Positions 1 through 64,000 of a stretch of DNA of 64,000 nt are shown piece after piece. The position numbers and the translations under genes are program-made. The number at the start of each line of letters is the position of its first letter. Position 1 is the stretch's first letter. Source of the DNA: Clostridia bacterium (lineage in GTDB: Bacteria > Bacillota > Clostridia > Oscillospirales > Acutalibacteraceae); assembly GCA_017466365.1 (NCBI GenBank), contig JAFTUG010000011.1, forward strand, positions 177,593-241,592, in the 5' to 3' direction. The notes beneath the pieces were generated by a model. The model worked only from the letters and a program-made list of their open reading frames with translations, was not told the origin of the DNA and ran no database searches.

Positions 1-2
1 CC

Positions 3-683
3 ATGGGCTGCAAAAGAGCTTTTGTGCGCTGCCCCATGTCGAGCGGCGTTGGCCTTGCGGTTTATAACCGACTCCTTCGCTCTGCGGCATTCAGAATTAT
101 CGACCTTGATATAAAAATTCCCGTAATCGGTCTTACGGGTCAGACGGGGGCAGGCAAAACAACGGTTGCTGCAATGCTCGAAAAGAAGGGCTATGCAATT
201 GTTGATACGGATATTCTTGCACGAAAAGCTGTTCAGAATCCCGAGGTTATCGCAATGCTCTGCAAGGAATTCGGCGGCGATATAATCGTAAACGGTGTTC
301 TTGATCGCCGTGAAACAGCCAGAAGAGCCTTTGCAACAAAAGAAGGCACGGCGGCTTTGAGCGAGATAACCCACCCCGAAATAACCCGTCTTGCAATCGA
401 GCTTATACATAAGGCATATGAAAACGGTGCAAAGGCGGCGGTTGTTGATGCCGCTCTGCTGTTTGACAGCCCGCTTGCATGCCTCTGCGATAAAACGGTG
501 AGCGTTGTTGCGGATGAAAAAACCCGCCTTGAAAGAATAATGAAGCGTGACGGCTTATCGCAAAAGGATGCCCTTCTTCGTATAAATGCCCAGCCTCCGA
601 CGGAATATTATATTGAAAAATCGGATATAGTTATCAGTAATGAGGATAACGGCAATCTCGAAGAACAGCTGAACCAATTTTAA
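3..683 (+). CDS. coaE: Dephospho-CoA kinase (start unresolved)
   Basis: Catalyses the last step of coenzyme A synthesis, ATP-dependent phosphorylation of the ribose 3'-OH of dephospho-CoA, in the cytoplasm. The P-loop GLTGQTGAGKTT lies near residues 43-54. It is followed by DTDILAR, the family's DxD-like substrate region, and by LFDSPL and RLERIMKRDG in the lid area. The frame is open from base 3, but about 38 residues precede the P-loop strand, longer than usual. No good ribosome-binding site precedes the ATG at 3 or the ATG at 36, so the true start may be at 36 or before the window. The next gene begins 18 bp after the stop, suggesting an operon with the transglycosylase and aminopeptidase. 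Function is sure, the N-terminus is not. Confidence 0.9.
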   Translation: MGCKRAFVRCPMSSGVGLAVYNRLLRSAAFRIIDLDIKIPVIGLTGQTGAGKTTVAAMLEKKGYAIVDTDILARKAVQNPEVIAMLCKEFGGDIIVNGVLDRRETARRAFATKEGTAALSEITHPEITRLAIELIHKAYENGAKAAVVDAALLFDSPLACLCDKTVSVVADEKTRLERIMKRDGLSQKDALLRINAQPPTEYYIEKSDIVISNEDNGNLEEQLNQF

Positions 684-701
684 CACGAATAAGGATATTA
701 T

Positions 702-1283
702 ATGACGGTTAAAGGCAAAATAAAAACGGCAATACTGATATTATTATCGGTTTCGATAGTGTTTACGGCGTTTTTTGTGACGGGCAGAAGTGTTATGAAA
801 ATAATTTATCCGCTCAAATATTCAGAATACGTTGAGAAATACAGCGCCGATTTCGGCATTGATAAAAACCTGCTCTATGCGGTAATAAAAACCGAAAGCT
901 CGTTTAACCCCGATGCTGTGTCAAGCGCAGATGCCGTGGGTCTTACCCAGATTACCCCCGAAACATTTGAATGGCTTAAAACAAAGCTCGGCGAGGAGGA
1001 AAAGGATATCAGCCTCACCGATCCCGAGGTTTCAATTAAATACGGTGCATTCTTTCTCGGCTATCTGCTTGATGAATTCTCAAATACCGATACCGCACTC
1101 GCCGCCTACCATGCAGGCAGGGGCAGAGTCAACGAATGGCTGGAGGATGAAAGCATTTCACCCGACGGAAAAAATCTTGCCGAAATTCCGATTAAGGAAA
1201 CCGCGCATTATGTCAGAAAAGTAAACAAAGCATTGAATGTTTATAATAAACTTTATCAGGAAAGGAATAATCAGTATGAGTGA
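702..1283 (+). CDS. Membrane-anchored lytic transglycosylase (SLT domain)
   Basis: A 193-aa single-domain murein lytic transglycosylase of the Slt/MltC-like superfamily that cleaves glycan strands to 1,6-anhydro-muropeptides outside the membrane. An N-terminal hydrophobic segment (about residues 8-27) is a signal anchor. The SLT domain follows: KTESSFNP near residue 64 carries the presumed catalytic Glu, AVGLTQITP is the second signature and AAYHAGRGRVNEW the third. The length is typical of the short YjbJ/Slt-like enzymes of Clostridia. AAGGA lies upstream of the ATG. Its 3' end overlaps the aminopeptidase start by 8 bp, so the two are probably translationally coupled. Confidence 0.9.
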   Translation: MTVKGKIKTAILILLSVSIVFTAFFVTGRSVMKIIYPLKYSEYVEKYSADFGIDKNLLYAVIKTESSFNPDAVSSADAVGLTQITPETFEWLKTKLGEEEKDISLTDPEVSIKYGAFFLGYLLDEFSNTDTALAAYHAGRGRVNEWLEDESISPDGKNLAEIPIKETAHYVRKVNKALNVYNKLYQERNNQYE

Positions 1284-2682
1284 AAAAACACAGGCAGAAT
1301 TACTCAAGGAAGAGCTTTTCTATTCGGCACAGCATGCTTCATATACCTGCGATGACGGAGAAATTGCCGTTGCCGATGATTTTTGCGAAGGATATAAGGA
1401 TTTTCTTAACAGCTGCAAAACCGAGCGTGAGGCTGTAGTTTATGTTAAAGAGCTTGCAGAGAAAAACGGCTACATTCCCTTTGACCCCAAGGCTTATTAT
1501 GCAGCAGGCGATAAGGTTTATGCGGATATCCGTTCAAAGGCACTCATTCTCTGCACCTTCGGCAAAAAGAGCCTTGAAAACGGTGCAAAGATTGTTGCAT
1601 CCCACATCGATTCTCCCCGTCTTGACTTAAAGCCCAATCCGCTTTATGAGGATTCGCAGCTTGCTCTTTTCAAGACCCATTATTACGGCGGAATCAAGAA
1701 ATATCAGTGGACTGCAACTCCCCTTGCTCTTCACGGAGTAATTTACCGCCGTGACGGTTCATGCGTTAATGTTTGCATCGGTGAGGATGAGGGAGACCCG
1801 CAGTTTGTTGTTACCGACCTTCTTCCGCATCTTGATAAAAAGCAGGCAAACAGACCTCTCGGCGAGGCAATCGAGGGCGAAAATCTCAATATTCTTATCG
1901 GCAGCCGTCCTTTCGGCAAGGATGAGGGCAGCGAGATGGTAAAGCTCAATATTATGAAAATTCTCAATGAGAAATACGGTATTGTTGAGTCGGATTTCCT
2001 TTCTGCGGAGCTCGAAGCTGTTCCTGCTTACAAAGCATCGGATATCGGCTTTGACCGCAGCATGATAGGCTCATACGGACATGATGACAGAGTTTGCGCT
2101 TATCCTTCAGTTATGGCAGAAATTGACACCGTTATGCCCGAATTTACAAGTGTTACCGTTATCACCGATAAGGAAGAAACGGGTTCAGACGGCAATACGG
2201 GTCTGCATTCGGCATTTCTTAAGCATTTTATTGCGGATATCGCAAGAACACAGGGCCTTGAAGGCAGAGACGTTCTCCGAGCATCGGAATGCCTTTCAGC
2301 CGATGTTAACGCAGGCTTTGACCCGACCTATCCTTCCGTTCACGATAAACTCAATGCGGCTTACCTCAATAAGGGTATTGTCGTAACAAAATACACAGGC
2401 TCAAGGGGAAAGAGCGGCACGAACGATGCAAGCGCAGAGTTCATGTCAAAGGTTCGCACAGTTTTTGATAATGCGGCGGTTTCGTGGCAGACGGGCGAGC
2501 TTGGCAAGGTTGATGAAGGCGGCGGCGGAACGGTTGCAAAATACGTTGCCAACCTCGGCGTTGAAGTTGTTGATGTGGGTGTTCCCGTGCTTTCGATGCA
2601 CGCACCCTTTGAAGTTGTCTCAAAGCTTGATGTCTATATGGCATACAAGGGTTTTAAAGCTTTTTTAGAACAAAGTAACTGA
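1276..2682 (+). CDS. M18 family metalloaminopeptidase
   Basis: A 468-aa M18 aminopeptidase (aspartyl aminopeptidase family), a cytoplasmic two-metal exopeptidase. Metal-binding features are visible: ASHIDSPRLDLKP (HxD), DKEETGSDG with the catalytic Glu pair, and SMHAPFEVVSK near the C-terminus with the last His ligand. I place the start at the ATG at 1276 rather than at an upstream codon, because AGGAAAGGA lies a few bases before it and MSEKTQAEL fits family N-termini. It overlaps the transglycosylase gene by 8 bp. A strong stem-loop follows about 170 bp downstream. Confidence 0.9.
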   Translation: MSEKTQAELLKEELFYSAQHASYTCDDGEIAVADDFCEGYKDFLNSCKTEREAVVYVKELAEKNGYIPFDPKAYYAAGDKVYADIRSKALILCTFGKKSLENGAKIVASHIDSPRLDLKPNPLYEDSQLALFKTHYYGGIKKYQWTATPLALHGVIYRRDGSCVNVCIGEDEGDPQFVVTDLLPHLDKKQANRPLGEAIEGENLNILIGSRPFGKDEGSEMVKLNIMKILNEKYGIVESDFLSAELEAVPAYKASDIGFDRSMIGSYGHDDRVCAYPSVMAEIDTVMPEFTSVTVITDKEETGSDGNTGLHSAFLKHFIADIARTQGLEGRDVLRASECLSADVNAGFDPTYPSVHDKLNAAYLNKGIVVTKYTGSRGKSGTNDASAEFMSKVRTVFDNAAVSWQTGELGKVDEGGGGTVAKYVANLGVEVVDVGVPVLSMHAPFEVVSKLDVYMAYKGFKAFLEQSN

Positions 2683-2855
2683 ATTCAGGCTGAAAATCGA
2701 ACAAAATCAGTTTAAATAGGTCATTTGTTTACAGTTTGTTAACATTTCTACAACACTAATAAAGCAATTATGCAATATTATACAGATTGTCAAAAAGTTA
2801 TTTGACATTTGATATTGACAACTTCTTTTTTCATTTTTATTTTCTCTTTCCCCAA

Positions 2856-2896
2856 GTACCGCCGAATGCTGCACACATTCGGCGGTACAACTTTTT
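2856..2896 (+). terminator. Intrinsic terminator, 13-bp stem
   Basis: The perfect inverted repeat GTACCGCCGAATG / CATTCGGCGGTAC has a 7-nt loop and is followed by AACTTTTTA on the plus strand. It lies between the convergent aminopeptidase and P-type ATPase genes. The T-run overlaps the ATPase stop codon. The minus-strand side has no T-run, so it mainly serves the plus-strand operon, though the hairpin may also protect the ATPase mRNA end. Confidence 0.75.
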
Positions 2897-5492
2897 ATCG
2901 GCTCAATATTTTTCCCGCTTCGCCGATTATCAGGGTTATGAGAGAAAGCGACGCAACAATTGCCCATTGCACTCCGTTCATTGGCACCGTGCCGAAAATT
3001 TCCGCAAGCTGCGGTATTATCATAACCGCCGCCTGAAATCCCGAGCAAACTATAACTGCAAGATTCATCATTTTATTGCTGAAAATACCTGCTTTATAAA
3101 GAGGCTGACTCGATCTCATGTTGACCGCATGGGCTATTTCGCAAAAGCTCAAGGTTGCAAAGGACATTGTTCTGCCAAGCTCAAGGCTGCCGAAAATGAG
3201 ACTGCCGATTGAAAATGCAAGCAGAGTCAGAATGCCTATAAGCAGACCTTCAAGCATTATATCAAGCCATAAGCCGTCGGAGAAAAATCCTTTTTTTGGC
3301 GAAATCGGCTTTCGTTCCATTATGTTTTTTTCTGTTTTTTCCGTGCCGAGTGCCATTGCAGGCAGAGAATCCGTAACAAGATTTATCCACAGAAGCTGAA
3401 TGGGAATAAGCGGCTGTGAAAATCCGAGAAGCGATGCCGCAAAAACAGCAACAATTTCACCTATATTTGTGCCGAGCAGAAAATGCACGGCTTTTTTTAT
3501 GTTGTCATATATCCCTCTGCCTTGCTCAACGGCTTTAACAATCGTTGCAAAATTATCATCGGTCAATATCATATCGGCGGCATTTTTGGCAACGTCTGTG
3601 CCGTTCTTGCCCATTGCACAGCCGATATCAGCCGCCTTAAGCGCAGGTGCATCGTTAACTCCGTCGCCCGTCATTGCCGCAATTTCGCCCCGTGAACGGA
3701 ATGCTTTTACAATTCTGACCTTATGCTGCGGATTTACTCTTGCAAAAACACGGCAGCTTTCCGTTGCCCTTGCAAGCTCTTCATCGCTCATCTGCTCTAT
3801 TTCGCTGCCGGTTACCGCACCGCCGCCACAGTAAATTCCGAGCTTTTCCGCAACCGCACAAGCCGTTACCGAGTGGTCGCCCGTAATCATAACCGGTGTT
3901 ATTCCTGCCTTTTTGCAGGTTTCAACCGCCTTCGCCGCCTCGGGTCTCGGAGGGTCTGTCATTCCGATGAGCCCTGCAAAAATAAGGTTATCCTCATTGT
4001 AATTTCCGTCGGCTTTTCTGTAAGCAACGGCAATAACACGCAGTGCATTCTGTGCCATGATATTATTCTGCTCGGCAATTTTCTTGCGGCGAGCCGCCGT
4101 CATGGGGGATATTCTGCCGTTTATCGAAACTCCCGTGCATCTTTTTATAACCACATCGGGCGCACCCTTCACCGTAAGCTGCTCCGAGCCGTCAATTATA
4201 TTTACCGTTGACATCATTTTTCTTTCGCCCGAAAACGGGTTTTCGTGAATTCTCGGATATTGTTTTGCAAGAAAAAACGCATCCGTGCCGTTTTCGTGTG
4301 CCGCCGAAAGAATCGCCGTTTCGGTTGGGTCACCGATAAAAACAACCGATTTTCCCTTTTTATCTGCGTGAGCATTGTTGCACAGCGCACCGTAAAAGAG
4401 AATATCCTTTGCGTTATCGCTTTTTATATCAACCTCGCCGAGGGAATTTTCAACCCTCACAACGCTCATTTTGTTTTGCGTGAGAGTACCCGTTTTATCC
4501 GAGCATATCACCGTTGCCGCACCGAGAGTTTCAACTGCAGGCAGGTGGCGTATAATCGCATTGCTTTTAGCCATGCGTTGAACGCCCATTGAAAGAACGA
4601 TTGTAACTATTGCAGGCAGACCCTCGGGAATTGCCGCAACCGCAAGGCTTACAGAGAGCATAAATGAGGGCAGGATGCCGCTTTTTCTGATTATTCCGAG
4701 AACGAAAACAGCACCGCAGATTGCAAGCGCACCTATTCCGAGCGCTTTGCCGATTTTTTCAAGGCGTTTTTGAAGCGGTGTCTGCGGCGATTCCTCACTC
4801 TGAAGCATATCTGCAATTTTGCCGACCTGCGTATTCATTCCCGTGTTCGTAACAACGGCTGTTGCATTTCCCGCAATAACATTTGTTGAAGCAAAAACCG
4901 TGTTTTTCATTTCGGCGAGCGGAGATTTCTCGGCGCATATTATATCCGCCGTTTTTTCGCATGCCTCGGATTCACCCGTAAGCGCACTTTCCTGAACTCT
5001 TAATGCGTTTGAAGAAATAAGTCTCGCATCGGCAGGCACCATATCGCCGCTTTCAAGCAGTATAATATCTCCCGTCACAAGCTGTGATGAGGGGATTTTT
5101 TTGATTTTACCCGAACGTTTAACAGTCGCCGTTGGTGCGGACAGCTTTTGAAGCGCATCAATCGCCTTTTCTGCGCGGCTTTCCTGATAAACGCCGATAA
5201 CGGCATTGAGTATTACTATAGCAAGAATGACTATCGGCTCAACAAAATCGCCCTTGCCCTCGATTATGCCCGTCACAAACGAGATAATGCAGGCAACAAA
5301 AAGTATAATAACGCAAAAATCCGAAAACTGCGTCAGAAACCTCCGAAGAAGCGAGGCTTTCTTTTTTTCGGCAAGCTTGTTTTCACCGTTTTTTTCCAAA
5401 AGCTTTTTTGCCTGTGAATCCGAGAGACCGCTCGATTTGTCCGTGCCGAGTTTTTTGATTACCGCCTCCGAAGATAAAAAATGACCGTCCAT
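2895..5492 (-). CDS. Calcium-type P-type (IIA) cation ATPase
   Basis: An 865-aa P-type ATPase of the SERCA/PMR1-like group that pumps Ca2+ (possibly Mn2+) out of the cytoplasm using an aspartyl-phosphate intermediate. Order of motifs: N-terminal cation-ATPase domain, TGES actuator loop, membrane motif PEGLPAIVTIVLS (type II Ca2+ site), CSDKTGTLTQNK with the phosphorylated Asp, KGAPD in the nucleotide domain, MITGDH, and GDGVNDAPALK. About ten membrane segments can be made out and the length is standard. The chosen ATG is preceded by AAAGGGAATGAAAAT. Longer in-frame starts lack a site. It stands alone, convergent with the upstream operon. Substrate is inferred from the motif only. Confidence 0.9.
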   Translation of the reverse strand: MDGHFLSSEAVIKKLGTDKSSGLSDSQAKKLLEKNGENKLAEKKKASLLRRFLTQFSDFCVIILFVACIISFVTGIIEGKGDFVEPIVILAIVILNAVIGVYQESRAEKAIDALQKLSAPTATVKRSGKIKKIPSSQLVTGDIILLESGDMVPADARLISSNALRVQESALTGESEACEKTADIICAEKSPLAEMKNTVFASTNVIAGNATAVVTNTGMNTQVGKIADMLQSEESPQTPLQKRLEKIGKALGIGALAICGAVFVLGIIRKSGILPSFMLSVSLAVAAIPEGLPAIVTIVLSMGVQRMAKSNAIIRHLPAVETLGAATVICSDKTGTLTQNKMSVVRVENSLGEVDIKSDNAKDILFYGALCNNAHADKKGKSVVFIGDPTETAILSAAHENGTDAFFLAKQYPRIHENPFSGERKMMSTVNIIDGSEQLTVKGAPDVVIKRCTGVSINGRISPMTAARRKKIAEQNNIMAQNALRVIAVAYRKADGNYNEDNLIFAGLIGMTDPPRPEAAKAVETCKKAGITPVMITGDHSVTACAVAEKLGIYCGGGAVTGSEIEQMSDEELARATESCRVFARVNPQHKVRIVKAFRSRGEIAAMTGDGVNDAPALKAADIGCAMGKNGTDVAKNAADMILTDDNFATIVKAVEQGRGIYDNIKKAVHFLLGTNIGEIVAVFAASLLGFSQPLIPIQLLWINLVTDSLPAMALGTEKTEKNIMERKPISPKKGFFSDGLWLDIMLEGLLIGILTLLAFSIGSLIFGSLELGRTMSFATLSFCEIAHAVNMRSSQPLYKAGIFSNKMMNLAVIVCSGFQAAVMIIPQLAEIFGTVPMNGVQWAIVASLSLITLIIGEAGKILSR

Positions 5493-5552
5493 ATTTTCAT
5501 TCCCTTTCATGCAAATATTGCGTTTGATAATCATATATATTCAGCGGAGAAT

Positions 5553-5588
5553 AAAAAAATCCCCTGAAGAACCGAAGTCCTTCAGGGG
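5553..5588 (-). terminator. Intrinsic terminator of the abrB-like gene
   Basis: On the minus strand CCCCTGAAG pairs with CTTCAGGGG, with a tetraloop-like GACTTCGGTT between them, followed by ATTTTTTTA. It lies 20 bp past the stop of the AbrB-like gene. Confidence 0.85.
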
Positions 5589-5608
5589 AAGAAAGAGAGT
5601 GAACGGGA

Positions 5609-5857
5609 TTATTCGATGTTGGCCTTGAGCTTATCAATGCATGTTTTGCAGATATATTTGCCCTCAAACTCAACCAAATCGGTTTCCGACTTGCAGAAAG
5701 CGCAGTCAGCAACAGCCTTTCTGCAGATAATCTGCTTTCCGTCGGAGAACATTTCAACCTTACTGCCCGTTGCGGTAAGTCCAAGCTCTTTTCGCAGCTG
5801 CATGGGAACAACTATTCTGCCGACGCTGTCAATTTCTCTGATAAATCCTGTAAACAT
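5609..5857 (-). CDS. AbrB/SpoVT-like transition-state regulator with Cys4 tail
   Basis: An 82-aa DNA-binding protein. Residues 1-50 are a SpoVT/AbrB swapped-hairpin domain (REIDSVGRIVVPMQLRKELG). The C-terminal 30 residues contain CAFC and CKTC pairs about 20 residues apart, which look like a small zinc-ribbon. AbrB-type clostridial proteins with this kind of tail are common and control transition-phase genes. The targets here are unknown. Start: the ATG is preceded by GGAGGTACAATT. It has its own consensus promoter and terminator, so it is monocistronic. It lies divergent to spmA-spmB. Confidence 0.88.
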   Translation of the reverse strand: MFTGFIREIDSVGRIVVPMQLRKELGLTATGSKVEMFSDGKQIICRKAVADCAFCKSETDLVEFEGKYICKTCIDKLKANIE

Positions 5858-5898
5858 AATTGTACCTCCGTTTTAACTTCAACATATCCTGTGTCTGA

Positions 5899-5927
5899 AT
5901 TATACCAATTTATGGGAAATTTGTCAA
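5899..5927 (-). promoter_or_regulatory. Consensus sigma-A promoter for the abrB-like gene
   Basis: On the minus strand TTGACA, 17 nt, TATAAT; both hexamers match the consensus perfectly. The start site would fall about 35 nt upstream of the ATG. Confidence 0.85.
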
Positions 5928-6000
5928 GACAAAAACGGTATTTTTTGGAAATTTTTTACATATTATGTTATTAAATGCCAATTTAAGGGAGTTTGTTGCT

Positions 6001-6597
6001 GTGATTAATTATATCTGGTCTTTTATGGTTGTTTTTTCGGTTATATCGGCAATTTTCGGTGGAAACATGCAGGTGTTGTCGAATGCGATTATTTCAAGCG
6101 CATCGGATGCCGTAAATCTCTGTATTCGCCTTGGCGGCACAATCTGTCTGTGGGGCGGACTTATGGAAATTGCGGAGGAATCGGGGCTGACTGATGCGGT
6201 GTGCAGAATTTTGTCGCCGCTTTTGAAAATCGTTTTTCCGAAAATGGATATGAAGGGTAAAACCGCAAAGGCGATATCTATGAATGTGACCGCAAACATG
6301 CTCGGTCTCGGCAATGCCGCAACACCTCTCGGGCTTGAAGCAATGCGCCGTTTGCAAGGCGAAAACGGAAAGAAAGAGAAGGCGAGTGCCGATATGATTA
6401 AATTTGTTGTAATGAATTCGGCGGCGTTTCATCTTATTCCTACCACCGTTGCCGCACTCCGCCGTGATTACGGCAGCGAAAACCCGTTTGATATTATGCC
6501 TGCATCGTGGATTTCTTCGGCGGCGGCACTTACCGTCGGACTGACTGCGGCAATAATAATGATAAAAATATCGGAGGGGATTTCATGCAGAAAATAA
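6001..6597 (+). CDS. spmA: Spore maturation protein A
   Basis: A 198-aa integral membrane protein with a nucleoside-recognition (Gate) domain. In Bacillus, SpmA and SpmB are needed for spore core dehydration. MNVTANMLGLGNAATPLGLEAM is the family signature around residues 95-115. The start is taken as GTG at 6001 (reading INYIWSFM), with AAGGGAG ten bases upstream. The in-frame ATG at 5965 lacks a site and adds an atypical extension. It overlaps spmB by 13 bp. Its presence suggests the organism makes endospores. Confidence 0.93.
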   Translation: MINYIWSFMVVFSVISAIFGGNMQVLSNAIISSASDAVNLCIRLGGTICLWGGLMEIAEESGLTDAVCRILSPLLKIVFPKMDMKGKTAKAISMNVTANMLGLGNAATPLGLEAMRRLQGENGKKEKASADMIKFVVMNSAAFHLIPTTVAALRRDYGSENPFDIMPASWISSAAALTVGLTAAIIMIKISEGISCRK

Positions 6598-7100
6598 CCG
6601 CCTTTATTCTTCCGATAATCACCGCCGTAATAATAATTTTCGGGCTTTTCAAGCGGATAAAGGTTTTTGACTGTTTTCTTTGCGGCGCAAAAAAGGGCTT
6701 TCACTCCGCTGTCGGACTCCTGCCCGCACTTGTTGGCCTTGTTCTCGGTGTCACTATGCTGCGTGAATCGGGCGCATTATCCGTAATAACAAAAATGCTG
6801 GAACCGCTTGCAGAAATAAGCGGAATACCCGTTGATGTTCTGCCTTTGGCGGTAATCAGCCCCGTTTCGGGCAGCGGCTCGCTGACGATGTTTGAGCAGA
6901 TTCTCCGAGATTTCGGTCCCGATTCAATTCAGGGCAGGGTAGCTTCGATTATTATGGGTTCAACGGAAACAACCTTTTTTGCCGTAACGGTTTATTACGG
7001 CTCTGTCGGCATCAGGAAAAGCGGCTGCACCGTACCCGCTGCACTTCTTGCCGATATGACAAGCTTTGTTATGTCGGCATTCTGTGCAAGGTTTTTATAA
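6585..7100 (+). CDS. spmB: Spore maturation protein B
   Basis: A 171-aa membrane protein, partner of SpmA in spore dehydration. It has hydrophobic segments at residues 4-20, about 42-58 and the C-terminus, and the family motifs PALVGLVLGVTMLRESGA and ISPVSGSGSLTMFEQ. The start at ATG 6585 follows TCGGAGGGGATTTC. Upstream codons in this frame lie within spmA and are not used. The ORF ends just before the convergent 51-aa Cys4 gene. Confidence 0.93.
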   Translation: MQKITAFILPIITAVIIIFGLFKRIKVFDCFLCGAKKGFHSAVGLLPALVGLVLGVTMLRESGALSVITKMLEPLAEISGIPVDVLPLAVISPVSGSGSLTMFEQILRDFGPDSIQGRVASIIMGSTETTFFAVTVYYGSVGIRKSGCTVPAALLADMTSFVMSAFCARFL

Positions 7101-7105
7101 GACAC

Positions 7106-7261
7106 TTATGGCTTACTGTTCATTAAAGTATAATAACAATCCAAACATACAAATAAATCTTTAACCTCGCCGTTATTTTCGGTTATTTCTATCCAATATG
7201 TATCTTTGCAAGGCACTCCGCAATGCTCACAAACATCTGTATCTTTTATTATAAGAGCCAT
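7106..7261 (-). CDS. 51-aa Cys4 (zinc-ribbon-like) small protein
   Basis: A short ORF reading MALIIKDTDVCEHCGVPCKD at its start and VCLDC near residue 38. The CxxC...C...CxxC spacing and aromatic TYW segment resemble a small zinc-ribbon or knuckle. The frame is closed by a TAA directly after spmB, and the GC pattern fits coding. The ribosome-binding site is weak (GGATGA, nine bases before the ATG). It is divergent from the HTH regulator at 7352, and an inverted repeat lies between them, so the two may be a regulator and its target. I do not recognise the family; function unknown. Confidence 0.55.
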   Translation of the reverse strand: MALIIKDTDVCEHCGVPCKDTYWIEITENNGEVKDLFVCLDCYYTLMNSKP

Positions 7262-7298
7262 TTATGATTCATCCGTTCGTATTTAGGTTATATTAATT

Positions 7299-7336
7299 AT
7301 ACTCAATATATTGGGCATAGTCAAGAGATTGAGTAT
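7299..7336. promoter_or_regulatory. Candidate operator: 9-bp inverted repeat
   Basis: ATACTCAAT and ATTGAGTAT form a perfect inverted repeat with 20 bp between the arms. It lies in the divergent gap between the 51-aa Cys4 gene and the HTH gene, 15 bp before the latter. Arm spacing of about three helical turns fits binding by a dimer of a Cro/C1-type protein. The role is inferred. Confidence 0.45.
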
Positions 7337-7351
7337 GATAAGATTTTTTCG

Positions 7352-7561
7352 GTGATAAAAATGATAAGCTACAAACCGTTCTATGAAACGCTTTATAAAA
7401 AAGGGATTACCGAATATAACCTGATTTTTAAACAGGGATTTTCCGCAAACACGTTATATCGCATGAAAAAAGGTGAGGCAATAAGCACAAAAACACTCGA
7501 TGCGCTTTGTTATGCACTTGATTGCGAAGTCAGCGATATAATCAAGTTTGAAAGAGAGTAA
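7352..7561 (+). CDS. Cro/C1-type HTH regulator, 69 aa
   Basis: A single-domain helix-turn-helix protein of the small clostridial Cro/C1 type (HTH_26-like). The HTH covers roughly residues 20-60: NLIFKQGFSANTLYRMKKGE is the recognition unit and TLDALCYALDCEVSDII the closing helices. Either GTG at 7352 or ATG at 7361 may start it; neither has a strong site. No effector domain is present. The nearby inverted repeat suggests autoregulation. Confidence 0.8.
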   Translation: MIKMISYKPFYETLYKKGITEYNLIFKQGFSANTLYRMKKGEAISTKTLDALCYALDCEVSDIIKFERE

Positions 7562-7633
7562 TATATGGGTGGATGAACAAAACAGCCGTGCCGATTAATA
7601 CCGCATGGTCAATTATTATGGCAAAATTAGTTT

Positions 7634-7692
7634 TTCTTAATAATTTCTTAAGGATTTAACCGCTTTTTTCTTAAGGAATTAACTGCTATAAT
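7634..7692 (+). promoter_or_regulatory. Promoter with two 21-bp direct repeats
   Basis: TTTCTTAAGGATTTAACCGCT at 7644 recurs as TTTCTTAAGGAATTAACTGCT at 7667. The starts are 23 bp apart, with a further TTCTTAA at 7634. The second copy ends on an extended -10 box (TGCTATAAT, 7684-7692). No good -35 exists, so this looks like an activator-dependent promoter with direct-repeat sites, as OmpR-family response regulators use. It drives the 28-aa ORF. Confidence 0.6.
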
Positions 7693-7746
7693 AAGACCAT
7701 AACAAACAGCCGTGTAACGGCAAATAAAAAAACGGAGGGTATTAAA

Positions 7747-7833
7747 ATGGCAGTTTTTGCAGCAATCGTAGCAGTTCTTACAATCACAACAGGAGTTCTT
7801 CTCGTAACAGATGAAACACCCGTTGTTGCTTAG
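7747..7833 (+). CDS. 28-aa hydrophobic microprotein
   Basis: A very short ORF with a strong GGAGGGT site seven bases before ATG. The peptide begins MAVFAAIVAVLTITTG, continues as a hydrophobic stretch to about residue 20 and ends in the acidic, proline-bearing DETPVVA. That is one membrane-spanning helix with a short tail. It sits alone between its own promoter and an intrinsic terminator, so it is a complete transcription unit. The size recalls regulatory membrane peptides such as KdpF-like subunits, but no partner gene is adjacent. I do not recognise it. Confidence 0.6.
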   Translation: MAVFAAIVAVLTITTGVLLVTDETPVVA

Positions 7834-7900
7834 TCTTCAACCGAAAATTTTATAAGATTTTCCTTTCAAATCTTTTTACAATGTGGGGACAAGAGAATGA

Positions 7901-7945
7901 AAAACCGCAGAGGCTTCAACACCTCAGCGGTTTTCTCTTTTTCTG
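7901..7945 (+). terminator. Intrinsic terminator of the microprotein unit
   Basis: AAAACCGCAGAGG pairs with CCTCAGCGGTTTT (one A-A mismatch), followed by CTCTTTTTCT. Confidence 0.8.
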
Positions 7946-7976
7946 TTCAATATTCTCTATTATCTAAAACCTTTTC

Positions 7977-8140
7977 GGGCGGATGATATCCGCCCCTATC
8001 GCAGAAACGGTTTTTTGTAGGGGTCGGCGACCCGACGACCCGTCGCATCGTCAAGGTGCGGTAACAAATTTGAGATAAAAAATAAGAGATAATATTGAAT
8101 AGATAATAATGTAGGAGTCGATGCCTTCAGCGACCCTACA
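7977..8140. repeat. Cluster of three short palindromic repeats (family A)
   Basis: Three hairpins share a GTAGGG/CCCTAC edge: GGGCGGAT-gat-ATCCGCCC at 7977, GGGTCG-g-CGACCC at 8021, and GTAGGAGTCG...CGACCCTAC at 8111. Related units lie at 35225 and 48059-48197. They fill the gap between the microprotein unit and the EF-G paralogue; no ORF is supported here. Confidence 0.7.
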
Positions 8141-8152
8141 CCCGATTTTCAA

Positions 8153-8186
8153 CAAAAATCCCCGATACTCATTGAGCATCGGGGAT
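8153..8186 (-). terminator. Intrinsic terminator of the EF-G-like gene
   Basis: On the minus strand ATCCCCGATGCTC pairs with GAGTATCGGGGAT, followed by TTTTTG. Confidence 0.85.
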
Positions 8187-8200
8187 GAGTTGTTTATTGA

Positions 8201-10252
8201 TTATTCGTCGTCTGCGTTAGCCTTTGCTTCTTCGATAACCTTCTGTGCAACGTTTTCGGGAGCTGCTTCATAGTGGTCAAATGCGAATGAGAAATAGCCT
8301 CTGCCGATTGTTACGGAGCGGAGAACTGTTGCAAAATCGCCCATTTCTGCCATGGGAACTTCTGCTACGAGCTCCTGCATCTTGGGGTCATCCTCGCAGG
8401 GTCCCATGCCGAGAACACGGCCTCTTCTCTTTGTGATATCGCCCATGATATCGCCGAGGTTATCGCCGGGCATATAAGCCTTGAGTGAACCGTAGGGTTC
8501 AAGGAGCTTGGGATTTGCCTGGGGCATACCGTTCTTATAAGCAATCTTTGCAGCCATCTTGAATGCCATTTCGTTGGAGTCAACGGGATGTGATGAGCCG
8601 TCGTAAAGAGTAGCTCTCAAACCAACAACGGGATAGCCTGCAAGGGGTCCCTTAAGGATAGCTTCGCGAAGACCCTTTTCAACTGCGGGGAAGAAGTTCT
8701 TGGGAACGGAGCCGCCGACAACTCTCTCTGCAAACTCGAATTCTTCGGAATCGATATGTTCAAATTCAATCCAAACATCACCGAACTGACCGCTGCCGCC
8801 TGACTGCTTCTTATGTCTGCCCTGAACGGCAACCTTCTTGCTGATTGTTTCTCTGTAAGCAACCTTGGGAACTTCAAGGTCAACCTCAACGCCGAACTTT
8901 GTCTTGAGCTTTGTAACAACTGAATCAAGATGCTGTTCGCCGAGACCCGAGATAATCTGCTCTTTTGTTTCGGTGTTGGTGTAGTACTTGATGGTAAGGT
9001 CTTCTTCTGCGAGTCTGTTGAGACCTGCAGCAACCTTATCTTCCTCGCCCTTCTTCTTTGCCTTAACAGCCATGGGAAGGCAGGGTGCGGGGAAGCTTAC
9101 GCCCTTAAGCTTGATATCCGATTTGGGAGCGCACATTGTGTCGCCTGTCTTAAAGCCTGAAAGCTTGGTTACGATGCCGATATCGCCTGCAAGGATTGCG
9201 GAAGCTTCTTCCTGCTTGCCGCCCTTGGGGAATACGATTTTACCCATTCTTTCGGTTTCGCCTGTGCGTTCGTTATATGCGGGAGTATCGGGAGTAATTT
9301 TGCCCGAAATAACCTTGAAATATGACATCTTACCAACGAAGGGGTCGGCAACTGTCTTGAAGCAGATAGCTGCAAGAGGTCCGTTTTCGTCGCATGTAAG
9401 GTCGCCTTCGGATGCAACGGAAGCTGCGTCGGGAGCGGACTGAACGATGCTGTTGTTGATAAGGTCAACGGCTTCAAGCTGATAACCGGAGCAAGCATAA
9501 ACGGGGCAGATATCGCCTGCGAGAATACCTGTCTTAAGACCTCTGTCGATTTCTTCATCGGTGAGGGGCTCGCCGTCAAAGAATTTCATCATCAGATCTT
9601 CGTCTGCAGAAGCAACGGCTTCGATGAAGGCTTCCTTCATTCTGTTTGTTCTCTCATCGTTTTCGGGCATGGGAGCATCCGAACGCTTGCCGTCTTTATA
9701 TGAGAAAGCTTCGTTTCTTGAGAAGTCAACGTAAGAAATAACCTTATCGCCTTCAACATAAGGAACAACAACGGGGCAGATCTTGTTGCCGTATTCTTCC
9801 TGAAGTGAATCGAATGTCTTATAGAAATGAGCATTTTCAGCGTCGCACTTTGTGATTGCGAACATCTTGTTGATGCCTCTTTCTGTTGCTGCCTTATAAG
9901 CCTTTTCTGCGCCAACGTCAAGAGTGGAGCCTGAAGCAAGAACGATGAGAACAGCACCTGCTGCACGCATACCTTCGCTCATGCCGCCCGCAAAGTCGAA
10001 AAGACCCGGAGTGTCTATAATATTAATCTTTGTATTTTTCCATTCAAATGAAGCAACTGCCGAAGCAATTGAACACTTACGTCTTTTTTCTTCTGCGTCA
10101 AAGTCCATAACGGTGTTGCCGTCGGGAACTCTGCCGAGTCTGTCTGTTGCATTGGAAATGTAGAGCATTGCCTCTGCAAGGGTGGTTTTGCCTCGTCCGC
10201 CGTGACCGGCAAGAACGATGTTTCTGATGTCTTTTGCGCTGTAAGATTTCAA
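8201..10252 (-). CDS. Elongation factor G-like GTPase (EF-G paralogue)
   Basis: A 683-aa translational GTPase with the EF-G domain order: G domain (GHGGRGKTT P-loop, DTPG switch II), domain II, then domains III-V ending in a conserved EF-G C-terminus. The base-recognition motif is TKCD instead of the canonical NKxD. The switch I region is also shortened, marking it as the FusA2/EF-G-like paralogue group rather than the main FusA. Such paralogues are of uncertain role (recycling or stress). It starts at TTG with GGAGGAATTTCT before it. It is monocistronic with its own promoter and terminator. The main fusA is not in the window. Confidence 0.88.
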   Translation of the reverse strand: MKSYSAKDIRNIVLAGHGGRGKTTLAEAMLYISNATDRLGRVPDGNTVMDFDAEEKRRKCSIASAVASFEWKNTKINIIDTPGLFDFAGGMSEGMRAAGAVLIVLASGSTLDVGAEKAYKAATERGINKMFAITKCDAENAHFYKTFDSLQEEYGNKICPVVVPYVEGDKVISYVDFSRNEAFSYKDGKRSDAPMPENDERTNRMKEAFIEAVASADEDLMMKFFDGEPLTDEEIDRGLKTGILAGDICPVYACSGYQLEAVDLINNSIVQSAPDAASVASEGDLTCDENGPLAAICFKTVADPFVGKMSYFKVISGKITPDTPAYNERTGETERMGKIVFPKGGKQEEASAILAGDIGIVTKLSGFKTGDTMCAPKSDIKLKGVSFPAPCLPMAVKAKKKGEEDKVAAGLNRLAEEDLTIKYYTNTETKEQIISGLGEQHLDSVVTKLKTKFGVEVDLEVPKVAYRETISKKVAVQGRHKKQSGGSGQFGDVWIEFEHIDSEEFEFAERVVGGSVPKNFFPAVEKGLREAILKGPLAGYPVVGLRATLYDGSSHPVDSNEMAFKMAAKIAYKNGMPQANPKLLEPYGSLKAYMPGDNLGDIMGDITKRRGRVLGMGPCEDDPKMQELVAEVPMAEMGDFATVLRSVTIGRGYFSFAFDHYEAAPENVAQKVIEEAKANADDE

Positions 10253-10351
10253 AGAAATTCCTCCTTAGGGTAGTGAATATAATCCGCAAATTTCCGCAGC
10301 GGATTGAAAAATAAAATTTTCTTTTTTAAAATAAATACCGTATTAAATAGA

Positions 10352-10380
10352 ATTATATCACAAAAGTTTTGCCATTTCAA
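10352..10380 (-). promoter_or_regulatory. Sigma-A promoter of the EF-G-like gene
   Basis: Minus strand: TTGAAA, 17 nt, TATAAT, about 100 nt upstream of the TTG start. The rest of the 10253-10473 gap is AT-rich leader with a GCGGATT/AATCCGC inverted repeat near 10285-10304 and no supported ORF. Confidence 0.75.
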
Positions 10381-10473
10381 TGTTTTTTTTGTTAAAATTT
10401 ACGAAGAAAAAAATATTTGTTTTGTAGTTGTGATTATATACAAAATTTGGCTCGGGTTTTTGTATGAATGCAT

Positions 10474-10508
10474 AAAAAACAGGGGATATCCGTGAAAGAT
10501 ATCCCCTG
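10474..10508 (-). terminator. Intrinsic terminator after ylmH
   Basis: Minus strand: CAGGGGATATC pairs perfectly with GATATCCCCTG around a 7-nt loop, then TTTTTTA. Confidence 0.88.
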
Positions 10509-10515
10509 AAAACCA

Positions 10516-11301
10516 TTAAATAAATCTTATTATTTCAACAATAATTCTGCCTTTTTTTGAAACTCCCGAGCAGTTTTTGATAATAATTCTGCCTTTGCGC
10601 CTGAAAACAATTTTATCGCCGTCCGAGATTTTTTTATCGGATTTTGTGCATTCAAGGTCATTGACAAAAACAAGACCCGACTCAATCGCCGTGCAGGCAT
10701 CGCCTCTTGAAACACGGAAAGCGTTTTTTACTATGCTGTCAAGGCGCATTGACGAAACTGTGAAGCTGTCGGGAGTGCCGACGGCTTTTGTGCCTTTTCT
10801 CGCTTCGCATGACGAAACTATTTTTGCTTTAAGAGTGCCTCTGCCCGCCTTGCCGAGATTTTCAACAATGAACGGCGCGATTTTTTCAAGCACAGCCATT
10901 TTACAGCCGTTTTCGCTGACGATTATATCGCCCGTCATTTCTCTTTTTATGCCAAGACCCATGAGCGCACCAAGATAGTCGCGGTGGGAAAGTGCAGGCG
11001 AAAATTTATCCTTTTCAATCTCTATAATTGAAATCGGGTCGGCTTCGGGGCAATCTTCAAAATATTCAAACAAATCCTGCAAATCCCTTGCTTCAACATA
11101 TTCGGGCAGAAATACCGCGGTTGTTCTTTCCGCATCATCAAATCCGCCGTAGAAAATCATGCGTGCATCAAAGCGTGACGATGCAACAACAGAGCGCTCT
11201 CTCATGTCAAGAAAAACGCTGCTTGTTATCATTGAATTATCACTGCATTGCCTTGCTCTGTCACGGATTTTTGCAAGCAGGAGCTTATCTTCTTCGTTCA
11301 T
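10516..11301 (-). CDS. ylmH: YlmH-family S4-domain RNA-binding protein
   Basis: A 261-aa protein of the YlmH family, ribosome-associated and linked to translation quality control and cell division in Firmicutes. The N-terminal two thirds is the YlmH-specific part (FDDAERTTAVFLPEY, HRDYLGALMGLGIKREMTGDI). Residues about 183-245 are an S4 RNA-binding domain (SMRLDSIVKNAFRVSRGDA, FVNDLE). In Bacillus, ylmH lies in the division cluster; here it is instead four bases downstream of a hemolysin-III gene, with its ribosome-binding site inside that gene's end. Confidence 0.9.
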   Translation of the reverse strand: MNEEDKLLLAKIRDRARQCSDNSMITSSVFLDMRERSVVASSRFDARMIFYGGFDDAERTTAVFLPEYVEARDLQDLFEYFEDCPEADPISIIEIEKDKFSPALSHRDYLGALMGLGIKREMTGDIIVSENGCKMAVLEKIAPFIVENLGKAGRGTLKAKIVSSCEARKGTKAVGTPDSFTVSSMRLDSIVKNAFRVSRGDACTAIESGLVFVNDLECTKSDKKISDGDKIVFRRKGRIIIKNCSGVSKKGRIIVEIIRFI

Positions 11302-11305
11302 AAAT

Positions 11306-11962
11306 TCACCTTATGATAAAAGTATAAATTGCATAGAAATGTATGGCACTCCCAAGCAAAACAAACAGATGAAACACCACATGGAGTTTTTCACGCTTTA
11401 TTCCGAAATAACAGAAAACCGCGCCGATTACATATGATATACAGCCTGCAGCGATAAGCTCAAACGAGCCTTTTTCCATTTCGCCCATAACGGGAACCGC
11501 ACTCAAAAGCATTGCCGCACAGCAGATTATGTAAACCGCCATGGTAACGGATTTCAGTTTTTCAAAGAAAAAAATCTTTGAAATAAGCCCGAACAATGCG
11601 CAAAACCATGCGGCGCAAAGCACGGCGATACCGTGAAAAGCACTTATATCATAGAGCGCAACAAGGGCACAGGGGGTGGTTGTGCCTGCAATGAGAAGCG
11701 GAATTGCGGAATGGTCAAGCAGCCTTGCGATTCTCTTTGCTTCACCGTTTTTCAGCCCGTGATACACGGCAGAAGCTGTATAAACCGCAAGCAATGATAT
11801 GCCGTAAATAACAGCGGAAACAATGCATCTTGCACCGCTTGCGGAAATGAGCATGGCAATAACCGCCGCAGCAGATAAAACAGCACCGATTGCATGGGTT
11901 ATGCAGTTGCCCCTGTCAACACTTTTTGAATATTCAATCAGTTTTACGTCTTTTGAAACCAT
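11306..11962 (-). CDS. Hemolysin-III/PAQR family membrane protein
   Basis: A 218-aa, seven-helix membrane protein of the YqfA/hly-III (PAQR) family. Family markers are present: NCITHAIGA at the first helix, SAVYHGL after helix 2, DHSAIPLLIAGTTTP at helix 3 and HVVFHLFVLLGSAIHF near the C-terminus, whose His and Asp residues form the predicted metal site. PAQR proteins are thought to be membrane hydrolases or homeostasis sensors; the haemolysin label is historical. It is the first gene of a two-gene operon with ylmH. Confidence 0.9.
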   Translation of the reverse strand: MVSKDVKLIEYSKSVDRGNCITHAIGAVLSAAAVIAMLISASGARCIVSAVIYGISLLAVYTASAVYHGLKNGEAKRIARLLDHSAIPLLIAGTTTPCALVALYDISAFHGIAVLCAAWFCALFGLISKIFFFEKLKSVTMAVYIICCAAMLLSAVPVMGEMEKGSFELIAAGCISYVIGAVFCYFGIKREKLHVVFHLFVLLGSAIHFYAIYTFIIR

Positions 11963-12000
11963 AAAAATCCTTTCTTGTTATATTGCTCCGCAAAAATCCG

Positions 12001-12112
12001 CCTCCCCTATATGGGAGGCTAATGAAACGGTCGGCTTTCTGCATAACAGTAACCTTCTGTTTGGGCTTCCTCTGACGAGAAAGCTGTCCGTAGGACTGAA
12101 GGAGAGATAACT
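12001..12112. repeat. Dispersed repeat, family B (degenerate copy)
   Basis: CCTCCCCTATATGGGAGG is a short palindrome. After it, TTCCTCTGACGAGAAAGCTG and GTAGGACTGAAGGAGAG match, in the opposite sense, the right arm of the repeat at 28475-28630. This is a decayed copy of the same family. No ORF is supported here. Confidence 0.6.
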
Positions 12113-12162
12113 TAAATTATTATATCACAATATTTTCATTCTCTCAACTGTTGTTTTGTGGC

Positions 12163-12198
12163 AAACAAAAATCACCGCAGAAATCAATCTGCGGTGAT
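12163..12198 (-). terminator. Intrinsic terminator of pnp
   Basis: Minus strand: ATCACCGCAGA pairs with TCTGCGGTGAT around a 6-nt loop, followed by TTTTGTTTG. Confidence 0.85.
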
Positions 12199-12207
12199 AC
12201 TTTTTTA

Positions 12208-14409
12208 TTACTGGTCGTTGTTTCTTCTGGGAGCTCTGCCGCCTCTGTCGCCCTTGAATTCTCTTCTGGGCTTTCTGGGAGCATCTGAAACGGTGTTTTC
12301 GGGAACAAGTCCTTCAACCTCGATAAGAGCTTCTCTGCGTGAGAAGTTGAGTCTGCCCTGGTCATCCTTGGGAAGAACCTTAACGATAACTTCATCGCCA
12401 ACGTTAACAGCATCTTCAACCTTTTCTGTTCTCTTAACATCGAGCTGGCTGATGTGAACCATGCCTTCCTTGCCGGGAGCGATTTCAACGAATGCGCCGA
12501 AGCTCATAAGACGGGTTACGATGCCCTTGTAAATTGCGCCGACCTCGGGGTCGTTTGCAATTGTTTCAACGATTGAGATTGCTCTTCTTGCATCGTCGAT
12601 ATCTGTTGATGAAACGAAGATGTTACCGTCTTCCTGAACGTCAATCTTGCAGTTGCATTCTGCGCAGATCTTCTGAATAACCTTGCCCTGCTTACCGATA
12701 ACGTCGCCGATTTTGTCGGGGTCAATCTTTGTTGTAAGCATCTTGGGAGCCCACTTTGAAAGCTCTGCTCTGGGTTCGGGGATAACGGGAAGCATGATTT
12801 CGTCGAGGATATAGCATCTTGCCTTGTAGGTCTTGTCAAGAGCTTCTCTGATGATAGCGGGGGTAAGACCGTGAACCTTGAGGTCCATCTGAATTGATGT
12901 GATACCCTTCTTTGTACCTGCAACCTTGAAGTCCATATCGCCGAAGAAGTCTTCAAGACCTTGAATATCAACCATTGTCATAAAGCGGTCGCCTTCAGTG
13001 ATAAGACCGCAGGAGATACCTGCAACGGGTGCCTTAATGGGAACGCCTGCTGCCATAAGTGAAAGTGTTGAACCGCAAACTGAGCCCTGTGAGGTTGAGC
13101 CGTTTGATGAAAGAACTTCAGAAACAACACGGATTGTGTAGGGGAATTCTTCAACCGAAGGAAGAACGGGAACGAGTGAACGCTCTGCGAGTGCACCGTG
13201 ACCGATTTCTCTTCTGCCGGGGCCTCTTGAGGGCTTTGTTTCGCCGACAGAGTATGAGGGGAAGTTGTAGTGATGCATATATCTCTTTGATTCTTCCTCA
13301 TCAAGGCCGTCAAGAAGCTGTGCATCGCTCATGGGTCCGAGGGTTGTTATTGAAAGAACCTGAGTCTGTCCTCTTGTGAACATACCTGAACCGTGAACTC
13401 TGTCAAGAAGGTCAACCTGAGCATTGAGGGGACGGATTTCGTCAATTCCTCTGCCGTCAACACGCTTGCCGTCATCAAGAAGCCAGCGGCGAACAACATA
13501 CTTCTGTACTTTGTAGAGGCATTCTTCAATCTTTACCTCCATTTCGGGGTAAATCTCGTCGAACTTCTCGTGAACCTTGTCATAAACGGGCTTGAGTCTT
13601 TCGTCACGGATTCTCTTATCGTCTGTATCAAGAGCAAAACGGATATCTTCAATTGCGAAATCCTTGATTGCTTCGTACATTTCGGGATCGGGATCGTTTG
13701 AGGGGAAGTCAACCTTCTCCTTGCCGCATTCAGCCTTGATCCGGTTGATAAATTCAACGATTCTCTGGTTTTCCTTGTGTGCAAACATGATACCGTCATA
13801 CATATCATCGTTGGAAACTTCGTTTGCACCTGCTTCAATCATTGCAACAAGGTCGCTTGTTGAAGCAACGGTAACGTACATATCGCTCTTTGCTCTTTCT
13901 TCAAGAGTGGGGTTGATAACGTATTTGCCGTCAACAAGACCTACAACAACGCCTGAAATGGGGCCGTCCCAGGGGATTTCTGAAATTGAAATAGCAATTG
14001 AAACGCCGAGCATTGCAGCGATTTCGGGCTGGCAGTCGGGGTCAACCGACATAACTGTTGCAACAACGCCTACATCATTTCTCATATCCTTGGGGAAAAG
14101 AGGTCTGATGGGTCTGTCGATAACACGGGAAGCAAGGGTTGCCTTTTCGCTTGCCTTGCCTTCACGGCGCTGGAATGAACCGGGAATTCTGCCTACTGAA
14201 TAGAGCTTCTCTTCATAGTCAACCGAAAGGGGGAAGAAGTCAACACCCTCTCTGGGCTTTGCAGCCATGGTAGCTGTGCAAAGAACGTTGGTTTCGCCAT
14301 AGCGAACAAGGCATGAGCCGCCTGCAAGCTGTGCCATTTTGCCTACTTCAACAACAAAAGGTCTGCCTGCGATTTCTGTTTCGTACTTTTTAAAAGCTTC
14401 AAAAAACAT
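12208..14409 (-). CDS. pnp: Polyribonucleotide nucleotidyltransferase (PNPase)
   Basis: A 733-aa phosphorolytic 3'-5' exoribonuclease, core of RNA turnover. Two RNase PH domains flank an alpha-helical domain; LMAAGVPIKAPVAGI and SNGSTSQGSVCGSTL mark the catalytic second RNase PH repeat. A KH domain (IGDVIGKQGKVIQKI) follows near residue 570, then an S1 domain from about 630 (GAIYKGIVTRLMSFGAFVEI). A basic, Arg/Gly-rich tail ends the protein. It lies downstream of rpsO, the order found in very many bacteria, with an unusual hairpin leader between. Confidence 0.96.
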   Translation of the reverse strand: MFFEAFKKYETEIAGRPFVVEVGKMAQLAGGSCLVRYGETNVLCTATMAAKPREGVDFFPLSVDYEEKLYSVGRIPGSFQRREGKASEKATLASRVIDRPIRPLFPKDMRNDVGVVATVMSVDPDCQPEIAAMLGVSIAISISEIPWDGPISGVVVGLVDGKYVINPTLEERAKSDMYVTVASTSDLVAMIEAGANEVSNDDMYDGIMFAHKENQRIVEFINRIKAECGKEKVDFPSNDPDPEMYEAIKDFAIEDIRFALDTDDKRIRDERLKPVYDKVHEKFDEIYPEMEVKIEECLYKVQKYVVRRWLLDDGKRVDGRGIDEIRPLNAQVDLLDRVHGSGMFTRGQTQVLSITTLGPMSDAQLLDGLDEEESKRYMHHYNFPSYSVGETKPSRGPGRREIGHGALAERSLVPVLPSVEEFPYTIRVVSEVLSSNGSTSQGSVCGSTLSLMAAGVPIKAPVAGISCGLITEGDRFMTMVDIQGLEDFFGDMDFKVAGTKKGITSIQMDLKVHGLTPAIIREALDKTYKARCYILDEIMLPVIPEPRAELSKWAPKMLTTKIDPDKIGDVIGKQGKVIQKICAECNCKIDVQEDGNIFVSSTDIDDARRAISIVETIANDPEVGAIYKGIVTRLMSFGAFVEIAPGKEGMVHISQLDVKRTEKVEDAVNVGDEVIVKVLPKDDQGRLNFSRREALIEVEGLVPENTVSDAPRKPRREFKGDRGGRAPRRNNDQ

Positions 14410-14441
14410 TTTCTTTTTACCTCTCTGTTAATATATTTCCA

Positions 14442-14529
14442 CAGGCGGCGGGGTCGGGTTTAGCAATAAATCCAAAACTCACAAAATGAATTCTCGATTT
14501 ACCGCTAAAACCTTGTAAAGTGCCGCCTG
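14442..14529 (-). promoter_or_regulatory. Long hairpin leader of pnp
   Basis: Nested complementary segments span 88 nt just upstream of pnp. CAGGCGGC (14442) pairs with GCCGCCTG (14522), GGTTTAGC (14457) with GCTAAAACC (14504, one bulge), and TAAAT (14467) with ATTTA (14497). The result is one long interrupted hairpin in the mRNA leader. In Escherichia coli the pnp leader hairpin is the target of PNPase autoregulation after RNase III cleavage. The analogy is inference. Confidence 0.55.
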
Positions 14530-14591
14530 AAAGATGCGCTTTAAAGCTGTAGCAAGTTAGCGTTTTAATAGGTTAATCTACTATAAAAACG

Positions 14592-14627
14592 CAACAAAGC
14601 AGGCAAGAATGATATGTTCCTGCCCGC
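14592..14627 (-). terminator. Terminator-like hairpin after rpsO
   Basis: Minus strand: GCGGGCAGGAA pairs with TTCTTGCCTGC (one C-T mismatch), followed by TTTGTTGCG. The weak T-tract suggests partial read-through into pnp. Confidence 0.65.
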
Positions 14628-14639
14628 TTTATAGACAAA

Positions 14640-14903
14640 TTATTTACGGATACCGAGTCTTGCAATGATTGAACGGTAACGTTCAATGTCAACCTTCTGA
14701 AGGTAAGCAAGAAGGTTTCTTCTGTGACCAACCATCATAAGAAGTCCTCTTCTTGAGTGGTGGTCCTTCTTGTGAACCTTAAGGTGCTCTGTAAGGTCGT
14801 TGATTCTCTTTGTAAGAACAGCGATCTGAACTTCGGGTGAACCTGTGTCGCCCTCGTGAAGAGCATATTCCTGCATGATTGCGGTCTTTTCTGCCTGTGT
14901 CAT
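14640..14903 (-). CDS. rpsO: 30S ribosomal protein S15
   Basis: An 87-aa ribosomal protein of standard length. [32 protein letters not shown] and RRNLLAYL are the universally conserved contacts to the 16S rRNA three-way junction. AGGTGA precedes the ATG. It has its own strong promoter and a structured leader, and is followed by pnp. Confidence 0.97.
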
Positions 14904-14944
14904 TTTCTTTCACCTCATTTAAATATTTGCCTTCGCCCCCAGAA

Positions 14945-14995
14945 TGCGGCAGGTGATTACCTCGTTGAGGTTTACTCCGCAACCCGAGCGACGGG
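14945..14995 (-). promoter_or_regulatory. Structured 5' leader of rpsO
   Basis: The leader folds into a tight hairpin CCCG-tcgct-CGGG (14983-14995). Next comes a domain closed by TGCGG/CCGCA (14945-14981) that contains ACCTC-aac-GAGGT. An alternative AGGT-aatc-ACCT pairing competes with that hairpin. S15 represses its own synthesis through leader RNAs of different shapes in different bacteria, so this is a candidate autoregulatory leader. Binding is inferred. Confidence 0.5.
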
Positions 14996-15008
14996 CATAG
15001 CAAAAGGG

Positions 15009-15037
15009 ATTATATCACAACAAAAGCAAATTGTAAA
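15009..15037 (-). promoter_or_regulatory. Sigma-A promoter of rpsO
   Basis: Minus strand: TTTACA, 17 nt, TATAAT; transcription would start near 15002, leaving a leader of about 100 nt. Confidence 0.8.
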
Positions 15038-15054
15038 CCCCTTTTTTAATTTTT

Positions 15055-16206
15055 TTAAAGTATTATCGAAACAAACTGTGCTGCAAATCCGAACACTACC
15101 CAGAAGAATATTACATAAGGAGCGATAAGAGGAAGCAGTGTGATAAGATTAAATACGGTCATTGCTCCGCCGATAACCTTGATTGCCATGGTGCTTTCTG
15201 CCTCGGAAATGTTCTGCCAGCAAAAATGAACGTCCTTTCCTTCAACATAAAGCTGGTCAAGACCGATTTTATCCTTTGACTGACTCATTGTGAATCCGCA
15301 TTCTTTAAGACCTTCAACAACGATTTTGGTCATTTCCTCATCCTTGAAGGTGATTCTGCCGGTAAGACGAAGCTCGTCAGCGGGCTCTTCCTGCCTTAAA
15401 TGACCGTTTTTGAAGCCTGTACACCACCAGTATTTATCGTATTTTCTCGTGAATTCACGGGTCCATGTGCCGTCGGTCTCTTCGTGCCAGAGGGTCATTT
15501 CCATATCAAGCCAATCTTCCTCTGCAGGGCAGTTGAAGAAGGTCCATTCGGGCACACCTTCTTCGGAATGAGGTCTGTTATAGATACCGATTTCGCCGCC
15601 GTAGAAAATAAGGCCGTACTGACCCTTCCACATCTGAAGCATCCAGTCCTTATCTTCATATGTGAAGAAAACACGCACATAGTCATATTCAAGAAGAATA
15701 TAAGGAGAAACAACATCGTAAATTTTTCCGAAGCCGAAGTTATACTGCCAGGCTTCCTTGTCGTTTGTATAATAGTAATCGTCCTCGTAGCTGTACTGAT
15801 AGCTGAGAACCTGCTGGTCTACAAGAAAATCTCTCAAGAAGTTTTTGGATGCCGTAACGGTAACGTCATATTCGCCTCTTAAGGTTTTACCGTCAACAAC
15901 AACCGATGCAATGATGGTTGCTTCGCCCTGATTAACGCCGCGTACAACGCCCTTTTCGTTAACCTTTGCAATCGATTCATTCGAGGATGCCCAGGTTATT
16001 GAAGGCTGCTTGTCAACGCCCGAAACCTTTGCCGTAATCTGAAGCTCGCCGTACTGTGCAACAAATACGCTGTCTGCCGAAAGAATAAGTACGGGGGTTG
16101 ATGCTTCGCTGTCATCTGCTGCGAATGCTGTTACGTTAACGATATTTGAGAACGCAAAAACAAGAACAAAAAATACTGCCGTAAGTTTAACTGCAATCTT
16201 TTTCAT
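15055..16206 (-). CDS. Secreted Ig-like (Big_2) protein with DUF4474-like domain
   Basis: A 383-aa exported protein. Residues 1-29 are a signal peptide (basic MKK, hydrophobic core, ends AFA). Residues about 38-118 are a bacterial Ig-like Big_2 domain (ITWASSNESIAKVNEKGVV, GEATIIASV). Residues about 135-300 resemble DUF4474 (EAWQYNFGFGKIYD, DWMLQMWKGQYGLIFYGGEI), rich in Trp and Tyr. The last 40 residues are very hydrophobic, anchoring it in the membrane. It is probably a cell-surface protein. It is monocistronic with a clear promoter. I know of no function for DUF4474. Confidence 0.75.
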   Translation of the reverse strand: MKKIAVKLTAVFFVLVFAFSNIVNVTAFAADDSEASTPVLILSADSVFVAQYGELQITAKVSGVDKQPSITWASSNESIAKVNEKGVVRGVNQGEATIIASVVVDGKTLRGEYDVTVTASKNFLRDFLVDQQVLSYQYSYEDDYYYTNDKEAWQYNFGFGKIYDVVSPYILLEYDYVRVFFTYEDKDWMLQMWKGQYGLIFYGGEIGIYNRPHSEEGVPEWTFFNCPAEEDWLDMEMTLWHEETDGTWTREFTRKYDKYWWCTGFKNGHLRQEEPADELRLTGRITFKDEEMTKIVVEGLKECGFTMSQSKDKIGLDQLYVEGKDVHFCWQNISEAESTMAIKVIGGAMTVFNLITLLPLIAPYVIFFWVVFGFAAQFVSIIL

Positions 16207-16234
16207 TTTTTACCTCCAAAAAAATATTCGTATT

Positions 16235-16263
16235 ATTATATCAAATAGTATAGTAAAAATCAA
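16235..16263 (-). promoter_or_regulatory. Sigma-A promoter of the Big_2/DUF4474 gene
   Basis: Minus strand: TTGATT, 17 nt, TATAAT. TTTTTTTGGAGG precedes the start codon. The remaining intergenic stretch 16264-16451 holds a hairpin GGGCGGGATAA-ttc-TTATCCTGCCC near 16376-16400 and a short CAGCCGACGGCTG palindrome, but no ORF. Confidence 0.75.
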
Positions 16264-16451
16264 GGGAAATTATTCCGCACTAACATTACAGCAACAAAAA
16301 GCAAGCCAAATCTTTAAATAAGAGATATGTCTGTCTGCATATAACTTGCGGTGCAGACCCGTAAATACGGCGCAGGGCGGGATAATTCTTATCCTGCCCA
16401 ATCAGCCGACGGCTGATGAATAAATCGCCGCCTGTAATCTGAATTAACACC

Positions 16452-16480
16452 TTGCCTGACCGTATGTTTTATGATATAAT
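16452..16480 (+). promoter_or_regulatory. Sigma-A promoter of the rRNA methyltransferase gene
   Basis: TTGCCT, 17 nt, TATAAT, about 30 bp before the GTG start. Confidence 0.75.
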
Positions 16481-16510
16481 ATTCACTAATATATTTTTCG
16501 GAGGAGTCCC

Positions 16511-17881
16511 GTGGATATTAAAAAGAATGACAGAATAAACCTTAAAATAGATTCCTGCTCCGTTAACGGCAGCGGTGTGGGCAGGCATAACGGCATGGCG
16601 ATTTTTGTTCCCGCAACAGCTCCGGGTGATGAAATAACCGCTCATATTCTCAAAGTGAAAAAAAGCTATGCTTTCGCAAAGGTTGAGAGCGTGATTACTC
16701 CGTCTGATGACCGAATTTCTCCCGAATGCCCCGTCTATCTCAAATGCGGCGGCTGCGTATTTTCGCATATGAATTATGAGGCGGAGAAGAAAATAAAGGC
16801 GGAACACGTTGCCGAATGCTTTAAAAGGATAGGCGGTATCTCTCCCGAATTTGAACAGATTATCGGTGCTGACTCCGATTGCCGCTACCGTAACAAGGCG
16901 CAATATCCCGTTGCGATTGACGGCGGCGAAATAAAAACGGGTTTTTATTCTCCCCACAGCCACCGTGTTGTGCATTGTCCCGACTGCCTTTTGCAGCCTG
17001 CGGAGTTTGAGGGCATTCTCGGTGTTTTCTCGGAATATATAAAAAAGTATAATGTTTCCGTTTACGATGAAACACAAAACAGAGGGCTTATCCGCCATAT
17101 CTATTTAAGAAAAGGCACTGCAAGCGGTGAAATAATGGTGTGTGCCGTTATAAACGGAAAAAAGCTCCCCGCAGAAGAGGAGCTTGTAAAAATCCTTACC
17201 GAAAAAGAGAAATCAATTAAAAGCATTATCATAAATTCAAACACAAAGGATACGAATGTTATCCTCGGCGATAAATGCCGCACTCTTTGGGGTGAGGACT
17301 GCATAACGGATATCCTCTGCGGTCTCAAATTCAGAATATCTCCGCTTTCGTTCTATCAGGTCAACAGAAATCAGGCAGAAAAGCTTTATGATAAGGCGGC
17401 GGAATATGCCGCACTCACGGGAAACGAAACCGTGCTTGACCTCTACTGCGGTGCAGGCACAATCGGACTTTCCATGGCGAAAAACGCAAAGCAAATAATC
17501 GGCGTTGAAATCGTTCCCGAAGCGATTGAGGATGCAAAAATCAATGCAGACCTCAACGGAATAAAAAACGCAAGATTTATCTGCTCCGATGCGGCAAAGG
17601 CTGCCGAAATGCTCAAGAACGAAGGCGTGAAGCCCGATGTTATTATTCTCGACCCTCCGAGAAAAGGCTGCAGCCCCGAAATGGTCAATACCGCTGTTGA
17701 AATGCAGCCCGACAAAATTGTTTATGTTTCCTGCGACCCCGCAACGCTCGCAAGGGACTGCGGAATCTTCGCCGAACTCGGATATGTTGCCGAAAAAGCA
17801 ACCCCTGTAGATATGTTCCCGAGAACGGGACATTGTGAATGCGTGGTTCAGCTGTCCCAACGCAAACCCGACGCCAAGTAA
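16511..17881 (+). CDS. 23S rRNA (uracil-5-)-methyltransferase, RlmD/RlmCD type
   Basis: A 456-aa SAM-dependent RNA m5U methyltransferase of the TrmA/RlmD superfamily. An N-terminal TRAM domain (residues 1-60) is followed by a [4Fe-4S] motif CPVYLKCGGC near residue 75 with a further Cys in the HCPDC region. LDLYCGAGTIGLSMA is the SAM site, ILDPPRKGC and VSCDPATLARD the catalytic loop, and FPRTGHCECV the C-terminal base/Glu motif. It starts at GTG with GGAGGAG before it. Whether it modifies U1939, U747 or both cannot be told from sequence; Gram-positive members often do both. Confidence 0.92.
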   Translation: MDIKKNDRINLKIDSCSVNGSGVGRHNGMAIFVPATAPGDEITAHILKVKKSYAFAKVESVITPSDDRISPECPVYLKCGGCVFSHMNYEAEKKIKAEHVAECFKRIGGISPEFEQIIGADSDCRYRNKAQYPVAIDGGEIKTGFYSPHSHRVVHCPDCLLQPAEFEGILGVFSEYIKKYNVSVYDETQNRGLIRHIYLRKGTASGEIMVCAVINGKKLPAEEELVKILTEKEKSIKSIIINSNTKDTNVILGDKCRTLWGEDCITDILCGLKFRISPLSFYQVNRNQAEKLYDKAAEYAALTGNETVLDLYCGAGTIGLSMAKNAKQIIGVEIVPEAIEDAKINADLNGIKNARFICSDAAKAAEMLKNEGVKPDVIILDPPRKGCSPEMVNTAVEMQPDKIVYVSCDPATLARDCGIFAELGYVAEKATPVDMFPRTGHCECVVQLSQRKPDAK

Positions 17882-17931
17882 ACATTATTGAACACAAAAA
17901 CTATAAAGTGATATGGAGTAAAGGTTTAGTT

Positions 17932-18237
17932 ATGAAAAATGTTATTTTGAGTGCAGACGGAGACCGTGTGGTTTATTCTGTTCCCGATGAGGTTTCAAGT
18001 AACTTGAAAAGCTATTGTCTCAATTTTGAGAAATGGATTCAAACATCTGCCGAAGGTCAAAAATATTACATTAAAAAATATGGTGTCTTTGCGTTTGACG
18101 AATCTGATTTTATTGAGTGGCTTAACAAATATAAATTTCCTAAAGAGCCTTCTTTCTTTGTTGAAAATTTAGGCAATATATATTCTACAAAAAATTTGCC
18201 AGAGCATTATAAAAAATGCAAAAGCTTCAATTTTTAG
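17932..18237 (+). CDS. Hypothetical protein, 101 aa
   Basis: A soluble 101-aa protein reading MKNVILSADGDRVVYSVPDE at its start, with aromatic-rich YYIKKYGVFAFDESDFIEWL in the middle. No signal peptide or membrane segment. The start was chosen because TGGAGTAAAGG lies before the ATG at 17932; upstream codons lie inside the methyltransferase gene region. It is more AT-rich than its neighbours, hinting at later arrival. I do not recognise a family. Confidence 0.6.
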   Translation: MKNVILSADGDRVVYSVPDEVSSNLKSYCLNFEKWIQTSAEGQKYYIKKYGVFAFDESDFIEWLNKYKFPKEPSFFVENLGNIYSTKNLPEHYKKCKSFNF

Positions 18238-18267
18238 ATTCTCGGTCTTTTATGATGGGATGAGAAT

Positions 18268-18345
18268 GTGACACATATCTGTTGGGACAGTGAAACAACA
18301 GTCGAATGCGTAGTAAAACTTATTAAAAAGGAGCAACAACTATGA
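18268..18345 (+). pseudogene. 25-codon open remnant before the PNPOx gene
   Basis: A short frame read from GTG ends with TTVECVVKLIKKE and a TGA that overlaps the next gene's ATG (ATGA). The end resembles the (H)VECVV(K/L)L C-terminus of TrmA/RlmD-type methyltransferases, so it may be the broken tail of a second copy. It could also be a coupling mini-ORF. Support is limited to this similarity. Confidence 0.3.
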
Positions 18346-18836
18346 GCAACGGAATGACACGCAGAGAGCGTGAGGTAACAGATATCAACAAAATCATCGA
18401 AATTCTTGATAAATCAAAAGTAGTTCATGTGGGCATGGTTGACGGCGACGAGCCCTATGTTGTGCCGATGAATTACGGCTATGTTTTTGAAAACGGCAAG
18501 CTGATTATTTATCTCCACGGTGCAAGAAGAGGCAGAAAGCTCGATGTTATGAGAGCAAATCCCAAGGTTTTCTTTGAGATGGAGTGCGATATTGTGCCGT
18601 TTGAGGGAGATATCGCCTGCCGTTACGGAATCACCTACTCATCGGTTATGGGCAGAGGAATTGCCGAAATCATTGACGAGGATGCCGAAGAAAAGAAAAA
18701 AGCCCTTTCCGTTCTTATGAAAACACAGACGGGCAGGGATTTTGAGTTTGAGGATAAAATGGTGGCTTTTGTGAGCGTTATTAAAATTACGGCTTCCGAA
18801 TTTACCGCAAAATACCGTCCTATGCCTCAAAAATAG
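18342..18836 (+). CDS. Pyridoxamine 5'-phosphate oxidase-fold flavoprotein (NimA-like)
   Basis: A 164-aa split-barrel FMN-binding protein of the NimA-like PNPOx group. MTRREREVTD at the N-terminus, VVHVGMVDGDEPYVVPMNYGY (strand pair with the FMN site) and HGARRGRKLDVMRANPKV are typical. It lacks the full PdxH signature, so a B6 role is unlikely. Relatives reduce nitro-compounds or bind haem or F420; the substrate here is unknown. AAAAAGGAG lies before the ATG, and a strong terminator follows. Confidence 0.85.
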   Translation: MSNGMTRREREVTDINKIIEILDKSKVVHVGMVDGDEPYVVPMNYGYVFENGKLIIYLHGARRGRKLDVMRANPKVFFEMECDIVPFEGDIACRYGITYSSVMGRGIAEIIDEDAEEKKKALSVLMKTQTGRDFEFEDKMVAFVSVIKITASEFTAKYRPMPQK

Positions 18837-18849
18837 ACTTATAAAGCAA

Positions 18850-18879
18850 GAAAAAGATGCGGTTAAGCATCTTTTTCTG
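18850..18879 (+). terminator. Intrinsic terminator of the PNPOx gene
   Basis: GAAAAAGATGC pairs with GCATCTTTTTC around GGTTA; the T-run is within the 3' arm. Confidence 0.8.
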
Positions 18880-18896
18880 CATGGGGTTGAATTGAG

Positions 18897-18975
18897 GAGG
18901 GGTATTGCGTACTCAAAAATGAGCAGCACCTTGCAGGTTGCGGCTCCTGCTCGGTACATCTGCATAATAACCCTC
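18897..18975. ncRNA. Candidate structured RNA element, about 79 nt
   Basis: Nested complementarities: outer GAGGGGTATT / AATAACCCTC (one mismatch), inner GAGCAG / CTGCTC, and a small internal hairpin GCACC-ttgca-GGTTGC. The element lies between the PNPOx terminator and the convergent PI-PLC gene, with no ORF supported. It does not match a riboswitch class I can recall. It may be an RNA on either strand or a DNA element. Confidence 0.35.
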
Positions 18976-19024
18976 AAATGTTAATTCCGTATGAATTCAA
19001 TTTTAACGTTTGTAAGATATTTTA

Positions 19025-19930
19025 TTAATAACAACTTGAAATTGCATTTTTGTATTCGTTTTTCAGCTCTTCCTTAACTATGCCCTTGAGCAGGTTGAGG
19101 GAGAGTATTTTATTTGCCTTCATATTGTCGCGGCACATGAAATCACCGCCGATAATATTTACTCTTTCAAGCATAACGGGGTCGGCTGCAACATCATCGA
19201 TAATCTGACCGAAAAGGGGTCTTATCATATCATCGAGGTCATCGGGCCATTTTGTCCAGCCGTTTTCCGTGCCGGGATTCGGGGTCAGCTGGGTCTGCAG
19301 ACGCATGAAACCTTCGTGGTCTTTTTCGGTCAAATATTTAAGAATTTCTTTTGCGAATTTTGCGGGCTTATAGCCGAAAACGGTTGAGTTCCACGGATCG
19401 TCATAGGGGCAGTCAACGCTGTAGTCATATTCCTTGTTTTTGTTGATAATTATATATTTTTTGCCTGTTTTACGGATATCGCCGAGGGTCAGTTCGCCGA
19501 TGTTTTCAATGTCCGTAAGGGCATATTTTTCGGGAGAAAGATATTCACGGATAAGGCGGCTTGTTTCGGCTGAATTGCCGTTATAGCTTAAGCTTATCGG
19601 ACCGATTTTCTGATTCATATAGGTCATAACCGTGACAACAAAAAACTCGTTTTCGCATTCGTTCAGAATTATTTTCAGGCTTTCAAATGCAAGCTCGGCA
19701 GGCATCCCCTTCATTATGCCGTGGGCGATGAAAAGCTCGCCTTTTTTGTTTGCTTTGAGTCTTATGTCAAACGCACGAACCCCGTGAGCATACTGCTCAT
19801 AGAGAGAGCCGTTCTGGCATTTTGCAAATTTCGACATGCCCATGGTTGCGGAATTATGTGAGCCGGGCATTGCAATTTTGGTTATTTTTGCATCGTCGGA
19901 AAGGTATGACATCCAGTTTTTGAGGAACAT
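19025..19930 (-). CDS. Phosphatidylinositol-specific phospholipase C-like protein
   Basis: A 301-aa protein with a PI-PLC X-type TIM barrel. MPGSHNSATMG holds the first catalytic His, VRAFDIRLK the Asp/Arg substrate contacts and LFIAHGIM the second His. No signal peptide is visible from the chosen start (ATG at 19930 with AGAGGCGG before it), nor from the longer frame, which is odd for a family usually secreted. Substrates could be GPI or inositol phospholipids, but bacterial relatives are diverse. It is monocistronic. Confidence 0.85.
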   Translation of the reverse strand: MFLKNWMSYLSDDAKITKIAMPGSHNSATMGMSKFAKCQNGSLYEQYAHGVRAFDIRLKANKKGELFIAHGIMKGMPAELAFESLKIILNECENEFFVVTVMTYMNQKIGPISLSYNGNSAETSRLIREYLSPEKYALTDIENIGELTLGDIRKTGKKYIIINKNKEYDYSVDCPYDDPWNSTVFGYKPAKFAKEILKYLTEKDHEGFMRLQTQLTPNPGTENGWTKWPDDLDDMIRPLFGQIIDDVAADPVMLERVNIIGGDFMCRDNMKANKILSLNLLKGIVKEELKNEYKNAISSCY

Positions 19931-19967
19931 AAGTACACCGCCTCTTGTGATAAATAATCTGTTATTA

Positions 19968-19997
19968 ATCATAGCATATTAAAGAGTTAAATGTCAA
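19968..19997 (-). promoter_or_regulatory. Sigma-A promoter of the PI-PLC-like gene
   Basis: Minus strand: TTGACA, 18 nt, TATGAT. Confidence 0.75.
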
Positions 19998-20088
19998 CAA
20001 AGCAGGAAAAAACGTATGCCGGTAGTCAAAATATACAAAATTTATACAAAAAAGGGAATAAATCGGTTAAAAAATTTTTATAAATAAG

Positions 20089-20117
20089 TAGCAATTTCTA
20101 TAAATGTATGTTATAAT
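20089..20117 (+). promoter_or_regulatory. Promoter of the hydrogenase operon
   Basis: Extended -10 TGTTATAAT with no convincing -35. The leader then contains ATGCGAA (20126) pairing with TTCGCAT (20154), a 5'-UTR hairpin ahead of the GGAGG site. I saw no Rex-like TTGTTAA/TTAACAA operator. Confidence 0.55.
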
Positions 20118-20204
20118 TACACAGAATGCGAAACTGCGGATTTGAAATGCAACTTCGCATAAAAAACTGTTATGTTTAAATTTTCATTCAGGAGGAATGA
20201 CTTA

Positions 20205-20699
20205 ATGCTTAAAAAGATCAGCAACCTGCCTTTTACAGGCACTCCCGAGCAGGAGGCTCAGCTTAAGGCAATTATCGCAGAATGCACAGGCAATAAGAGC
20301 ATGCTCATGCACGTTATGCAGGAAGCCCAGAATATCTACGGCTATCTGCCCATCGAAGTTCAGACCATGATTGCAGAAGGTATGAACGTTCCCCTCGAGA
20401 AGGTTTACGGCGTTGCAAGCTTCTACGCTCTTTTCTCACTCACTCCCAAGGGAAAATACAATGTTTCCGTTTGCCTGGGTACAGCTTGCTATGTTAAGGG
20501 CTCACAGGAAATCCTCGATAAGATTTGCGAAGTTCTCGGAATTTCTGCAGGCGAATGCACAGAGGATCTCAAATTCTCCGTTGAAGCCTGCCGCTGCATC
20601 GGTGCTTGCGGTCTTGCTCCCGTTTTCACAATCAATGATGATGTTTACGGCAGAGTAACTCCCGACGAGATTCCCGAAATTCTCGCAAAGTATAACTAA
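20205..20699 (+). CDS. hydC: Hydrogenase subunit HydC (NuoE-like, [2Fe-2S])
   Basis: A 164-aa thioredoxin-like [2Fe-2S] subunit homologous to the 24-kDa complex I subunit. It passes electrons in the trimeric NAD-linked [FeFe]-hydrogenase. Cluster ligands: CLGTACYVKG (C-x4-C) and CRCIGACGLAP (C-x3-C). A helical N-terminus precedes the fold. The start is the ATG at 20205, with GGAGGAATGACTTA before it. It is the first gene of a ten-gene operon that ends with hydB-hydA. Confidence 0.92.
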   Translation: MLKKISNLPFTGTPEQEAQLKAIIAECTGNKSMLMHVMQEAQNIYGYLPIEVQTMIAEGMNVPLEKVYGVASFYALFSLTPKGKYNVSVCLGTACYVKGSQEILDKICEVLGISAGECTEDLKFSVEACRCIGACGLAPVFTINDDVYGRVTPDEIPEILAKYN

Positions 20700-20735
20700 T
20701 CTTAAATCCGCATATTGGAAAATGAGGGATTTGGT

Positions 20736-21083
20736 ATGACAATCAACACTGTTAAAGAATTGCTTGAAGCGGAGGTTCTCTGCTCAAGCGAGAGCCTTGA
20801 AACGGAAATCCATTCTGCCTGCGGAAGCGACATGATGAGCGATGTGCTCGCATATGTTAAAGACCAGGCGGTGCTGCTCACGGGGCTTGTTAACGCACAG
20901 GTTATCCGTACGGCTGAAATGATGGATATGAAGTGCGTGGTTTTTGTTCGCTCAAAGCGTCCGTCGGCGGATATGCTTGAGCTTGCACAGGAAAGCGGAA
21001 TTGCCGTTATGACCACTGCAAGGCGTATGTATGATGCATGCGGCATTCTCTATTCAAACGGACTCAAAGGAAATGGTGAATGA
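20736..21083 (+). CDS. DRTGG-domain-like protein 1
   Basis: A 115-aa alpha/beta protein resembling the DRTGG domain found in CBS- or kinase-linked regulators: TVKELLEAEVL at the N-terminus, then DQAVLLTGLVNAQVIRTAEMMDMKCVVFVRSKRP. Proteins of this type accompany clostridial hydrogenase genes and are assumed to bind a small ligand. It ends one base before the next ATG. A related protein is encoded at 22809. Confidence 0.75.
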   Translation: MTINTVKELLEAEVLCSSESLETEIHSACGSDMMSDVLAYVKDQAVLLTGLVNAQVIRTAEMMDMKCVVFVRSKRPSADMLELAQESGIAVMTTARRMYDACGILYSNGLKGNGE

Positions 21084-21084
21084 A

Positions 21085-21507
21085 ATGGCTGAACCCCTGA
21101 TATTCCACTTTGATGTCGACGGCGATAATTTCACATCGGCGGGTCAGGCTTCGGTGCAGGTGAAGAAAAACCTTCGTCAGCTCGGAATCGACCCCGAAAC
21201 AATCCGCAGAGTTTCCATTGCAATGTATGAGGGCGAAATCAACATGGTCATACATGCAAAGGGCGGAGAGGCTGATGTTATTGTCAGCGACGAAAGTATT
21301 GAGATAATTCTCAAAGATACGGGACCCGGCATTGCGAATATCGAGCAGGCTATGCAGGAGGGCTTTTCAACAGCTCCCGATAACATCCGTTCGCTCGGCT
21401 TCGGCGCAGGTATGGGTCTCCCGAATATGAAAAGATATACCGACTATATGCATATAGATTCCGTTGTCGGAGAAGGCACCACCATAACAATGAGGGTGAA
21501 CTTCTGA
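21085..21507 (+). CDS. Anti-sigma/histidine-kinase-like ATPase 1 (RsbW-like)
   Basis: A 140-aa GHKL ATPase domain on its own. VSIAMYEGEINMVIHA is the N box, IILKDTGPGI the G1 box and GFGAGMGLPNMKRY the G2 box, closing with GEGTTITMRV. Stand-alone domains of this type act as serine kinases of anti-sigma-antagonists or as accessory ATPases. There is no receiver or dimerisation domain. Start at 21085 (GGTGAATGAA before it). It is embedded in the hydrogenase operon. Confidence 0.82.
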   Translation: MAEPLIFHFDVDGDNFTSAGQASVQVKKNLRQLGIDPETIRRVSIAMYEGEINMVIHAKGGEADVIVSDESIEIILKDTGPGIANIEQAMQEGFSTAPDNIRSLGFGAGMGLPNMKRYTDYMHIDSVVGEGTTITMRVNF

Positions 21508-21523
21508 TAAGGAGTGTATTTCC

Positions 21524-22822
21524 ATGAATACATATATCCATTCGGTATCGCTCGACCCGACCAAATGCACGGGCTGCACAACCTGCATGAAGCATTGCCC
21601 CACAGAGGCAATCCGAGTGCGCAACGGCTGTGCCGTTATTGATGCGGAGCGCTGCATTGACTGCGGCGAGTGCATCCGAAACTGCACGAATAACGCCAAA
21701 AAGAGCATATGCAACTCTTTTGACGAAATAAAGAACTATAAGCATAAAATCGCACTTCCCGCTCCGAGTCTGTTGGCTCAATTTGATAATCTTGATAATA
21801 TCGGCTATGTGCTTCAGGGGCTTCTCGATATCGGCTTTGATGAGGTTTTTGAGGTTGCCAAGGGTGCGGAAATAGTTTCCGAGCACACAAGGCTCTATCT
21901 TCGCACCGAGGGAATCAGAAAGCCTGTTATCAGCACGGCATGCCCCGTTATTACAAGACTTATTCTTATTCGTTTCCCGTTCCTCAAGGATAATCTTATT
22001 CCGCTTCTTCCTCCCGTTGAGGTTGCCGCCCATATGGCGGTTGAAGAAGCGATGAAAAAGAATCCCGAGCTTAAAAGAGAGGATATATGCACCTGCTTTA
22101 TTTCTCCCTGCCCTGCCAAGGTAAGCTATGTGAGAAACGGCTTCGGAAGCTATAAAAGCGAGGTTGACCTCGTTGTTTCCATGAGCGAAATTTATTTTCA
22201 GCTTCTCAACGTAATGAAGCGTGAGAATGCATGCGATATGCCTTCTCAAGCAGGAAGAATAGGCTTGAGCTGGGCTATCTGCGGCGGCGAAGGCTCCGCA
22301 CTGCTCAACGATAAGATTATAGCGGCTGACGGAATAAACAACGTAATTTCGGTGCTCGACCAAATTGAGGACGGCAACATTCCGCCCGTAGATTTTGTGG
22401 AGCTTAATGCTTGCCCGAGCGGCTGCGTCGGCGGAGTGCTGACAATCGAAAACCCCTATGTTGCGAAAAACAGACTTCACACCTTAAGGCGCTATATGCC
22501 CGTTTCGCTTGTACCTCCCTCCGAGGAGGGCGCATATATTCCCGAAAACAGCTTTTTCGGCGAACTGCCCGAATACAGACCGCTAAACAGACTCAGCGAC
22601 AGCATCGGGGAATCCATGAGGCTTATGTCAAAAATCCAGGCACTCCGCAAGGAATTGCCAGGCATTGACTGCGGCTCATGCGGCGCACCGAATTGCCGAG
22701 CCTTTGCAGAGGATATCGTTATGGGCAATGCGGACCGAAACGAATGCGTTATCGCTTATAAGGATTTCATTAAAAAATATATCGAAACCTATGACGGAGG
22801 TGAGAAGGTTGACGGTGAATGA
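21524..22822 (+). CDS. Divergent [FeFe]-hydrogenase-like protein with C-terminal [4Fe-4S] domain
   Basis: A 432-aa protein. Residues 13-65 hold two [4Fe-4S] ferredoxin motifs (CTGCTTCMKHCP, CIDCGECIRNC). A hydrogenase large-domain follows with reduced H-cluster signatures: STACPVI for L1 (usually TSCxPxW), SPCPAK for L2 (no following Glu) and NACPSGCVGG for L3. All four cysteines that could hold the H-cluster remain, but the surrounding residues are changed. Residues about 385-420 are an extra CGSCGAPNC cluster domain. It resembles putative sensory (group C/D-type) hydrogenases more than a catalytic enzyme. Confidence 0.85.
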   Translation: MNTYIHSVSLDPTKCTGCTTCMKHCPTEAIRVRNGCAVIDAERCIDCGECIRNCTNNAKKSICNSFDEIKNYKHKIALPAPSLLAQFDNLDNIGYVLQGLLDIGFDEVFEVAKGAEIVSEHTRLYLRTEGIRKPVISTACPVITRLILIRFPFLKDNLIPLLPPVEVAAHMAVEEAMKKNPELKREDICTCFISPCPAKVSYVRNGFGSYKSEVDLVVSMSEIYFQLLNVMKRENACDMPSQAGRIGLSWAICGGEGSALLNDKIIAADGINNVISVLDQIEDGNIPPVDFVELNACPSGCVGGVLTIENPYVAKNRLHTLRRYMPVSLVPPSEEGAYIPENSFFGELPEYRPLNRLSDSIGESMRLMSKIQALRKELPGIDCGSCGAPNCRAFAEDIVMGNADRNECVIAYKDFIKKYIETYDGGEKVDGE

Positions 22823-23129
22823 GCTTTCGGCAAAACAAGGCTTTAAGCCCGTTGCAATGCCTGACGGTGAGCGTGAAATAAACGGCGTTTACATCGGCGA
22901 CCTGCTCAGCTGGGTAATGGGCAGAGCGAAGGCGGACGATGCGTGGATAACGATAATGACCAATATCAACGTTGTTGCCGTTGCTTCACTTGCCGATACG
23001 GCATGCATTATTCTTGCCGAGGGAGTGAATCCCGATGCTTCGGTTATTGAAACCGCAAATGCAAAGGGAATCAACATTCTCTCATCGGAAATGCCTGCCT
23101 ACGAAACCGCAAAGGCTGTCGGTATATGA
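22809..23129 (+). CDS. DRTGG-domain-like protein 2
   Basis: A 106-aa protein of the same general fold as the one at 20736: GVYIGDLLSWVMGRAKADD, then ITIMTNINVVAVASLADTAC and a Rossmann-like C-terminal half. The best start is TTG at 22809, eight bases after GGAGG. This overlaps the hydrogenase-like gene by 14 bp; a GTG at 22815 is the alternative. It overlaps the PHP gene by 4 bp (ATGA). Confidence 0.75.
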   Translation: MTVNELSAKQGFKPVAMPDGEREINGVYIGDLLSWVMGRAKADDAWITIMTNINVVAVASLADTACIILAEGVNPDASVIETANAKGINILSSEMPAYETAKAVGI

Positions 23130-23860
23130 AAAAATATTATTACGATTTACACATGCATTCATGCCTGTCACCCTGCGGTGACGATGATATGACTCCGAAT
23201 AACATTGCGGGCATGGGAGTTGTCGCAAAGCTCGATATAATGGCGCTGACCGACCACAACACCTGCCGCAACTGCCCTGCATTTTTCAAAACGGCAGAGG
23301 CTAACGGAATCATTCCCGTTGCAGGCATGGAGCTTACCACGGCGGAGGACATTCATCTTGTATGTCTCTTTGAAAAAATTGAGGATGCGATGAAATTCGA
23401 TGAAGCCGTGAATAAACAAAGAATACCCTTCAAAAACCGTGTTGATATTTTCGGCGAGCAGATGGTAATGAACGAAAATGACGAGGTTATCGGCATAGAA
23501 GAAAATCTGCTTTCAAACGCAACGATGATAACCGTTGACGATGCCCCGAAGCTCGTTGAGGAGCATGGCGGAATCTGCTATCCTGCCCATATAGACAGGG
23601 AGGCAAACGGAATCGTTGCTACGCTTGGTATCTTCCCTGATATGCCGTATTTTCCGTGCTATGAGCTGCATGACGGCGATAAAAAAGACGAATATCTCGG
23701 CAGATTCCCGATTCTTTCGGACAAGCCCTGCGTCGTTTCGTCGGATGCACATTATCTATGGGATATAAACGGCAGGCTTAATTGCTTTGAGCTTGAGGTC
23801 GAAGAAGAAACCCCCGAAAATATCCGCAAAAAGCTTTTTGAAAGGCTGAAAGGCATATGA
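23126..23860 (+). CDS. PHP-domain metal-dependent phosphoesterase
   Basis: A 244-aa PHP protein. DLHMHSCLSPCGDDD gives the first HxH metal ligands, ALTDHNTCRNC the DH pair, GMELTTAEDIH the Glu ligand, CYPAHIDR the next His and SSDAHYL the last. The general fold is sure; substrates of such proteins include nucleotides and sugar phosphates. Overlaps of 4 bp on both sides place it firmly inside the operon. A regulatory-nucleotide role is speculation. Confidence 0.85.
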   Translation: MKKYYYDLHMHSCLSPCGDDDMTPNNIAGMGVVAKLDIMALTDHNTCRNCPAFFKTAEANGIIPVAGMELTTAEDIHLVCLFEKIEDAMKFDEAVNKQRIPFKNRVDIFGEQMVMNENDEVIGIEENLLSNATMITVDDAPKLVEEHGGICYPAHIDREANGIVATLGIFPDMPYFPCYELHDGDKKDEYLGRFPILSDKPCVVSSDAHYLWDINGRLNCFELEVEEETPENIRKKLFERLKGI

Positions 23861-24405
23861 AAGAATTATCATTAAATATTCTTGATATCGCTCAAAACTC
23901 CGTAAAGGCAAGGGCAGAGAATATTCTGATAGAGCTTATCGAAGCAGACGGAAAGCTTACTCTCACGATTAAGGATGACGGCTGCGGAATGAGCAAGGAA
24001 ACGGTTGAAAACGTGATGAACCCGTTCTACACAACGAGAACAACGAGGAATGTCGGTCTGGGTATACCGCTTTTAAAATTGGCGGCTGAACAGACGGGCG
24101 GCGGAATAAAAATTGAATCTGTCAGCGAAAACGATAATCCAGAAATTCACGGAACAACCGTCACGGCGGAATTTTTTACCGACCATATCGACTGCACACC
24201 TCTGGGCGACATAATCTCCACCGTAACGGTGCTGATTCAGGGCTCACCCGATATCGAATGGAAATTTGTCCATAAGAAAAACGGCGGTGCGGTTGAGCTT
24301 GATACAAGAGAGCTGCGAGAGGTTCTCGGAGATGTTCCGCTGGATAATTACGAGGTCATAAAATGGATTGAGGAATACCTCAAAGAAGGCTACTCTTCCA
24401 TTTAA
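23857..24405 (+). CDS. Histidine-kinase-like ATPase 2
   Basis: A 182-aa protein with a GHKL ATPase domain at residues 1-110: ILDIAQNSVKARAENI (N box), IKDDGCGMSKE (G1), FYTTRTTRNVGLGIPLLK (F/G2 region). The C-terminal 60 residues are a separate alpha/beta tail (ELDTRELREVLGDVPLDNYE). No phospho-acceptor His domain or sensor is present, so it may work with the DRTGG proteins or the hydrogenase-like protein. Confidence 0.8.
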   Translation: MKELSLNILDIAQNSVKARAENILIELIEADGKLTLTIKDDGCGMSKETVENVMNPFYTTRTTRNVGLGIPLLKLAAEQTGGGIKIESVSENDNPEIHGTTVTAEFFTDHIDCTPLGDIISTVTVLIQGSPDIEWKFVHKKNGGAVELDTRELREVLGDVPLDNYEVIKWIEEYLKEGYSSI

Positions 24406-24441
24406 TATTTAATGTATATTATAAAAGAGAGGATAGATGTT

Positions 24442-24813
24442 ATGAAATCATTGGCTGAGCTTGCTGCTATCAGAGAAAAGATGAAGGACAAGGTTGTTCT
24501 TCGTGAAGGCACAGGCGAAATCAGAGTTGTTGTCGGTATGGCAACATGCGGCATCGCTGCAGGCGCAAGACCCGTTCTCAACGCTTTTGTTGAGGAAGTT
24601 ACAAAGGCAGGTCTTGGTGAAAAGGTTACTGTTTCGCAGACAGGCTGCATCGGCGTTTGCCAGTTTGAGCCCGTTGTTGAAATCTTTGAGGCAGACAAAG
24701 AAAAGGTTACTTATGTTAAGATGACAGCCGAAAAGGCAGCCGAGGTTGTTGAAAAGCACCTCAAGGGCGGCAACGTAGTTTCGGAATATACAATCAGTAA
24801 CGTTATCTCATAA
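24442..24813 (+). CDS. [2Fe-2S] thioredoxin-like ferredoxin
   Basis: A 123-aa thioredoxin-fold [2Fe-2S] protein. VVGMATCGIAAGARP supplies the first Cys, and TGCIGVCQFEP the following pair. It is a small electron carrier typical of NAD-linked hydrogenase operons and homologous to the N-terminal domain of HydB. The start is the ATG at 24442 with AGAGAGGAT before it; an ATG at 24412 lacks a site. It lies 16 bp before hydB. Confidence 0.88.
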   Translation: MKSLAELAAIREKMKDKVVLREGTGEIRVVVGMATCGIAAGARPVLNAFVEEVTKAGLGEKVTVSQTGCIGVCQFEPVVEIFEADKEKVTYVKMTAEKAAEVVEKHLKGGNVVSEYTISNVIS

Positions 24814-24829
24814 TGGAGGTTAAAATAAT

Positions 24830-26632
24830 ATGATTCGTTCCCATGTATTGATTTGCGGCGGTACCGGCTGTACTTCATCGGGCAGTAAGGTACTTATTTC
24901 CACATTTGAAAAGGAAATCGAAAAGAACGGTCTTGCTGAAGAAGTAAAGGTTGTTCAGACGGGCTGCTTCGGTCTTTGCGCCCTCGGCCCCGTTGTTATC
25001 ATTTACCCTGAAGGCACATTCTACAGCCGTGTTCAGGAAAAGGATGTTGCCGAAATCGTTTCCGAGCATCTTCTCAAGGGCCGTCTTGTTGACAGACTCG
25101 TTTATAAGGATGCAGACGAAGCTGTTATCGAGGAAGCGGGCAAAACTCTTTCTCTTAACGACACAAACTTCTATAAGACCCAGAAGAGAGTTGCTCTTCG
25201 CAACTGCGGTCTTATCGACCCCGAAAATATCGATGAATATATCGCTATGGACGGTTATGCAGCACTTGGTAAGGTCCTTACCGAAATGAAGCCTGAAGAG
25301 GTTGTTCAGATTGTTAAGGATTCAGGTCTTCGCGGCAGAGGCGGCGGCGGATTCCCCACAGGTCTTAAGTGGAGCTTCACCGCAGCTAACGCAGCTGACC
25401 AGAAATATGTTGTATGTAACGCTGACGAAGGTGACCCCGGCGCATTCATGGACCGTTCCGTTCTTGAAGGTGACCCCCACTGCCTTATCGAAGCTATGAC
25501 AATCTGCGGCTACGCAACAGGCGCAACCGAAGGTTATGTTTATGTTCGTGCTGAATATCCCATCGCTGTTGCTCGTCTTCAGAAGGCTATCGACCAGGCA
25601 AGAGAATACGGTCTCCTCGGCAAGAACATCTTTGATTCAGGCTTTGACTTCGACCTCTTCATCCGTCTCGGCGCAGGCGCATTCGTATGCGGTGAAGAAA
25701 CAGCTCTTATGACCTCAATCGAAGGTAACAGAGGTGAGCCCAGACCCAGACCTCCCTATCCCGCAGTTAAGGGTCTCTTCGGCAAGCCCACAACAGAAAA
25801 CAACGTTGAAACCTTTGCAAACATTCCCCAGATTATCCTCAAGGGTGCTGACTGGTTCGCATCAATGGGTACTGAAAAATCAAAGGGTACAAAGGTATTC
25901 GCACTCGGCGGTAAGATTGAAAACACAGGTCTTGTTGAAATCCCCATGGGTACAACACTCCGCGAAGTTATCTATGATATCGGCGGCGGTATCCCCAACG
26001 GCAAAAAGTTCAAGGCTGCTCAGACAGGCGGACCCTCCGGCGGATGTATCCCTGCAAGCCTTATCGATACAAAGATTGACTACGATAACCTCACAGCTAT
26101 CGGCTGCATGATGGGTTCGGGCGGTCTTATCGTTATGGACGAAGACAACTGCATGGTTGACATTGCAAAGTTCTTCCTTGATTTCACAGTTGACGAATCC
26201 TGCGGTAAGTGCGCACCCTGCCGTATCGGTACAAAGCGTATGATGGAAATCCTTGAGAAGATTACCGACGGTAACGGTACTCTTGAAGATATCGACAAGC
26301 TTGAAGAGCTTGCTTATTACATCAAGGAGAACTCACTCTGCGGTCTCGGTCAGACAGCTCCCAACCCCGTTCTTGCTACTCTTAAGTTCTTCCGTGAGGA
26401 ATATATTGCTCACGTTGTTGATAAGAAGTGCCCCGCAGGCGTATGTAAGGGTCTCCTCAACTACACAATCGATGCCGATAAGTGTAAGGGCTGTACTCTC
26501 TGCGCAAGAAAGTGTCCCGTTGGCGCAATCAGCGGCACAGTCAAGAATCCCCATGTTATCGACACAACCAAGTGCATCAAGTGCGGTGCTTGCATGGATT
26601 CATGTAAGTTCGGCGCTATCAGCAAAGGTTAA
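24830..26632 (+). CDS. hydB: Hydrogenase subunit HydB (NuoF-like, NADH/FMN)
   Basis: A 600-aa flavin subunit that exchanges hydride with NAD(H). Residues 1-90 are a thioredoxin-like [2Fe-2S] domain (CGGTGCTSS, TGCFGLC). The NuoF core follows: RGRGGGGFPTGLKW for NADH, NADEGDPGAFMDR for FMN, and an SLBB segment. The 51-kDa cluster motif SCGKCAPCRIG comes next. The last 60 residues bind two [4Fe-4S] clusters (CKGCTLCARKCP, CIKCGACMDSC). This is the architecture of bifurcating HydABC enzymes. Confidence 0.95.
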   Translation: MIRSHVLICGGTGCTSSGSKVLISTFEKEIEKNGLAEEVKVVQTGCFGLCALGPVVIIYPEGTFYSRVQEKDVAEIVSEHLLKGRLVDRLVYKDADEAVIEEAGKTLSLNDTNFYKTQKRVALRNCGLIDPENIDEYIAMDGYAALGKVLTEMKPEEVVQIVKDSGLRGRGGGGFPTGLKWSFTAANAADQKYVVCNADEGDPGAFMDRSVLEGDPHCLIEAMTICGYATGATEGYVYVRAEYPIAVARLQKAIDQAREYGLLGKNIFDSGFDFDLFIRLGAGAFVCGEETALMTSIEGNRGEPRPRPPYPAVKGLFGKPTTENNVETFANIPQIILKGADWFASMGTEKSKGTKVFALGGKIENTGLVEIPMGTTLREVIYDIGGGIPNGKKFKAAQTGGPSGGCIPASLIDTKIDYDNLTAIGCMMGSGGLIVMDEDNCMVDIAKFFLDFTVDESCGKCAPCRIGTKRMMEILEKITDGNGTLEDIDKLEELAYYIKENSLCGLGQTAPNPVLATLKFFREEYIAHVVDKKCPAGVCKGLLNYTIDADKCKGCTLCARKCPVGAISGTVKNPHVIDTTKCIKCGACMDSCKFGAISKG

Positions 26633-26650
26633 TAGAGGAGGCATACTATA

Positions 26651-28396
26651 ATGGAAATGGTAAACATTAAAATAAACAATATGCCCCTGAGCGTTCCCAA
26701 GGGCATCACTATCCTTGAGGCTGCAAGATATGCAGGTGTAGAAATCCCCACCCTCTGCTACCTTAAGGAAATCAACGAAATCGGCGCTTGCCGTATGTGC
26801 ATGGTTGAAGTAACCGGCGCTCGTTCACTCGTTGCAGCTTGCGTATTCCCCGTTAACGAGGGTATGGAAGTTTTCACAAACAGCGAAAAAGTAAGAAAGA
26901 GCCGCAAGCATAATCTTGAGCTCGTTCTTTCAACTCATAATAAGGCTTGCCTCACCTGCGTACGCAGCGGTAACTGCGAGCTTCAGAAGCTTTGCAAGGA
27001 CTACGGCGTTGAAGATGCAACAAAGTACGAAGGTGCTTATCCCGAAGCAGCATATGACGATTCAGCTGCTCACATGATAAGAGATAACAGCAAGTGTATC
27101 CTTTGCCGCCGCTGCGTTGCAGCATGCGACAATCAGGCTATCAGCGTTATCGGTGCAAACGCAAGAGGTTTTGACACTCATATCGGCTCACCCTTCGAGC
27201 TTCCCCTCAACGATTTCTCATGCGTATCCTGCGGTCAGTGCATCGTTCACTGCCCTGTTGGTGCAATCTATGAGAAGGACGACACAGCAAAGGTATTCGC
27301 TGCTATCAGCGACCCCGAAAAGTATGTTGTTGTTAACACAGCTCCCTCAATCAGAGTTACTCTCGGTGAAGCATTCGGCAATCCCATCGGTACAAACGTT
27401 ACCGGCAAGATGGTTGCAGCTCTCCGCCGTCTCGGCTTTGATAAGGTATTTGATACAGATTTCTCCGCTGACCTTACAATCATGGAAGAAGCAAACGAGC
27501 TTCTTGACAGAATCAACAACGGCGGTGCTCTTCCCCTCATCACTTCCTGCTCACCCGGTTGGGTTAAGTATTGCGAGCATTACTATCCCGAGCAGATTGA
27601 CCATCTTTCAAGCTGCAAGTCACCCCAGCAGATGTTCGGCGCAGTAACCAAGACATGGTATGCAAAGAAGATGAACCTTGATCCCAAGGATATCGTTGTT
27701 GTAAGTATTATGCCCTGTACCGCAAAGAAGTTTGAATGCGGCAGAGATGACCAGTCCGCAAGCGGTTATCCCGATGTTGACTATGCTCTCACAACCCGTG
27801 AGCTTGCAAGAATGATTGAAACCGCAGGCATTTCCTTCAACGCTCTCCCCGATGAAGAATTCGATAATCCTCTCGGCGAAGGCACAGGCGCAGGCGTTAT
27901 CTTCGGCGCAACAGGCGGCGTTATGGAAGCTGCTCTTCGTACAGCTGTTGAAACTCTTACAGGCGAAGAACTCAAGAGCCTTGACTTCACAGAAGTAAGA
28001 GGCACAGAAGGTCTTAAGGAAGCTACTTACACAGTTGCAGGCATGGAAATCAAGGTTTGCGCTGCAAGCGGACTTAAGAACGCACAGACAGTTATGGAAA
28101 AAATCAAGAACGGCACAGCTGATTATCACTTCGTTGAAATCATGGCTTGCCCCGGCGGCTGCGTAAACGGCGGCGGTCAGCCCGTTCAGCCCGCAAGCGT
28201 TCACAACTTTGTTGACCTTAAGGGTCTCAGAGGTAAGGCACTCTATGAGGCAGATAAGAATCTTCCCCTCAGAAAGAGCCACGAAAGCGAAGCAGTCAAG
28301 ACTGTTTATGCAGAGTATTTCGAGAAGCCCGGCAGCCACATTGCTCACGAGGTTCTTCATACTCACTATGTTAAGCGCTCAAAGTACAGCAAATAA
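26651..28396 (+). CDS. hydA: [FeFe]-hydrogenase catalytic subunit HydA
   Basis: A 581-aa catalytic subunit that makes or oxidises H2. Residues 1-80 are a plant-type [2Fe-2S] domain (CRMCMVEV), followed by a His-Cys cluster region (CLTCVRSGNCELQKLC). Two [4Fe-4S] motifs come next (CILCRRCVAAC, CVSCGQCIVHCP). The H-cluster domain has L1 TSCSPGW, L2 MPCTAKKFE and L3 MACPGGCVNGGGQP. Ser replaces the second L1 Cys found in many monomeric enzymes. With HydB and HydC it should couple NADH and ferredoxin oxidation to H2 formation (group A3-type); this coupling is inferred from the family. Confidence 0.95.
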   Translation: MEMVNIKINNMPLSVPKGITILEAARYAGVEIPTLCYLKEINEIGACRMCMVEVTGARSLVAACVFPVNEGMEVFTNSEKVRKSRKHNLELVLSTHNKACLTCVRSGNCELQKLCKDYGVEDATKYEGAYPEAAYDDSAAHMIRDNSKCILCRRCVAACDNQAISVIGANARGFDTHIGSPFELPLNDFSCVSCGQCIVHCPVGAIYEKDDTAKVFAAISDPEKYVVVNTAPSIRVTLGEAFGNPIGTNVTGKMVAALRRLGFDKVFDTDFSADLTIMEEANELLDRINNGGALPLITSCSPGWVKYCEHYYPEQIDHLSSCKSPQQMFGAVTKTWYAKKMNLDPKDIVVVSIMPCTAKKFECGRDDQSASGYPDVDYALTTRELARMIETAGISFNALPDEEFDNPLGEGTGAGVIFGATGGVMEAALRTAVETLTGEELKSLDFTEVRGTEGLKEATYTVAGMEIKVCAASGLKNAQTVMEKIKNGTADYHFVEIMACPGGCVNGGGQPVQPASVHNFVDLKGLRGKALYEADKNLPLRKSHESEAVKTVYAEYFEKPGSHIAHEVLHTHYVKRSKYSK

Positions 28397-28411
28397 TTAA
28401 ACAATAAAAAT

Positions 28412-28446
28412 AGGGGCTGTAAAAAACAGCCCCTTAAATTTTTATA
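28412..28446 (+). terminator. Intrinsic terminator of the hydrogenase operon
   Basis: AGGGGCTGT pairs perfectly with ACAGCCCCT, followed by TAAATTTTTATAAAG. The same segment is shared, inverted, with the repeat at 48290-48372. Confidence 0.88.
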
Positions 28447-28474
28447 AAGATAAACTTAATCAAATGCAGACGCT

Positions 28475-28630
28475 CCACTTGCCTCCCTCTGACGAGGGAG
28501 GTGGATTTTGCGAAGCAAAAGACGGAGGGAGAGAATTGCCCAAAGTTTTATATATTAACGAACATACGCAAAATCATACTCTCCTTCAGTCCTACGAACA
28601 GCTCCCTCGTCAGAGGGAGCCTGATCAGCA
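28475..28630. repeat. Dispersed inverted repeat, family B (complete copy)
   Basis: The element starts GCCTCCCTCTGACGAGGGAG, runs through GGATTTTGCGAAGCAAAAGAC and ends with CTCCCTCGTCAGAGGGAGCC, so its two ends are inverted copies of each other. Part copies lie at 12060-12112 and 48290-48372. It has no coding potential I would trust, and resembles miniature inverted-repeat elements common in gut Clostridia. Confidence 0.7.
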
Positions 28631-28702
28631 AATTTCTTTTATTATTTATTAAATTCAATAGTCCAACAAAATCGGGATGTTTTTACAGCCTCTTTTTACT
28701 GT

Positions 28703-29176
28703 TTATACGGTTGTAACATCTTCAAATTTTGCGCTGACGTAATCTGCGAGGGCGGAGGGGTCAATTCCGAGCATTGCACCTCTCACACCTGCGCTGACAT
28801 AAATTTTATCAAAAAGTGTTGCCGTTTCGTCGATAACTGTCGGGAACGGCTTTTTCATGCCCACGGGTGAGCATCCTCCGCGGATATAACCCGTTGTTTT
28901 GAGCAAATCCTTGACGGGAATCATCTCAACCTTCTTTTCGCCAAAGGCTTTCGCAACCTTTTTAAGGTCAAGCTCGTCGCAAGCGGGTATGCAGCAAACG
29001 CCGTGACCGTTCTTTTCTCCGAAGAAAACAAGGGTTTTGAAAACCTGTGTCGGGTCTTTGCCCGTTTTCCTGGCTATGCTTTCACCGGAAAGGTCGTTTT
29101 CGTCAACGGGATATTCCATCAGCTCAAACGGAATTTTTGCGGCTTCAAGAAGCCTCATTGCATTTGTTTTGGTCAT
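28703..29176 (-). CDS. ybaK: Cys-tRNA(Pro) deacylase, YbaK/EbsC type
   Basis: A 157-aa editing-domain protein that hydrolyses mischarged Cys-tRNA(Pro). Family residues: QVFKTLVF with the conserved Lys, GYIRGGCSPVGMKK, and SAGVRGAMLGIDP near the C-terminus. The start is the ATG at 29176, immediately after the lacZ stop. Translational coupling to lacZ is likely, though the two functions are unrelated. Confidence 0.9.
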   Translation of the reverse strand: MTKTNAMRLLEAAKIPFELMEYPVDENDLSGESIARKTGKDPTQVFKTLVFFGEKNGHGVCCIPACDELDLKKVAKAFGEKKVEMIPVKDLLKTTGYIRGGCSPVGMKKPFPTVIDETATLFDKIYVSAGVRGAMLGIDPSALADYVSAKFEDVTTV

Positions 29177-29177
29177 A

Positions 29178-32390
<3,213 letters not shown>

Positions 32391-32422
32391 TCAAAAAAAT
32401 TCAAAAAAATTTAAAAAAAGAC

Positions 32423-32451
32423 TTGACAAACCGACATTCTTGGTATATAAT
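32423..32451 (+). promoter_or_regulatory. Perfect-consensus promoter of the 5S rRNA
   Basis: TTGACA, 17 nt, TATAAT. Transcription would begin near 32458, followed at once by AAAAAACGC-cgtt-GCGTTTTTT (32464-32485), a terminator-shaped hairpin just before the 5S sequence. Confidence 0.85.
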
Positions 32452-32486
32452 CATCAAGCATTCAAAAAACGCCGTTGCGTTTTTTA

Positions 32487-32604
<118 letters not shown>

Positions 32605-32612
32605 TTTTATTT

Positions 32613-32640
32613 AACCACCCAATAGGGTGGTTATTTTTTT
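32613..32640 (+). terminator. Intrinsic terminator of the 5S gene
   Basis: AACCACCC-aata-GGGTGGTT followed by ATTTTTTT. Confidence 0.9.
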
Positions 32641-32719
32641 GCCTGCCGATAAAGTCGCCATACGCCGTTTTTTCTCCCATCGATGTACCTTTGTACACCT
32701 TCGGTCGAAGAAAACGCCG

Positions 32720-32885
32720 TCTGCCTTCCTTTCTCAACAGGCAACTGAATTAAATTATTCACACCCACTTCGACGTACCTCATGTACGCCAATGAAGTGG
32801 GTGTTCCTTGTATTTCAAGCTTCTAAACTCATCAGAACTGAAGCTGTAAACGCTATCTGCCTTCCTTTCTCAACAGGCAACTGAA
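32720..32885. repeat. 30-bp direct repeat around a hairpin, downstream of 5S
   Basis: The 30-bp unit beginning TCTGCCTTCCTTTCTCAACA occurs exactly at 32720-32749 and 32856-32885. Between them lies ACACCCACTTC...GAAGTGGGTGT (32761-32804) with an inner GACGTAC/GTACGCC stem. No gene is supported between 32641 and 32889. Confidence 0.75.
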
Positions 32886-32889
32886 ACTG

Positions 32890-32925
32890 AAAGAGGATGA
32901 TTCAAACGAATCATCCTCTTTTTTT
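32890..32925. terminator. Bidirectional terminator hairpin next to serA
   Basis: AAAGAGGATGATTC-aaac-GAATCATCCTCTTT, perfect 14-bp stem. T-run TTTTTTT on the plus strand; on the minus strand (serA) the tract is only TTT. Confidence 0.8.
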
Positions 32926-32935
32926 AATGGGTAAA

Positions 32936-34063
32936 TTATTTAATTACTCTGACTTTGATTGCACCTTCAACGGCTGTATCAAATTCCTTATCGGTATCGA
33001 TTACCGTGTAGCCCATATCCTTTTTGTTTGCGGTGAAGATTGCGCTCACGTTTGCGCCTGCAGCCTTTGCCGCATTTTCAGCTTTAACTGCAAAATCATC
33101 TGCATTTTCCTTGTGGATGAAGCAGGTGCGTACTGCAAAGCTTTCTGCAAGGCAAGTGTTGGGAAGGTTAACGGAATTCTTGATTTCGCCCTTGAGAAGA
33201 TAGCCTGCAACCTCGTCAGCTGCCATCATTGCGCAGTTTTCTTCGCTCTCGGGAGTTGAAGCACCGAGGTGGGGAATAGCTGTTACGCCGTCAACACCAA
33301 GCTGCTCGTCGGTGGGGAAGTCTGTAACATAAGCACCCGCCTTGCCGCTTGCAAGAGCATCAATGATGTCCTTTGAAGCAACGAGCTCGCCTCTTGCAAA
33401 GTTGAGAATTCTTACGCCGTCCTTCATCTTTGCGAGTGATTCTGCGTTAATCATGCCTCTTGTGCCGTCATTGAGAGGAGCATGGAGGGTGATATAATCG
33501 CTCTGTGCAAAGATTTCGTCAAGCTCAACAAGCTTGATATCGGTTTTGCCTGCTGCGAAGGGGTCATAAGCGATAACGGTCATTCCGAGAGCCTTTGCAC
33601 TTTCAGCAACGAGTGCACCGATTGCACCGAGTCCGACAATGCCGAGCGTTTTGCCGAGAATTTCGGGGCCTGCAAAATTGCTCTTGCCCTTTTCAACGAG
33701 CTTGCCTACGTTTTCGCCTTCGCCCTTGAGGGTCTTGCACCAGTCAAGCGATGCGGCAACCTTTCTTGAAGCAAGGAAAAGTGAGCAGATAACAAGTTCC
33801 TTAACAGCGTTTGCATTTGCGCCGGGGGTGTTGAAAACAACAACGCCCTTGTCGCTGCAAGCGGGGATGGGAATGTTGTTTACGCCTGCGCCTGCTCTTG
33901 CGATTGCAACGGTGTTTTCCGAAAGCTCCATTTCGTGCATTGAAGCTGAACGCACAAGGATTGCATCGGGATTTTCGATTGCATCGCCGCAGGTGAAGAG
34001 TGCGCTGTCAAGACGGTCAAGACCGTTTTTGGAGATTTTATTGAGTGTTAAAATGTTAAACAT
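32936..34063 (-). CDS. serA: D-3-phosphoglycerate dehydrogenase
   Basis: A 375-aa NAD-dependent dehydrogenase, the first step of serine synthesis (3-phosphoglycerate to 3-phosphohydroxypyruvate). D-isomer-specific 2-hydroxyacid dehydrogenase fold: LGIVGLGAIGALVAE (NAD site, about residues 140-155), then ARGELV and ITAKNDP-type region with IPHLGASTPESEENCA carrying the catalytic His. The C-terminus is an ACT-like extension (about residues 310-375), the usual regulatory part. It lies 12 bp downstream of serC. Confidence 0.93.
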   Translation of the reverse strand: MFNILTLNKISKNGLDRLDSALFTCGDAIENPDAILVRSASMHEMELSENTVAIARAGAGVNNIPIPACSDKGVVVFNTPGANANAVKELVICSLFLASRKVAASLDWCKTLKGEGENVGKLVEKGKSNFAGPEILGKTLGIVGLGAIGALVAESAKALGMTVIAYDPFAAGKTDIKLVELDEIFAQSDYITLHAPLNDGTRGMINAESLAKMKDGVRILNFARGELVASKDIIDALASGKAGAYVTDFPTDEQLGVDGVTAIPHLGASTPESEENCAMMAADEVAGYLLKGEIKNSVNLPNTCLAESFAVRTCFIHKENADDFAVKAENAAKAAGANVSAIFTANKKDMGYTVIDTDKEFDTAVEGAIKVRVIK

Positions 34064-34075
34064 GAAAATTCTCCT

Positions 34076-35155
34076 TTAGTTCTTTTTCTCAAATTCAGCC
34101 ATGAAGTCAACAAGCTTTTCAACGCCTTCGATGGGCATTGCGTTATAGATAGAAGCTCTCATGCCGCCGACTGAACGGTGACCCTTGAGGTTAACAAAGC
34201 CTGCTTCCGTTGCTTCCTTGACGAATTTAGCGTTGAGTTCATCGCTCTCGGTAACGAAGGTTACGTTCATCATTGAACGGTCGCTCTTCTTAACGGGGTT
34301 ATTGAACATTTTGCTGTTGTCGATGAAATCATAGAGAATTGAGCATTTCTTTTCATTGTGAAGCTTCATTGCTTCAAGACCGCCGAGGTTCTTTATCCAT
34401 TCAAGAACGAGCTTGCACATATAGATTGAGTAGCAGGGCGGAGTGTTGTACATTGAATCGTTATCAGCGAGGGTCTTATAGTCGAGCATTGTGGGAGTAT
34501 AATCCCTTGCATTGCCAAGAAGGTCCTCACGAACGATAACTACGGTAAGACCTGCGGGAGCAACATTTTTCTGTGCGCCGCCGTACATTACGCCGTATTT
34601 TGAAACGTCCATAGGCTCCGAAAGGAAGCATGATGAAACGTCTGCAACGAGGGGAACAGAGCCTGTGTCGGGAAGCTCTGCAAAGCGTGTGCCGTAGATA
34701 GTGTTGTTCTGGCAGATGTAGAAATAGTCTGCGTCGGGTGTGAAGGTTGACTTATCAAGCTCGGGGATGCAGGAGAAATTCTGCTCCTTTGAGGATGCAA
34801 CAACCTTGATATCGCCGTATTTGCAGGCTTCTTTATATGCCTTTGTGGAGAACTGACCTGACAGAACATAGTCAGCCTTGCCGCTTCCGTTAAGGAAGTT
34901 AAGGGGGATAGCCGCAAACTGTGTTGAAGCACCGCCCTGGCAGAAGATAACCTTGTAGTTATCGGGGATGTTCATAACCTCTTTGAAAAGGTCACGAGCA
35001 CCGAAAATGATTTCCTCATACACCTTTGAGCGGTGGCTCATTTCAAGAACAGACTGACCGCTGCCCTTATAGTCGAGCATTTCCGCTGCGGCTCTGTTGA
35101 GTACGCTCTCGGGAAGCATTGAGGGACCTGCCGAAAAATTATAAACTCTTGCCAT
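34076..35155 (-). CDS. serC: Phosphoserine aminotransferase
   Basis: A 359-aa PLP enzyme of the class V aminotransferase fold, making phosphoserine with glutamate. NFSAGPSMLPE at the N-terminus, GGASTQFAAIPLN for phosphate contact, ADVSSCFLSEP with the PLP Asp, YGGAQKNVAPAG with the Schiff-base Lys and GHRSVGGMRASIYNAMP near the end. It heads the serC-serA operon. serB is not in the window. Confidence 0.95.
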   Translation of the reverse strand: MARVYNFSAGPSMLPESVLNRAAAEMLDYKGSGQSVLEMSHRSKVYEEIIFGARDLFKEVMNIPDNYKVIFCQGGASTQFAAIPLNFLNGSGKADYVLSGQFSTKAYKEACKYGDIKVVASSKEQNFSCIPELDKSTFTPDADYFYICQNNTIYGTRFAELPDTGSVPLVADVSSCFLSEPMDVSKYGVMYGGAQKNVAPAGLTVVIVREDLLGNARDYTPTMLDYKTLADNDSMYNTPPCYSIYMCKLVLEWIKNLGGLEAMKLHNEKKCSILYDFIDNSKMFNNPVKKSDRSMMNVTFVTESDELNAKFVKEATEAGFVNLKGHRSVGGMRASIYNAMPIEGVEKLVDFMAEFEKKN

Positions 35156-35220
35156 GATATATTCATCCTTCCGTATGGAAAATTATTTGCTGTTTATAAT
35201 ATGCGTTTTTATTGAAATTT

Positions 35221-35248
35221 GCACGGGCGATTCTTGAATCGCCCCTAC
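35221..35248. repeat. Single family A palindrome
   Basis: GGGCGATTC-tt-GAATCGCCC followed by CTAC, the edge shared with the repeats at 7977-8140 and 48059-48197. It sits between serC and aspS. Confidence 0.6.
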
Positions 35249-35258
35249 ATAATTCATA

Positions 35259-37046
35259 TTATTCTTTGTTTGCACTGATTGCGATTCCGAGGTCATCAAG
35301 CTGAACCCCGTCAACGGTTGCGGGGCATTCCGTCATGGGCTCGCTTGCGTTCTGTACCTTCGGATATGCGATAACGTCACGGAGCGATTCGCAGCCGAGC
35401 ATCTGCATAACGAGTCTGTCAAGACCGATGCCCATGCCGCCGTGGGGAGGTGCGCCGTATTTGAACGCATCGAGAAGATAGCCGAATTTATTATGTGCCT
35501 CTTCATCGGAGAGACCGAGAAGGGAGAAAATTCTTGCCTGAAGGTCGGGATTTGTGATTCTGATTGAACCCGAGCAAAGCTCAACGCCGTTGAGAACAAG
35601 GTCATATGCCTTTGCTCTTACTGCACCCTTATCTGTTTCAAGATAATCAAGGCATTCATCCATGGGAGATGTGAACGGATGGTGCATTGCAACAAACTGC
35701 TGACTGTCCTCATCCCAGTCAAAGAAGGGGAATTCGGTAATCCAAAGAAGATTATATTGATTTTCGGGGATTATGTCAAGCTTCTTTGCAACTGTCTGAC
35801 GGAGTGCGCCGAGAACGGAAAGAACGGTAGAATTCTTGCCGTCACCGATGATAAGAATAACATCGCCTGCCTTTGCATCTGCCTTTTCACAGATAGCATT
35901 CATTTCATCTTCGGTCATAAACTTTGCGAATGAGGAAGCAATTGTGCCGTCCTCTGCAATTCTTGCCCATGCAAGACCCTTTGCGCCGATGCCTCTTACC
36001 ATTTCGGTGAGCTTATCTATTTCTTTTCTTGTGAGAATATTGAAAGCATTCTTTGCGGTGATACCTCTTACGCTGCCGCCTGCTTCAAGTGCGCCTGTAA
36101 ATACGCCGAAGCCGCAGCCCTTAACGGTTTCACTCAAATCGTAGATTTCCATGCCGTAGCGTGTATCGGGCTTATCGCTTCCGTATCTTTCCATAGCTTC
36201 CTTGAAGGTAAGACGGGGAAGGGGAAGCTTGATTTCTGCGCCGATTGCTTCGCGGAAAACTCTTTCAATATAACCTTCACCGATTGCAAGAACGTCTTCC
36301 ATATCAACAAAGGACATTTCAAGGTCAATCTGTGTGAATTCGGGCTGACGGTCTGCTCTTAAATCCTCGTCACGGAAGCAGCGGGCAATCTGCATATATC
36401 TGTCGAAGCCTGCAACCATTGAAAGCTGCTTATAAAGCTGGGGTGACTGGGGAAGAGCATAGAATTTGCCCTTGTGGATACGGCTGGGAACAAGATAGTC
36501 TCTTGCGCCTTCGGGAGTGGACTTGATAAGAATGGGAGTTTCGATTTCGATAAAACCGTTTTCATCGAAATAGTCTCTTGTAATCTTTGTTATCTTGTGG
36601 CGGAGAAGAATGTTCTTCTGCAAATCGGGTCTGCGAAGGTCAAGATAGCGGTACTTAAGTCTTGTAAGCTCTGCTGTCTGGCAGTCCTCGATGATTTCAA
36701 ACGGGGGAGTTTCGCTCTTTGCAAGAACACGGAGGTCTGTAACCTCAATTTCAATCTCGCCCGTGGGAATTTCGGTATTCTTTGCGGAGCGTTCTCTTAC
36801 AACGCCCTGCGCCATGAGAACATATTCGCTTCTTGCCGAAGCGGCTTTTTCAAAAACATCCTTTGCGGTTGATTCGTCAAAAGCGAGCTGAACTATGCCC
36901 TCTCTGTCTCTCAAATCAATGAAAATAAGTGCGCCGAGGTCTCTCTGACGCTGTACCCAGCCTGCAACGGTAACGGTTTTGCCTGCATCTGCAAGGCGAA
37001 GGTCGCCGCAGTAGTGGGTTCTTTTAAGACCTGTCATAAAATCCAT
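35259..37046 (-). CDS. aspS: Aspartyl-tRNA synthetase
   Basis: A 595-aa class IIb synthetase, bacterial type. N-terminal OB anticodon-binding domain (VTVAGWVQRQRDLGALIFIDLRD-type start), class II motif 2 (FRDEDLRADRQPEFTQID), a GAD insertion domain around residues 300-400, and motif 3 (GLDRLVMQML). It follows hisS by 15 bp. This hisS-aspS order is common in Firmicutes. The window contains no gatCAB, so discriminating versus non-discriminating specificity cannot be judged. Confidence 0.96.
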   Translation of the reverse strand: MDFMTGLKRTHYCGDLRLADAGKTVTVAGWVQRQRDLGALIFIDLRDREGIVQLAFDESTAKDVFEKAASARSEYVLMAQGVVRERSAKNTEIPTGEIEIEVTDLRVLAKSETPPFEIIEDCQTAELTRLKYRYLDLRRPDLQKNILLRHKITKITRDYFDENGFIEIETPILIKSTPEGARDYLVPSRIHKGKFYALPQSPQLYKQLSMVAGFDRYMQIARCFRDEDLRADRQPEFTQIDLEMSFVDMEDVLAIGEGYIERVFREAIGAEIKLPLPRLTFKEAMERYGSDKPDTRYGMEIYDLSETVKGCGFGVFTGALEAGGSVRGITAKNAFNILTRKEIDKLTEMVRGIGAKGLAWARIAEDGTIASSFAKFMTEDEMNAICEKADAKAGDVILIIGDGKNSTVLSVLGALRQTVAKKLDIIPENQYNLLWITEFPFFDWDEDSQQFVAMHHPFTSPMDECLDYLETDKGAVRAKAYDLVLNGVELCSGSIRITNPDLQARIFSLLGLSDEEAHNKFGYLLDAFKYGAPPHGGMGIGLDRLVMQMLGCESLRDVIAYPKVQNASEPMTECPATVDGVQLDDLGIAISANKE

Positions 37047-37061
37047 AGTTTTTTACCTCTT

Positions 37062-38402
37062 TTAAATATTCAGAAGTCCCGAAAGGTCAACGCCTTCGAG
37101 ATTGAGGCTTTCGCCGAGAGCGGCGGTTGCTTCACGGACAAGAAATTCCATGAAGTTTTCGCCAAGGTCGGCAAGCTCTGCTTCGTTTGCTTCGCTCGTA
37201 GCCATGTTCTTGATTTTTGCCTTGCCGTCGGCGATTTCGTTATCACCGAGGACCATTGTATACTTTGCGCCGATTTTATCGGCAAACTTCATCTGCGCTT
37301 TAAGTGTTCTCCCCACAACGTCGGTCTGTGCCGAAACGCCGTTCGCACGAAGGTCGGAAACAATTCTCATCGCTTCAAGGGAAGCAGCATCGCCCATGGG
37401 TGCAATGTAAAGGTCACAGCCTGAGGGCTCGGGGATTTCAATATTCTGCGCCTTGAGAAGGAGAAGAAGCCTTTCAATGCCCATTCCGAAGCCGAGAGCA
37501 GGAGTGTGAGGCCCGCCGAGCTCTTCAACGAGTCCGTCATATCTTCCGCCGCCGCATACAGTACCTTGAGCGCCGATTTCGTTCGATACAAATTCAAAAA
37601 CTGTTCTTGAATAATAATCAAGACCTCTGACAATTTTGGGGTTTACGGTATATTCAATATTCATAACGTCAAGATATTTCTTAACGCTTTCAAAGTGAGC
37701 CGAGCATTCATCGCATACATAGTCGAGAATAACGGGAGCATCCTTTGTAATATCCTTGCAAATCGGGCTCTTGCAGTCGAGAATTCTCATGGGATTCTTT
37801 TCGAGTCTTTCAAGGCAGGTGGGGCAGAGGTTTTCTTTCTTTGCCTCAAAATACTCCTTGAGAGCGTTGTGATAATTCTTTCTGCATTCGGGGCATCCGA
37901 TTGAGTTGATTTCAAGCTGAAGATTCTGAACACCGAGGAATGCGAAAATTTCGTTGGCTACGGAAATTACCTCTGCATCTGCGGCGGGTGCGCCTGCACC
38001 GAAAACCTCAACACCGAACTGGTGGAATTCACGCAGTCTGCCTGCCTGGGGCTTTTCGTAGCGGTAGCATGAGGTGAGGTAACACATCTTTGAGGGGAGA
38101 GCCTCGTTGAAAAGACCGTGTTCAAGGAAAGCTCTTACTGCGCCTGCCGTGCCTTCGGGGCGGAGAGTGATTGAACGCCCGCCCTTATCGTTGAAGGTAT
38201 ACATTTCCTTCTGAACAACGTCTGTTGTTTCGCCAACACCTCTTTGGAAAAGCTCGGTATGCTCAAAAACGGGAGTTCTTACTTCTTTAAAGCCGAATTT
38301 TGATGCGATATCAAGCATTGTTGATTCAACAAACCGGTTTTTATAGCTGTCCGCAGGCAGTAAATCCTGCGTGCCTTTGACAGCTTTTGTTACTAAATTC
38401 AT
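37062..38402 (-). CDS. hisS: Histidyl-tRNA synthetase
   Basis: A 446-aa class II synthetase. KGTQDLLP near the N-terminus (motif 1 region), GAVRAFLEHGL and YRYEKPQAGRLREFHQFGVE (motif 2), the His-specific VRGLDYYSRTVFEF, GGGRYDGL, and GFGMGIERL (motif 3), then an anticodon-binding domain. The order mgsA, hisS, aspS reads on one strand, but a terminator follows mgsA. I looked for a T-box leader before hisS; the 90-nt gap is too short and lacks one. Confidence 0.95.
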   Translation of the reverse strand: MNLVTKAVKGTQDLLPADSYKNRFVESTMLDIASKFGFKEVRTPVFEHTELFQRGVGETTDVVQKEMYTFNDKGGRSITLRPEGTAGAVRAFLEHGLFNEALPSKMCYLTSCYRYEKPQAGRLREFHQFGVEVFGAGAPAADAEVISVANEIFAFLGVQNLQLEINSIGCPECRKNYHNALKEYFEAKKENLCPTCLERLEKNPMRILDCKSPICKDITKDAPVILDYVCDECSAHFESVKKYLDVMNIEYTVNPKIVRGLDYYSRTVFEFVSNEIGAQGTVCGGGRYDGLVEELGGPHTPALGFGMGIERLLLLLKAQNIEIPEPSGCDLYIAPMGDAASLEAMRIVSDLRANGVSAQTDVVGRTLKAQMKFADKIGAKYTMVLGDNEIADGKAKIKNMATSEANEAELADLGENFMEFLVREATAALGESLNLEGVDLSGLLNI

Positions 38403-38439
38403 AGTTTTTCTTCCTTTTTAGACTAATATTTTCAGTTGC

Positions 38440-38470
38440 AAAAAAAGGAGCCGCCGTTATAAGCGACTCC
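38440..38470 (-). terminator. Intrinsic terminator of mgsA
   Basis: Minus strand: GGAGTCGC pairs with GCGGCTCC (one G-T pair) around an 8-nt loop, then TTTTTTT. Confidence 0.85.
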
Positions 38471-38511
38471 CATAAATCACAGGTATGCCCGAAGGAGTGC
38501 CTCTCCGAAGA

Positions 38512-38919
38512 TTAAATCTTCTTGGGGTTGACGATTTCACGCCAATCCAGATCTCCTCTGGCAAGTGAATGAATCAGAGCTTCCGCCGTTGCGATATTTG
38601 TTGCAACGGGGACATTGTGTACATCGCACAGCCTGAGAAGCGTTGCTTCGTTAGGCTCGTGAGGCTTTGCGGTCAAAGGATCACGGAAAATAAGAAGAAG
38701 GTCGATTTCGTTGCAGGCGATTCTTGATGCAATCTGTTCATCGCCGCCCTGAATACCGCTTAAGAAACGGGTAATATCAAGACCGGTGGCTTCCGAAACG
38801 ATTTTGCCGGTGGTTCCTGTTGCATAGAGATTATGACGGCTTAATATTCCGCAATAAGCTATACAAAATTCTGTCATAAGTTCTTTTTTTGCGTCGTGTG
38901 CAATCAAAGCGATATTCAA
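38512..38919 (-). CDS. mgsA: Methylglyoxal synthase
   Basis: A 135-aa enzyme converting dihydroxyacetone phosphate to methylglyoxal, an overflow bypass of glycolysis. [11 protein letters not shown] at the N-terminus, [10 protein letters not shown] (phosphate loop), [15 protein letters not shown] with the catalytic Asp region, and [13 protein letters not shown]. Standard length. Monocistronic. Confidence 0.95.
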
Positions 38920-39000
38920 AAAATCATCTCCTTTATGTCATTTACTCTTTCAATAATATCAAATATTACATGATATGACAAGACTTATTTTTAATTTTTT

Positions 39001-41511
39001 TTATAAATTATCGGTGTTTTGTTCAGAATTTTCCTCTGCGGAAATTTCGGCGTTTTCATCTGTTTCGTTTTCGCCGTCATTTGCAACGGAAACAACGGTT
39101 ATGAGCTTTTCACCCTCTGTCACCTTCATAACACGAACGCCCTTTGAGGGTCTTGCGCAAAGTCTTACGGTTTCAAGCGGAATTCTGATGATAATACCGT
39201 CTGAAGAAATAAGCATAAGGTCGTCTGCAGGGTCAACAACCTCGATTGCGGCAACATCGCCGTATTTTGCAACGTGGTAGTTTGTAAGACCCGAACCGCC
39301 TCTGTTTTGGAGTCTGTAATCCTCGATATCGCTCAATCTGCCGTAGCCCGTTTCGCTGACGGTGAGAACCTTCTTGCCTTCGGTAAGGATATCCATGCCT
39401 ACTACGCAGTCGCCCTCTTTGAGCTTAAGAGCCTTAACGCCTCTTGCGGTACGTCCGATAACTCTTGCATCGTCCTCACGGAAAGAAATGCTCATGCCCT
39501 TCTTTGTTGCGATAATGAGGTTTTCTCCGCCCTTGGTGAGCTTAACCCATACAAGCTCGTCATCATCATCAAGATTTATTGCGATAACACCGTTGCGGCG
39601 TACATTCTTATACGCATCAAGCTCTGTGCGCTTGATAATGCCGTTTCTCGTGAGCATGCAGAGATAATAGTTATCCTCGCCGAATTCGGGCACTCTTATC
39701 ATTGCAGAAACACGCTCGCCCTCTTCAACGGGAAGAAGGTTAACGATGTTCATGCCGCGGCTCTGACGTGAACCCTCGGGGATTTCGTAGCCCTTGAGTC
39801 TGTATGTCTTGCCCTTCGTTGTGAAGAACATAATATAGTCATGGGTCGAGCAGGTGAACATTGTTTTAACAACGTCCTCATCTCTGCGTGTGAGACCCTT
39901 GACACCTCTGCCGCCTCTGCGCTGCTGTTTGTATTCATCCATGGGAATGCGCTTGATGTAGCCCATATCTGTGAGGGTGAATACGCAGGTTTCTTCGGGA
40001 ATAAGGTCCTCGATATCAACCTCGCCCGAAACATTGACGATTTCTGTTTTTCTTTCGTCTGCAAATTTATCACGGATAGCCATTGCTTCCGTTTTAACAA
40101 TTTCAAGAACCTTTGCTTCGTTTGAAAGAATATCAAGGAATTCTGCAATTTTTGCCTTGAGTTCGTCGAGTTCGTTCTGAATTTTGAGAATTTCAAGACC
40201 TGCAAGACGACCAAGTTGTAAAGCAACGATTGCAGCTGCCTGAGGCTCATCAAAATCAAATTTTTCCATAATGGCAACCTTGGCATCCGCCTGACCGCCC
40301 TTACAAGCTCTGATTGTTGCAATAATATCGTCAACAATATCAATAGCCTTTGCAAGACCTTCAAGGATATGCGCTCTGTCCTGTGCCTTTTTGAGGTCAT
40401 ATCTCGTTCTGCGGATGATAACCTCTTCCTGGAATTTGATGTAGTGCGAAAGGATTTCCTTGAGCGAAAGCTGCTTGGGCTCGCCGTTTACGAGTGCAAT
40501 CATAATTGCGCCGAAGGTATCCTGAAGCTGTGTATAATTGAAAAGCTGATTGAGAACAACCTGCGGATTTGCATCTCTCTTAAGGTCGATGGAAATGAGC
40601 ATACCCTTCTTTGATGAGTAGTCATTAACGTCGGAAATGCCTTCGATGCGCTTGTCCTTAACAAGGTTTGCAATGCTTTCGATAAGCCTTGCCTTGTTGA
40701 CCATATAAGGGATTTCAGTTACCTGAATTTCAAATCTGCCGTTCTTCTTTTCAACGATTTCCGTTTTTGCACGAAGAGTGATTTTGCCTCTGCCTGTTGA
40801 GTAAGCGGCTCTTATGCCTGCTCTGCCCATAACAACGCCTCTTGTGGGGAAGTCGGGGCCTTTGATATACTCCATAAGGCCGTCAAGGTCGATATCGGGG
40901 TTATCAATAAGAGCGCACATTCCGTCGATGACCTCGCCGAGATTGTGGGGAGGAATGTTGGAAGCCATACCAACCGCAATACCAACCGAGCCGTTAACCA
41001 GAAGATTGGGGAATCTTGAGGGGAGAACGGTGGGTTCTTTAAGACGGTCATCGTAGTTTGTAGTGAAATCAACGGTGTCCTTATCGATATCGGTGAGCAT
41101 GCGCAGAGCCATTTTGCTCATTCTTGACTCTGTATAACGGTATGCAGCAGGGGGGTCGCCGTCAACCGAACCGAAGTTACCGTGACCGTCAACAAGAATA
41201 TATCTCATTGAGAAGGTCTGGGCAAGGCGTACCATTGCATCGTAAACCGATGCGTCACCGTGGGGGTGGTATCTGCCGAGAACGGAACCGACGGTATCGG
41301 CGCACTTTCTGTATGCCTTGTCGGGTGTAAGACCGTTTTCGTGCATTGTGTAAAGTATTCTTCTGTGAACGGGCTTAAGTCCGTCTCTTACGTCGGGAAG
41401 TGCACGGGAAGTAATAACCGTCATCGAGTAGTCGAGGAACGATTTGCGCACTTCTTTATTCAAATCGACATTTATAATTTTTTGGGTATCTCTTGCGTCA
41501 CCAAAACTCAT
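39001..41511 (-). CDS. gyrA: DNA gyrase subunit A
   Basis: An 836-aa type IIA topoisomerase subunit. The active-site Tyr is in [11 protein letters not shown] (about residue 125). The C-terminal beta-pinwheel carries the GyrA box [10 protein letters not shown] near residue 535, distinguishing it from ParC. The quinolone region reads [17 protein letters not shown], so the position equivalent to E. coli Ser83 is Ala. An acidic Glu/Asn-rich tail ends the protein. It follows gyrB by 20 bp. Confidence 0.97.
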
Positions 41512-41531
41512 TTTAGATTGTCCTTTCTGAA

Positions 41532-44436
<2,905 letters not shown>

Positions 44437-44485
44437 AATAAATCTCCTTTGCCGATGAAAATTTTTAACCATTTTAATCTTTCAC

Positions 44486-44494
44486 ATTATACCA
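44486..44494 (-). promoter_or_regulatory. Extended -10 promoter of the gyrBA operon
   Basis: Minus strand: TGGTATAAT, about 50 nt before the 293-aa gene; no good -35. The rest of 44500-44660 is very AT-rich without an ORF. Confidence 0.5.
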
Positions 44495-44663
44495 TGCCAA
44501 AACAATTTTATATTTCCGAAAAAGAAATATACTTATATATTTATAAATAAATTTAATATTTCTATAAAGATACAGTAAAGCTTATATTAATATACAGCAA
44601 ATTATGAATATAAAACGATGTGCCGCCGTAATATTATTGTACAAAATGCCCTTACGGTATTTG

Positions 44664-44692
44664 TTGACTATTTCGGTTTATTATGTTATTAT
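44664..44692 (+). promoter_or_regulatory. Sigma-A promoter of ddl
   Basis: TTGACT, 17 nt, TATTAT, 47 bp before the ddl start codon. Confidence 0.7.
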
Positions 44693-44738
44693 TATCAAAG
44701 TTTAAAATGGGATTTTATGCGTTAGGAGCGATTGAAAT

Positions 44739-45800
44739 ATGAAGAAAAAGGTTCTTGTTCTTTTCGGCGGCGTATCAAGCGAGCATGATGTTTCGCTTCA
44801 GTCCGCATCATCCGTTATAAAGAACATTCCCGAAGATAAATACGATGTAATTCCCATGGGTATTACCAAAGAGGGAGCCGTTTATATCTATAACGGCTCA
44901 CCCGATATGCTTCCCGAGGAGAAGTGGCTTGAAGATAAAGAAAACCTCGAAAAAGCCGTTATTTCCTGCGACAGAGCGCATCACGGAATTATCAGATATA
45001 ATGACGGTAAGGCGGAAATCGAGAGAGTTGATGTTGTTTTCCCCGTGCTTCACGGCAAAAACGGCGAGGACGGCACCATGCAGGGTCTGTTAGAGATAGC
45101 AGGCATTCCTTATGTCGGCTGCGGCACTGCGGCAAGCTCTGCATGCATGGATAAAGCCGTCACAAACGCTCTGGCGGACTTTTACGGCATACCCCAGGCA
45201 AAGTGGGTTGCTTTCGATAAGCACGCTTATTCGGCGGATAAAGCCGCTTTATTGGCAAATGCAGGCGAGAAGCTCGGCTACCCGATTTTCGTAAAACCTG
45301 CAAACGCAGGCTCATCTGTGGGCATCAGCAAGGCAAAGAATGTTGAGGAGCTTGAAAAGGCATGTGAAAAGGCTTTTGAACACGATAAGAAGCTTGTTCT
45401 TGAAGAAGGAATCATCGGCAAGGAAGTTGAGGTTGCCGTTATGGGCAATGAAAACCCCGTTGCATCGGTAGTCGGCGAGGTTGTTCCCTGCAACGAATTC
45501 TATGATTACGATGCAAAATACCTTGCAAATGAAAGCGAGCTTCATATTCCCGCAAGGCTCTCCGATGATATGCTCAGAGCCGTTCAGGCGCAGGCAATCA
45601 GGGCTTACAGAGCACTCGGCTGCGAAGGCTTCACAAGAGTTGATTTCTTTGTGAAGGATAACGGTGAGATTATGCTCAACGAGCCCAATACCATTCCCGG
45701 TTTCACTTCAATCAGCATGTATCCCAAGCTTTTTGCCGCTTCGGGAGTACCCTATGCGGAGCTGCTTGACAGACTTATCAATTTGGCATTGGAAAGATAA
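44739..45800 (+). CDS. ddl: D-alanine--D-alanine ligase
   Basis: A 353-aa ATP-grasp ligase that makes the D-Ala-D-Ala terminus of peptidoglycan precursors. FGGVSSEHDVSLQSA at the N-terminus, HGKNGEDGTMQGLLE, FVKPANAGSSVGISKAK for ATP, and INEPNTIPGFTS-type LNEPNTIPGFTSISMYP at the end. The residues fit a normal ligase; I see no reason to call D-Lac or D-Ser specificity. It heads an operon with the YwiB-like gene and argS. Confidence 0.94.
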   Translation: MKKKVLVLFGGVSSEHDVSLQSASSVIKNIPEDKYDVIPMGITKEGAVYIYNGSPDMLPEEKWLEDKENLEKAVISCDRAHHGIIRYNDGKAEIERVDVVFPVLHGKNGEDGTMQGLLEIAGIPYVGCGTAASSACMDKAVTNALADFYGIPQAKWVAFDKHAYSADKAALLANAGEKLGYPIFVKPANAGSSVGISKAKNVEELEKACEKAFEHDKKLVLEEGIIGKEVEVAVMGNENPVASVVGEVVPCNEFYDYDAKYLANESELHIPARLSDDMLRAVQAQAIRAYRALGCEGFTRVDFFVKDNGEIMLNEPNTIPGFTSISMYPKLFAASGVPYAELLDRLINLALER

Positions 45801-45804
45801 AATT

Positions 45805-46227
45805 ATGAAAAAAGCAATTATAAAAATTACAGACCGCCATGTTCAGGACGGCGAAGAATACGAAGCAGAGCTTACCACCTCGGGCGAGTTTGGAGTAACG
45901 GAAAACGGCTGCAGGGTCGTTTATACCGAAACCGACGAGGAGCTTGATAACTGCGTCACAACGCTTGATGTTGAAGGCTCCGCAAAGATTTCAATGACCC
46001 GTGCAGGCAAGTACAACACCGAAATGATAATAGAAAAGGACCGCCGTCACTCATGCTTTTATCAGACTCCCTACGGCGAGCTGATTATGGGAATTTACGC
46101 AAAGAACATATCCAACGAAATGACCGAAAACGGCGGTGTACTCAATTTTTCTTACACAATTGATTTCAACAACACTCCGGCATCGGATAATGAATTAACC
46201 GTTGCCGTAACACCCAAGGAGGAATAA
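45805..46227 (+). CDS. YwiB-like lipocalin-fold protein (DUF1934)
   Basis: A 140-aa all-beta protein matching the YwiB/DUF1934 family: ITDRHVQDGEEYEAELTTSGEF at the start, SMTRAGKYNTEMIIEKDRRH and CFYQTPYGELIMGIYAKNI in the middle. The gene order ywiB-argS is the same as in Bacillus subtilis, which supports the call. The role is unknown. It starts 4 bp after ddl and ends 3 bp before argS. Confidence 0.85.
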   Translation: MKKAIIKITDRHVQDGEEYEAELTTSGEFGVTENGCRVVYTETDEELDNCVTTLDVEGSAKISMTRAGKYNTEMIIEKDRRHSCFYQTPYGELIMGIYAKNISNEMTENGGVLNFSYTIDFNNTPASDNELTVAVTPKEE

Positions 46228-46230
46228 TAA

Positions 46231-47976
46231 ATGTCAGTTCTCGTTAAACAGGCAATCAATGAAATCCGCAATGCGATTATCGAGGCTGCGGGAAGAGCTG
46301 TTGCAGACGGCGAATTCCCCGAAGCAGCTTTGAGCGATTTCATTATCGAGGTTCCCGCAAACAAAGAAAACGGCGATTATTCGTCGAATGCCGCCATGGC
46401 ATGGGCGAGGGATTTGAAGAGTGCGCCCCGTAAAATCGCACAGACTATTGTTGACAGACTTGAGCTTTGCGATACTTTTGTTGAAAGATGCGAAATCGCA
46501 GGCCCCGGTTTTATGAATTTCTACCTCAAAGAAAGCTTCAACGCCTGCATTATTCAGGACATACTTGAAAAAGGCGAAGAATACGGTCGTTCAACCTACG
46601 GCAAGGGTCAGAAAATAAATATCGAATTCGTTTCCGCAAACCCCACGGGCCCCATGCATATGGGTAACGCAAGAGGCGGTGCACTTGGTGACTGCCTTGC
46701 AGCCGTTATGGATTTTGCAGGCTACAGCGTAAGCCGTGAATTCTACGTTAACGATGCGGGCAATCAGATTGATAAATTCGGTCTTTCACTCGATATCAGA
46801 TATCAGCAGCTCTATAAGGGCGAGGATGCGGTTGAGCTTCCCGAGGACAGCTATCACGGCGAGGATATCATTCAGCGTGCAAAGGAGTTTGCAGAGATTA
46901 ACGGGGATAAGTATCTTGATGCTCCCGAAGCTGAACGCAGAAAGGCTCTCGTTGCCTATGCGCTTCCCAAGAATATTGCCGCAATGAAGGAAAACCTCGG
47001 CAAATACAGAATCAAATATGATACATGGTTCCTTGAAAGCACTCTACATAACAACGGTGAGCTTGAAGAAACCCTCAATATAATGAGAAATAAGGGTCTT
47101 ACCTACGAAAAAGACGGCGCTCTCTGGTATAAGAATAAGGAAGTTCTCGGTGCAAGGCTTGCAAAGGAAGGTAAAACTCCCGAGGAAATCGAACGCCTTG
47201 AACTCAAAGACGAGGTTCTTATCAGAACAAACGGCAACCCCACCTATTTTGCCGCAGATATCGCTTATCACCGCAACAAGCTTGCAATAAGAGGCTTTGA
47301 CAGAGCGATTGACGTATGGGGTGCAGACCACCACGGCCATGTTGCAAGAATGAAGGGCGCACTTGATGCCATCGGCTGCAACGGCGATAACCTTGATATC
47401 GTTCTCATGCAGCTCGTTAACCTTACCCGTGACGGCGAGGTTGTCCGCATGAGCAAGCGTTCGGGCAAGGCAATTACTCTTGTTGATTTGCTTGAAGAAA
47501 TTCCCATTGATGCAGTTCGTTTCCTCTTTAACATGAGAGACCCCGGCTCAAAGATGGATTTCGACCTTGACCTTGCTGTTGAACAGAGCTCACAGAATCC
47601 CGTTTATTACTGCCAGTATGCACACGCAAGAATCTGCAGTATCCTCAAGAAGCTTGAGGCAGAGGGCAAGGTTCAGAGAGAATGCACCATTCCCGAGCTT
47701 GCGCTTCTCAATGCTCCCGAAGAAAAGGAGCTTATCAGACACCTTGCATCGCTTACCGATGAAATCATCAATTCCGCAAAGAATTATGACCCTGCGAAGA
47801 TTACACGCTATGCCGTTGACCTTGCAACTCTTTTCCATAAGTTCTATAATGCATGCCGTGTTAACTGCGAGGATGAAGCACTCATGCAGGCAAGACTCAG
47901 CCTTTGCCTCTGCGTAAAGAATGTTCTTGCAAACATCCTCACAATGTTCAGAATCAACGTTCCCGAAAGCATGTAA
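46231..47976 (+). CDS. argS: Arginyl-tRNA synthetase
   Basis: A 581-aa class Ia synthetase. N-terminal Add1 domain, SANPTGPMHMGNARGG as the HIGH-type motif, ADHHGHVARMK, and MSKRSGKAITL as the KMSKS-type loop. A DALR anticodon-binding C-terminal domain follows (SQNPVYYCQYAHARICSI). Ends with a family-like FRINVPESM. A perfect terminator follows directly. Confidence 0.96.
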   Translation: MSVLVKQAINEIRNAIIEAAGRAVADGEFPEAALSDFIIEVPANKENGDYSSNAAMAWARDLKSAPRKIAQTIVDRLELCDTFVERCEIAGPGFMNFYLKESFNACIIQDILEKGEEYGRSTYGKGQKINIEFVSANPTGPMHMGNARGGALGDCLAAVMDFAGYSVSREFYVNDAGNQIDKFGLSLDIRYQQLYKGEDAVELPEDSYHGEDIIQRAKEFAEINGDKYLDAPEAERRKALVAYALPKNIAAMKENLGKYRIKYDTWFLESTLHNNGELEETLNIMRNKGLTYEKDGALWYKNKEVLGARLAKEGKTPEEIERLELKDEVLIRTNGNPTYFAADIAYHRNKLAIRGFDRAIDVWGADHHGHVARMKGALDAIGCNGDNLDIVLMQLVNLTRDGEVVRMSKRSGKAITLVDLLEEIPIDAVRFLFNMRDPGSKMDFDLDLAVEQSSQNPVYYCQYAHARICSILKKLEAEGKVQRECTIPELALLNAPEEKELIRHLASLTDEIINSAKNYDPAKITRYAVDLATLFHKFYNACRVNCEDEALMQARLSLCLCVKNVLANILTMFRINVPESM

Positions 47977-47980
47977 TAAC

Positions 47981-48017
47981 AAAACGCCTCTGTCTGCTGA
48001 CAGGGGCGTTTTTTAGT
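47981..48017 (+). terminator. Intrinsic terminator of the ddl-argS operon
   Basis: AAAACGCCTCTGTC-tgct-GACAGGGGCGTTTT followed by TTAG; the stem has one C-A-type irregularity at most. Confidence 0.85.
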
Positions 48018-48056
48018 GAAAAGGCAATATAGTTAAGGGTCTGCTATGCATTTTTA

Positions 48057-48372
48057 TTCGGGCGGATGATATCCGCCCCTACCGCAGGAATAAACTGTAA
48101 CTGTAGGGCGGGGGTTGCTCTCGCAGCTTTTTATATATACCCGAATTTTACATTTGAACTGCAGGGTTTTCGGGCGACCAAACAGGGTCGCCCCTACGAA
48201 TAAAATATTTGTTCACCGATAAGGTAACAACAAAAATCTCACGGTTTATTTGGCGGCTTATAAAACCCCTCTGTCATTTTTTGTTCAAAATCCATCTCCC
48301 TCGTCAGAGGGAGGCGGGCATCTGCGTTTGATTTGGTTTTTCTCTTTATAAAAATTTAAGGGGCTGTTTTTA
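48057..48372. repeat. Composite of family A palindromes and a truncated family B repeat
   Basis: GGGCGGATgatATCCGCCCCTAC (48059) nearly repeats the unit at 7977; GTAGGGCGGGGG...and CGGGCGACC...GGGTCGCCCCTAC (48168-48197) are related. At 48290 CATCTCCCTCGTCAGAGGGAGGC and, farther on, CTTTATAAAAATTTAAGGGG form an inverted copy of 28412-28500. The match stops at GGGGCTGTTTTTA near 48372, where CAGCCCC should follow. No gene is supported between 48018 and 48423. Confidence 0.65.
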
Positions 48373-48423
48373 GCCGCCTTCCGATATGACAGCATAAGCA
48401 ATTTTGAAACGGTATAACCTCGG

Positions 48424-50079
48424 TTATGCCGTTTCTTTTTGTGTGCATCTGCTGTAAAACTTATTTAATAATTCGTTTGGTAATATGCCTGCATAGTTGT
48501 AACTGATTATAACTTTCTGAACTCTTTTACCTGATGATTTATCAGGTTTTTGAACATAAACAGCTTTCACCATATCATTGAGAACAGTAGGTGTCAGTTC
48601 TTCAATGCCGACATATTTTTTTGCTGTGCGGATAAACTTTTCAATGTTATCCGTTTTTTCTTGAATTTCCTGAATTTCTTTGTTTAACAACTCGATTTTT
48701 TCTTTCAGTTCGGTTTGCTCTGTTTCGTAATCGTCAGAAAGCATTTTAAATCTTGTTTCTGAAAGATTACCGTTTACAAGGTCTTCATATACACGCTTGA
48801 ACAATCGGTCAAGTTCGGAACAACGGTTTTCTGCCTTTTGAAGCATTTTTCTTTTGACATCAAGCTCTTTCTTTGTTTCGCTTGATTTCAAAGCCCCAAG
48901 AACTTCTCTGAATTCATCTTCAAAAGCTGAAACACACAAGCAGACAAGTTGAATGTTTTGAAGTGTTCCTTCTTCAAGAACAACTGCACGGATAAAATGA
49001 GTATCACAAGTTTTCGTACTATTCTTTCTCGCTGATGAGCAAACAAAATGGTCTTGCCGTGTTTCATAATTGTTCATTGCACAGTAATACATTTTACTAC
49101 CACAATCTGCGCAACGGGCAATTCCCGAAAACATATTTGTCCTGCCTGTTCTTGTCGGTCTGCGTTTGTTTTTTCGAAGCTCCTGAACACGGTTAAATGT
49201 GTCTTCATCAACAATGGCTTCGTGTGTGTTCTCAAAAATCTGCCACTTTTCAGGCGGGTTAAGAACTTTCTTTTTGGTTTTGTAGGAAGGCTTGTTTGTT
49301 CTGAAATTAACCGTATGACCGATGTATTCACATTTTTCGAGAATTCCCGAAATTGTTTTCGGATCCCAACCGAAAGGGTCTGCGGTTGGTTTCGACGGAT
49401 AATTACGACCAATTCTTTTCCAATAATTTGACGGCGTTTCAACTTTGTCTTCTTTAAGAATTCTTGCAATCTGAGCCGTTCCGTAACCTTCCATACAAAG
49501 ATTAAAAATTCTTTTAACTACTTGAGCCGCTTCTTCGTCAACAATCCATTGCTTCGGATTATCGGGGTTCTTCATAAAACCGTATGGTGGATTTGTTGTA
49601 AGATGTACTCCCGCTTCACCTTGGCTTTTCTTAACGGCACGAATTTTCTTGCTTGTGTCCTTCACATAAAACTCGTTGATTATGTTCAGAAATGGGGTAA
49701 AATCGTTATCTTGCTGATTATCGCTGTCAACACCGTTGTTGATTGCGATGAATCGGATGTTGTTGTTCGGAAATTTGACTTCCGTATACATTCCGACTTC
49801 GAGATAATTTCTGCCGATACGTGACATATCTTTAACGATAATCGTATCAACCTTGCCTTCATCAACAAGAGACATTAACTCCTGCCAAGCGGGTCTGTTG
49901 AAATTTGTTCCGGAATAGCCGTCATCGGTGAAGTGACGAAGATTAGTAAAACCATTTTCTCGTGAGTACCTTTCGAGCATCGCCTTTTGATTTACAACCG
50001 AGTTACTATCACCTTGATTTTCATCATCTCTTGAAAGACGTTCATACAAGGCGGTAATTTTGTCAGACTGTCTTTTCAT
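48424..50079 (-). CDS. Large serine recombinase (integrase) of a mobile element
   Basis: A 551-aa large serine recombinase of the TnpX/Tn4451-like class, which would integrate and excise the element. The resolvase domain has YERLSRDDE (catalytic Ser), GYSGTNFNRPAW and VKDMSRIGRNYLEVG. The Recombinase domain covers about residues 160-270. A zinc-ribbon (CADCGSKMYYC with later Cys) comes around residue 320. A long coiled coil covers about residues 395-470. The start at 50079 is preceded by GGAGGAAAAT; an ATG at 50145 gives 22 more residues. It stands at the left end of the element, beside the presumed attachment site. Confidence 0.93.
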   Translation of the reverse strand: MKRQSDKITALYERLSRDDENQGDSNSVVNQKAMLERYSRENGFTNLRHFTDDGYSGTNFNRPAWQELMSLVDEGKVDTIIVKDMSRIGRNYLEVGMYTEVKFPNNNIRFIAINNGVDSDNQQDNDFTPFLNIINEFYVKDTSKKIRAVKKSQGEAGVHLTTNPPYGFMKNPDNPKQWIVDEEAAQVVKRIFNLCMEGYGTAQIARILKEDKVETPSNYWKRIGRNYPSKPTADPFGWDPKTISGILEKCEYIGHTVNFRTNKPSYKTKKKVLNPPEKWQIFENTHEAIVDEDTFNRVQELRKNKRRPTRTGRTNMFSGIARCADCGSKMYYCAMNNYETRQDHFVCSSARKNSTKTCDTHFIRAVVLEEGTLQNIQLVCLCVSAFEDEFREVLGALKSSETKKELDVKRKMLQKAENRCSELDRLFKRVYEDLVNGNLSETRFKMLSDDYETEQTELKEKIELLNKEIQEIQEKTDNIEKFIRTAKKYVGIEELTPTVLNDMVKAVYVQKPDKSSGKRVQKVIISYNYAGILPNELLNKFYSRCTQKETA

Positions 50080-50148
50080 ATTTTCCTCCTGTTCAGGCGG
50101 ACAGTCTGCCAATACAGGATTGCTTGATTTCAATATATCACACATTTG

Positions 50149-50343
50149 TTAATTTTTCACCTCTTTTTCCAGATTATCGAGAAGTTTTTTCGGGAAACTT
50201 TTTTCACCGTCAAATTCAGCGATGAAAACATAAATGGTTTTGCCCGAATGGAATGTTACCGATATATCGGGTAACTCATTTGGTAACGGATTTTTTGCGA
50301 CGACATTGCCGTTATCGTCAAAACGGATATTTTCATTTTTCAT
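50149..50343 (-). CDS. Small hypothetical protein, 64 aa
   Basis: Reads MKNENIRFDDNGNVVAKNPL and ends LLDNLEKEVKN, an acidic soluble protein with a beta-rich middle (ISVTFHSGKTIYVFIAEF). It lies between the relaxase and recombinase genes, 15 bp after the relaxase. Proteins of this size occur at the same place in related clostridial mobilizable elements. No function is known. Confidence 0.65.
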   Translation of the reverse strand: MKNENIRFDDNGNVVAKNPLPNELPDISVTFHSGKTIYVFIAEFDGEKSFPKKLLDNLEKEVKN

Positions 50344-50358
50344 AAATTTATTACTCCT

Positions 50359-51822
50359 TTATTCAATATTTTGATTATGGATTTGGATAGGTTTAATAAT
50401 TTCACGGGACTGTTCTTGTTTCTGATATTTAACATTTGCAAGAACTTTTGAAATGATATATTTTGCACGTTTGAGTTCTTCAAGGCTTCCGTAGTTGCTT
50501 TCTATTAATGCTTCATCGGCATCTTTTTCTTTTTGCAGTTTTTCGAGTTCGGCTTTCAGAGATTTGCTTGTAGCTTTCGGATTTTCATCAACCCACCGTT
50601 TGGCTCGGTAGAATGAATTTAACTCTTTACTGTGTTCGATTTTGAATTTATCTCTGCCGAATTTCTTTCTGCTGTATTCTTCTGCAACTGGTTTAAATTT
50701 TGCATAATCGCCGTGGAATTTAATTCCCTTTTTGAGTTCTTTTATTCTTTCATCGGCAGAAGCAATATGGCTTTGAATTTCAGAAACTTCTTCAATCATT
50801 TTCCATAAAGAATCTGCGGTAGTGATGTTACGTTGCTGAAGAAATGTTACTATCTGTGAAACTTGCTTCAAATCAACTGCCAAATCTTTGTTGTAAAAAT
50901 ATCGGTTCTTACCATTGTGAGCTTCTTGTCGTGAGTTTAGGTAGTCGATAAGAATATCTGCGATTGTCGGTTCTTTTTCTTCTTTGAGTTCAGAGATAAT
51001 TTTCTTGATTTCTTCAATCCATTCTATCAATTCCGCAAGTGCTTTTCTTAAATGTTTTCTCACAGAGTTGAATTTAACGATGTCCCGATTCAGAGTGCCG
51101 AGACTTGTTTCTTCACCTCTGCGTTCCATTTCCGATGCAGCGGGACCGAGATGAACAGTCGGCACTAAATCAATTCCTTGCCGTTCATAAGAACGCATAT
51201 CAATTCTTTCGGGTCGGCTATTCTTTTCGAGATATTCATTAACTTTTTCTTCCCAAGCGTGCCGCCAGATTTCTGCATTTTCTCTTTTGTTCCAATCAAC
51301 AATATCTTCACGGTGTTCGCCGATGCGATTGCCGTGTTCATCAAGTTCGTAAACCTTTCTGCACTTAGGAAGCCACTTTCCGTTTTCGTCAATCGCTCTC
51401 ATCGTCAGCATAATATGTGTGTGCGGATTGCCGTCACCTTTATCGTGAACGGCAAAATCACAACACATTCCTTTTGAAACAAACTGCTCATTGCAATAAC
51501 TTCTGACAAGTTCTGCATATTGGTTGGTCGGAATTTCTATCGGAAGTGCGATAATGATTTTTCGTGCGAGCTGTGAATTCCATTGTGTTTCAGCTTTCTC
51601 TGCAGAGTTCCATAAAGTTTCTCTGTCATAATATTTTTCGGGTGCGTTGGGTGGGAGAAGAATTTCGGAATGGATAACTTCATTTTGTTTTCGTATGTAG
51701 TTTTTTGTTCGGTTATCATATTCCGAAAAAAGTTTGGAGCCGCTTTGGTAAGCAGCTCCTGCAACAGCGGATTTATTTTCACTCCGCTTTTGTATTGATA
51801 TTTGAAAATGGGTACAAGCTAT
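50359..51822 (-). CDS. MobA/MobL-family (MOBQ) relaxase, apparent ATA start
   Basis: A frame of 487 codons. The N-terminal part reads ACTHFQISIQKRSENKSAVA then GAAYQSG (motif I Tyr), then QLARKIIIALPIE, and HDKGDGNPHTHIMLTMR (HxH metal motif). The rest is helical and basic, ending in a coiled coil. The conserved N-terminus lies upstream of the first ATG (51468), so the real protein must begin near 51822. The frame's only plausible initiator there is ATA, behind AAGGAAAGTGAT, with a stop two codons earlier. It nicks oriT for conjugative mobilisation. Either a rare start or a start-codon mutation. Confidence 0.85.
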   Translation of the reverse strand: MACTHFQISIQKRSENKSAVAGAAYQSGSKLFSEYDNRTKNYIRKQNEVIHSEILLPPNAPEKYYDRETLWNSAEKAETQWNSQLARKIIIALPIEIPTNQYAELVRSYCNEQFVSKGMCCDFAVHDKGDGNPHTHIMLTMRAIDENGKWLPKCRKVYELDEHGNRIGEHREDIVDWNKRENAEIWRHAWEEKVNEYLEKNSRPERIDMRSYERQGIDLVPTVHLGPAASEMERRGEETSLGTLNRDIVKFNSVRKHLRKALAELIEWIEEIKKIISELKEEKEPTIADILIDYLNSRQEAHNGKNRYFYNKDLAVDLKQVSQIVTFLQQRNITTADSLWKMIEEVSEIQSHIASADERIKELKKGIKFHGDYAKFKPVAEEYSRKKFGRDKFKIEHSKELNSFYRAKRWVDENPKATSKSLKAELEKLQKEKDADEALIESNYGSLEELKRAKYIISKVLANVKYQKQEQSREIIKPIQIHNQNIE

Positions 51823-51939
51823 TTTTTATCACTTTCCTTATGTTTTAAATTTGGGGTAGACGAAGTCGCAGGGGTGAAACCCTTGTCTGATGAAATCAGC
51901 GGAACTGTGTTCCGAGTATTTTTGCAAAAAATCGCAATG

Positions 51940-51969
51940 ACACCGTCAACGGTGTATAATTGCGCACTT
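51940..51969 (+). other. oriT: Origin of transfer (oriT), RSF1010/pSK41-like
   Basis: ACACCGT-ca-ACGGTGT is followed at once by ATAATTGCGCACTT. The layout of an inverted repeat plus TAANTGCGCNCT matches the nic region of MOBQ-type origins such as those of RSF1010 and pSK41. It lies between the relaxase gene and the DUF3847 gene, the expected place. The exact nick is inferred. Confidence 0.75.
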
Positions 51970-52278
51970 TTACAAAGTGGTGTTTTCGTTGCTCTTTCTG
52001 AATTGCTCAATCGCCCCGCTGACTGCTTCGGGTTGAAACGCAATTTTCAAAATTTCTTCAACCTGCTCGTCGGTCAACTCATTGGGACAACCGAGAAATT
52101 TTTCAAGCATCGCTCCACGGGTGCAAAGTCTGTGGGTACGCTCTTTGCGTGTAAGTTTCTTTTCTTGTGATTTAAGATATTTTATTTTGTTTTCCATATA
52201 TCTGATTTTTGCTTCGTTCTTTGCTTTTATCTCACGAAGTTCGTCGATGGATTTGTTTTTAAGATTTTCGTTTGACAT
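51970..52278 (-). CDS. DUF3847-like mobilisation accessory protein
   Basis: A 102-aa helical, basic protein: a long N-terminal coiled coil (IDELREIKAKNEAKIRYMEN) followed by ERTHRLCTRGAMLEKFL, the hallmark of DUF3847 proteins next to MobL relaxases. It may help the relaxase at oriT like a MobC; that is inference from position. Its ATG overlaps the previous stop (TAATG). Confidence 0.8.
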   Translation of the reverse strand: MSNENLKNKSIDELREIKAKNEAKIRYMENKIKYLKSQEKKLTRKERTHRLCTRGAMLEKFLGCPNELTDEQVEEILKIAFQPEAVSGAIEQFRKSNENTTL

Positions 52279-52574
52279 TAATTTTTATCTCCTTTGTTTA
52301 TCCCGTTCTTTTTCGCATTCTCACTCAAACTGTTTCTGCGTTTTTCCGAATACGGTGCGGTAAGCCTAAAACTCAATCTGCCTTTCTGAATTTCAAAAAG
52401 CATTCCGCCGTGTTCGTCATCGTCTGTCAGCTTGCAACAGTCCGGATACTGCTCGCTGAATTCTAAAAGTCTGTTTCTCAAATCCGTATTGTGTGTCCGC
52501 ACATCAATGATGTCACTTTCTTCGTTGAAACAGATAACAGTATCTTTCTGACGCTTTGTTAATCCTGTTTTCAT
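52278..52574 (-). CDS. Conserved mobile-element protein, 98 aa
   Basis: Starts MKTGLTKRQKDTVICFNEES, with a middle reading DLRNRLLEFSEQYPDCCKL and a basic C-terminus. Similar small proteins sit upstream of DUF3847-mobL in many clostridial elements, with no known function. The start at 52574 follows AAAGGAGGATTT. Confidence 0.7.
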   Translation of the reverse strand: MKTGLTKRQKDTVICFNEESDIIDVRTHNTDLRNRLLEFSEQYPDCCKLTDDDEHGGMLFEIQKGRLSFRLTAPYSEKRRNSLSENAKKNGINKGDKN

Positions 52575-52620
52575 AAATCCTCCTTTCCGCCGGATATCGG
52601 CTGATTTTTGTGATTTTTTC

Positions 52621-52709
52621 ACGGTTCATGAACCGTAAAAAAGACCGTTTCATTTGATGCATTTTCTCAAAACGATGCATTGGTCGTTTGAGACTTTTCT
52701 ATCGTCTCA
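52621..52709. promoter_or_regulatory. Ladder of three palindromes in an intergenic leader
   Basis: ACGGTTCATGAACCGT (16-bp perfect palindrome, 52621), ATGCATTTT...AAAACGATGCAT (about 52657-52680) and TGAGAC...GTCTCA (52689-52709) lie in series. They sit upstream of the 98-aa gene and downstream of the sigma-like gene, and may be operators or RNA hairpins. Confidence 0.5.
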
Positions 52710-52732
52710 TTTCTGATTTCCTCCTTTCAGGC

Positions 52733-52766
52733 AACAAAAAACAGCCACGAAATTAATCGTGACTGT
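52733..52766 (-). terminator. Intrinsic terminator of the sigma-region-4-like gene
   Basis: Minus strand: ACAGTCACGA pairs with TCGTGGCTGT (one T-G pair), then TTTTTTG. It overlaps the last codons of the gene. Confidence 0.75.
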
Positions 52767-53754
52767 CTTCGTCTGCTTGTTTGGTTTTCTTAGATTTTTT
52801 CTTTTTTGAGTGGGTGTCGAGAAATTCTCCGTAATGCATAGTAACAAATTGTTCGTAGGCTGTTGCTAATTTTTGAATGCGTTTATAAATTGCACTCGGT
52901 GTTTTGTATCCAAAAAATGCCGCAATCTGTTCAAGCGTGCATCCGTCCATACGCATCTGCAAAATTTGTTTGTCCTTTTCGTCAAGTGCCGATGTGAACG
53001 TATCGACTTTATCTTTTGCAAGGATTTTTGTTTCAAAATCCTCACGTGGTGCAGGTAAATGAATCAGCAATTCTTCGCTGATTTCTTCGTCTGACTTGAT
53101 TGCTTCATCAAGGAAAATGGGCTTTTTGTTATCGTTCCACGAGCAATACCATTTGTTGACGAAATCTCTTTTGTTGGTGCTTTTCCGTTCGCTGTAATCT
53201 TCCATCTGACGATTTTTCCATACCTCATCAATCATCGGTTGCCAGTTCTGTTCTGCAACAATCATATCCGTAAGGTTGCCGATGAGGTTACTGAACTGCT
53301 GATATGTAAGGCACGGAATTTCCATATCCTTTGGCATCGTAAACAGCTTTTGAAAACTCCATTCCATTTCCGTTTCGAATTTATTGCGGAAATGATTCTG
53401 TATTGCATAGCATAATCGCCACAGAGGAAATTCGCCCGAATAGCTTGTCCATTTGCCGGGAATATCTCCGTAACCGTCACGGCGGGGAACCTGAATGAAC
53501 TGCCAAACAGACCACGCATAACAATCCCAGACAAGTTCGAGAAACGCATCGTCATTGATGAGATTATCGTATTTATCCGTGCGAAGAACATCATATGGAC
53601 TTCTCGGAATTTCAAGATAATCCTTGCGTTTGGAAACCAACTCTTTCGGCAACGCATAGAAAAGCGGAAGCCACGCAAGATTGCTGTCCTGCGGAATGGT
53701 TATTATCTGATTCGGTAGCACAACGATAAAACTGTTTTTAGCGGTATCAGCCAT
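52753..53754 (-). CDS. Protein with C-terminal sigma-70 region-4-like HTH
   Basis: A 333-aa protein. The first 220 residues are an unrecognised Trp- and Tyr-rich globular part (ELVWDCYAWSVWQFIQVPRR). Residues about 255-300 form a sigma region 4-like helix-turn-helix: LDEKDKQILQMRMDGCTLEQ followed by IAAFFGYKTPSAIYKRI. A highly basic tail ends it (SKKKKSKKTK). It heads the minus-strand mobilisation genes and may regulate them. It binds DNA by prediction only. Confidence 0.7.
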   Translation of the reverse strand: MADTAKNSFIVVLPNQIITIPQDSNLAWLPLFYALPKELVSKRKDYLEIPRSPYDVLRTDKYDNLINDDAFLELVWDCYAWSVWQFIQVPRRDGYGDIPGKWTSYSGEFPLWRLCYAIQNHFRNKFETEMEWSFQKLFTMPKDMEIPCLTYQQFSNLIGNLTDMIVAEQNWQPMIDEVWKNRQMEDYSERKSTNKRDFVNKWYCSWNDNKKPIFLDEAIKSDEEISEELLIHLPAPREDFETKILAKDKVDTFTSALDEKDKQILQMRMDGCTLEQIAAFFGYKTPSAIYKRIQKLATAYEQFVTMHYGEFLDTHSKKKKSKKTKQADEDSHD

Positions 53755-53783
53755 AATCAATCACCACGTTTCGGAGAATCATT

Positions 53784-53928
53784 TCACCCCTCACTTAATA
53801 TATGGAGTGAAATTGAATAAATTTTTCCTGAAAAATAAAGAATTTACAAACTGTTCAAATTTATCGTTTGTTTCAGAAAGAACTCACCCCTCACTTATAT
53901 ATGGAGCGAAATCGGATAAATTTTTCCT
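53784..53928. repeat. Two 45-47-bp direct repeats (operator or iteron-like)
   Basis: A unit starting TCACCCCTCACTTA, with TATATGGAG and ending ATAAATTTTTCCT, occurs at 53784-53830 and 53884-53928. It holds few differences. Inside each, TCACCCC and GGAG(T/C)GA form an imperfect inverted repeat. They lie just upstream of the 333-aa gene. The remaining stretch to 54254 is AT-rich with no supported ORF, but has a TGGTATAAT at 54197. Confidence 0.7.
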
Positions 53929-54254
53929 AAAATTCAAAAATATTTTATAACAGTTTTTTCTGTGGTGTCAATAGGTGAAACTAAAATGCAGGTACCATCA
54001 TTTGTAAATGTTGTCTTCTTTTTATCTTTCAACATTATCACAGAGCGGAATATTCTGTTACTGCCAGCATAACTGAATCTATTTAAATTCTTGGCTGATA
54101 AGATTACATTTTAATTGACAAAATCGGCAGTTTTGCATTCTGATTCCGCAATGTTACATAATGGGTAGAAAAACAAACCATATTGTGGTATAATTATTTA
54201 ATTTGAAAATATCCGTTCTGAATATGAATTTTTTGTAAATTCTTGAAAATCCGG

Positions 54255-54281
54255 CGTAACATTTGCCGATTTTCGTCATAT
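54255..54281 (+). promoter_or_regulatory. Class I ECF-type promoter candidate (sigma operon)
   Basis: CGTAACATT, 11 nt, GTCATAT, continuing in a TA-rich stretch. The same boxes with the same spacing recur at 63781. The -35 GTAAC and -10 (C)GTC shape is that of ECF sigma factors, suggesting autoregulation of the sigma gene 150 bp downstream. Confidence 0.5.
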
Positions 54282-54432
54282 GTATATATGGGGATTTTTC
54301 GGCATTTGCGTTTCACAAAAATTTTTTGCTGAATTTTGTACTGAAGAGTCAGTTCTCATGCGTTGTATATATTAGGAGAGTACACTCGAAAATAACATTC
54401 TCTTATATGCTTGAAAAAGGAGTATCATAACA

Positions 54433-54990
54433 TTGGATAAGAACGAAAGAGAAAGGGATATGCAGTTAGCGGACAAGCTGTGGCGAGAATACGAGCCATA
54501 CATTCGCAAACTGTGCAATTACAAACTAAACAGACACAAAGAATACATTGATGATTGTGTTCAAGATGTGTTTGCCGCTTTGGTTGAAGCATTACATAAA
54601 GGAACCCAAATAGAGTATCCGAAAACCTGGTTGACTACGGTTACAAATAATATGATAAAGGATATTTATAGTCTTGCTTCTAAAACTTCCGATAAGGTTA
54701 TATCATTATCCGAAAAGGATTTAATTGACGACAATTATTTTTGGAATGATACAGGATTTGAAAACTCAAATATAAGCGAAGAACAGATATTGAGTGTTAA
54801 GGAAGAAATAATTCAAATGCTTAATGAAGATGAACAGCGTTTATTAAATGAAAGATTTGAACAAAAGTTAAGCATTGTATTGATTGCACTAAGGTATAAC
54901 ACGACGGAGAATAACATTTATCAAAAACTGTTCAGATTGAAAAGTAAATGCAGGAAGCTAATAAGAGATTATTTGGAACAGCAATACTAA
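54433..54990 (+). CDS. ECF-like RNA polymerase sigma factor
   Basis: A 185-aa sigma-70 family protein. Region 2 spans about residues 15-85 (YIDDCVQDVFAALVEALHKG, PKTWLTTVTNNMIKDIY), and region 4 about 125-180 (NEDEQRLLNERFEQKLSIVL, NIYQKLFRLKSKCRKLI). There is no region 1 or 3 of normal size. Translation probably starts at TTG 54433 behind AAAAAGGAG; an ATG at 54460 is possible. It is followed by a membrane anti-sigma candidate, the usual ECF arrangement. Confidence 0.85.
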   Translation: MDKNERERDMQLADKLWREYEPYIRKLCNYKLNRHKEYIDDCVQDVFAALVEALHKGTQIEYPKTWLTTVTNNMIKDIYSLASKTSDKVISLSEKDLIDDNYFWNDTGFENSNISEEQILSVKEEIIQMLNEDEQRLLNERFEQKLSIVLIALRYNTTENNIYQKLFRLKSKCRKLIRDYLEQQY

Positions 54991-55074
54991 CAAAAAATGA
55001 ACCAATAATTTATGCAATATTTTTTTGTAAGATTTTTGATTTTAACAGACTATATAGATGAGGGAGGATAATTA

Positions 55075-55866
55075 ATGATAAGCGATAAGAATTTTTTAGA
55101 GTTTCTTAATGATAAATCACTTGACTTATCAAAAGAGAAACTTGAACAGATTATCGAAGAAGAATTAGAGAAACCCGAAAATGAAATGGATGCAGATTTA
55201 ATTGAGTATTGCCTTGATGCTCTTAACGAACTTGAAAGAAATGACTCAGTTGAAATCAAAGCAGAAAGGACAAGTGATTCAAAAGATAAAATAATATATA
55301 AACCTTTCAAAAAGATTTTTGTTGCAGCTGCCGCTGTAGCAATTGTTGCAATTGGTTCTCTTTCTGTTTTTGCAGCGGTTTCTGATGTAAGCATTCTCGA
55401 TGGATTGGTTGAACTTTATAACAAATATATTGTTGTCAGGTTTGATAAGAGCGATGATAAAGCTGATGATTATGAATTGCTTGGTACAGAACTTGCAGAA
55501 GAATTAAAAGAAAACGGTATTTATCCTGTGCTTTTACCGGAAGCACTATTAAGTGATGAATCGAAAATAACTGAAATTGAATATCAGTTTTGGGATGTTC
55601 TTACTTCTGTGACCATTAGTTTTAGTTATAAAAGCGAAAAAGGCTTTGTTTCAATTGATCATTATGACCCAATTGTTGAGATTGGAAAGTCAGAGTTCCC
55701 CAATGCCAAATATGAAACAACAATTGATATCAACGGAATCCAAGTTCATATTTTTGAACAAAACAGAAAAGGAACAATAACATTCAAGGACGGACAAACA
55801 GAATATACTATTATTTCGTCTATGAATGTTGAACAGGCAATAGAATTTGCAAAAACAATTAAATAG
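55075..55866 (+). CDS. Membrane anti-sigma factor candidate (DUF4367-like)
   Basis: A 263-aa protein. The acidic N-terminal 75 residues (DKNFLEFLNDKSLDLSKEKL) would bind the sigma factor inside the cell. One membrane helix follows at about residues 80-102 (KIFVAAAAVAIVAIGSLSVF). The C-terminal outer domain ends DGQTEYTIISSMNVEQAIEF, as in DUF4367 proteins. The topology fits a transmembrane anti-sigma sensor. No classical zinc anti-sigma motif is seen. The start follows GAGGATAATTA. Confidence 0.75.
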   Translation: MISDKNFLEFLNDKSLDLSKEKLEQIIEEELEKPENEMDADLIEYCLDALNELERNDSVEIKAERTSDSKDKIIYKPFKKIFVAAAAVAIVAIGSLSVFAAVSDVSILDGLVELYNKYIVVRFDKSDDKADDYELLGTELAEELKENGIYPVLLPEALLSDESKITEIEYQFWDVLTSVTISFSYKSEKGFVSIDHYDPIVEIGKSEFPNAKYETTIDINGIQVHIFEQNRKGTITFKDGQTEYTIISSMNVEQAIEFAKTIK

Positions 55867-55878
55867 GAGATGATTAAT

Positions 55879-56388
55879 TTGAAAAAAATTATTTGTATAA
55901 TTTGTTCGTTTGTATTTATATTCTCTTTGTTTAATCTTTCTGTATTTGCTACAGAAAGCAAAGGAGCAGGAACTTCTTCAATTATTTTAACAGGCGAAAC
56001 AATAATTGAAGAAGCAGAAGGTATCTATAACACAAGTGCTAACGCAAGGGCGACGGGATTAATAAGTCAGAAAACACTTACACTTTCAAAAACCGGTACA
56101 CAACTTATTATATCTGCAAAGACGAAAGGCTCTGATGAAGTTGATAAATGCGGCTTCACTTATATAAAATTGCAGCGACTTGTTAATGGCAGTTGGACTG
56201 ATTACTCAACATACTGTTACTCTGATCTGTATTCAGATTCAGCCACATATTCATTTGCTAAAACAATCACACCGCCTTCCGGATATACATATCGCGTAGT
56301 CGCTGAACATTATGCAGCAAAAAAGACACTTCTGATTTTTACATCAGAAGAAACGAGCTATAATGAAACATCGTCAATAACATTTTAA
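55879..56388 (+). CDS. Secreted protein, DUF6147-like
   Basis: A 169-aa exported protein: signal peptide at residues 1-24 ending FATES, then a beta-rich domain with LTLSKTGTQLIISAKT, CGFTYIKLQRLVNGSWTDY and YTYRVVAEHYA, which resembles DUF6147 secreted proteins. The start is TTG at 55879, eight to nine bases after AGGAG; the ATG at 55870 directly touches the site. It is third in the sigma operon, so it may be part of the signal the anti-sigma factor senses. Confidence 0.7.
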   Translation: MKKIICIICSFVFIFSLFNLSVFATESKGAGTSSIILTGETIIEEAEGIYNTSANARATGLISQKTLTLSKTGTQLIISAKTKGSDEVDKCGFTYIKLQRLVNGSWTDYSTYCYSDLYSDSATYSFAKTITPPSGYTYRVVAEHYAAKKTLLIFTSEETSYNETSSITF

Positions 56389-56426
56389 ATATAAGTTCAA
56401 AATAACACTTTCTGATATCAGCAGAT

Positions 56427-56472
56427 AAAACACGCCTTAAACTAATTGATTGGTTTAAGGTGTGTTTTAATT
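56427..56472 (+). terminator. Intrinsic terminator of the sigma operon
   Basis: AAAACACGCCTTAAACTAA pairs with TTGGTTTAAGGTGTGTTTT through a TTGA loop, followed by AATTT. Confidence 0.85.
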
Positions 56473-56531
56473 TATAAAATATTTGTGAAAGTATTACAAA
56501 TTTACTTTAGAAAATTTGTTAATTATTTTTA

Positions 56532-56662
56532 TGTAAGAAACTAGTTTTTTGAAGACTATATTTATGCAAGGCAATTATTGTTTTTAAAACAACTGAGGTG
56601 ATTCCAATGGTTTGCTAAACATTATACAATAAGAAATACGCAACAAAACTCTTGCGCGTATT
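56532..56662 (+). promoter_or_regulatory. Class II promoter plus leader, copy 1
   Basis: TGTAAGAAA (56532), 13 nt, GACTATA (56554), then a leader with GAGGTGATTCCA before ATGGTTTGCTAA (56607), a three-codon ORF. A hairpin AATACGC...GCGTATT (56635-56662) follows. Copies at 58451 and 60420 share the promoter boxes, spacing and leader; copy 3 also shares the hairpin. It precedes the 145-aa secreted protein gene. Nothing else is seen between 56473 and 56722. Confidence 0.65.
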
Positions 56663-56722
56663 ATTAAACAGGAACAAATTTGTAAAAATGTTTTTTTTAA
56701 ATCTTAAAATGGAGATGAGAAA

Positions 56723-57160
56723 ATGAACAAAAATATTAAAATAATCTTTAGCGTTATACTTGTTTTTACACTTATGTTTTCTTCGGTTTTATCTTCTTCT
56801 GCATCTGCTTCTGACGAGAATATCTCGCCGTATACATTAAACAAGCCCAATTTATATTGGGATTTATCAAACGAACAATATAATTTTAGCGGTTCTGCGG
56901 AAATGTCCAACTTGTATTCAAATTATCTGTTTACCGATGTTTCAAAAGTACGAATATATGTAAAAAATAATCATAGCACTGAAACCTTAAAAGTTAAACT
57001 GCTTAAACAAACTGCTTTTGATATTGATTGGTCAGTCTCCACTGAAAATATTGCTGCTAACGGATACAGAACGTGGGATGTTACTTTGGACGAAGATTCT
57101 ACCTATATGTTAAAGTTTTATGCACCATCTGATTTTGAAGGTTACATAATGAAAATATAA
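56723..57160 (+). CDS. Small secreted protein, paralogue 1 (FSG/LYxxYLFT family)
   Basis: A 145-aa protein. Signal peptide at residues 1-30 (FSVILVFTLMFSSVLSSSAS), then a compact beta domain: YWDLSNEQYNFSG, LYSNYLFTDVSKVRIYVKN, TLKVKLLK, and SDFEGYIMKI at the end. The same pattern recurs in the proteins at 57869 and 62329, which are clear paralogues in this window. No Cys, so no disulfides. I do not recognise a named family. It is followed by a VanZ-family gene. Confidence 0.75.
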   Translation: MNKNIKIIFSVILVFTLMFSSVLSSSASASDENISPYTLNKPNLYWDLSNEQYNFSGSAEMSNLYSNYLFTDVSKVRIYVKNNHSTETLKVKLLKQTAFDIDWSVSTENIAANGYRTWDVTLDEDSTYMLKFYAPSDFEGYIMKI

Positions 57161-57210
57161 ATAGTTTTTCGAAAAAATTTAACTCGTAAGCAAACAGAAA
57201 GGGAAAAATA

Positions 57211-57876
57211 ATGAGTTACATATTGAGTTTTGTTGGAAAAATGACTATATATATGCTTATAACTCTTGCAGTATATACGCCAATGAGAATCATCTTTTTA
57301 AAAATCAGAAAAACAAATGTGGTTTTGTGGCGTGAAATTTTATTGGCTGTATTTATTTGCTATATCATTGGCGTTTTTTCGATGACTGTTTTCCCTAATG
57401 TCAGAATTGATTATGATAAAGAATTAATTGTTAATCTGTTTTTCTCTACCGGTAATTCAGTTCATATTTCCAAAAATGGATTATCCTATTTTAAAAATAA
57501 TGAAATATATAATGTTATAAATTTGATACCTTTTAAAACCATTTCTGAATATTTTTTTGCTTCCCAAAACACCAATTATGCAATAAGAGATTGGAATATA
57601 ATAAAAACAACAAATTTGCTGGGTAACTTTTTATTGTTTTTACCTTTGGGTTTTATTCTTCCTCTTTTAAATAACAGATTCAAATCTTTTTTATTAACTT
57701 TGTTAGCATCAAGTGTGTTTATTACAGGAATAGAAGTAATTCAGTATTTTATTGGTAGAGCAGCGGATGTTGACGATTTTATGATTAATTTGACAGGTGT
57801 TTTTACTGGATTCATCTTCTTTGTTTTAAGTTCTAAAATTATTAAATTCATAAAAAGGAGAGTCAATAATGAATAA
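57211..57876 (+). CDS. VanZ-family membrane protein 1
   Basis: A 221-aa protein with about five membrane helices. The VanZ signature is clear: NLLGNFLLFLPLGFILPLL, then EVIQYFIGRAADVDDFMINL and a closing GVFTGFIFF helix. VanZ proteins raise resistance to teicoplanin-like lipoglycopeptides by an unknown mechanism. Chromosomal members are frequent in Clostridia. It overlaps the 150-aa secreted gene by 8 bp, tying the two together. Confidence 0.85.
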   Translation: MSYILSFVGKMTIYMLITLAVYTPMRIIFLKIRKTNVVLWREILLAVFICYIIGVFSMTVFPNVRIDYDKELIVNLFFSTGNSVHISKNGLSYFKNNEIYNVINLIPFKTISEYFFASQNTNYAIRDWNIIKTTNLLGNFLLFLPLGFILPLLNNRFKSFLLTLLASSVFITGIEVIQYFIGRAADVDDFMINLTGVFTGFIFFVLSSKIIKFIKRRVNNE

Positions 57877-58321
57877 AAAAACTTTTTCAAAAAAATTTAT
57901 ATCCATATTGGCATTTGTATTATCTTTTACTTTTGCCTGCTCGCCTTTAGCTAGTGCGGCCGATGTGGATACAGATGATGTGATTTCACCCCAATCCCTT
58001 TATACTCCAACTCAATTGTGGAATTGGAATAATGGTCCATATGAATTCTCTGGAGTAGCAGATTCGTCAGATCTATATACGAATTATTATTTTACCAATG
58101 CATCGCAAGTTGTTATTCATGTTGATAATTTGCATGAAACCGAAAGACTTAAGGTTAGAGTGATTATAAAGAGAGACCAAGGCATACAAATTTCTACAGA
58201 TACAACTTATATTGAACCGGGGCACTCGGAAGAATGGACAGTAAATCTTGATAGTAATAAGAGCTATTTTTTGAGATTTTCTGGACCGTCAGATTTTGAA
58301 GGATGGATCAATAGAAGTTAA
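57869..58321 (+). CDS. Small secreted protein, paralogue 2
   Basis: A 150-aa protein with a signal peptide (ISILAFVLSFTFACSPLASA) and the same domain as the 145-aa protein: NNGPYEFSG, DLYTNYYFTNASQVVIHVDN, RLKVRVIIK, and PSDFEGWI. The signal has a Cys in FACSP that could be read as a weak lipobox, but the position is poor. The AGGAG site lies inside the end of the vanZ-like gene. Confidence 0.75.
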   Translation: MNKKTFSKKFISILAFVLSFTFACSPLASAADVDTDDVISPQSLYTPTQLWNWNNGPYEFSGVADSSDLYTNYYFTNASQVVIHVDNLHETERLKVRVIIKRDQGIQISTDTTYIEPGHSEEWTVNLDSNKSYFLRFSGPSDFEGWINRS

Positions 58322-58343
58322 GATGCGTATAAGTTTATAATTT

Positions 58344-58385
58344 AAGAAGCAGCTTATATACTTTTATATAAGTTGCTTCTTTTTG
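58344..58385 (+). terminator. Intrinsic terminator of unit 1
   Basis: AGAAGCAGCTTATATA pairs with TATATAAGTTGCTTCT, followed by TTTTG. Confidence 0.85.
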
Positions 58386-58450
58386 CATATTCATTTACAT
58401 ATTGTTAAAATTCAACAAAAGCATGCAGAAATAATTGGTTATTATTTTTG

Positions 58451-58566
58451 TGTAAGAAATTAGATTTTTAAAGACTATATTTATGTAAGACAATTATTGA
58501 TTGTTAAATGCTGAAAGGGTGAGTCCAATGTTTTGGTTAGTTTATATCTATAAGAACATTTGTTAA
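58451..58566 (+). promoter_or_regulatory. Class II promoter plus leader mini-ORF, copy 2
   Basis: TGTAAGAAA (58451), 13 nt, GACTATA (58473). After GAAAGGGTGAGTCCA comes a 12-codon ORF, MFWLVYIYKNIC, at 58528-58566. The hairpin of copies 1 and 3 is missing. It lies 20 bp before the 393-aa gene. Confidence 0.65.
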
Positions 58567-58586
58567 TTTTAAAAGGAGTGTAAAAA

Positions 58587-59768
58587 ATGAAATATACTGG
58601 GAAATGTCGTTGTTATAAAACCTTCAAGTCTATTTTTTGCTTTGTTATGATTTTTACAATTATGTTGATGTCCACAATAATTCAGACAAATGCGGTTGCA
58701 AACGAAAATTCCGATAATCTGTTGTTTGTTTATGATAATAACAATTGGGATGAAGCTAAAAACTATATAAACACAGAAGCAAATAAAATTGATGTTGACT
58801 TTATATCTCTTAATGAGTTTTCTGTAAAAAAAGCATCAGATTATACTGCTATTGCATACCCCTTTTCATCAGTTCAAAATGTTCAATTGAAGCATTTATT
58901 TGCAGAACATAAAATTTATTTGTATGGTGAATTAACAATAAACAATTATAAGGATGCGGTTGGATTAAATGATTTTTCCATTTTCATTGACTCAGATATT
59001 GTTGAAAATAATGAGATTCCTAAACAAAAACTTTCAAACGAATATGAAACAAATGAAATTTTTAATTTGATATGTTACGATGCTTCACCGCTGTTGTGTA
59101 AGATTTCTTCAGATAATACTACTCCTTTTTTGAAGGCAATCATAAATGATATTAACGAATCGTCAACTTCTGTAGGAGAACGTTCGCATACAATTGTAAA
59201 GAGTCAATTTAATTTTAGACTATACTTTGAACTCGGCACTTATTTATATGTGTTGAATATGGATTATAGCTTATATCGTAACACAAACGAGTCTGATTCT
59301 ACTTACGATTATTTTGGAATAAAAACAAACACATGGTGTACTGACCCAACTGGCGATAAAACAATAAAGCAGGTAGAAACAAAATACAGTTTCCCAAAAG
59401 CTTCTGATGAACTTATGGAATGTGGTCCGGATACAGATACAAATATTGGTACACTTGAAGTGGCGGTTGGATATGGCGATGGAGCATCGGGTCAGATTGC
59501 TTATCAGATGGATTTATCTGATACAAAACCCAACATTACTAAGACAGCAAATTACACGGCTGATACAGTTCAGTGGATTATGACACCACGCACATTATTC
59601 CCAAAGAGTATTTCTGATACCATTTCAACTTGTAGTGCTACTTGGGCTTCAACTGGAAAGAGTGCACAAATTGATGTTGATTTTCAGGCTGTAGTATCAT
59701 ATGGAACAAACAATCAATATCGATACTATACAGGATACTATAATGTTCCTGTTGTTTATAATTACTGA
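58587..59768 (+). CDS. Unrecognised secreted protein, 393 aa
   Basis: A large exported protein with an N-terminal signal (KSIFCFVMIFTIMLMSTIIQ, ending in NAVAN). A first half (NLLFVYDNNNWDEAKNYINT, ASDYTAIAYPFSSVQNV) has an alpha/beta look. A beta-rich, Tyr/Thr-rich second half (FNFRLYFELGTYLYVLNMDY, WASTGKSAQIDVDFQAVVSY) ends in VVYNY. AAAAGGAGTG precedes the ATG. I do not recognise any domain. Co-transcribed with the small membrane protein that follows. Confidence 0.6.
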   Translation: MKYTGKCRCYKTFKSIFCFVMIFTIMLMSTIIQTNAVANENSDNLLFVYDNNNWDEAKNYINTEANKIDVDFISLNEFSVKKASDYTAIAYPFSSVQNVQLKHLFAEHKIYLYGELTINNYKDAVGLNDFSIFIDSDIVENNEIPKQKLSNEYETNEIFNLICYDASPLLCKISSDNTTPFLKAIINDINESSTSVGERSHTIVKSQFNFRLYFELGTYLYVLNMDYSLYRNTNESDSTYDYFGIKTNTWCTDPTGDKTIKQVETKYSFPKASDELMECGPDTDTNIGTLEVAVGYGDGASGQIAYQMDLSDTKPNITKTANYTADTVQWIMTPRTLFPKSISDTISTCSATWASTGKSAQIDVDFQAVVSYGTNNQYRYYTGYYNVPVVYNY

Positions 59769-59886
59769 ATAAACAACCACACAAATATTATAACAAACTA
59801 CTTGTTTTTCACAAAACATATATAAATATTATTTAAAGATATTATGCTTTAACTTTATAGTAAAAAATAGATTGAAGGTATATCCG

Positions 59887-60129
59887 ATGAAAGAAAAAAT
59901 TATTGAAGTAATGCTCAAAACAACTGGTTTGTTTTTATTTGTTATTGGCTTATTCGTTTCACTCATTGTCGGGTTAGATTACTCTGATTATATGTATTTT
60001 ATTATAGGTACATTAGTGTGTTTTCTGGTTGGACTCTTTTTAGTAGCAACAGGTGAAATAATCAGTTTGTTACGCAAAAATATCGAAAGACAAAACAAGA
60101 TTATAGAGACATTAAATCAAAAAGAATAG
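59887..60129 (+). CDS. Small membrane protein, 80 aa, two helices
   Basis: Two membrane helices (about residues 10-31 and 36-59: GLFLFVIGLFVSLIVGL, YFIIGTLVCFLVGLFLVATG) and an Asn/Lys-rich cytoplasmic tail (RKNIERQNKIIETLNQKE). The ATG follows GAAGGTATATCCG; a TTG at 59872 is the alternative. It may be a holin-like or accessory protein; no family recognised. Confidence 0.6.
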   Translation: MKEKIIEVMLKTTGLFLFVIGLFVSLIVGLDYSDYMYFIIGTLVCFLVGLFLVATGEIISLLRKNIERQNKIIETLNQKE

Positions 60130-60210
60130 TATTGAGCCAAATACAATTTAAATTTTTGATGATATTAATTGTCTGATAAAAGTTTTAAAAATTAAATATG
60201 TAAAGATTTA

Positions 60211-60241
60211 CGGAGCCTGCGTGGTGCAGACTCCGTTTTCT
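60211..60241 (+). terminator. Intrinsic terminator of unit 2
   Basis: ACGGAG.CTGC pairs with GCAG.CTCCGT around GTGGT, followed by TTTTCT. Confidence 0.75.
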
Positions 60242-60419
60242 GTATTATTCTTCGTTATTGATTTGCATTCCGAAGAACTTTTGCTTGAAATACTCATTTA
60301 AATATTTATCAACGATTATTAAGATTCATAACATAAACGAAAACCTTCTTTCCATAACGTGTAGATGTGTTTTGTTTATGTTTGACAAAATTATTATATA
60401 AATTTTGTGAATGTTTTTT

Positions 60420-60554
60420 TGTAAGAAATCTCATATTAAAAGACTATATTTATGCAGGGCAATTATTGTTTTAAAAACAACTGAGGGGTGATACCAATGG
60501 TTTAGCTGAATATTATACAAAAAGAAATACGCAGCAACATTTATTGTGCGTATT
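60420..60554 (+). promoter_or_regulatory. Class II promoter plus leader, copy 3
   Basis: TGTAAGAAA (60420), 13 nt, GACTATA (60442). GAGGGGTGATACCA precedes ATGGTTTAG (60497), a two-codon ORF. The hairpin AATACGCA...TGCGTATT (60526-60554) pairs in a way that keeps the stem of copy 1 despite loop changes. The next 220 bp to the amidase gene are AT-rich with no supported ORF. Confidence 0.65.
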
Positions 60555-60773
60555 ATGAACGGAACCAAACTTGTGGGAGGGATTCAATAGGTATTAAATT
60601 CATTAAACTAAATTATTCATAGCAAGTTTTCTTAAATATTTATATTTAAAATTTCATTTATCTTTAAATCAAGTATTACTGATAATGAAAAAGCAAAAAA
60701 TAAAGCCTTATAAAAAAGATAGGTGTTTGATTTTTAAATTCTATAAATCAGATATAAAAAAGAAGGTAAAAAC

Positions 60774-61910
60774 ATGAATCTTAAAAAGCTATTATCAATC
60801 ATTTTAGTTGTTAGTTTAATATTTACATCTGTAATAACAACTGTTTATGCTTATTCCATGAACACTTTAGAAGAAGTATATATAGACCAAAAAAGCGGAT
60901 TGAAATATTCAAAAATTAAAATACTTGGAAAAAATGAAAATTTATATGTTGAATTCTCTGAACCAGAAAAATCTCTGGACAACATAATATCGAAAAATCA
61001 TTCCTTTATTGAAAATATTTCAGAATATTGCAATATCCCTATGCTTAATGAGACTAACTGGAAAGAGTTTAGAGATGCATTTTATATTTATGTAAATGAG
61101 AATGAAATTCTAGAGTCCTCTGATGAATTTCTTTCAATGGTTGAATTTTTTGATATCTATGAAAATTGTGAAAAAAACACAACTATTAAGTCGTATGTAA
61201 GTCAAAACAAATTGTCTATTGCTTCGGTATCATATCTAAATTCTTTAGATACACATCAAACAGAAACGCTCAACACTTTGTTTAAATTGTTACCGTCTAA
61301 CTCCTCGCTTGTAGAAGATATAAATGAAACAATTATATCTAGTTATGCATCAAATATTAATTCCGAAATAGGAACTTTAGCAATTGTAAAGTCTTTCGAC
61401 ACAACTAAAGGTATTGAATATGCCGAAAAATACGCAACAAGCAAAAATACACCTAAATATCATTATTTTAGAAATGGAGATTGTGCAAACTTTACATCTC
61501 AAATTTTAGAGAACGGAGGCGTTAGTCAAGTTTCTGGCAGCAGTTCGGCAACGGGTTGGTGGCATACAACAAAAACTATCCTTGGAATAACAACACATAA
61601 ACATTCAGAATCTTGGAGCATGGCAGATACATTTGCTCGTTATATGGGTGTTTCAAACAAAACAAAAGTACATAAAACTTTTGCGGCAAACGTAAGAGCG
61701 GGTGATTTTATTACAATCGATTTCACTTCTGATGGAGATTGGGAACACATGGCTTTTGTAACAAAAAAAGACACACAAGTTGGTTCATACGGATATATTG
61801 ATTATAAGGTAGCTCAGCATACGAGTGATTATTATGCGTGGACATCAAGCGATACCAATGGTTGGGAATCATATAACAATACAGGAACATATGCAATAGT
61901 AAGGAGATAA
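60774..61910 (+). CDS. Secreted Amidase_6-domain protein
   Basis: A 378-aa exported protein: signal peptide at residues 1-27 (LLSIILVVSLIFTSVITTVY), a helical middle, and from about residue 215 an Amidase_6-type domain. The latter shows YFRNGDCANFTSQILENGG with the presumed catalytic Cys, GWWHTTK, and DWEHMAFVTKKD with His. Members of this NlpC/P60-related group are thought to cut peptide or amide bonds in the cell wall; the target is unknown. AGAAGGTAAAAAC precedes ATG. Confidence 0.75.
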   Translation: MNLKKLLSIILVVSLIFTSVITTVYAYSMNTLEEVYIDQKSGLKYSKIKILGKNENLYVEFSEPEKSLDNIISKNHSFIENISEYCNIPMLNETNWKEFRDAFYIYVNENEILESSDEFLSMVEFFDIYENCEKNTTIKSYVSQNKLSIASVSYLNSLDTHQTETLNTLFKLLPSNSSLVEDINETIISSYASNINSEIGTLAIVKSFDTTKGIEYAEKYATSKNTPKYHYFRNGDCANFTSQILENGGVSQVSGSSSATGWWHTTKTILGITTHKHSESWSMADTFARYMGVSNKTKVHKTFAANVRAGDFITIDFTSDGDWEHMAFVTKKDTQVGSYGYIDYKVAQHTSDYYAWTSSDTNGWESYNNTGTYAIVRR

Positions 61911-61913
61911 AAA

Positions 61914-62321
61914 TTGAAACCGAAAAATAATCTTTGGTTGCAGATTACCTCCTTTATTATTTGGGTAGGTTATATTATCACTATTTTTAATCCCTGGTTT
62001 GTAGCAGTAGGGATTAGAACAATAAATGGTGAAATCATTTTTACCAGTTTGTTTCCTTTAGCAATATGCTTAATGTTATTGTATTTAATTACATTACTAG
62101 TTTGTTTTTTTAATTCAAGCAGAATAAGCGTTAACTATATAGGCTTAACAATGCTTATATTAGAATTAATCCTCTCAATAAGATTATTTGTAATATGGGG
62201 AGGATTTACATCAATGATAACAAATTATTTTTATATAAATAATTTGTTGTTACTTTTAGCTATTGTCATGGAAATTTTCAAAATAATTAACAAAAAAAGA
62301 TATATTAATAAGGTTAGGTGA
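61914..62321 (+). CDS. Four-helix membrane protein, 135 aa
   Basis: Four hydrophobic segments are visible (for example ITSFIIWVGYIITIF and LLLLAIVMEIFKI). It starts at TTG 61914, three bases after the amidase stop, with AAGGAG before it. No family recognised. Its place between the amidase and secreted protein genes suggests a partner or immunity-like function, which is speculation. Confidence 0.6.
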   Translation: MKPKNNLWLQITSFIIWVGYIITIFNPWFVAVGIRTINGEIIFTSLFPLAICLMLLYLITLLVCFFNSSRISVNYIGLTMLILELILSIRLFVIWGGFTSMITNYFYINNLLLLLAIVMEIFKIINKKRYINKVR

Positions 62322-62328
62322 TTGTTTT

Positions 62329-62787
62329 ATGAAAAAAATGAAAAAGCTGTTTTTATTAGTAGTTGCAGTGTTGCTGCTGTTTGTATCGACAACCAATGCC
62401 TATGCGTTAGAAAACAACGGTTTGTGTGAGCAACCCAATTACTTGTCTGATGAAATTAGTACATATGGTATAGAAAAGCCTGAATCGGAATGGGATTTAT
62501 CAAAAGAAGGAAGATATTCTTTTTCCGGTTGGTGCCATGATCACTATTTGTACACTGATTATTTGTTTACTGGCGCTTCAATAGTTAATATTAAAGTGAA
62601 GAATTATAGTGATGAAAAAATTACAGTTAAATTGTTAGAAAAGAAGACGTTAATTGATACATCTGCGTCTACAAGAACAATTGAAGCGGGAGATACATTA
62701 GAATGGAGTGCATCTTCATTAAATAGCAAAGGATATTATTATCTCCAATTTTCAAAAGGAAGCACTGTTAGTGGATACATAGAATAA
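62329..62787 (+). CDS. Small secreted protein, paralogue 3
   Basis: A 152-aa protein. Signal peptide ending NAYAL (LFLLVVAVLLLFVSTTNAYA), then the shared domain: SEWDLSKEGRYSFSG, YLYTDYLFTGASIVNIKVKN, ITVKLLEKK, and STVSGYIE. It differs from the other two by two Cys (one in WCHD). It starts 8 bp after the four-helix gene and ends 2 bp before the second VanZ gene. Confidence 0.75.
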   Translation: MKKMKKLFLLVVAVLLLFVSTTNAYALENNGLCEQPNYLSDEISTYGIEKPESEWDLSKEGRYSFSGWCHDHYLYTDYLFTGASIVNIKVKNYSDEKITVKLLEKKTLIDTSASTRTIEAGDTLEWSASSLNSKGYYYLQFSKGSTVSGYIE

Positions 62788-62788
62788 T

Positions 62789-63337
62789 ATGTTTGTAGAA
62801 AAATTAATAAATACAATAGTTTTATTTGTGTTTTTTTATATAATATATATTGGTTGGTTGTACATCACTAAAACACCCCAAAAAAAAATAACAAAATGTA
62901 TACAAATAACTAGTGTTTTGTATTTATCCATATTAGTTTCTGTTTTAATCATACCATCTTGGAATTTTTCTCCATTTTATTTTGTTCTTTCTTCCAACAG
63001 CCACTTTGAAGACTTTAATTATATTCCGTTCAAAACCATTTTTACACAATTGTCCAATATAGTAAATGATATTGACAGATTATATTGTTTAAAGAATTTG
63101 ATAGGGAATCTTTTTGCGTTTCTTCCGTTTCCTATTCTGATTAAACTATCAATTCCACAGGCTAAGACATATTTATGTTTTTTTGTTCCTATAGTTTTAA
63201 TTGTTTTAATAGAATGTATCCAAACAAAAGTAGGAAGGGTTTTTGATGTTGATGATATAATATTAAATTCCTTAGGAGCTATAGTAGGTGGAATTTTTGT
63301 GAAGTGCAATTTAATAATTCCCAAAACAGAAACCTGA
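62789..63337 (+). CDS. VanZ-family membrane protein 2
   Basis: A 182-aa VanZ protein: NLIGNLFAFLPFPILIKL, ECIQTKVGRVFDVDDIILNSLGA and about four to five helices. Shorter than VanZ protein 1 and lacking its long N-terminal loop. It follows a small secreted paralogue, repeating the secreted-VanZ pairing seen at 56723-58321. Confidence 0.85.
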   Translation: MFVEKLINTIVLFVFFYIIYIGWLYITKTPQKKITKCIQITSVLYLSILVSVLIIPSWNFSPFYFVLSSNSHFEDFNYIPFKTIFTQLSNIVNDIDRLYCLKNLIGNLFAFLPFPILIKLSIPQAKTYLCFFVPIVLIVLIECIQTKVGRVFDVDDIILNSLGAIVGGIFVKCNLIIPKTET

Positions 63338-63366
63338 ATTAGTGGATTCAAAAAACTTTTATCAAA

Positions 63367-63412
63367 AACAACTACCGTTATAATTTTTGCAAGTTAGAAC
63401 GGTGGTTGTTTC
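63367..63412 (+). terminator. Intrinsic terminator of unit 3
   Basis: AACAACTACCGTT pairs with AACGGTGGTTGTT (one G-T pair), followed by TCTATATAAAATT. Confidence 0.75.
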
Positions 63413-63650
63413 TATATAAAATTATTAATCAATTCGATTTGTTGAATTATAATCCCCAAATTTATTTATATATTTAATAATATCATTCACAATAATAAAT
63501 AAATATAATTTTAGAGAAATTTCCGTTGTCTCAAGAAGTTATCAGCTCTGAAGTAAGTTTGTAGTGGATAATTCTTTACTACATTAGGAAAATATTTTCT
63601 GTTACAAACACGGCGATTAATTCGTTATTATAACCAATCCATAAATGTCA

Positions 63651-63682
63651 AAAGGCGTATCCAGTTCCGATACGCTTTATTC
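63651..63682. terminator. Second hairpin in the 63.3-63.9 kb gap
   Basis: AAAGGCGTATC-cagttcc-GATACGCTTT followed by ATTCTT. The surrounding 63413-63780 stretch is AT-rich and without a supported gene. Confidence 0.5.
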
Positions 63683-63780
63683 TTACGTCCAAACTATTGT
63701 GATGTTGCACAAATACCAATGTCGAGTTTTGTTGAAAAAGTAGAAACTTTAAAAATTCTCTAATTTTCTTAATTTTTTTA

Positions 63781-63807
63781 CGTAACATTTCGCGAATTTT
63801 GTCATAT
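63781..63807 (+). promoter_or_regulatory. Class I ECF-type promoter candidate, second copy
   Basis: CGTAACATT, 11 nt, GTCATAT, same boxes and spacing as at 54255, continuing as ATATAATGG. It lies 107 bp before the gene at 63914. Confidence 0.5.
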
Positions 63808-63913
63808 ATATAATGGAATGTTATTAAGGACTTATATTAATCAAAAGATTATGTCTAAATAAATGATAACTAAAAATTATGCTTTATTTGGATGATTTAT
63901 ATGAGGTGACATA

Positions 63914-64000
63914 ATGAACTATTTAAATGATAATTTAAGCAGCAGAACGGATTTAATAAAAAGAGTAATTGACAAATGTATGCTTTTTCAAGCGTACTCC
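63914..64000 (+). CDS. Partial gene running off the right edge
   Basis: Twenty-nine codons are seen, starting MNYLNDNLSSRTDLIKRVID, behind GAGGTGACATA. Too short to classify. Its promoter repeats that of the sigma operon, so it is probably in the same regulon. Confidence 0.55.
   Translation, partial: MNYLNDNLSSRTDLIKRVIDKCMLFQAYS

Follow-up and report, generated by a model that had tools for sequence, protein, structure and literature searches.

In clostridia, the group 5 sigma factors UviA and TcdR are dedicated to bacteriocin or toxin genes. Further systems that bear comparison with the locus reported here have been described, such as: the pathway-specific ECF sigma factor MibX and its anti-sigma factor MibW, which drive microbisporicin production and immunity in a feed-forward manner (PMC4973701); the anti-sigma factor RsiV, which signal peptidase cuts after its membrane segment (PMC6066255); the SigV of C. 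difficile, which is tied to lysozyme resistance (PMC9044953); the mediterrocin cluster of Mediterraneibacter gnavus, which lies among mobile elements (PMC12345188); and synthetic ECF chimeras, in which recombination of the -35 and -10 binding domains allows new promoters to be reached without crosstalk (PMC3817407). Our locus occupies one end of a 64,000-nucleotide stretch from a Clostridia bacterium, which as a whole is called the window. We regard it as probably an ECF-gated, exchangeable arsenal of exported antagonism proteins adjoining mobilization genes. A prior sequence-only reading of this DNA had suggested an envelope-defence or antagonism regulon carried on a mobile element: an ECF-linked multi-unit regulon beside mobile-element genes stands, with antagonism its likely role, whereas envelope defence is not supported.

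The core of the locus is characterized by three genes:

54433..54990, + strand: ECF sigma factor, allele A, region 4 helix ENNIYQKLFRLK (TIGR02937, Sigma70_r2)
55075..55866, + strand: candidate membrane anti-sigma factor (topology by eye, sub-threshold Pfam matches)
55870..56388, + strand: third gene of the module, for a 172-aa exported protein predicted as a beta sandwich and without family (profile searches, model)

The sigma factor scores 65.6 bits against the TIGR02937 sigma70-ECF model (cut-off 42.9) and 33.7 against Pfam Sigma70_r2 (cut-off 24); the region 4 models fall below cut-off and region 3 is absent. With the ECF model above cut-off and regions 2 and 4 only, 54433..54990 encodes a member of the ECF group, as the sequence-only reading had held, and the anti-sigma candidate that it named next to it indeed has a single hydrophobic segment, set by eye between about 75 inner and about 160 outer residues. 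The anti-sigma factor matches DUF4179 and DUF4367 below cut-off in both cases (DUF4179: 16.9 bits, cut-off 30.1) and is not counted as a DUF4179 protein; nine of 12 relatives match DUF4179 at E up to 0.05 (best 0.0015), and no convincing relative was found in the PDB. An alanine that follows the hydrophobic segment (A100) is invariant in 12/12 anti-sigma factors and stands in a signal-peptidase-like context, where cleavage would take place. The 172-aa protein was modelled at a mean pLDDT of 85; the PDB gave no structure match for it at E up to 0.001 and none by sequence. Its gene follows those of the sigma and anti-sigma factors in 61 of the 67 loci having enough upstream sequence, a count whose profiles were built in part from those very loci, and in 56/62 clusters once near-identical loci are merged; 26/300 family genomes have a match to it. 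By gene order, the three form a conserved module.

The module is coupled to a bipartite promoter repeat, alongside which a second type of site occurs twice:

55026..55054, + strand: promoter of the anti-sigma gene, TGTAAGA-N15-GACTATA (pattern search)
56532..56560, + strand: promoter of cargo unit 1 (pattern search)
58451..58479, + strand: promoter of cargo unit 2 (pattern search)
60420..60448, + strand: promoter of cargo unit 3 (pattern search)
54256..54286, + strand: promoter-like site upstream of the sigma gene, GTAACATTT..GTCATAT (putative function)
63782..63812, + strand: second GTAACATTT..GTCATAT site, in front of an ORF (63915) that the contig end truncates

The TGTAAGA-N15-GACTATA promoter lies ahead of all three cargo units as well as of the anti-sigma gene. 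As bipartite -35/-10 sites, one of them before the anti-sigma gene of the sigma factor's own operon, these are putative targets of the sigma factor, which would control them. They are also private to the islands: 18 exact sites occur in 8/300 family genomes, all eight belonging to the 26 that match the 172-aa protein, 17 sites lying within islands and one at an apparent island end, while the reversed pattern gives 8 matches in 8/300 genomes, one of them a carrier. Eight further genomes reached via their loci (G332 repeats G056, and G331 resembles G230) hold 16 sites in 6/8, every one at an island position, against 3 matches of the reversed pattern; the two without a site (L073, L078) have a sigma factor with another -35 allele. 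In a set of 28 loci no GACTATA-type site was seen near 16, L078 and L095 have one solely before the anti-sigma gene, and L044 and L048 have no matching cargo promoter; hence, the cargo-promoter layout is established only in closer relatives.

The same genome contains a second module (C8), whose sigma factor is identical to that of the window (C5) at 67/72 residues of region 2 and at 30/104 of the remainder. Its two promoters carry a different -35: the C5 island has the TGTAAGA type in 4/4 and the C8 island the TGTAATTTTT type in 2/2. Neither pattern was found elsewhere in the assembly (79.6% complete), and the TGTAATTTTT type had no control match. The difference maps to one block, which appears to have been swapped:

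54669..55025, + strand: specificity block, comprising the linker and region 4 of the sigma factor, its stop codon and the intergenic DNA as far as the -35 (blastn)

In blastn this block finds no counterpart in the second locus, and its flanks match at 91% and 85%; in 60-base bins the identity is 65-73% up to about 55150. Across 27 distinct sigma factors (28 loci, those with the best promoter above all shuffles), -35 difference tracks region 4 given region 2 (partial r 0.32, 3/5000 permutations), the converse, -35 against region 2 given region 4, giving partial r 0.18 (88/5000); a smaller run with the 25/28 loci scoring 12.9 or more (without L070, L075 and L077) gave 0.29 (5/5000). In wider sets, where the promoter score favours TGTnA by design, the -35 tracked region 2 too (1, 2 and 0 of 2000). 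Pairs such as ENNIYQ with TGTAAGA, ENLVQQ with TGTAATT and ENNIRQ with TGTAACA look like a natural series for ECF recognition. It is very improbable that the repeats are ordinary housekeeping promoters, with the sigma factor controlling something else and the island a haphazard collection of genes for secreted proteins: by eye, TTGTAA and ACTATA could pass for a poor sigma-A promoter, yet the sites are confined to islands, their -35 is matched to the allele, and an identical site stands before the anti-sigma gene. A general sigma-70 scan (55 sites in the island, 63.9 expected, no excess) decides neither for nor against this.

Downstream of the module, the window carries three cargo units:

56426..56469, + strand: terminator-like hairpin after the 172-aa gene (folding, z -9.5)
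56598..56609, + strand: leader motif GTGATTCCAATG, then a 3-codon ORF (unit 1)
56723..57160, + strand: 145-aa exported protein, jelly-roll-like model (unit 1)
57211..57876, + strand: VanZ-family membrane protein (PF04892)
57869..58321, + strand: 150-aa exported paralogue (sequence comparison)
58344..58381, + strand: terminator-like hairpin, unit 1 end (folding, z -7.0)
58519..58530, + strand: leader motif GTGAGTCCAATG, then a 12-codon ORF (unit 2)
58587..59768, + strand: 393-aa exported protein, no family (unit 2)
59872..60129, + strand: 85-aa small hydrophobic protein (by eye)
60210..60236, + strand: terminator-like hairpin, unit 2 end (folding, z -4.1; also terminator scan)
60488..60499, + strand: leader motif GTGATACCAATG, then a 2-codon ORF (unit 3)
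60774..61910, + strand: 378-aa exported protein with C-terminal Amidase_6 domain (Pfam, E 2.6e-22; unit 3)
61914..62321, + strand: 135-aa hydrophobic protein (by eye)
62329..62787, + strand: 152-aa exported paralogue (sequence comparison)
62789..63337, + strand: second VanZ-family membrane protein (PF04892)
63366..63411, + strand: terminator-like hairpin, unit 3 end (folding, z -6.5)

The gene inventory of the sequence-only reading is borne out here: three paralogous small secreted proteins, of which the 150- and 152-aa members are 44 and 40% identical to the 145-aa protein (taken as exported after inspection of their N-termini by eye); two VanZ-family proteins (E 2.6e-21 and 1.2e-17 for PF04892); the Amidase_6 protein; the 393-aa protein without family; two small putative membrane proteins, the 85- and 135-aa ORFs, hydrophobic by eye; and a terminator-like hairpin at the end of each unit. 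The four hairpin stretches were hand-picked before folding and all are better than shuffles; a simple terminator scan, which gave 7 sites over the two strands against 3.3 expected, picked only the third (60217-60229). For the leaders, a short translated leader is preferred over a structured RNA: the two of three that were folded are no better than shuffles (z 0.30, 1.73), and the sole Rfam match in 48-64 kb at E up to 1 is sub-threshold and lies on the first terminator-like hairpin.

The window cargo matched no toxin, bacteriocin or PADLOC family, and no toxin domain next to an immunity domain was found in it. The 145-aa family has matches in 12/300 genomes, nine of them weak (22-26 bits) and three strong (E < 1e-40), and the 393-aa gene is present in 2/300 family genomes. 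The expectation that homologues would keep company with the sigma factor rather than lie scattered is borne out by the 172-aa gene (the 61/67 loci above), by the 393-aa gene, inside an island both times, and by the strong 145-aa matches of G000 and G291, likewise inside islands; it fails for that of G002, which lies outside, in a genome with no 172-aa match and no promoter match on the homologue's strand in 19 kb.

Cargo was scanned in a chosen part of the other islands. One (L073) encodes a mediterrocin-family bacteriocin (NF052268, 57.3 vs 40 bits) with an ABC ATPase and a DUF1430-like protein; another (L088) has an HNH protein (24 vs 21.4 bits) adjoining a SUKH-1 protein (26.4 vs 25.4), which we take to be a toxin and its immunity protein. 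A radical SAM and PqqD operon is found in L043, a lipase-like LCAT protein in L090, ricin lectins in L043 and L045, a protease-like matrixin above cut-off in L045 only, and a further VanZ protein in L074. Reshuffling is seen in L042, where the promoter of unit 3 stands before the 145-aa/VanZ pair. By such comparisons, cargo is varied and turns over among close relatives, and with a bacteriocin and other likely weapons in related islands the whole resembles an exchangeable arsenal that brings its own switch.

Two other roles have to be weighed against this cargo. An envelope-defence regulon, in which the sigma factor would respond to envelope damage, with the VanZ and Amidase_6 proteins shielding the cell wall, would suit an ECF sigma factor with a membrane anti-sigma factor, two VanZ proteins and one Amidase_6 protein, the more so as RsiV, a DUF4179 anti-sigma factor, senses lysozyme (PMC6066255). 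We hold it to be quite unlikely: its effectors should be kept, yet the scanned islands largely differ (bacteriocin, HNH, lipase, radical SAM), and both VanZ proteins match only the general PF04892 domain, far under the curated resistance models (first protein: vanZ-F 31.8 vs 375 bits, vanZ-Pt 30.3 vs 260; second: vanZ-Pt 24.5 vs 260), so that the lipoglycopeptide resistance raised by the sequence-only reading is not supported. A colonisation regulon of secreted adhesins and hydrolases acting on fibre, mucin or host surfaces is unlikely too. The model of the 145-aa protein is similar to generic jelly rolls and to binding modules (TM up to 0.46), carbohydrate- and collagen-binding ones among them, and is compatible with adhesion as well; the ricin lectins of L043 and L045 and the goat, sheep, deer or horse gut named in many carrier records point the same way. 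Still, neither the bacteriocin and its ABC gene nor the HNH/SUKH-1 pair are colonisation genes, and quick cargo turnover beside membrane proteins is better suited to weapon/immunity pairs.

To its left, the island adjoins mobile-element genes (48.4-53.8 kb):

48424..50145, - strand: large serine recombinase (Resolvase, Recombinase, Zn ribbon, DUF4368; Pfam)
50359..51468, - strand: MobA/MobL relaxase without its N-terminal part (Pfam, only profile positions 102-224 matched)
52753..53760, - strand: 335-aa protein with weak sigma region-4-like HTH (match below cut-off), divergent from the island

These genes, along with the 172-aa gene, the promoter repeat and the leader motif, are features beyond the sequence-only reading. 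The base composition shift that it noted against 1-48 kb is real: the GC, taken in 2-kb steps, falls from 0.405-0.488 over 1-48 kb to 0.380-0.395 over 48-54 kb and to 0.272-0.313 over 54-64 kb, and the recombinase lies close to where the AT-richer block begins on the left. Remnants allow only an estimate of the left end, near 48.3 kb, and the right end of the island is not visible since the contig stops at base 64000. The argS-like left neighbour has a match in 30/31 genus genomes (with a DALR anticodon-binding domain in the homologue of L169); no clean empty site was found among L169-L171, where by eye the DNA beyond this gene differs from the window and mutually. Of an integrative mobilizable element, the window holds the recombinase/integrase and no intact relaxase; the relaxase domain is complete in a relative (L009). 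Present mobility, which such neighbours might suggest, is doubtful because the window relaxase is truncated. A phage or plasmid origin was considered and rejected: no 172-aa relative was confirmed in IMG/VR and none was found in plasmid or phage collections (E 1e-5); for the 145-aa protein, none was confirmed in IMG/VR.

On the arsenal reading, the membrane anti-sigma factor would hold the dedicated ECF sigma factor until an outside signal sets off the switch, with the co-encoded 172-aa exported protein maybe acting as ligand or co-sensor. Just past its membrane segment the anti-sigma factor would then be cut, with signal peptidase the probable enzyme by analogy with RsiV. The sigma factor, now free, would send polymerase only to the private promoter, both at the anti-sigma gene (as feedback) and at each cargo unit. 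A unit would supply exported effectors, with a putative killing role in the window, and membrane proteins, here VanZ, which may be immunity or helper proteins. Units would be gained, lost and re-paired with promoters, a turnover which together with the recombinase and relaxase neighbours suggests that the arsenal can change hands; co-resident islands would be insulated through different region 4 and -35 alleles. More tentatively, it is possible that this is a modular platform: cassettes with a private promoter copy, and often a start-stop leader, would plug into islands with the sigma/anti-sigma/172-aa signal-protein set, and the region 4-to--35 block would change hands as an allele, letting two arsenals within a cell share sensing and fire separately.

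No description of such a module was found in the literature titles and abstract openings searched, which does not prove its absence from print. The three-gene module and its promoter allele could serve as a sequence tag for unannotated antibacterial or surface-effector genes in uncultured clostridia. UviA and TcdR belong to another sigma group with other promoters, and we know of no such anti-sigma factor or exchangeable cargo in their case. The likeness to MibX/MibW is one of role, namely a dedicated sigma/anti-sigma pair over antibacterial-type genes; that pair serves an actinomycete lantibiotic, a single fixed product, while the present system is clostridial and has interchangeable cargo, a conserved, exported partner of 172 aa and swapped -35 alleles. 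With SigV/RsiV it shares one membrane segment, a weak DUF4179 match and a conserved alanine after the segment; unlike RsiV, the window anti-sigma factor matches DUF4179 below cut-off and has another sensor part. The L073 cargo resembles the mediterrocin cluster in combining a family member, an ABC ATPase and a DUF1430-like protein; the main text of the mediterrocin paper is without the word sigma (PMC12345188), whereas the L073 member is part of an island under putative sigma control. Finally, in comparison to the synthetic ECF chimeras, the domain trade here appears to be natural, with the promoter change adjoining the traded domain, and the region 4/-35 pairs offer an apparent natural series from which to read the ECF recognition code.

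GC content in the window, 0.405-0.488 up to 48 kb, falls there to 0.380-0.395 and then, at 54 kb, to about 0.30; the window ends where the contig ends. The sequence-only reading described an AT-rich, sigma-controlled island of secreted and membrane proteins, possibly an envelope-defence or antagonism regulon on a mobile element; the sigma-linked island is real and coherent, and is organised more tightly than that reading saw. Its parts are the following:

Within 48.4-53.8 kb, minus strand: large serine recombinase
Within 48.4-53.8 kb, minus strand: MobA/MobL relaxase, N-terminal part missing
Within 48.4-53.8 kb, minus strand: 335-aa protein whose HTH match is weak
From 54.4 kb, plus strand: sigma, anti-sigma, 172-aa exported protein, then three cargo units
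Cargo unit 1: 145-aa protein, VanZ, 150-aa protein
Cargo unit 2: 393-aa protein, 85-aa protein
Cargo unit 3: Amidase_6 protein, 135-aa protein, 152-aa protein, VanZ
54256-54286 and 63782-63812: GTAACATTT..GTCATAT sites
56598-56609, 58519-58530 and 60488-60499: start-stop leaders

When four chosen stretches were folded, terminator-like hairpins were found 3' of the 172-aa gene and of each cargo unit. A short intergenic repeat at 48059-48082 has many copies across the genus and is unrelated to the island. Two genus relatives carry isolated C-terminal ends of the window's serine recombinase (L172, 3947-4353; L173, 1987-2344), remnants of decayed elements.

Of 300 family genomes, 26 match the 172-aa protein, a beta sandwich in the predicted model; three of the matches are weak (G190, G211, G244), two of them lying in far longer frames. 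Named assemblies, when scanned, yielded 75 loci. The titles call all of these metagenome-assembled genomes, most of them clostridial; the names of L073 and L075 are not, which may reflect binning errors. With our two own loci this makes 77, of which 67 have at least 1.7 kb upstream. Sigma and anti-sigma genes both precede the 172-aa gene in 61 of the 67 (sigma only in three, anti-sigma only in two, neither in one) and in 56 of the 62 clusters left after merging at 95% DNA identity, as counted with profiles partly derived from the same loci.

Repeat search and scans place the pattern TGTAAGA-15 bases-GACTATA 5' of the anti-sigma gene and of each cargo unit. An exact search of the 300 family genomes finds 18 sites, and the 8 genomes that hold them all belong to the 26 with the 172-aa gene; the reversed-pattern control gives 8 matches in 8 genomes, one of them a carrier. 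Seventeen sites lie inside islands. The eighteenth (G018, contig C15) stands 278 bases from a contig end with a leader motif, in surroundings matching window 60207-60479 at 87%, and is followed by a TrkH-family gene and no cargo ORF: it is apparently an island end or an empty slot. Eight further genomes reached via the loci (G332 repeats G056) add 16 sites in six, every one at an island position; the two site-less genomes have sigmas with other -35 alleles (L073, L078). No GACTATA-type site was seen near 16 of 28 scanned loci, and the promoter layout was seen in the closer relatives.

The same genome holds a second module (L009, on contig C8), with a relaxase and a recombinase nearby. Compared with the window sigma, that of the second module is identical at 67 of 72 positions in its first part and at 30 of 104 thereafter; in this second part L073 is of the C8 type (84/96) and L072 of the window type (100/104). 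The DNA of the two modules is 91% identical upstream of 54669 and 85% downstream of 55025, and blastn finds no match for the stretch between; in 60-base bins identity is 65-73% to about 55150, spanning the promoter and the first anti-sigma codons. Region 4 thus differs together with the DNA that reaches and surrounds the -35. On C8, the promoters of the anti-sigma gene and of the cargo have the sequence TGTAATTTTT..GACTATA, which has two sites in the assembly, both at this module. Across the 27 distinct sigmas whose best promoter outscored all shuffles, the -35 difference tracks region 4 with region 2 allowed for (partial r 0.32; 3/5000 permutations), the reverse test giving 0.18 (88/5000); in wider, noisier sets both partial values reach significance, and the clear allele pairs therefore carry most of the argument. 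Upstream of its relaxase and sigma module L009 also has an actin-like (ALP_N) gene (455-1384), of a kind found in plasmid segregation systems; by eye, L042 carries a comparable one.

Both island sigma genes lie behind a second type of ECF-like promoter site, GTAACATTT..GTCATAT, with seven copies in the genome at one mismatch or fewer (control, 0): the two in the window, L009 4377-4407, and L175, L176, L177 and L182. Other copies precede an exported protein without Pfam family and, by eye, a LytTR-like protein; the ORF behind the second window copy (63915-64000) is interrupted by the contig end. That another ECF sigma stands over the island sigmas is only a suggestion, because the site is present in only 2 of 30 other genus genomes searched and two of the seven copies, at contig ends, may be one place.

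Downstream of all three window cargo promoters stands GTGAKWCCRATG (3 found against 0.04 expected), as also at L009 6759-6770 and on the minus strand of L182 (position 1689 of the reverse complement). It falls within the scanned 330 bases after 9 of 17 distinct cargo promoters (three in the window, one each in L009, L073, L045, L074, L088 and L090); the other eight comprise two near matches by eye (L043, L088) and six without the motif. The ORFs that it opens are 2 to 12 codons long and have a strong ribosome site plus a conserved GTGAxxCCRATG; the leader is possibly mRNA-stabilising or regulatory. The genome has eight copies (control, 0): four are island leaders, and the others lie on C17, before another exported protein outside the islands, on C8, at an ordinary start codon, and on C6 and C12. 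In L043, L045 and L088 the motif also occurs inside anti-sigma coding DNA, about 240 bases after the promoters, where it opens an out-of-frame mini-ORF and may be due to chance.

The cargo turns over. L042, from the same genus, has a window-type unit 2 in first place and the 145-aa/VanZ pair behind the counterpart of the window's unit 3 promoter; L072 retains unit 1, followed by a different unit. L072 also has a weak, below-cut-off phospholipase-C-like match. Elsewhere the cargo comprises: a mediterrocin-family bacteriocin, an ABC ATPase and a DUF1430-like protein just below cut-off (27.4 vs 28.2 bits) in L073; radical SAM, PqqD and a small peptide, with a ricin-lectin protein in another unit, in L043; ricin-lectin/matrixin in L045; C39-like proteins in L044 (above cut-off) and L088 (below); HNH adjoining SUKH-1 in L088; LCAT in L090; and VanZ adjoining a 161-aa exported protein in L074. 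Many of the scanned cargo proteins had no match. The case that the window cargo serves antagonism is made by association; a weapon role is likely.

In the anti-sigma, a single hydrophobic segment precedes an alanine that is invariant in 12 of 12 relatives and stands in a context that we read as acceptable to signal peptidase; by inference from RsiV (PMC6066255), cleavage at this alanine is likely. The island is a new variant of ECF-controlled effector islands.
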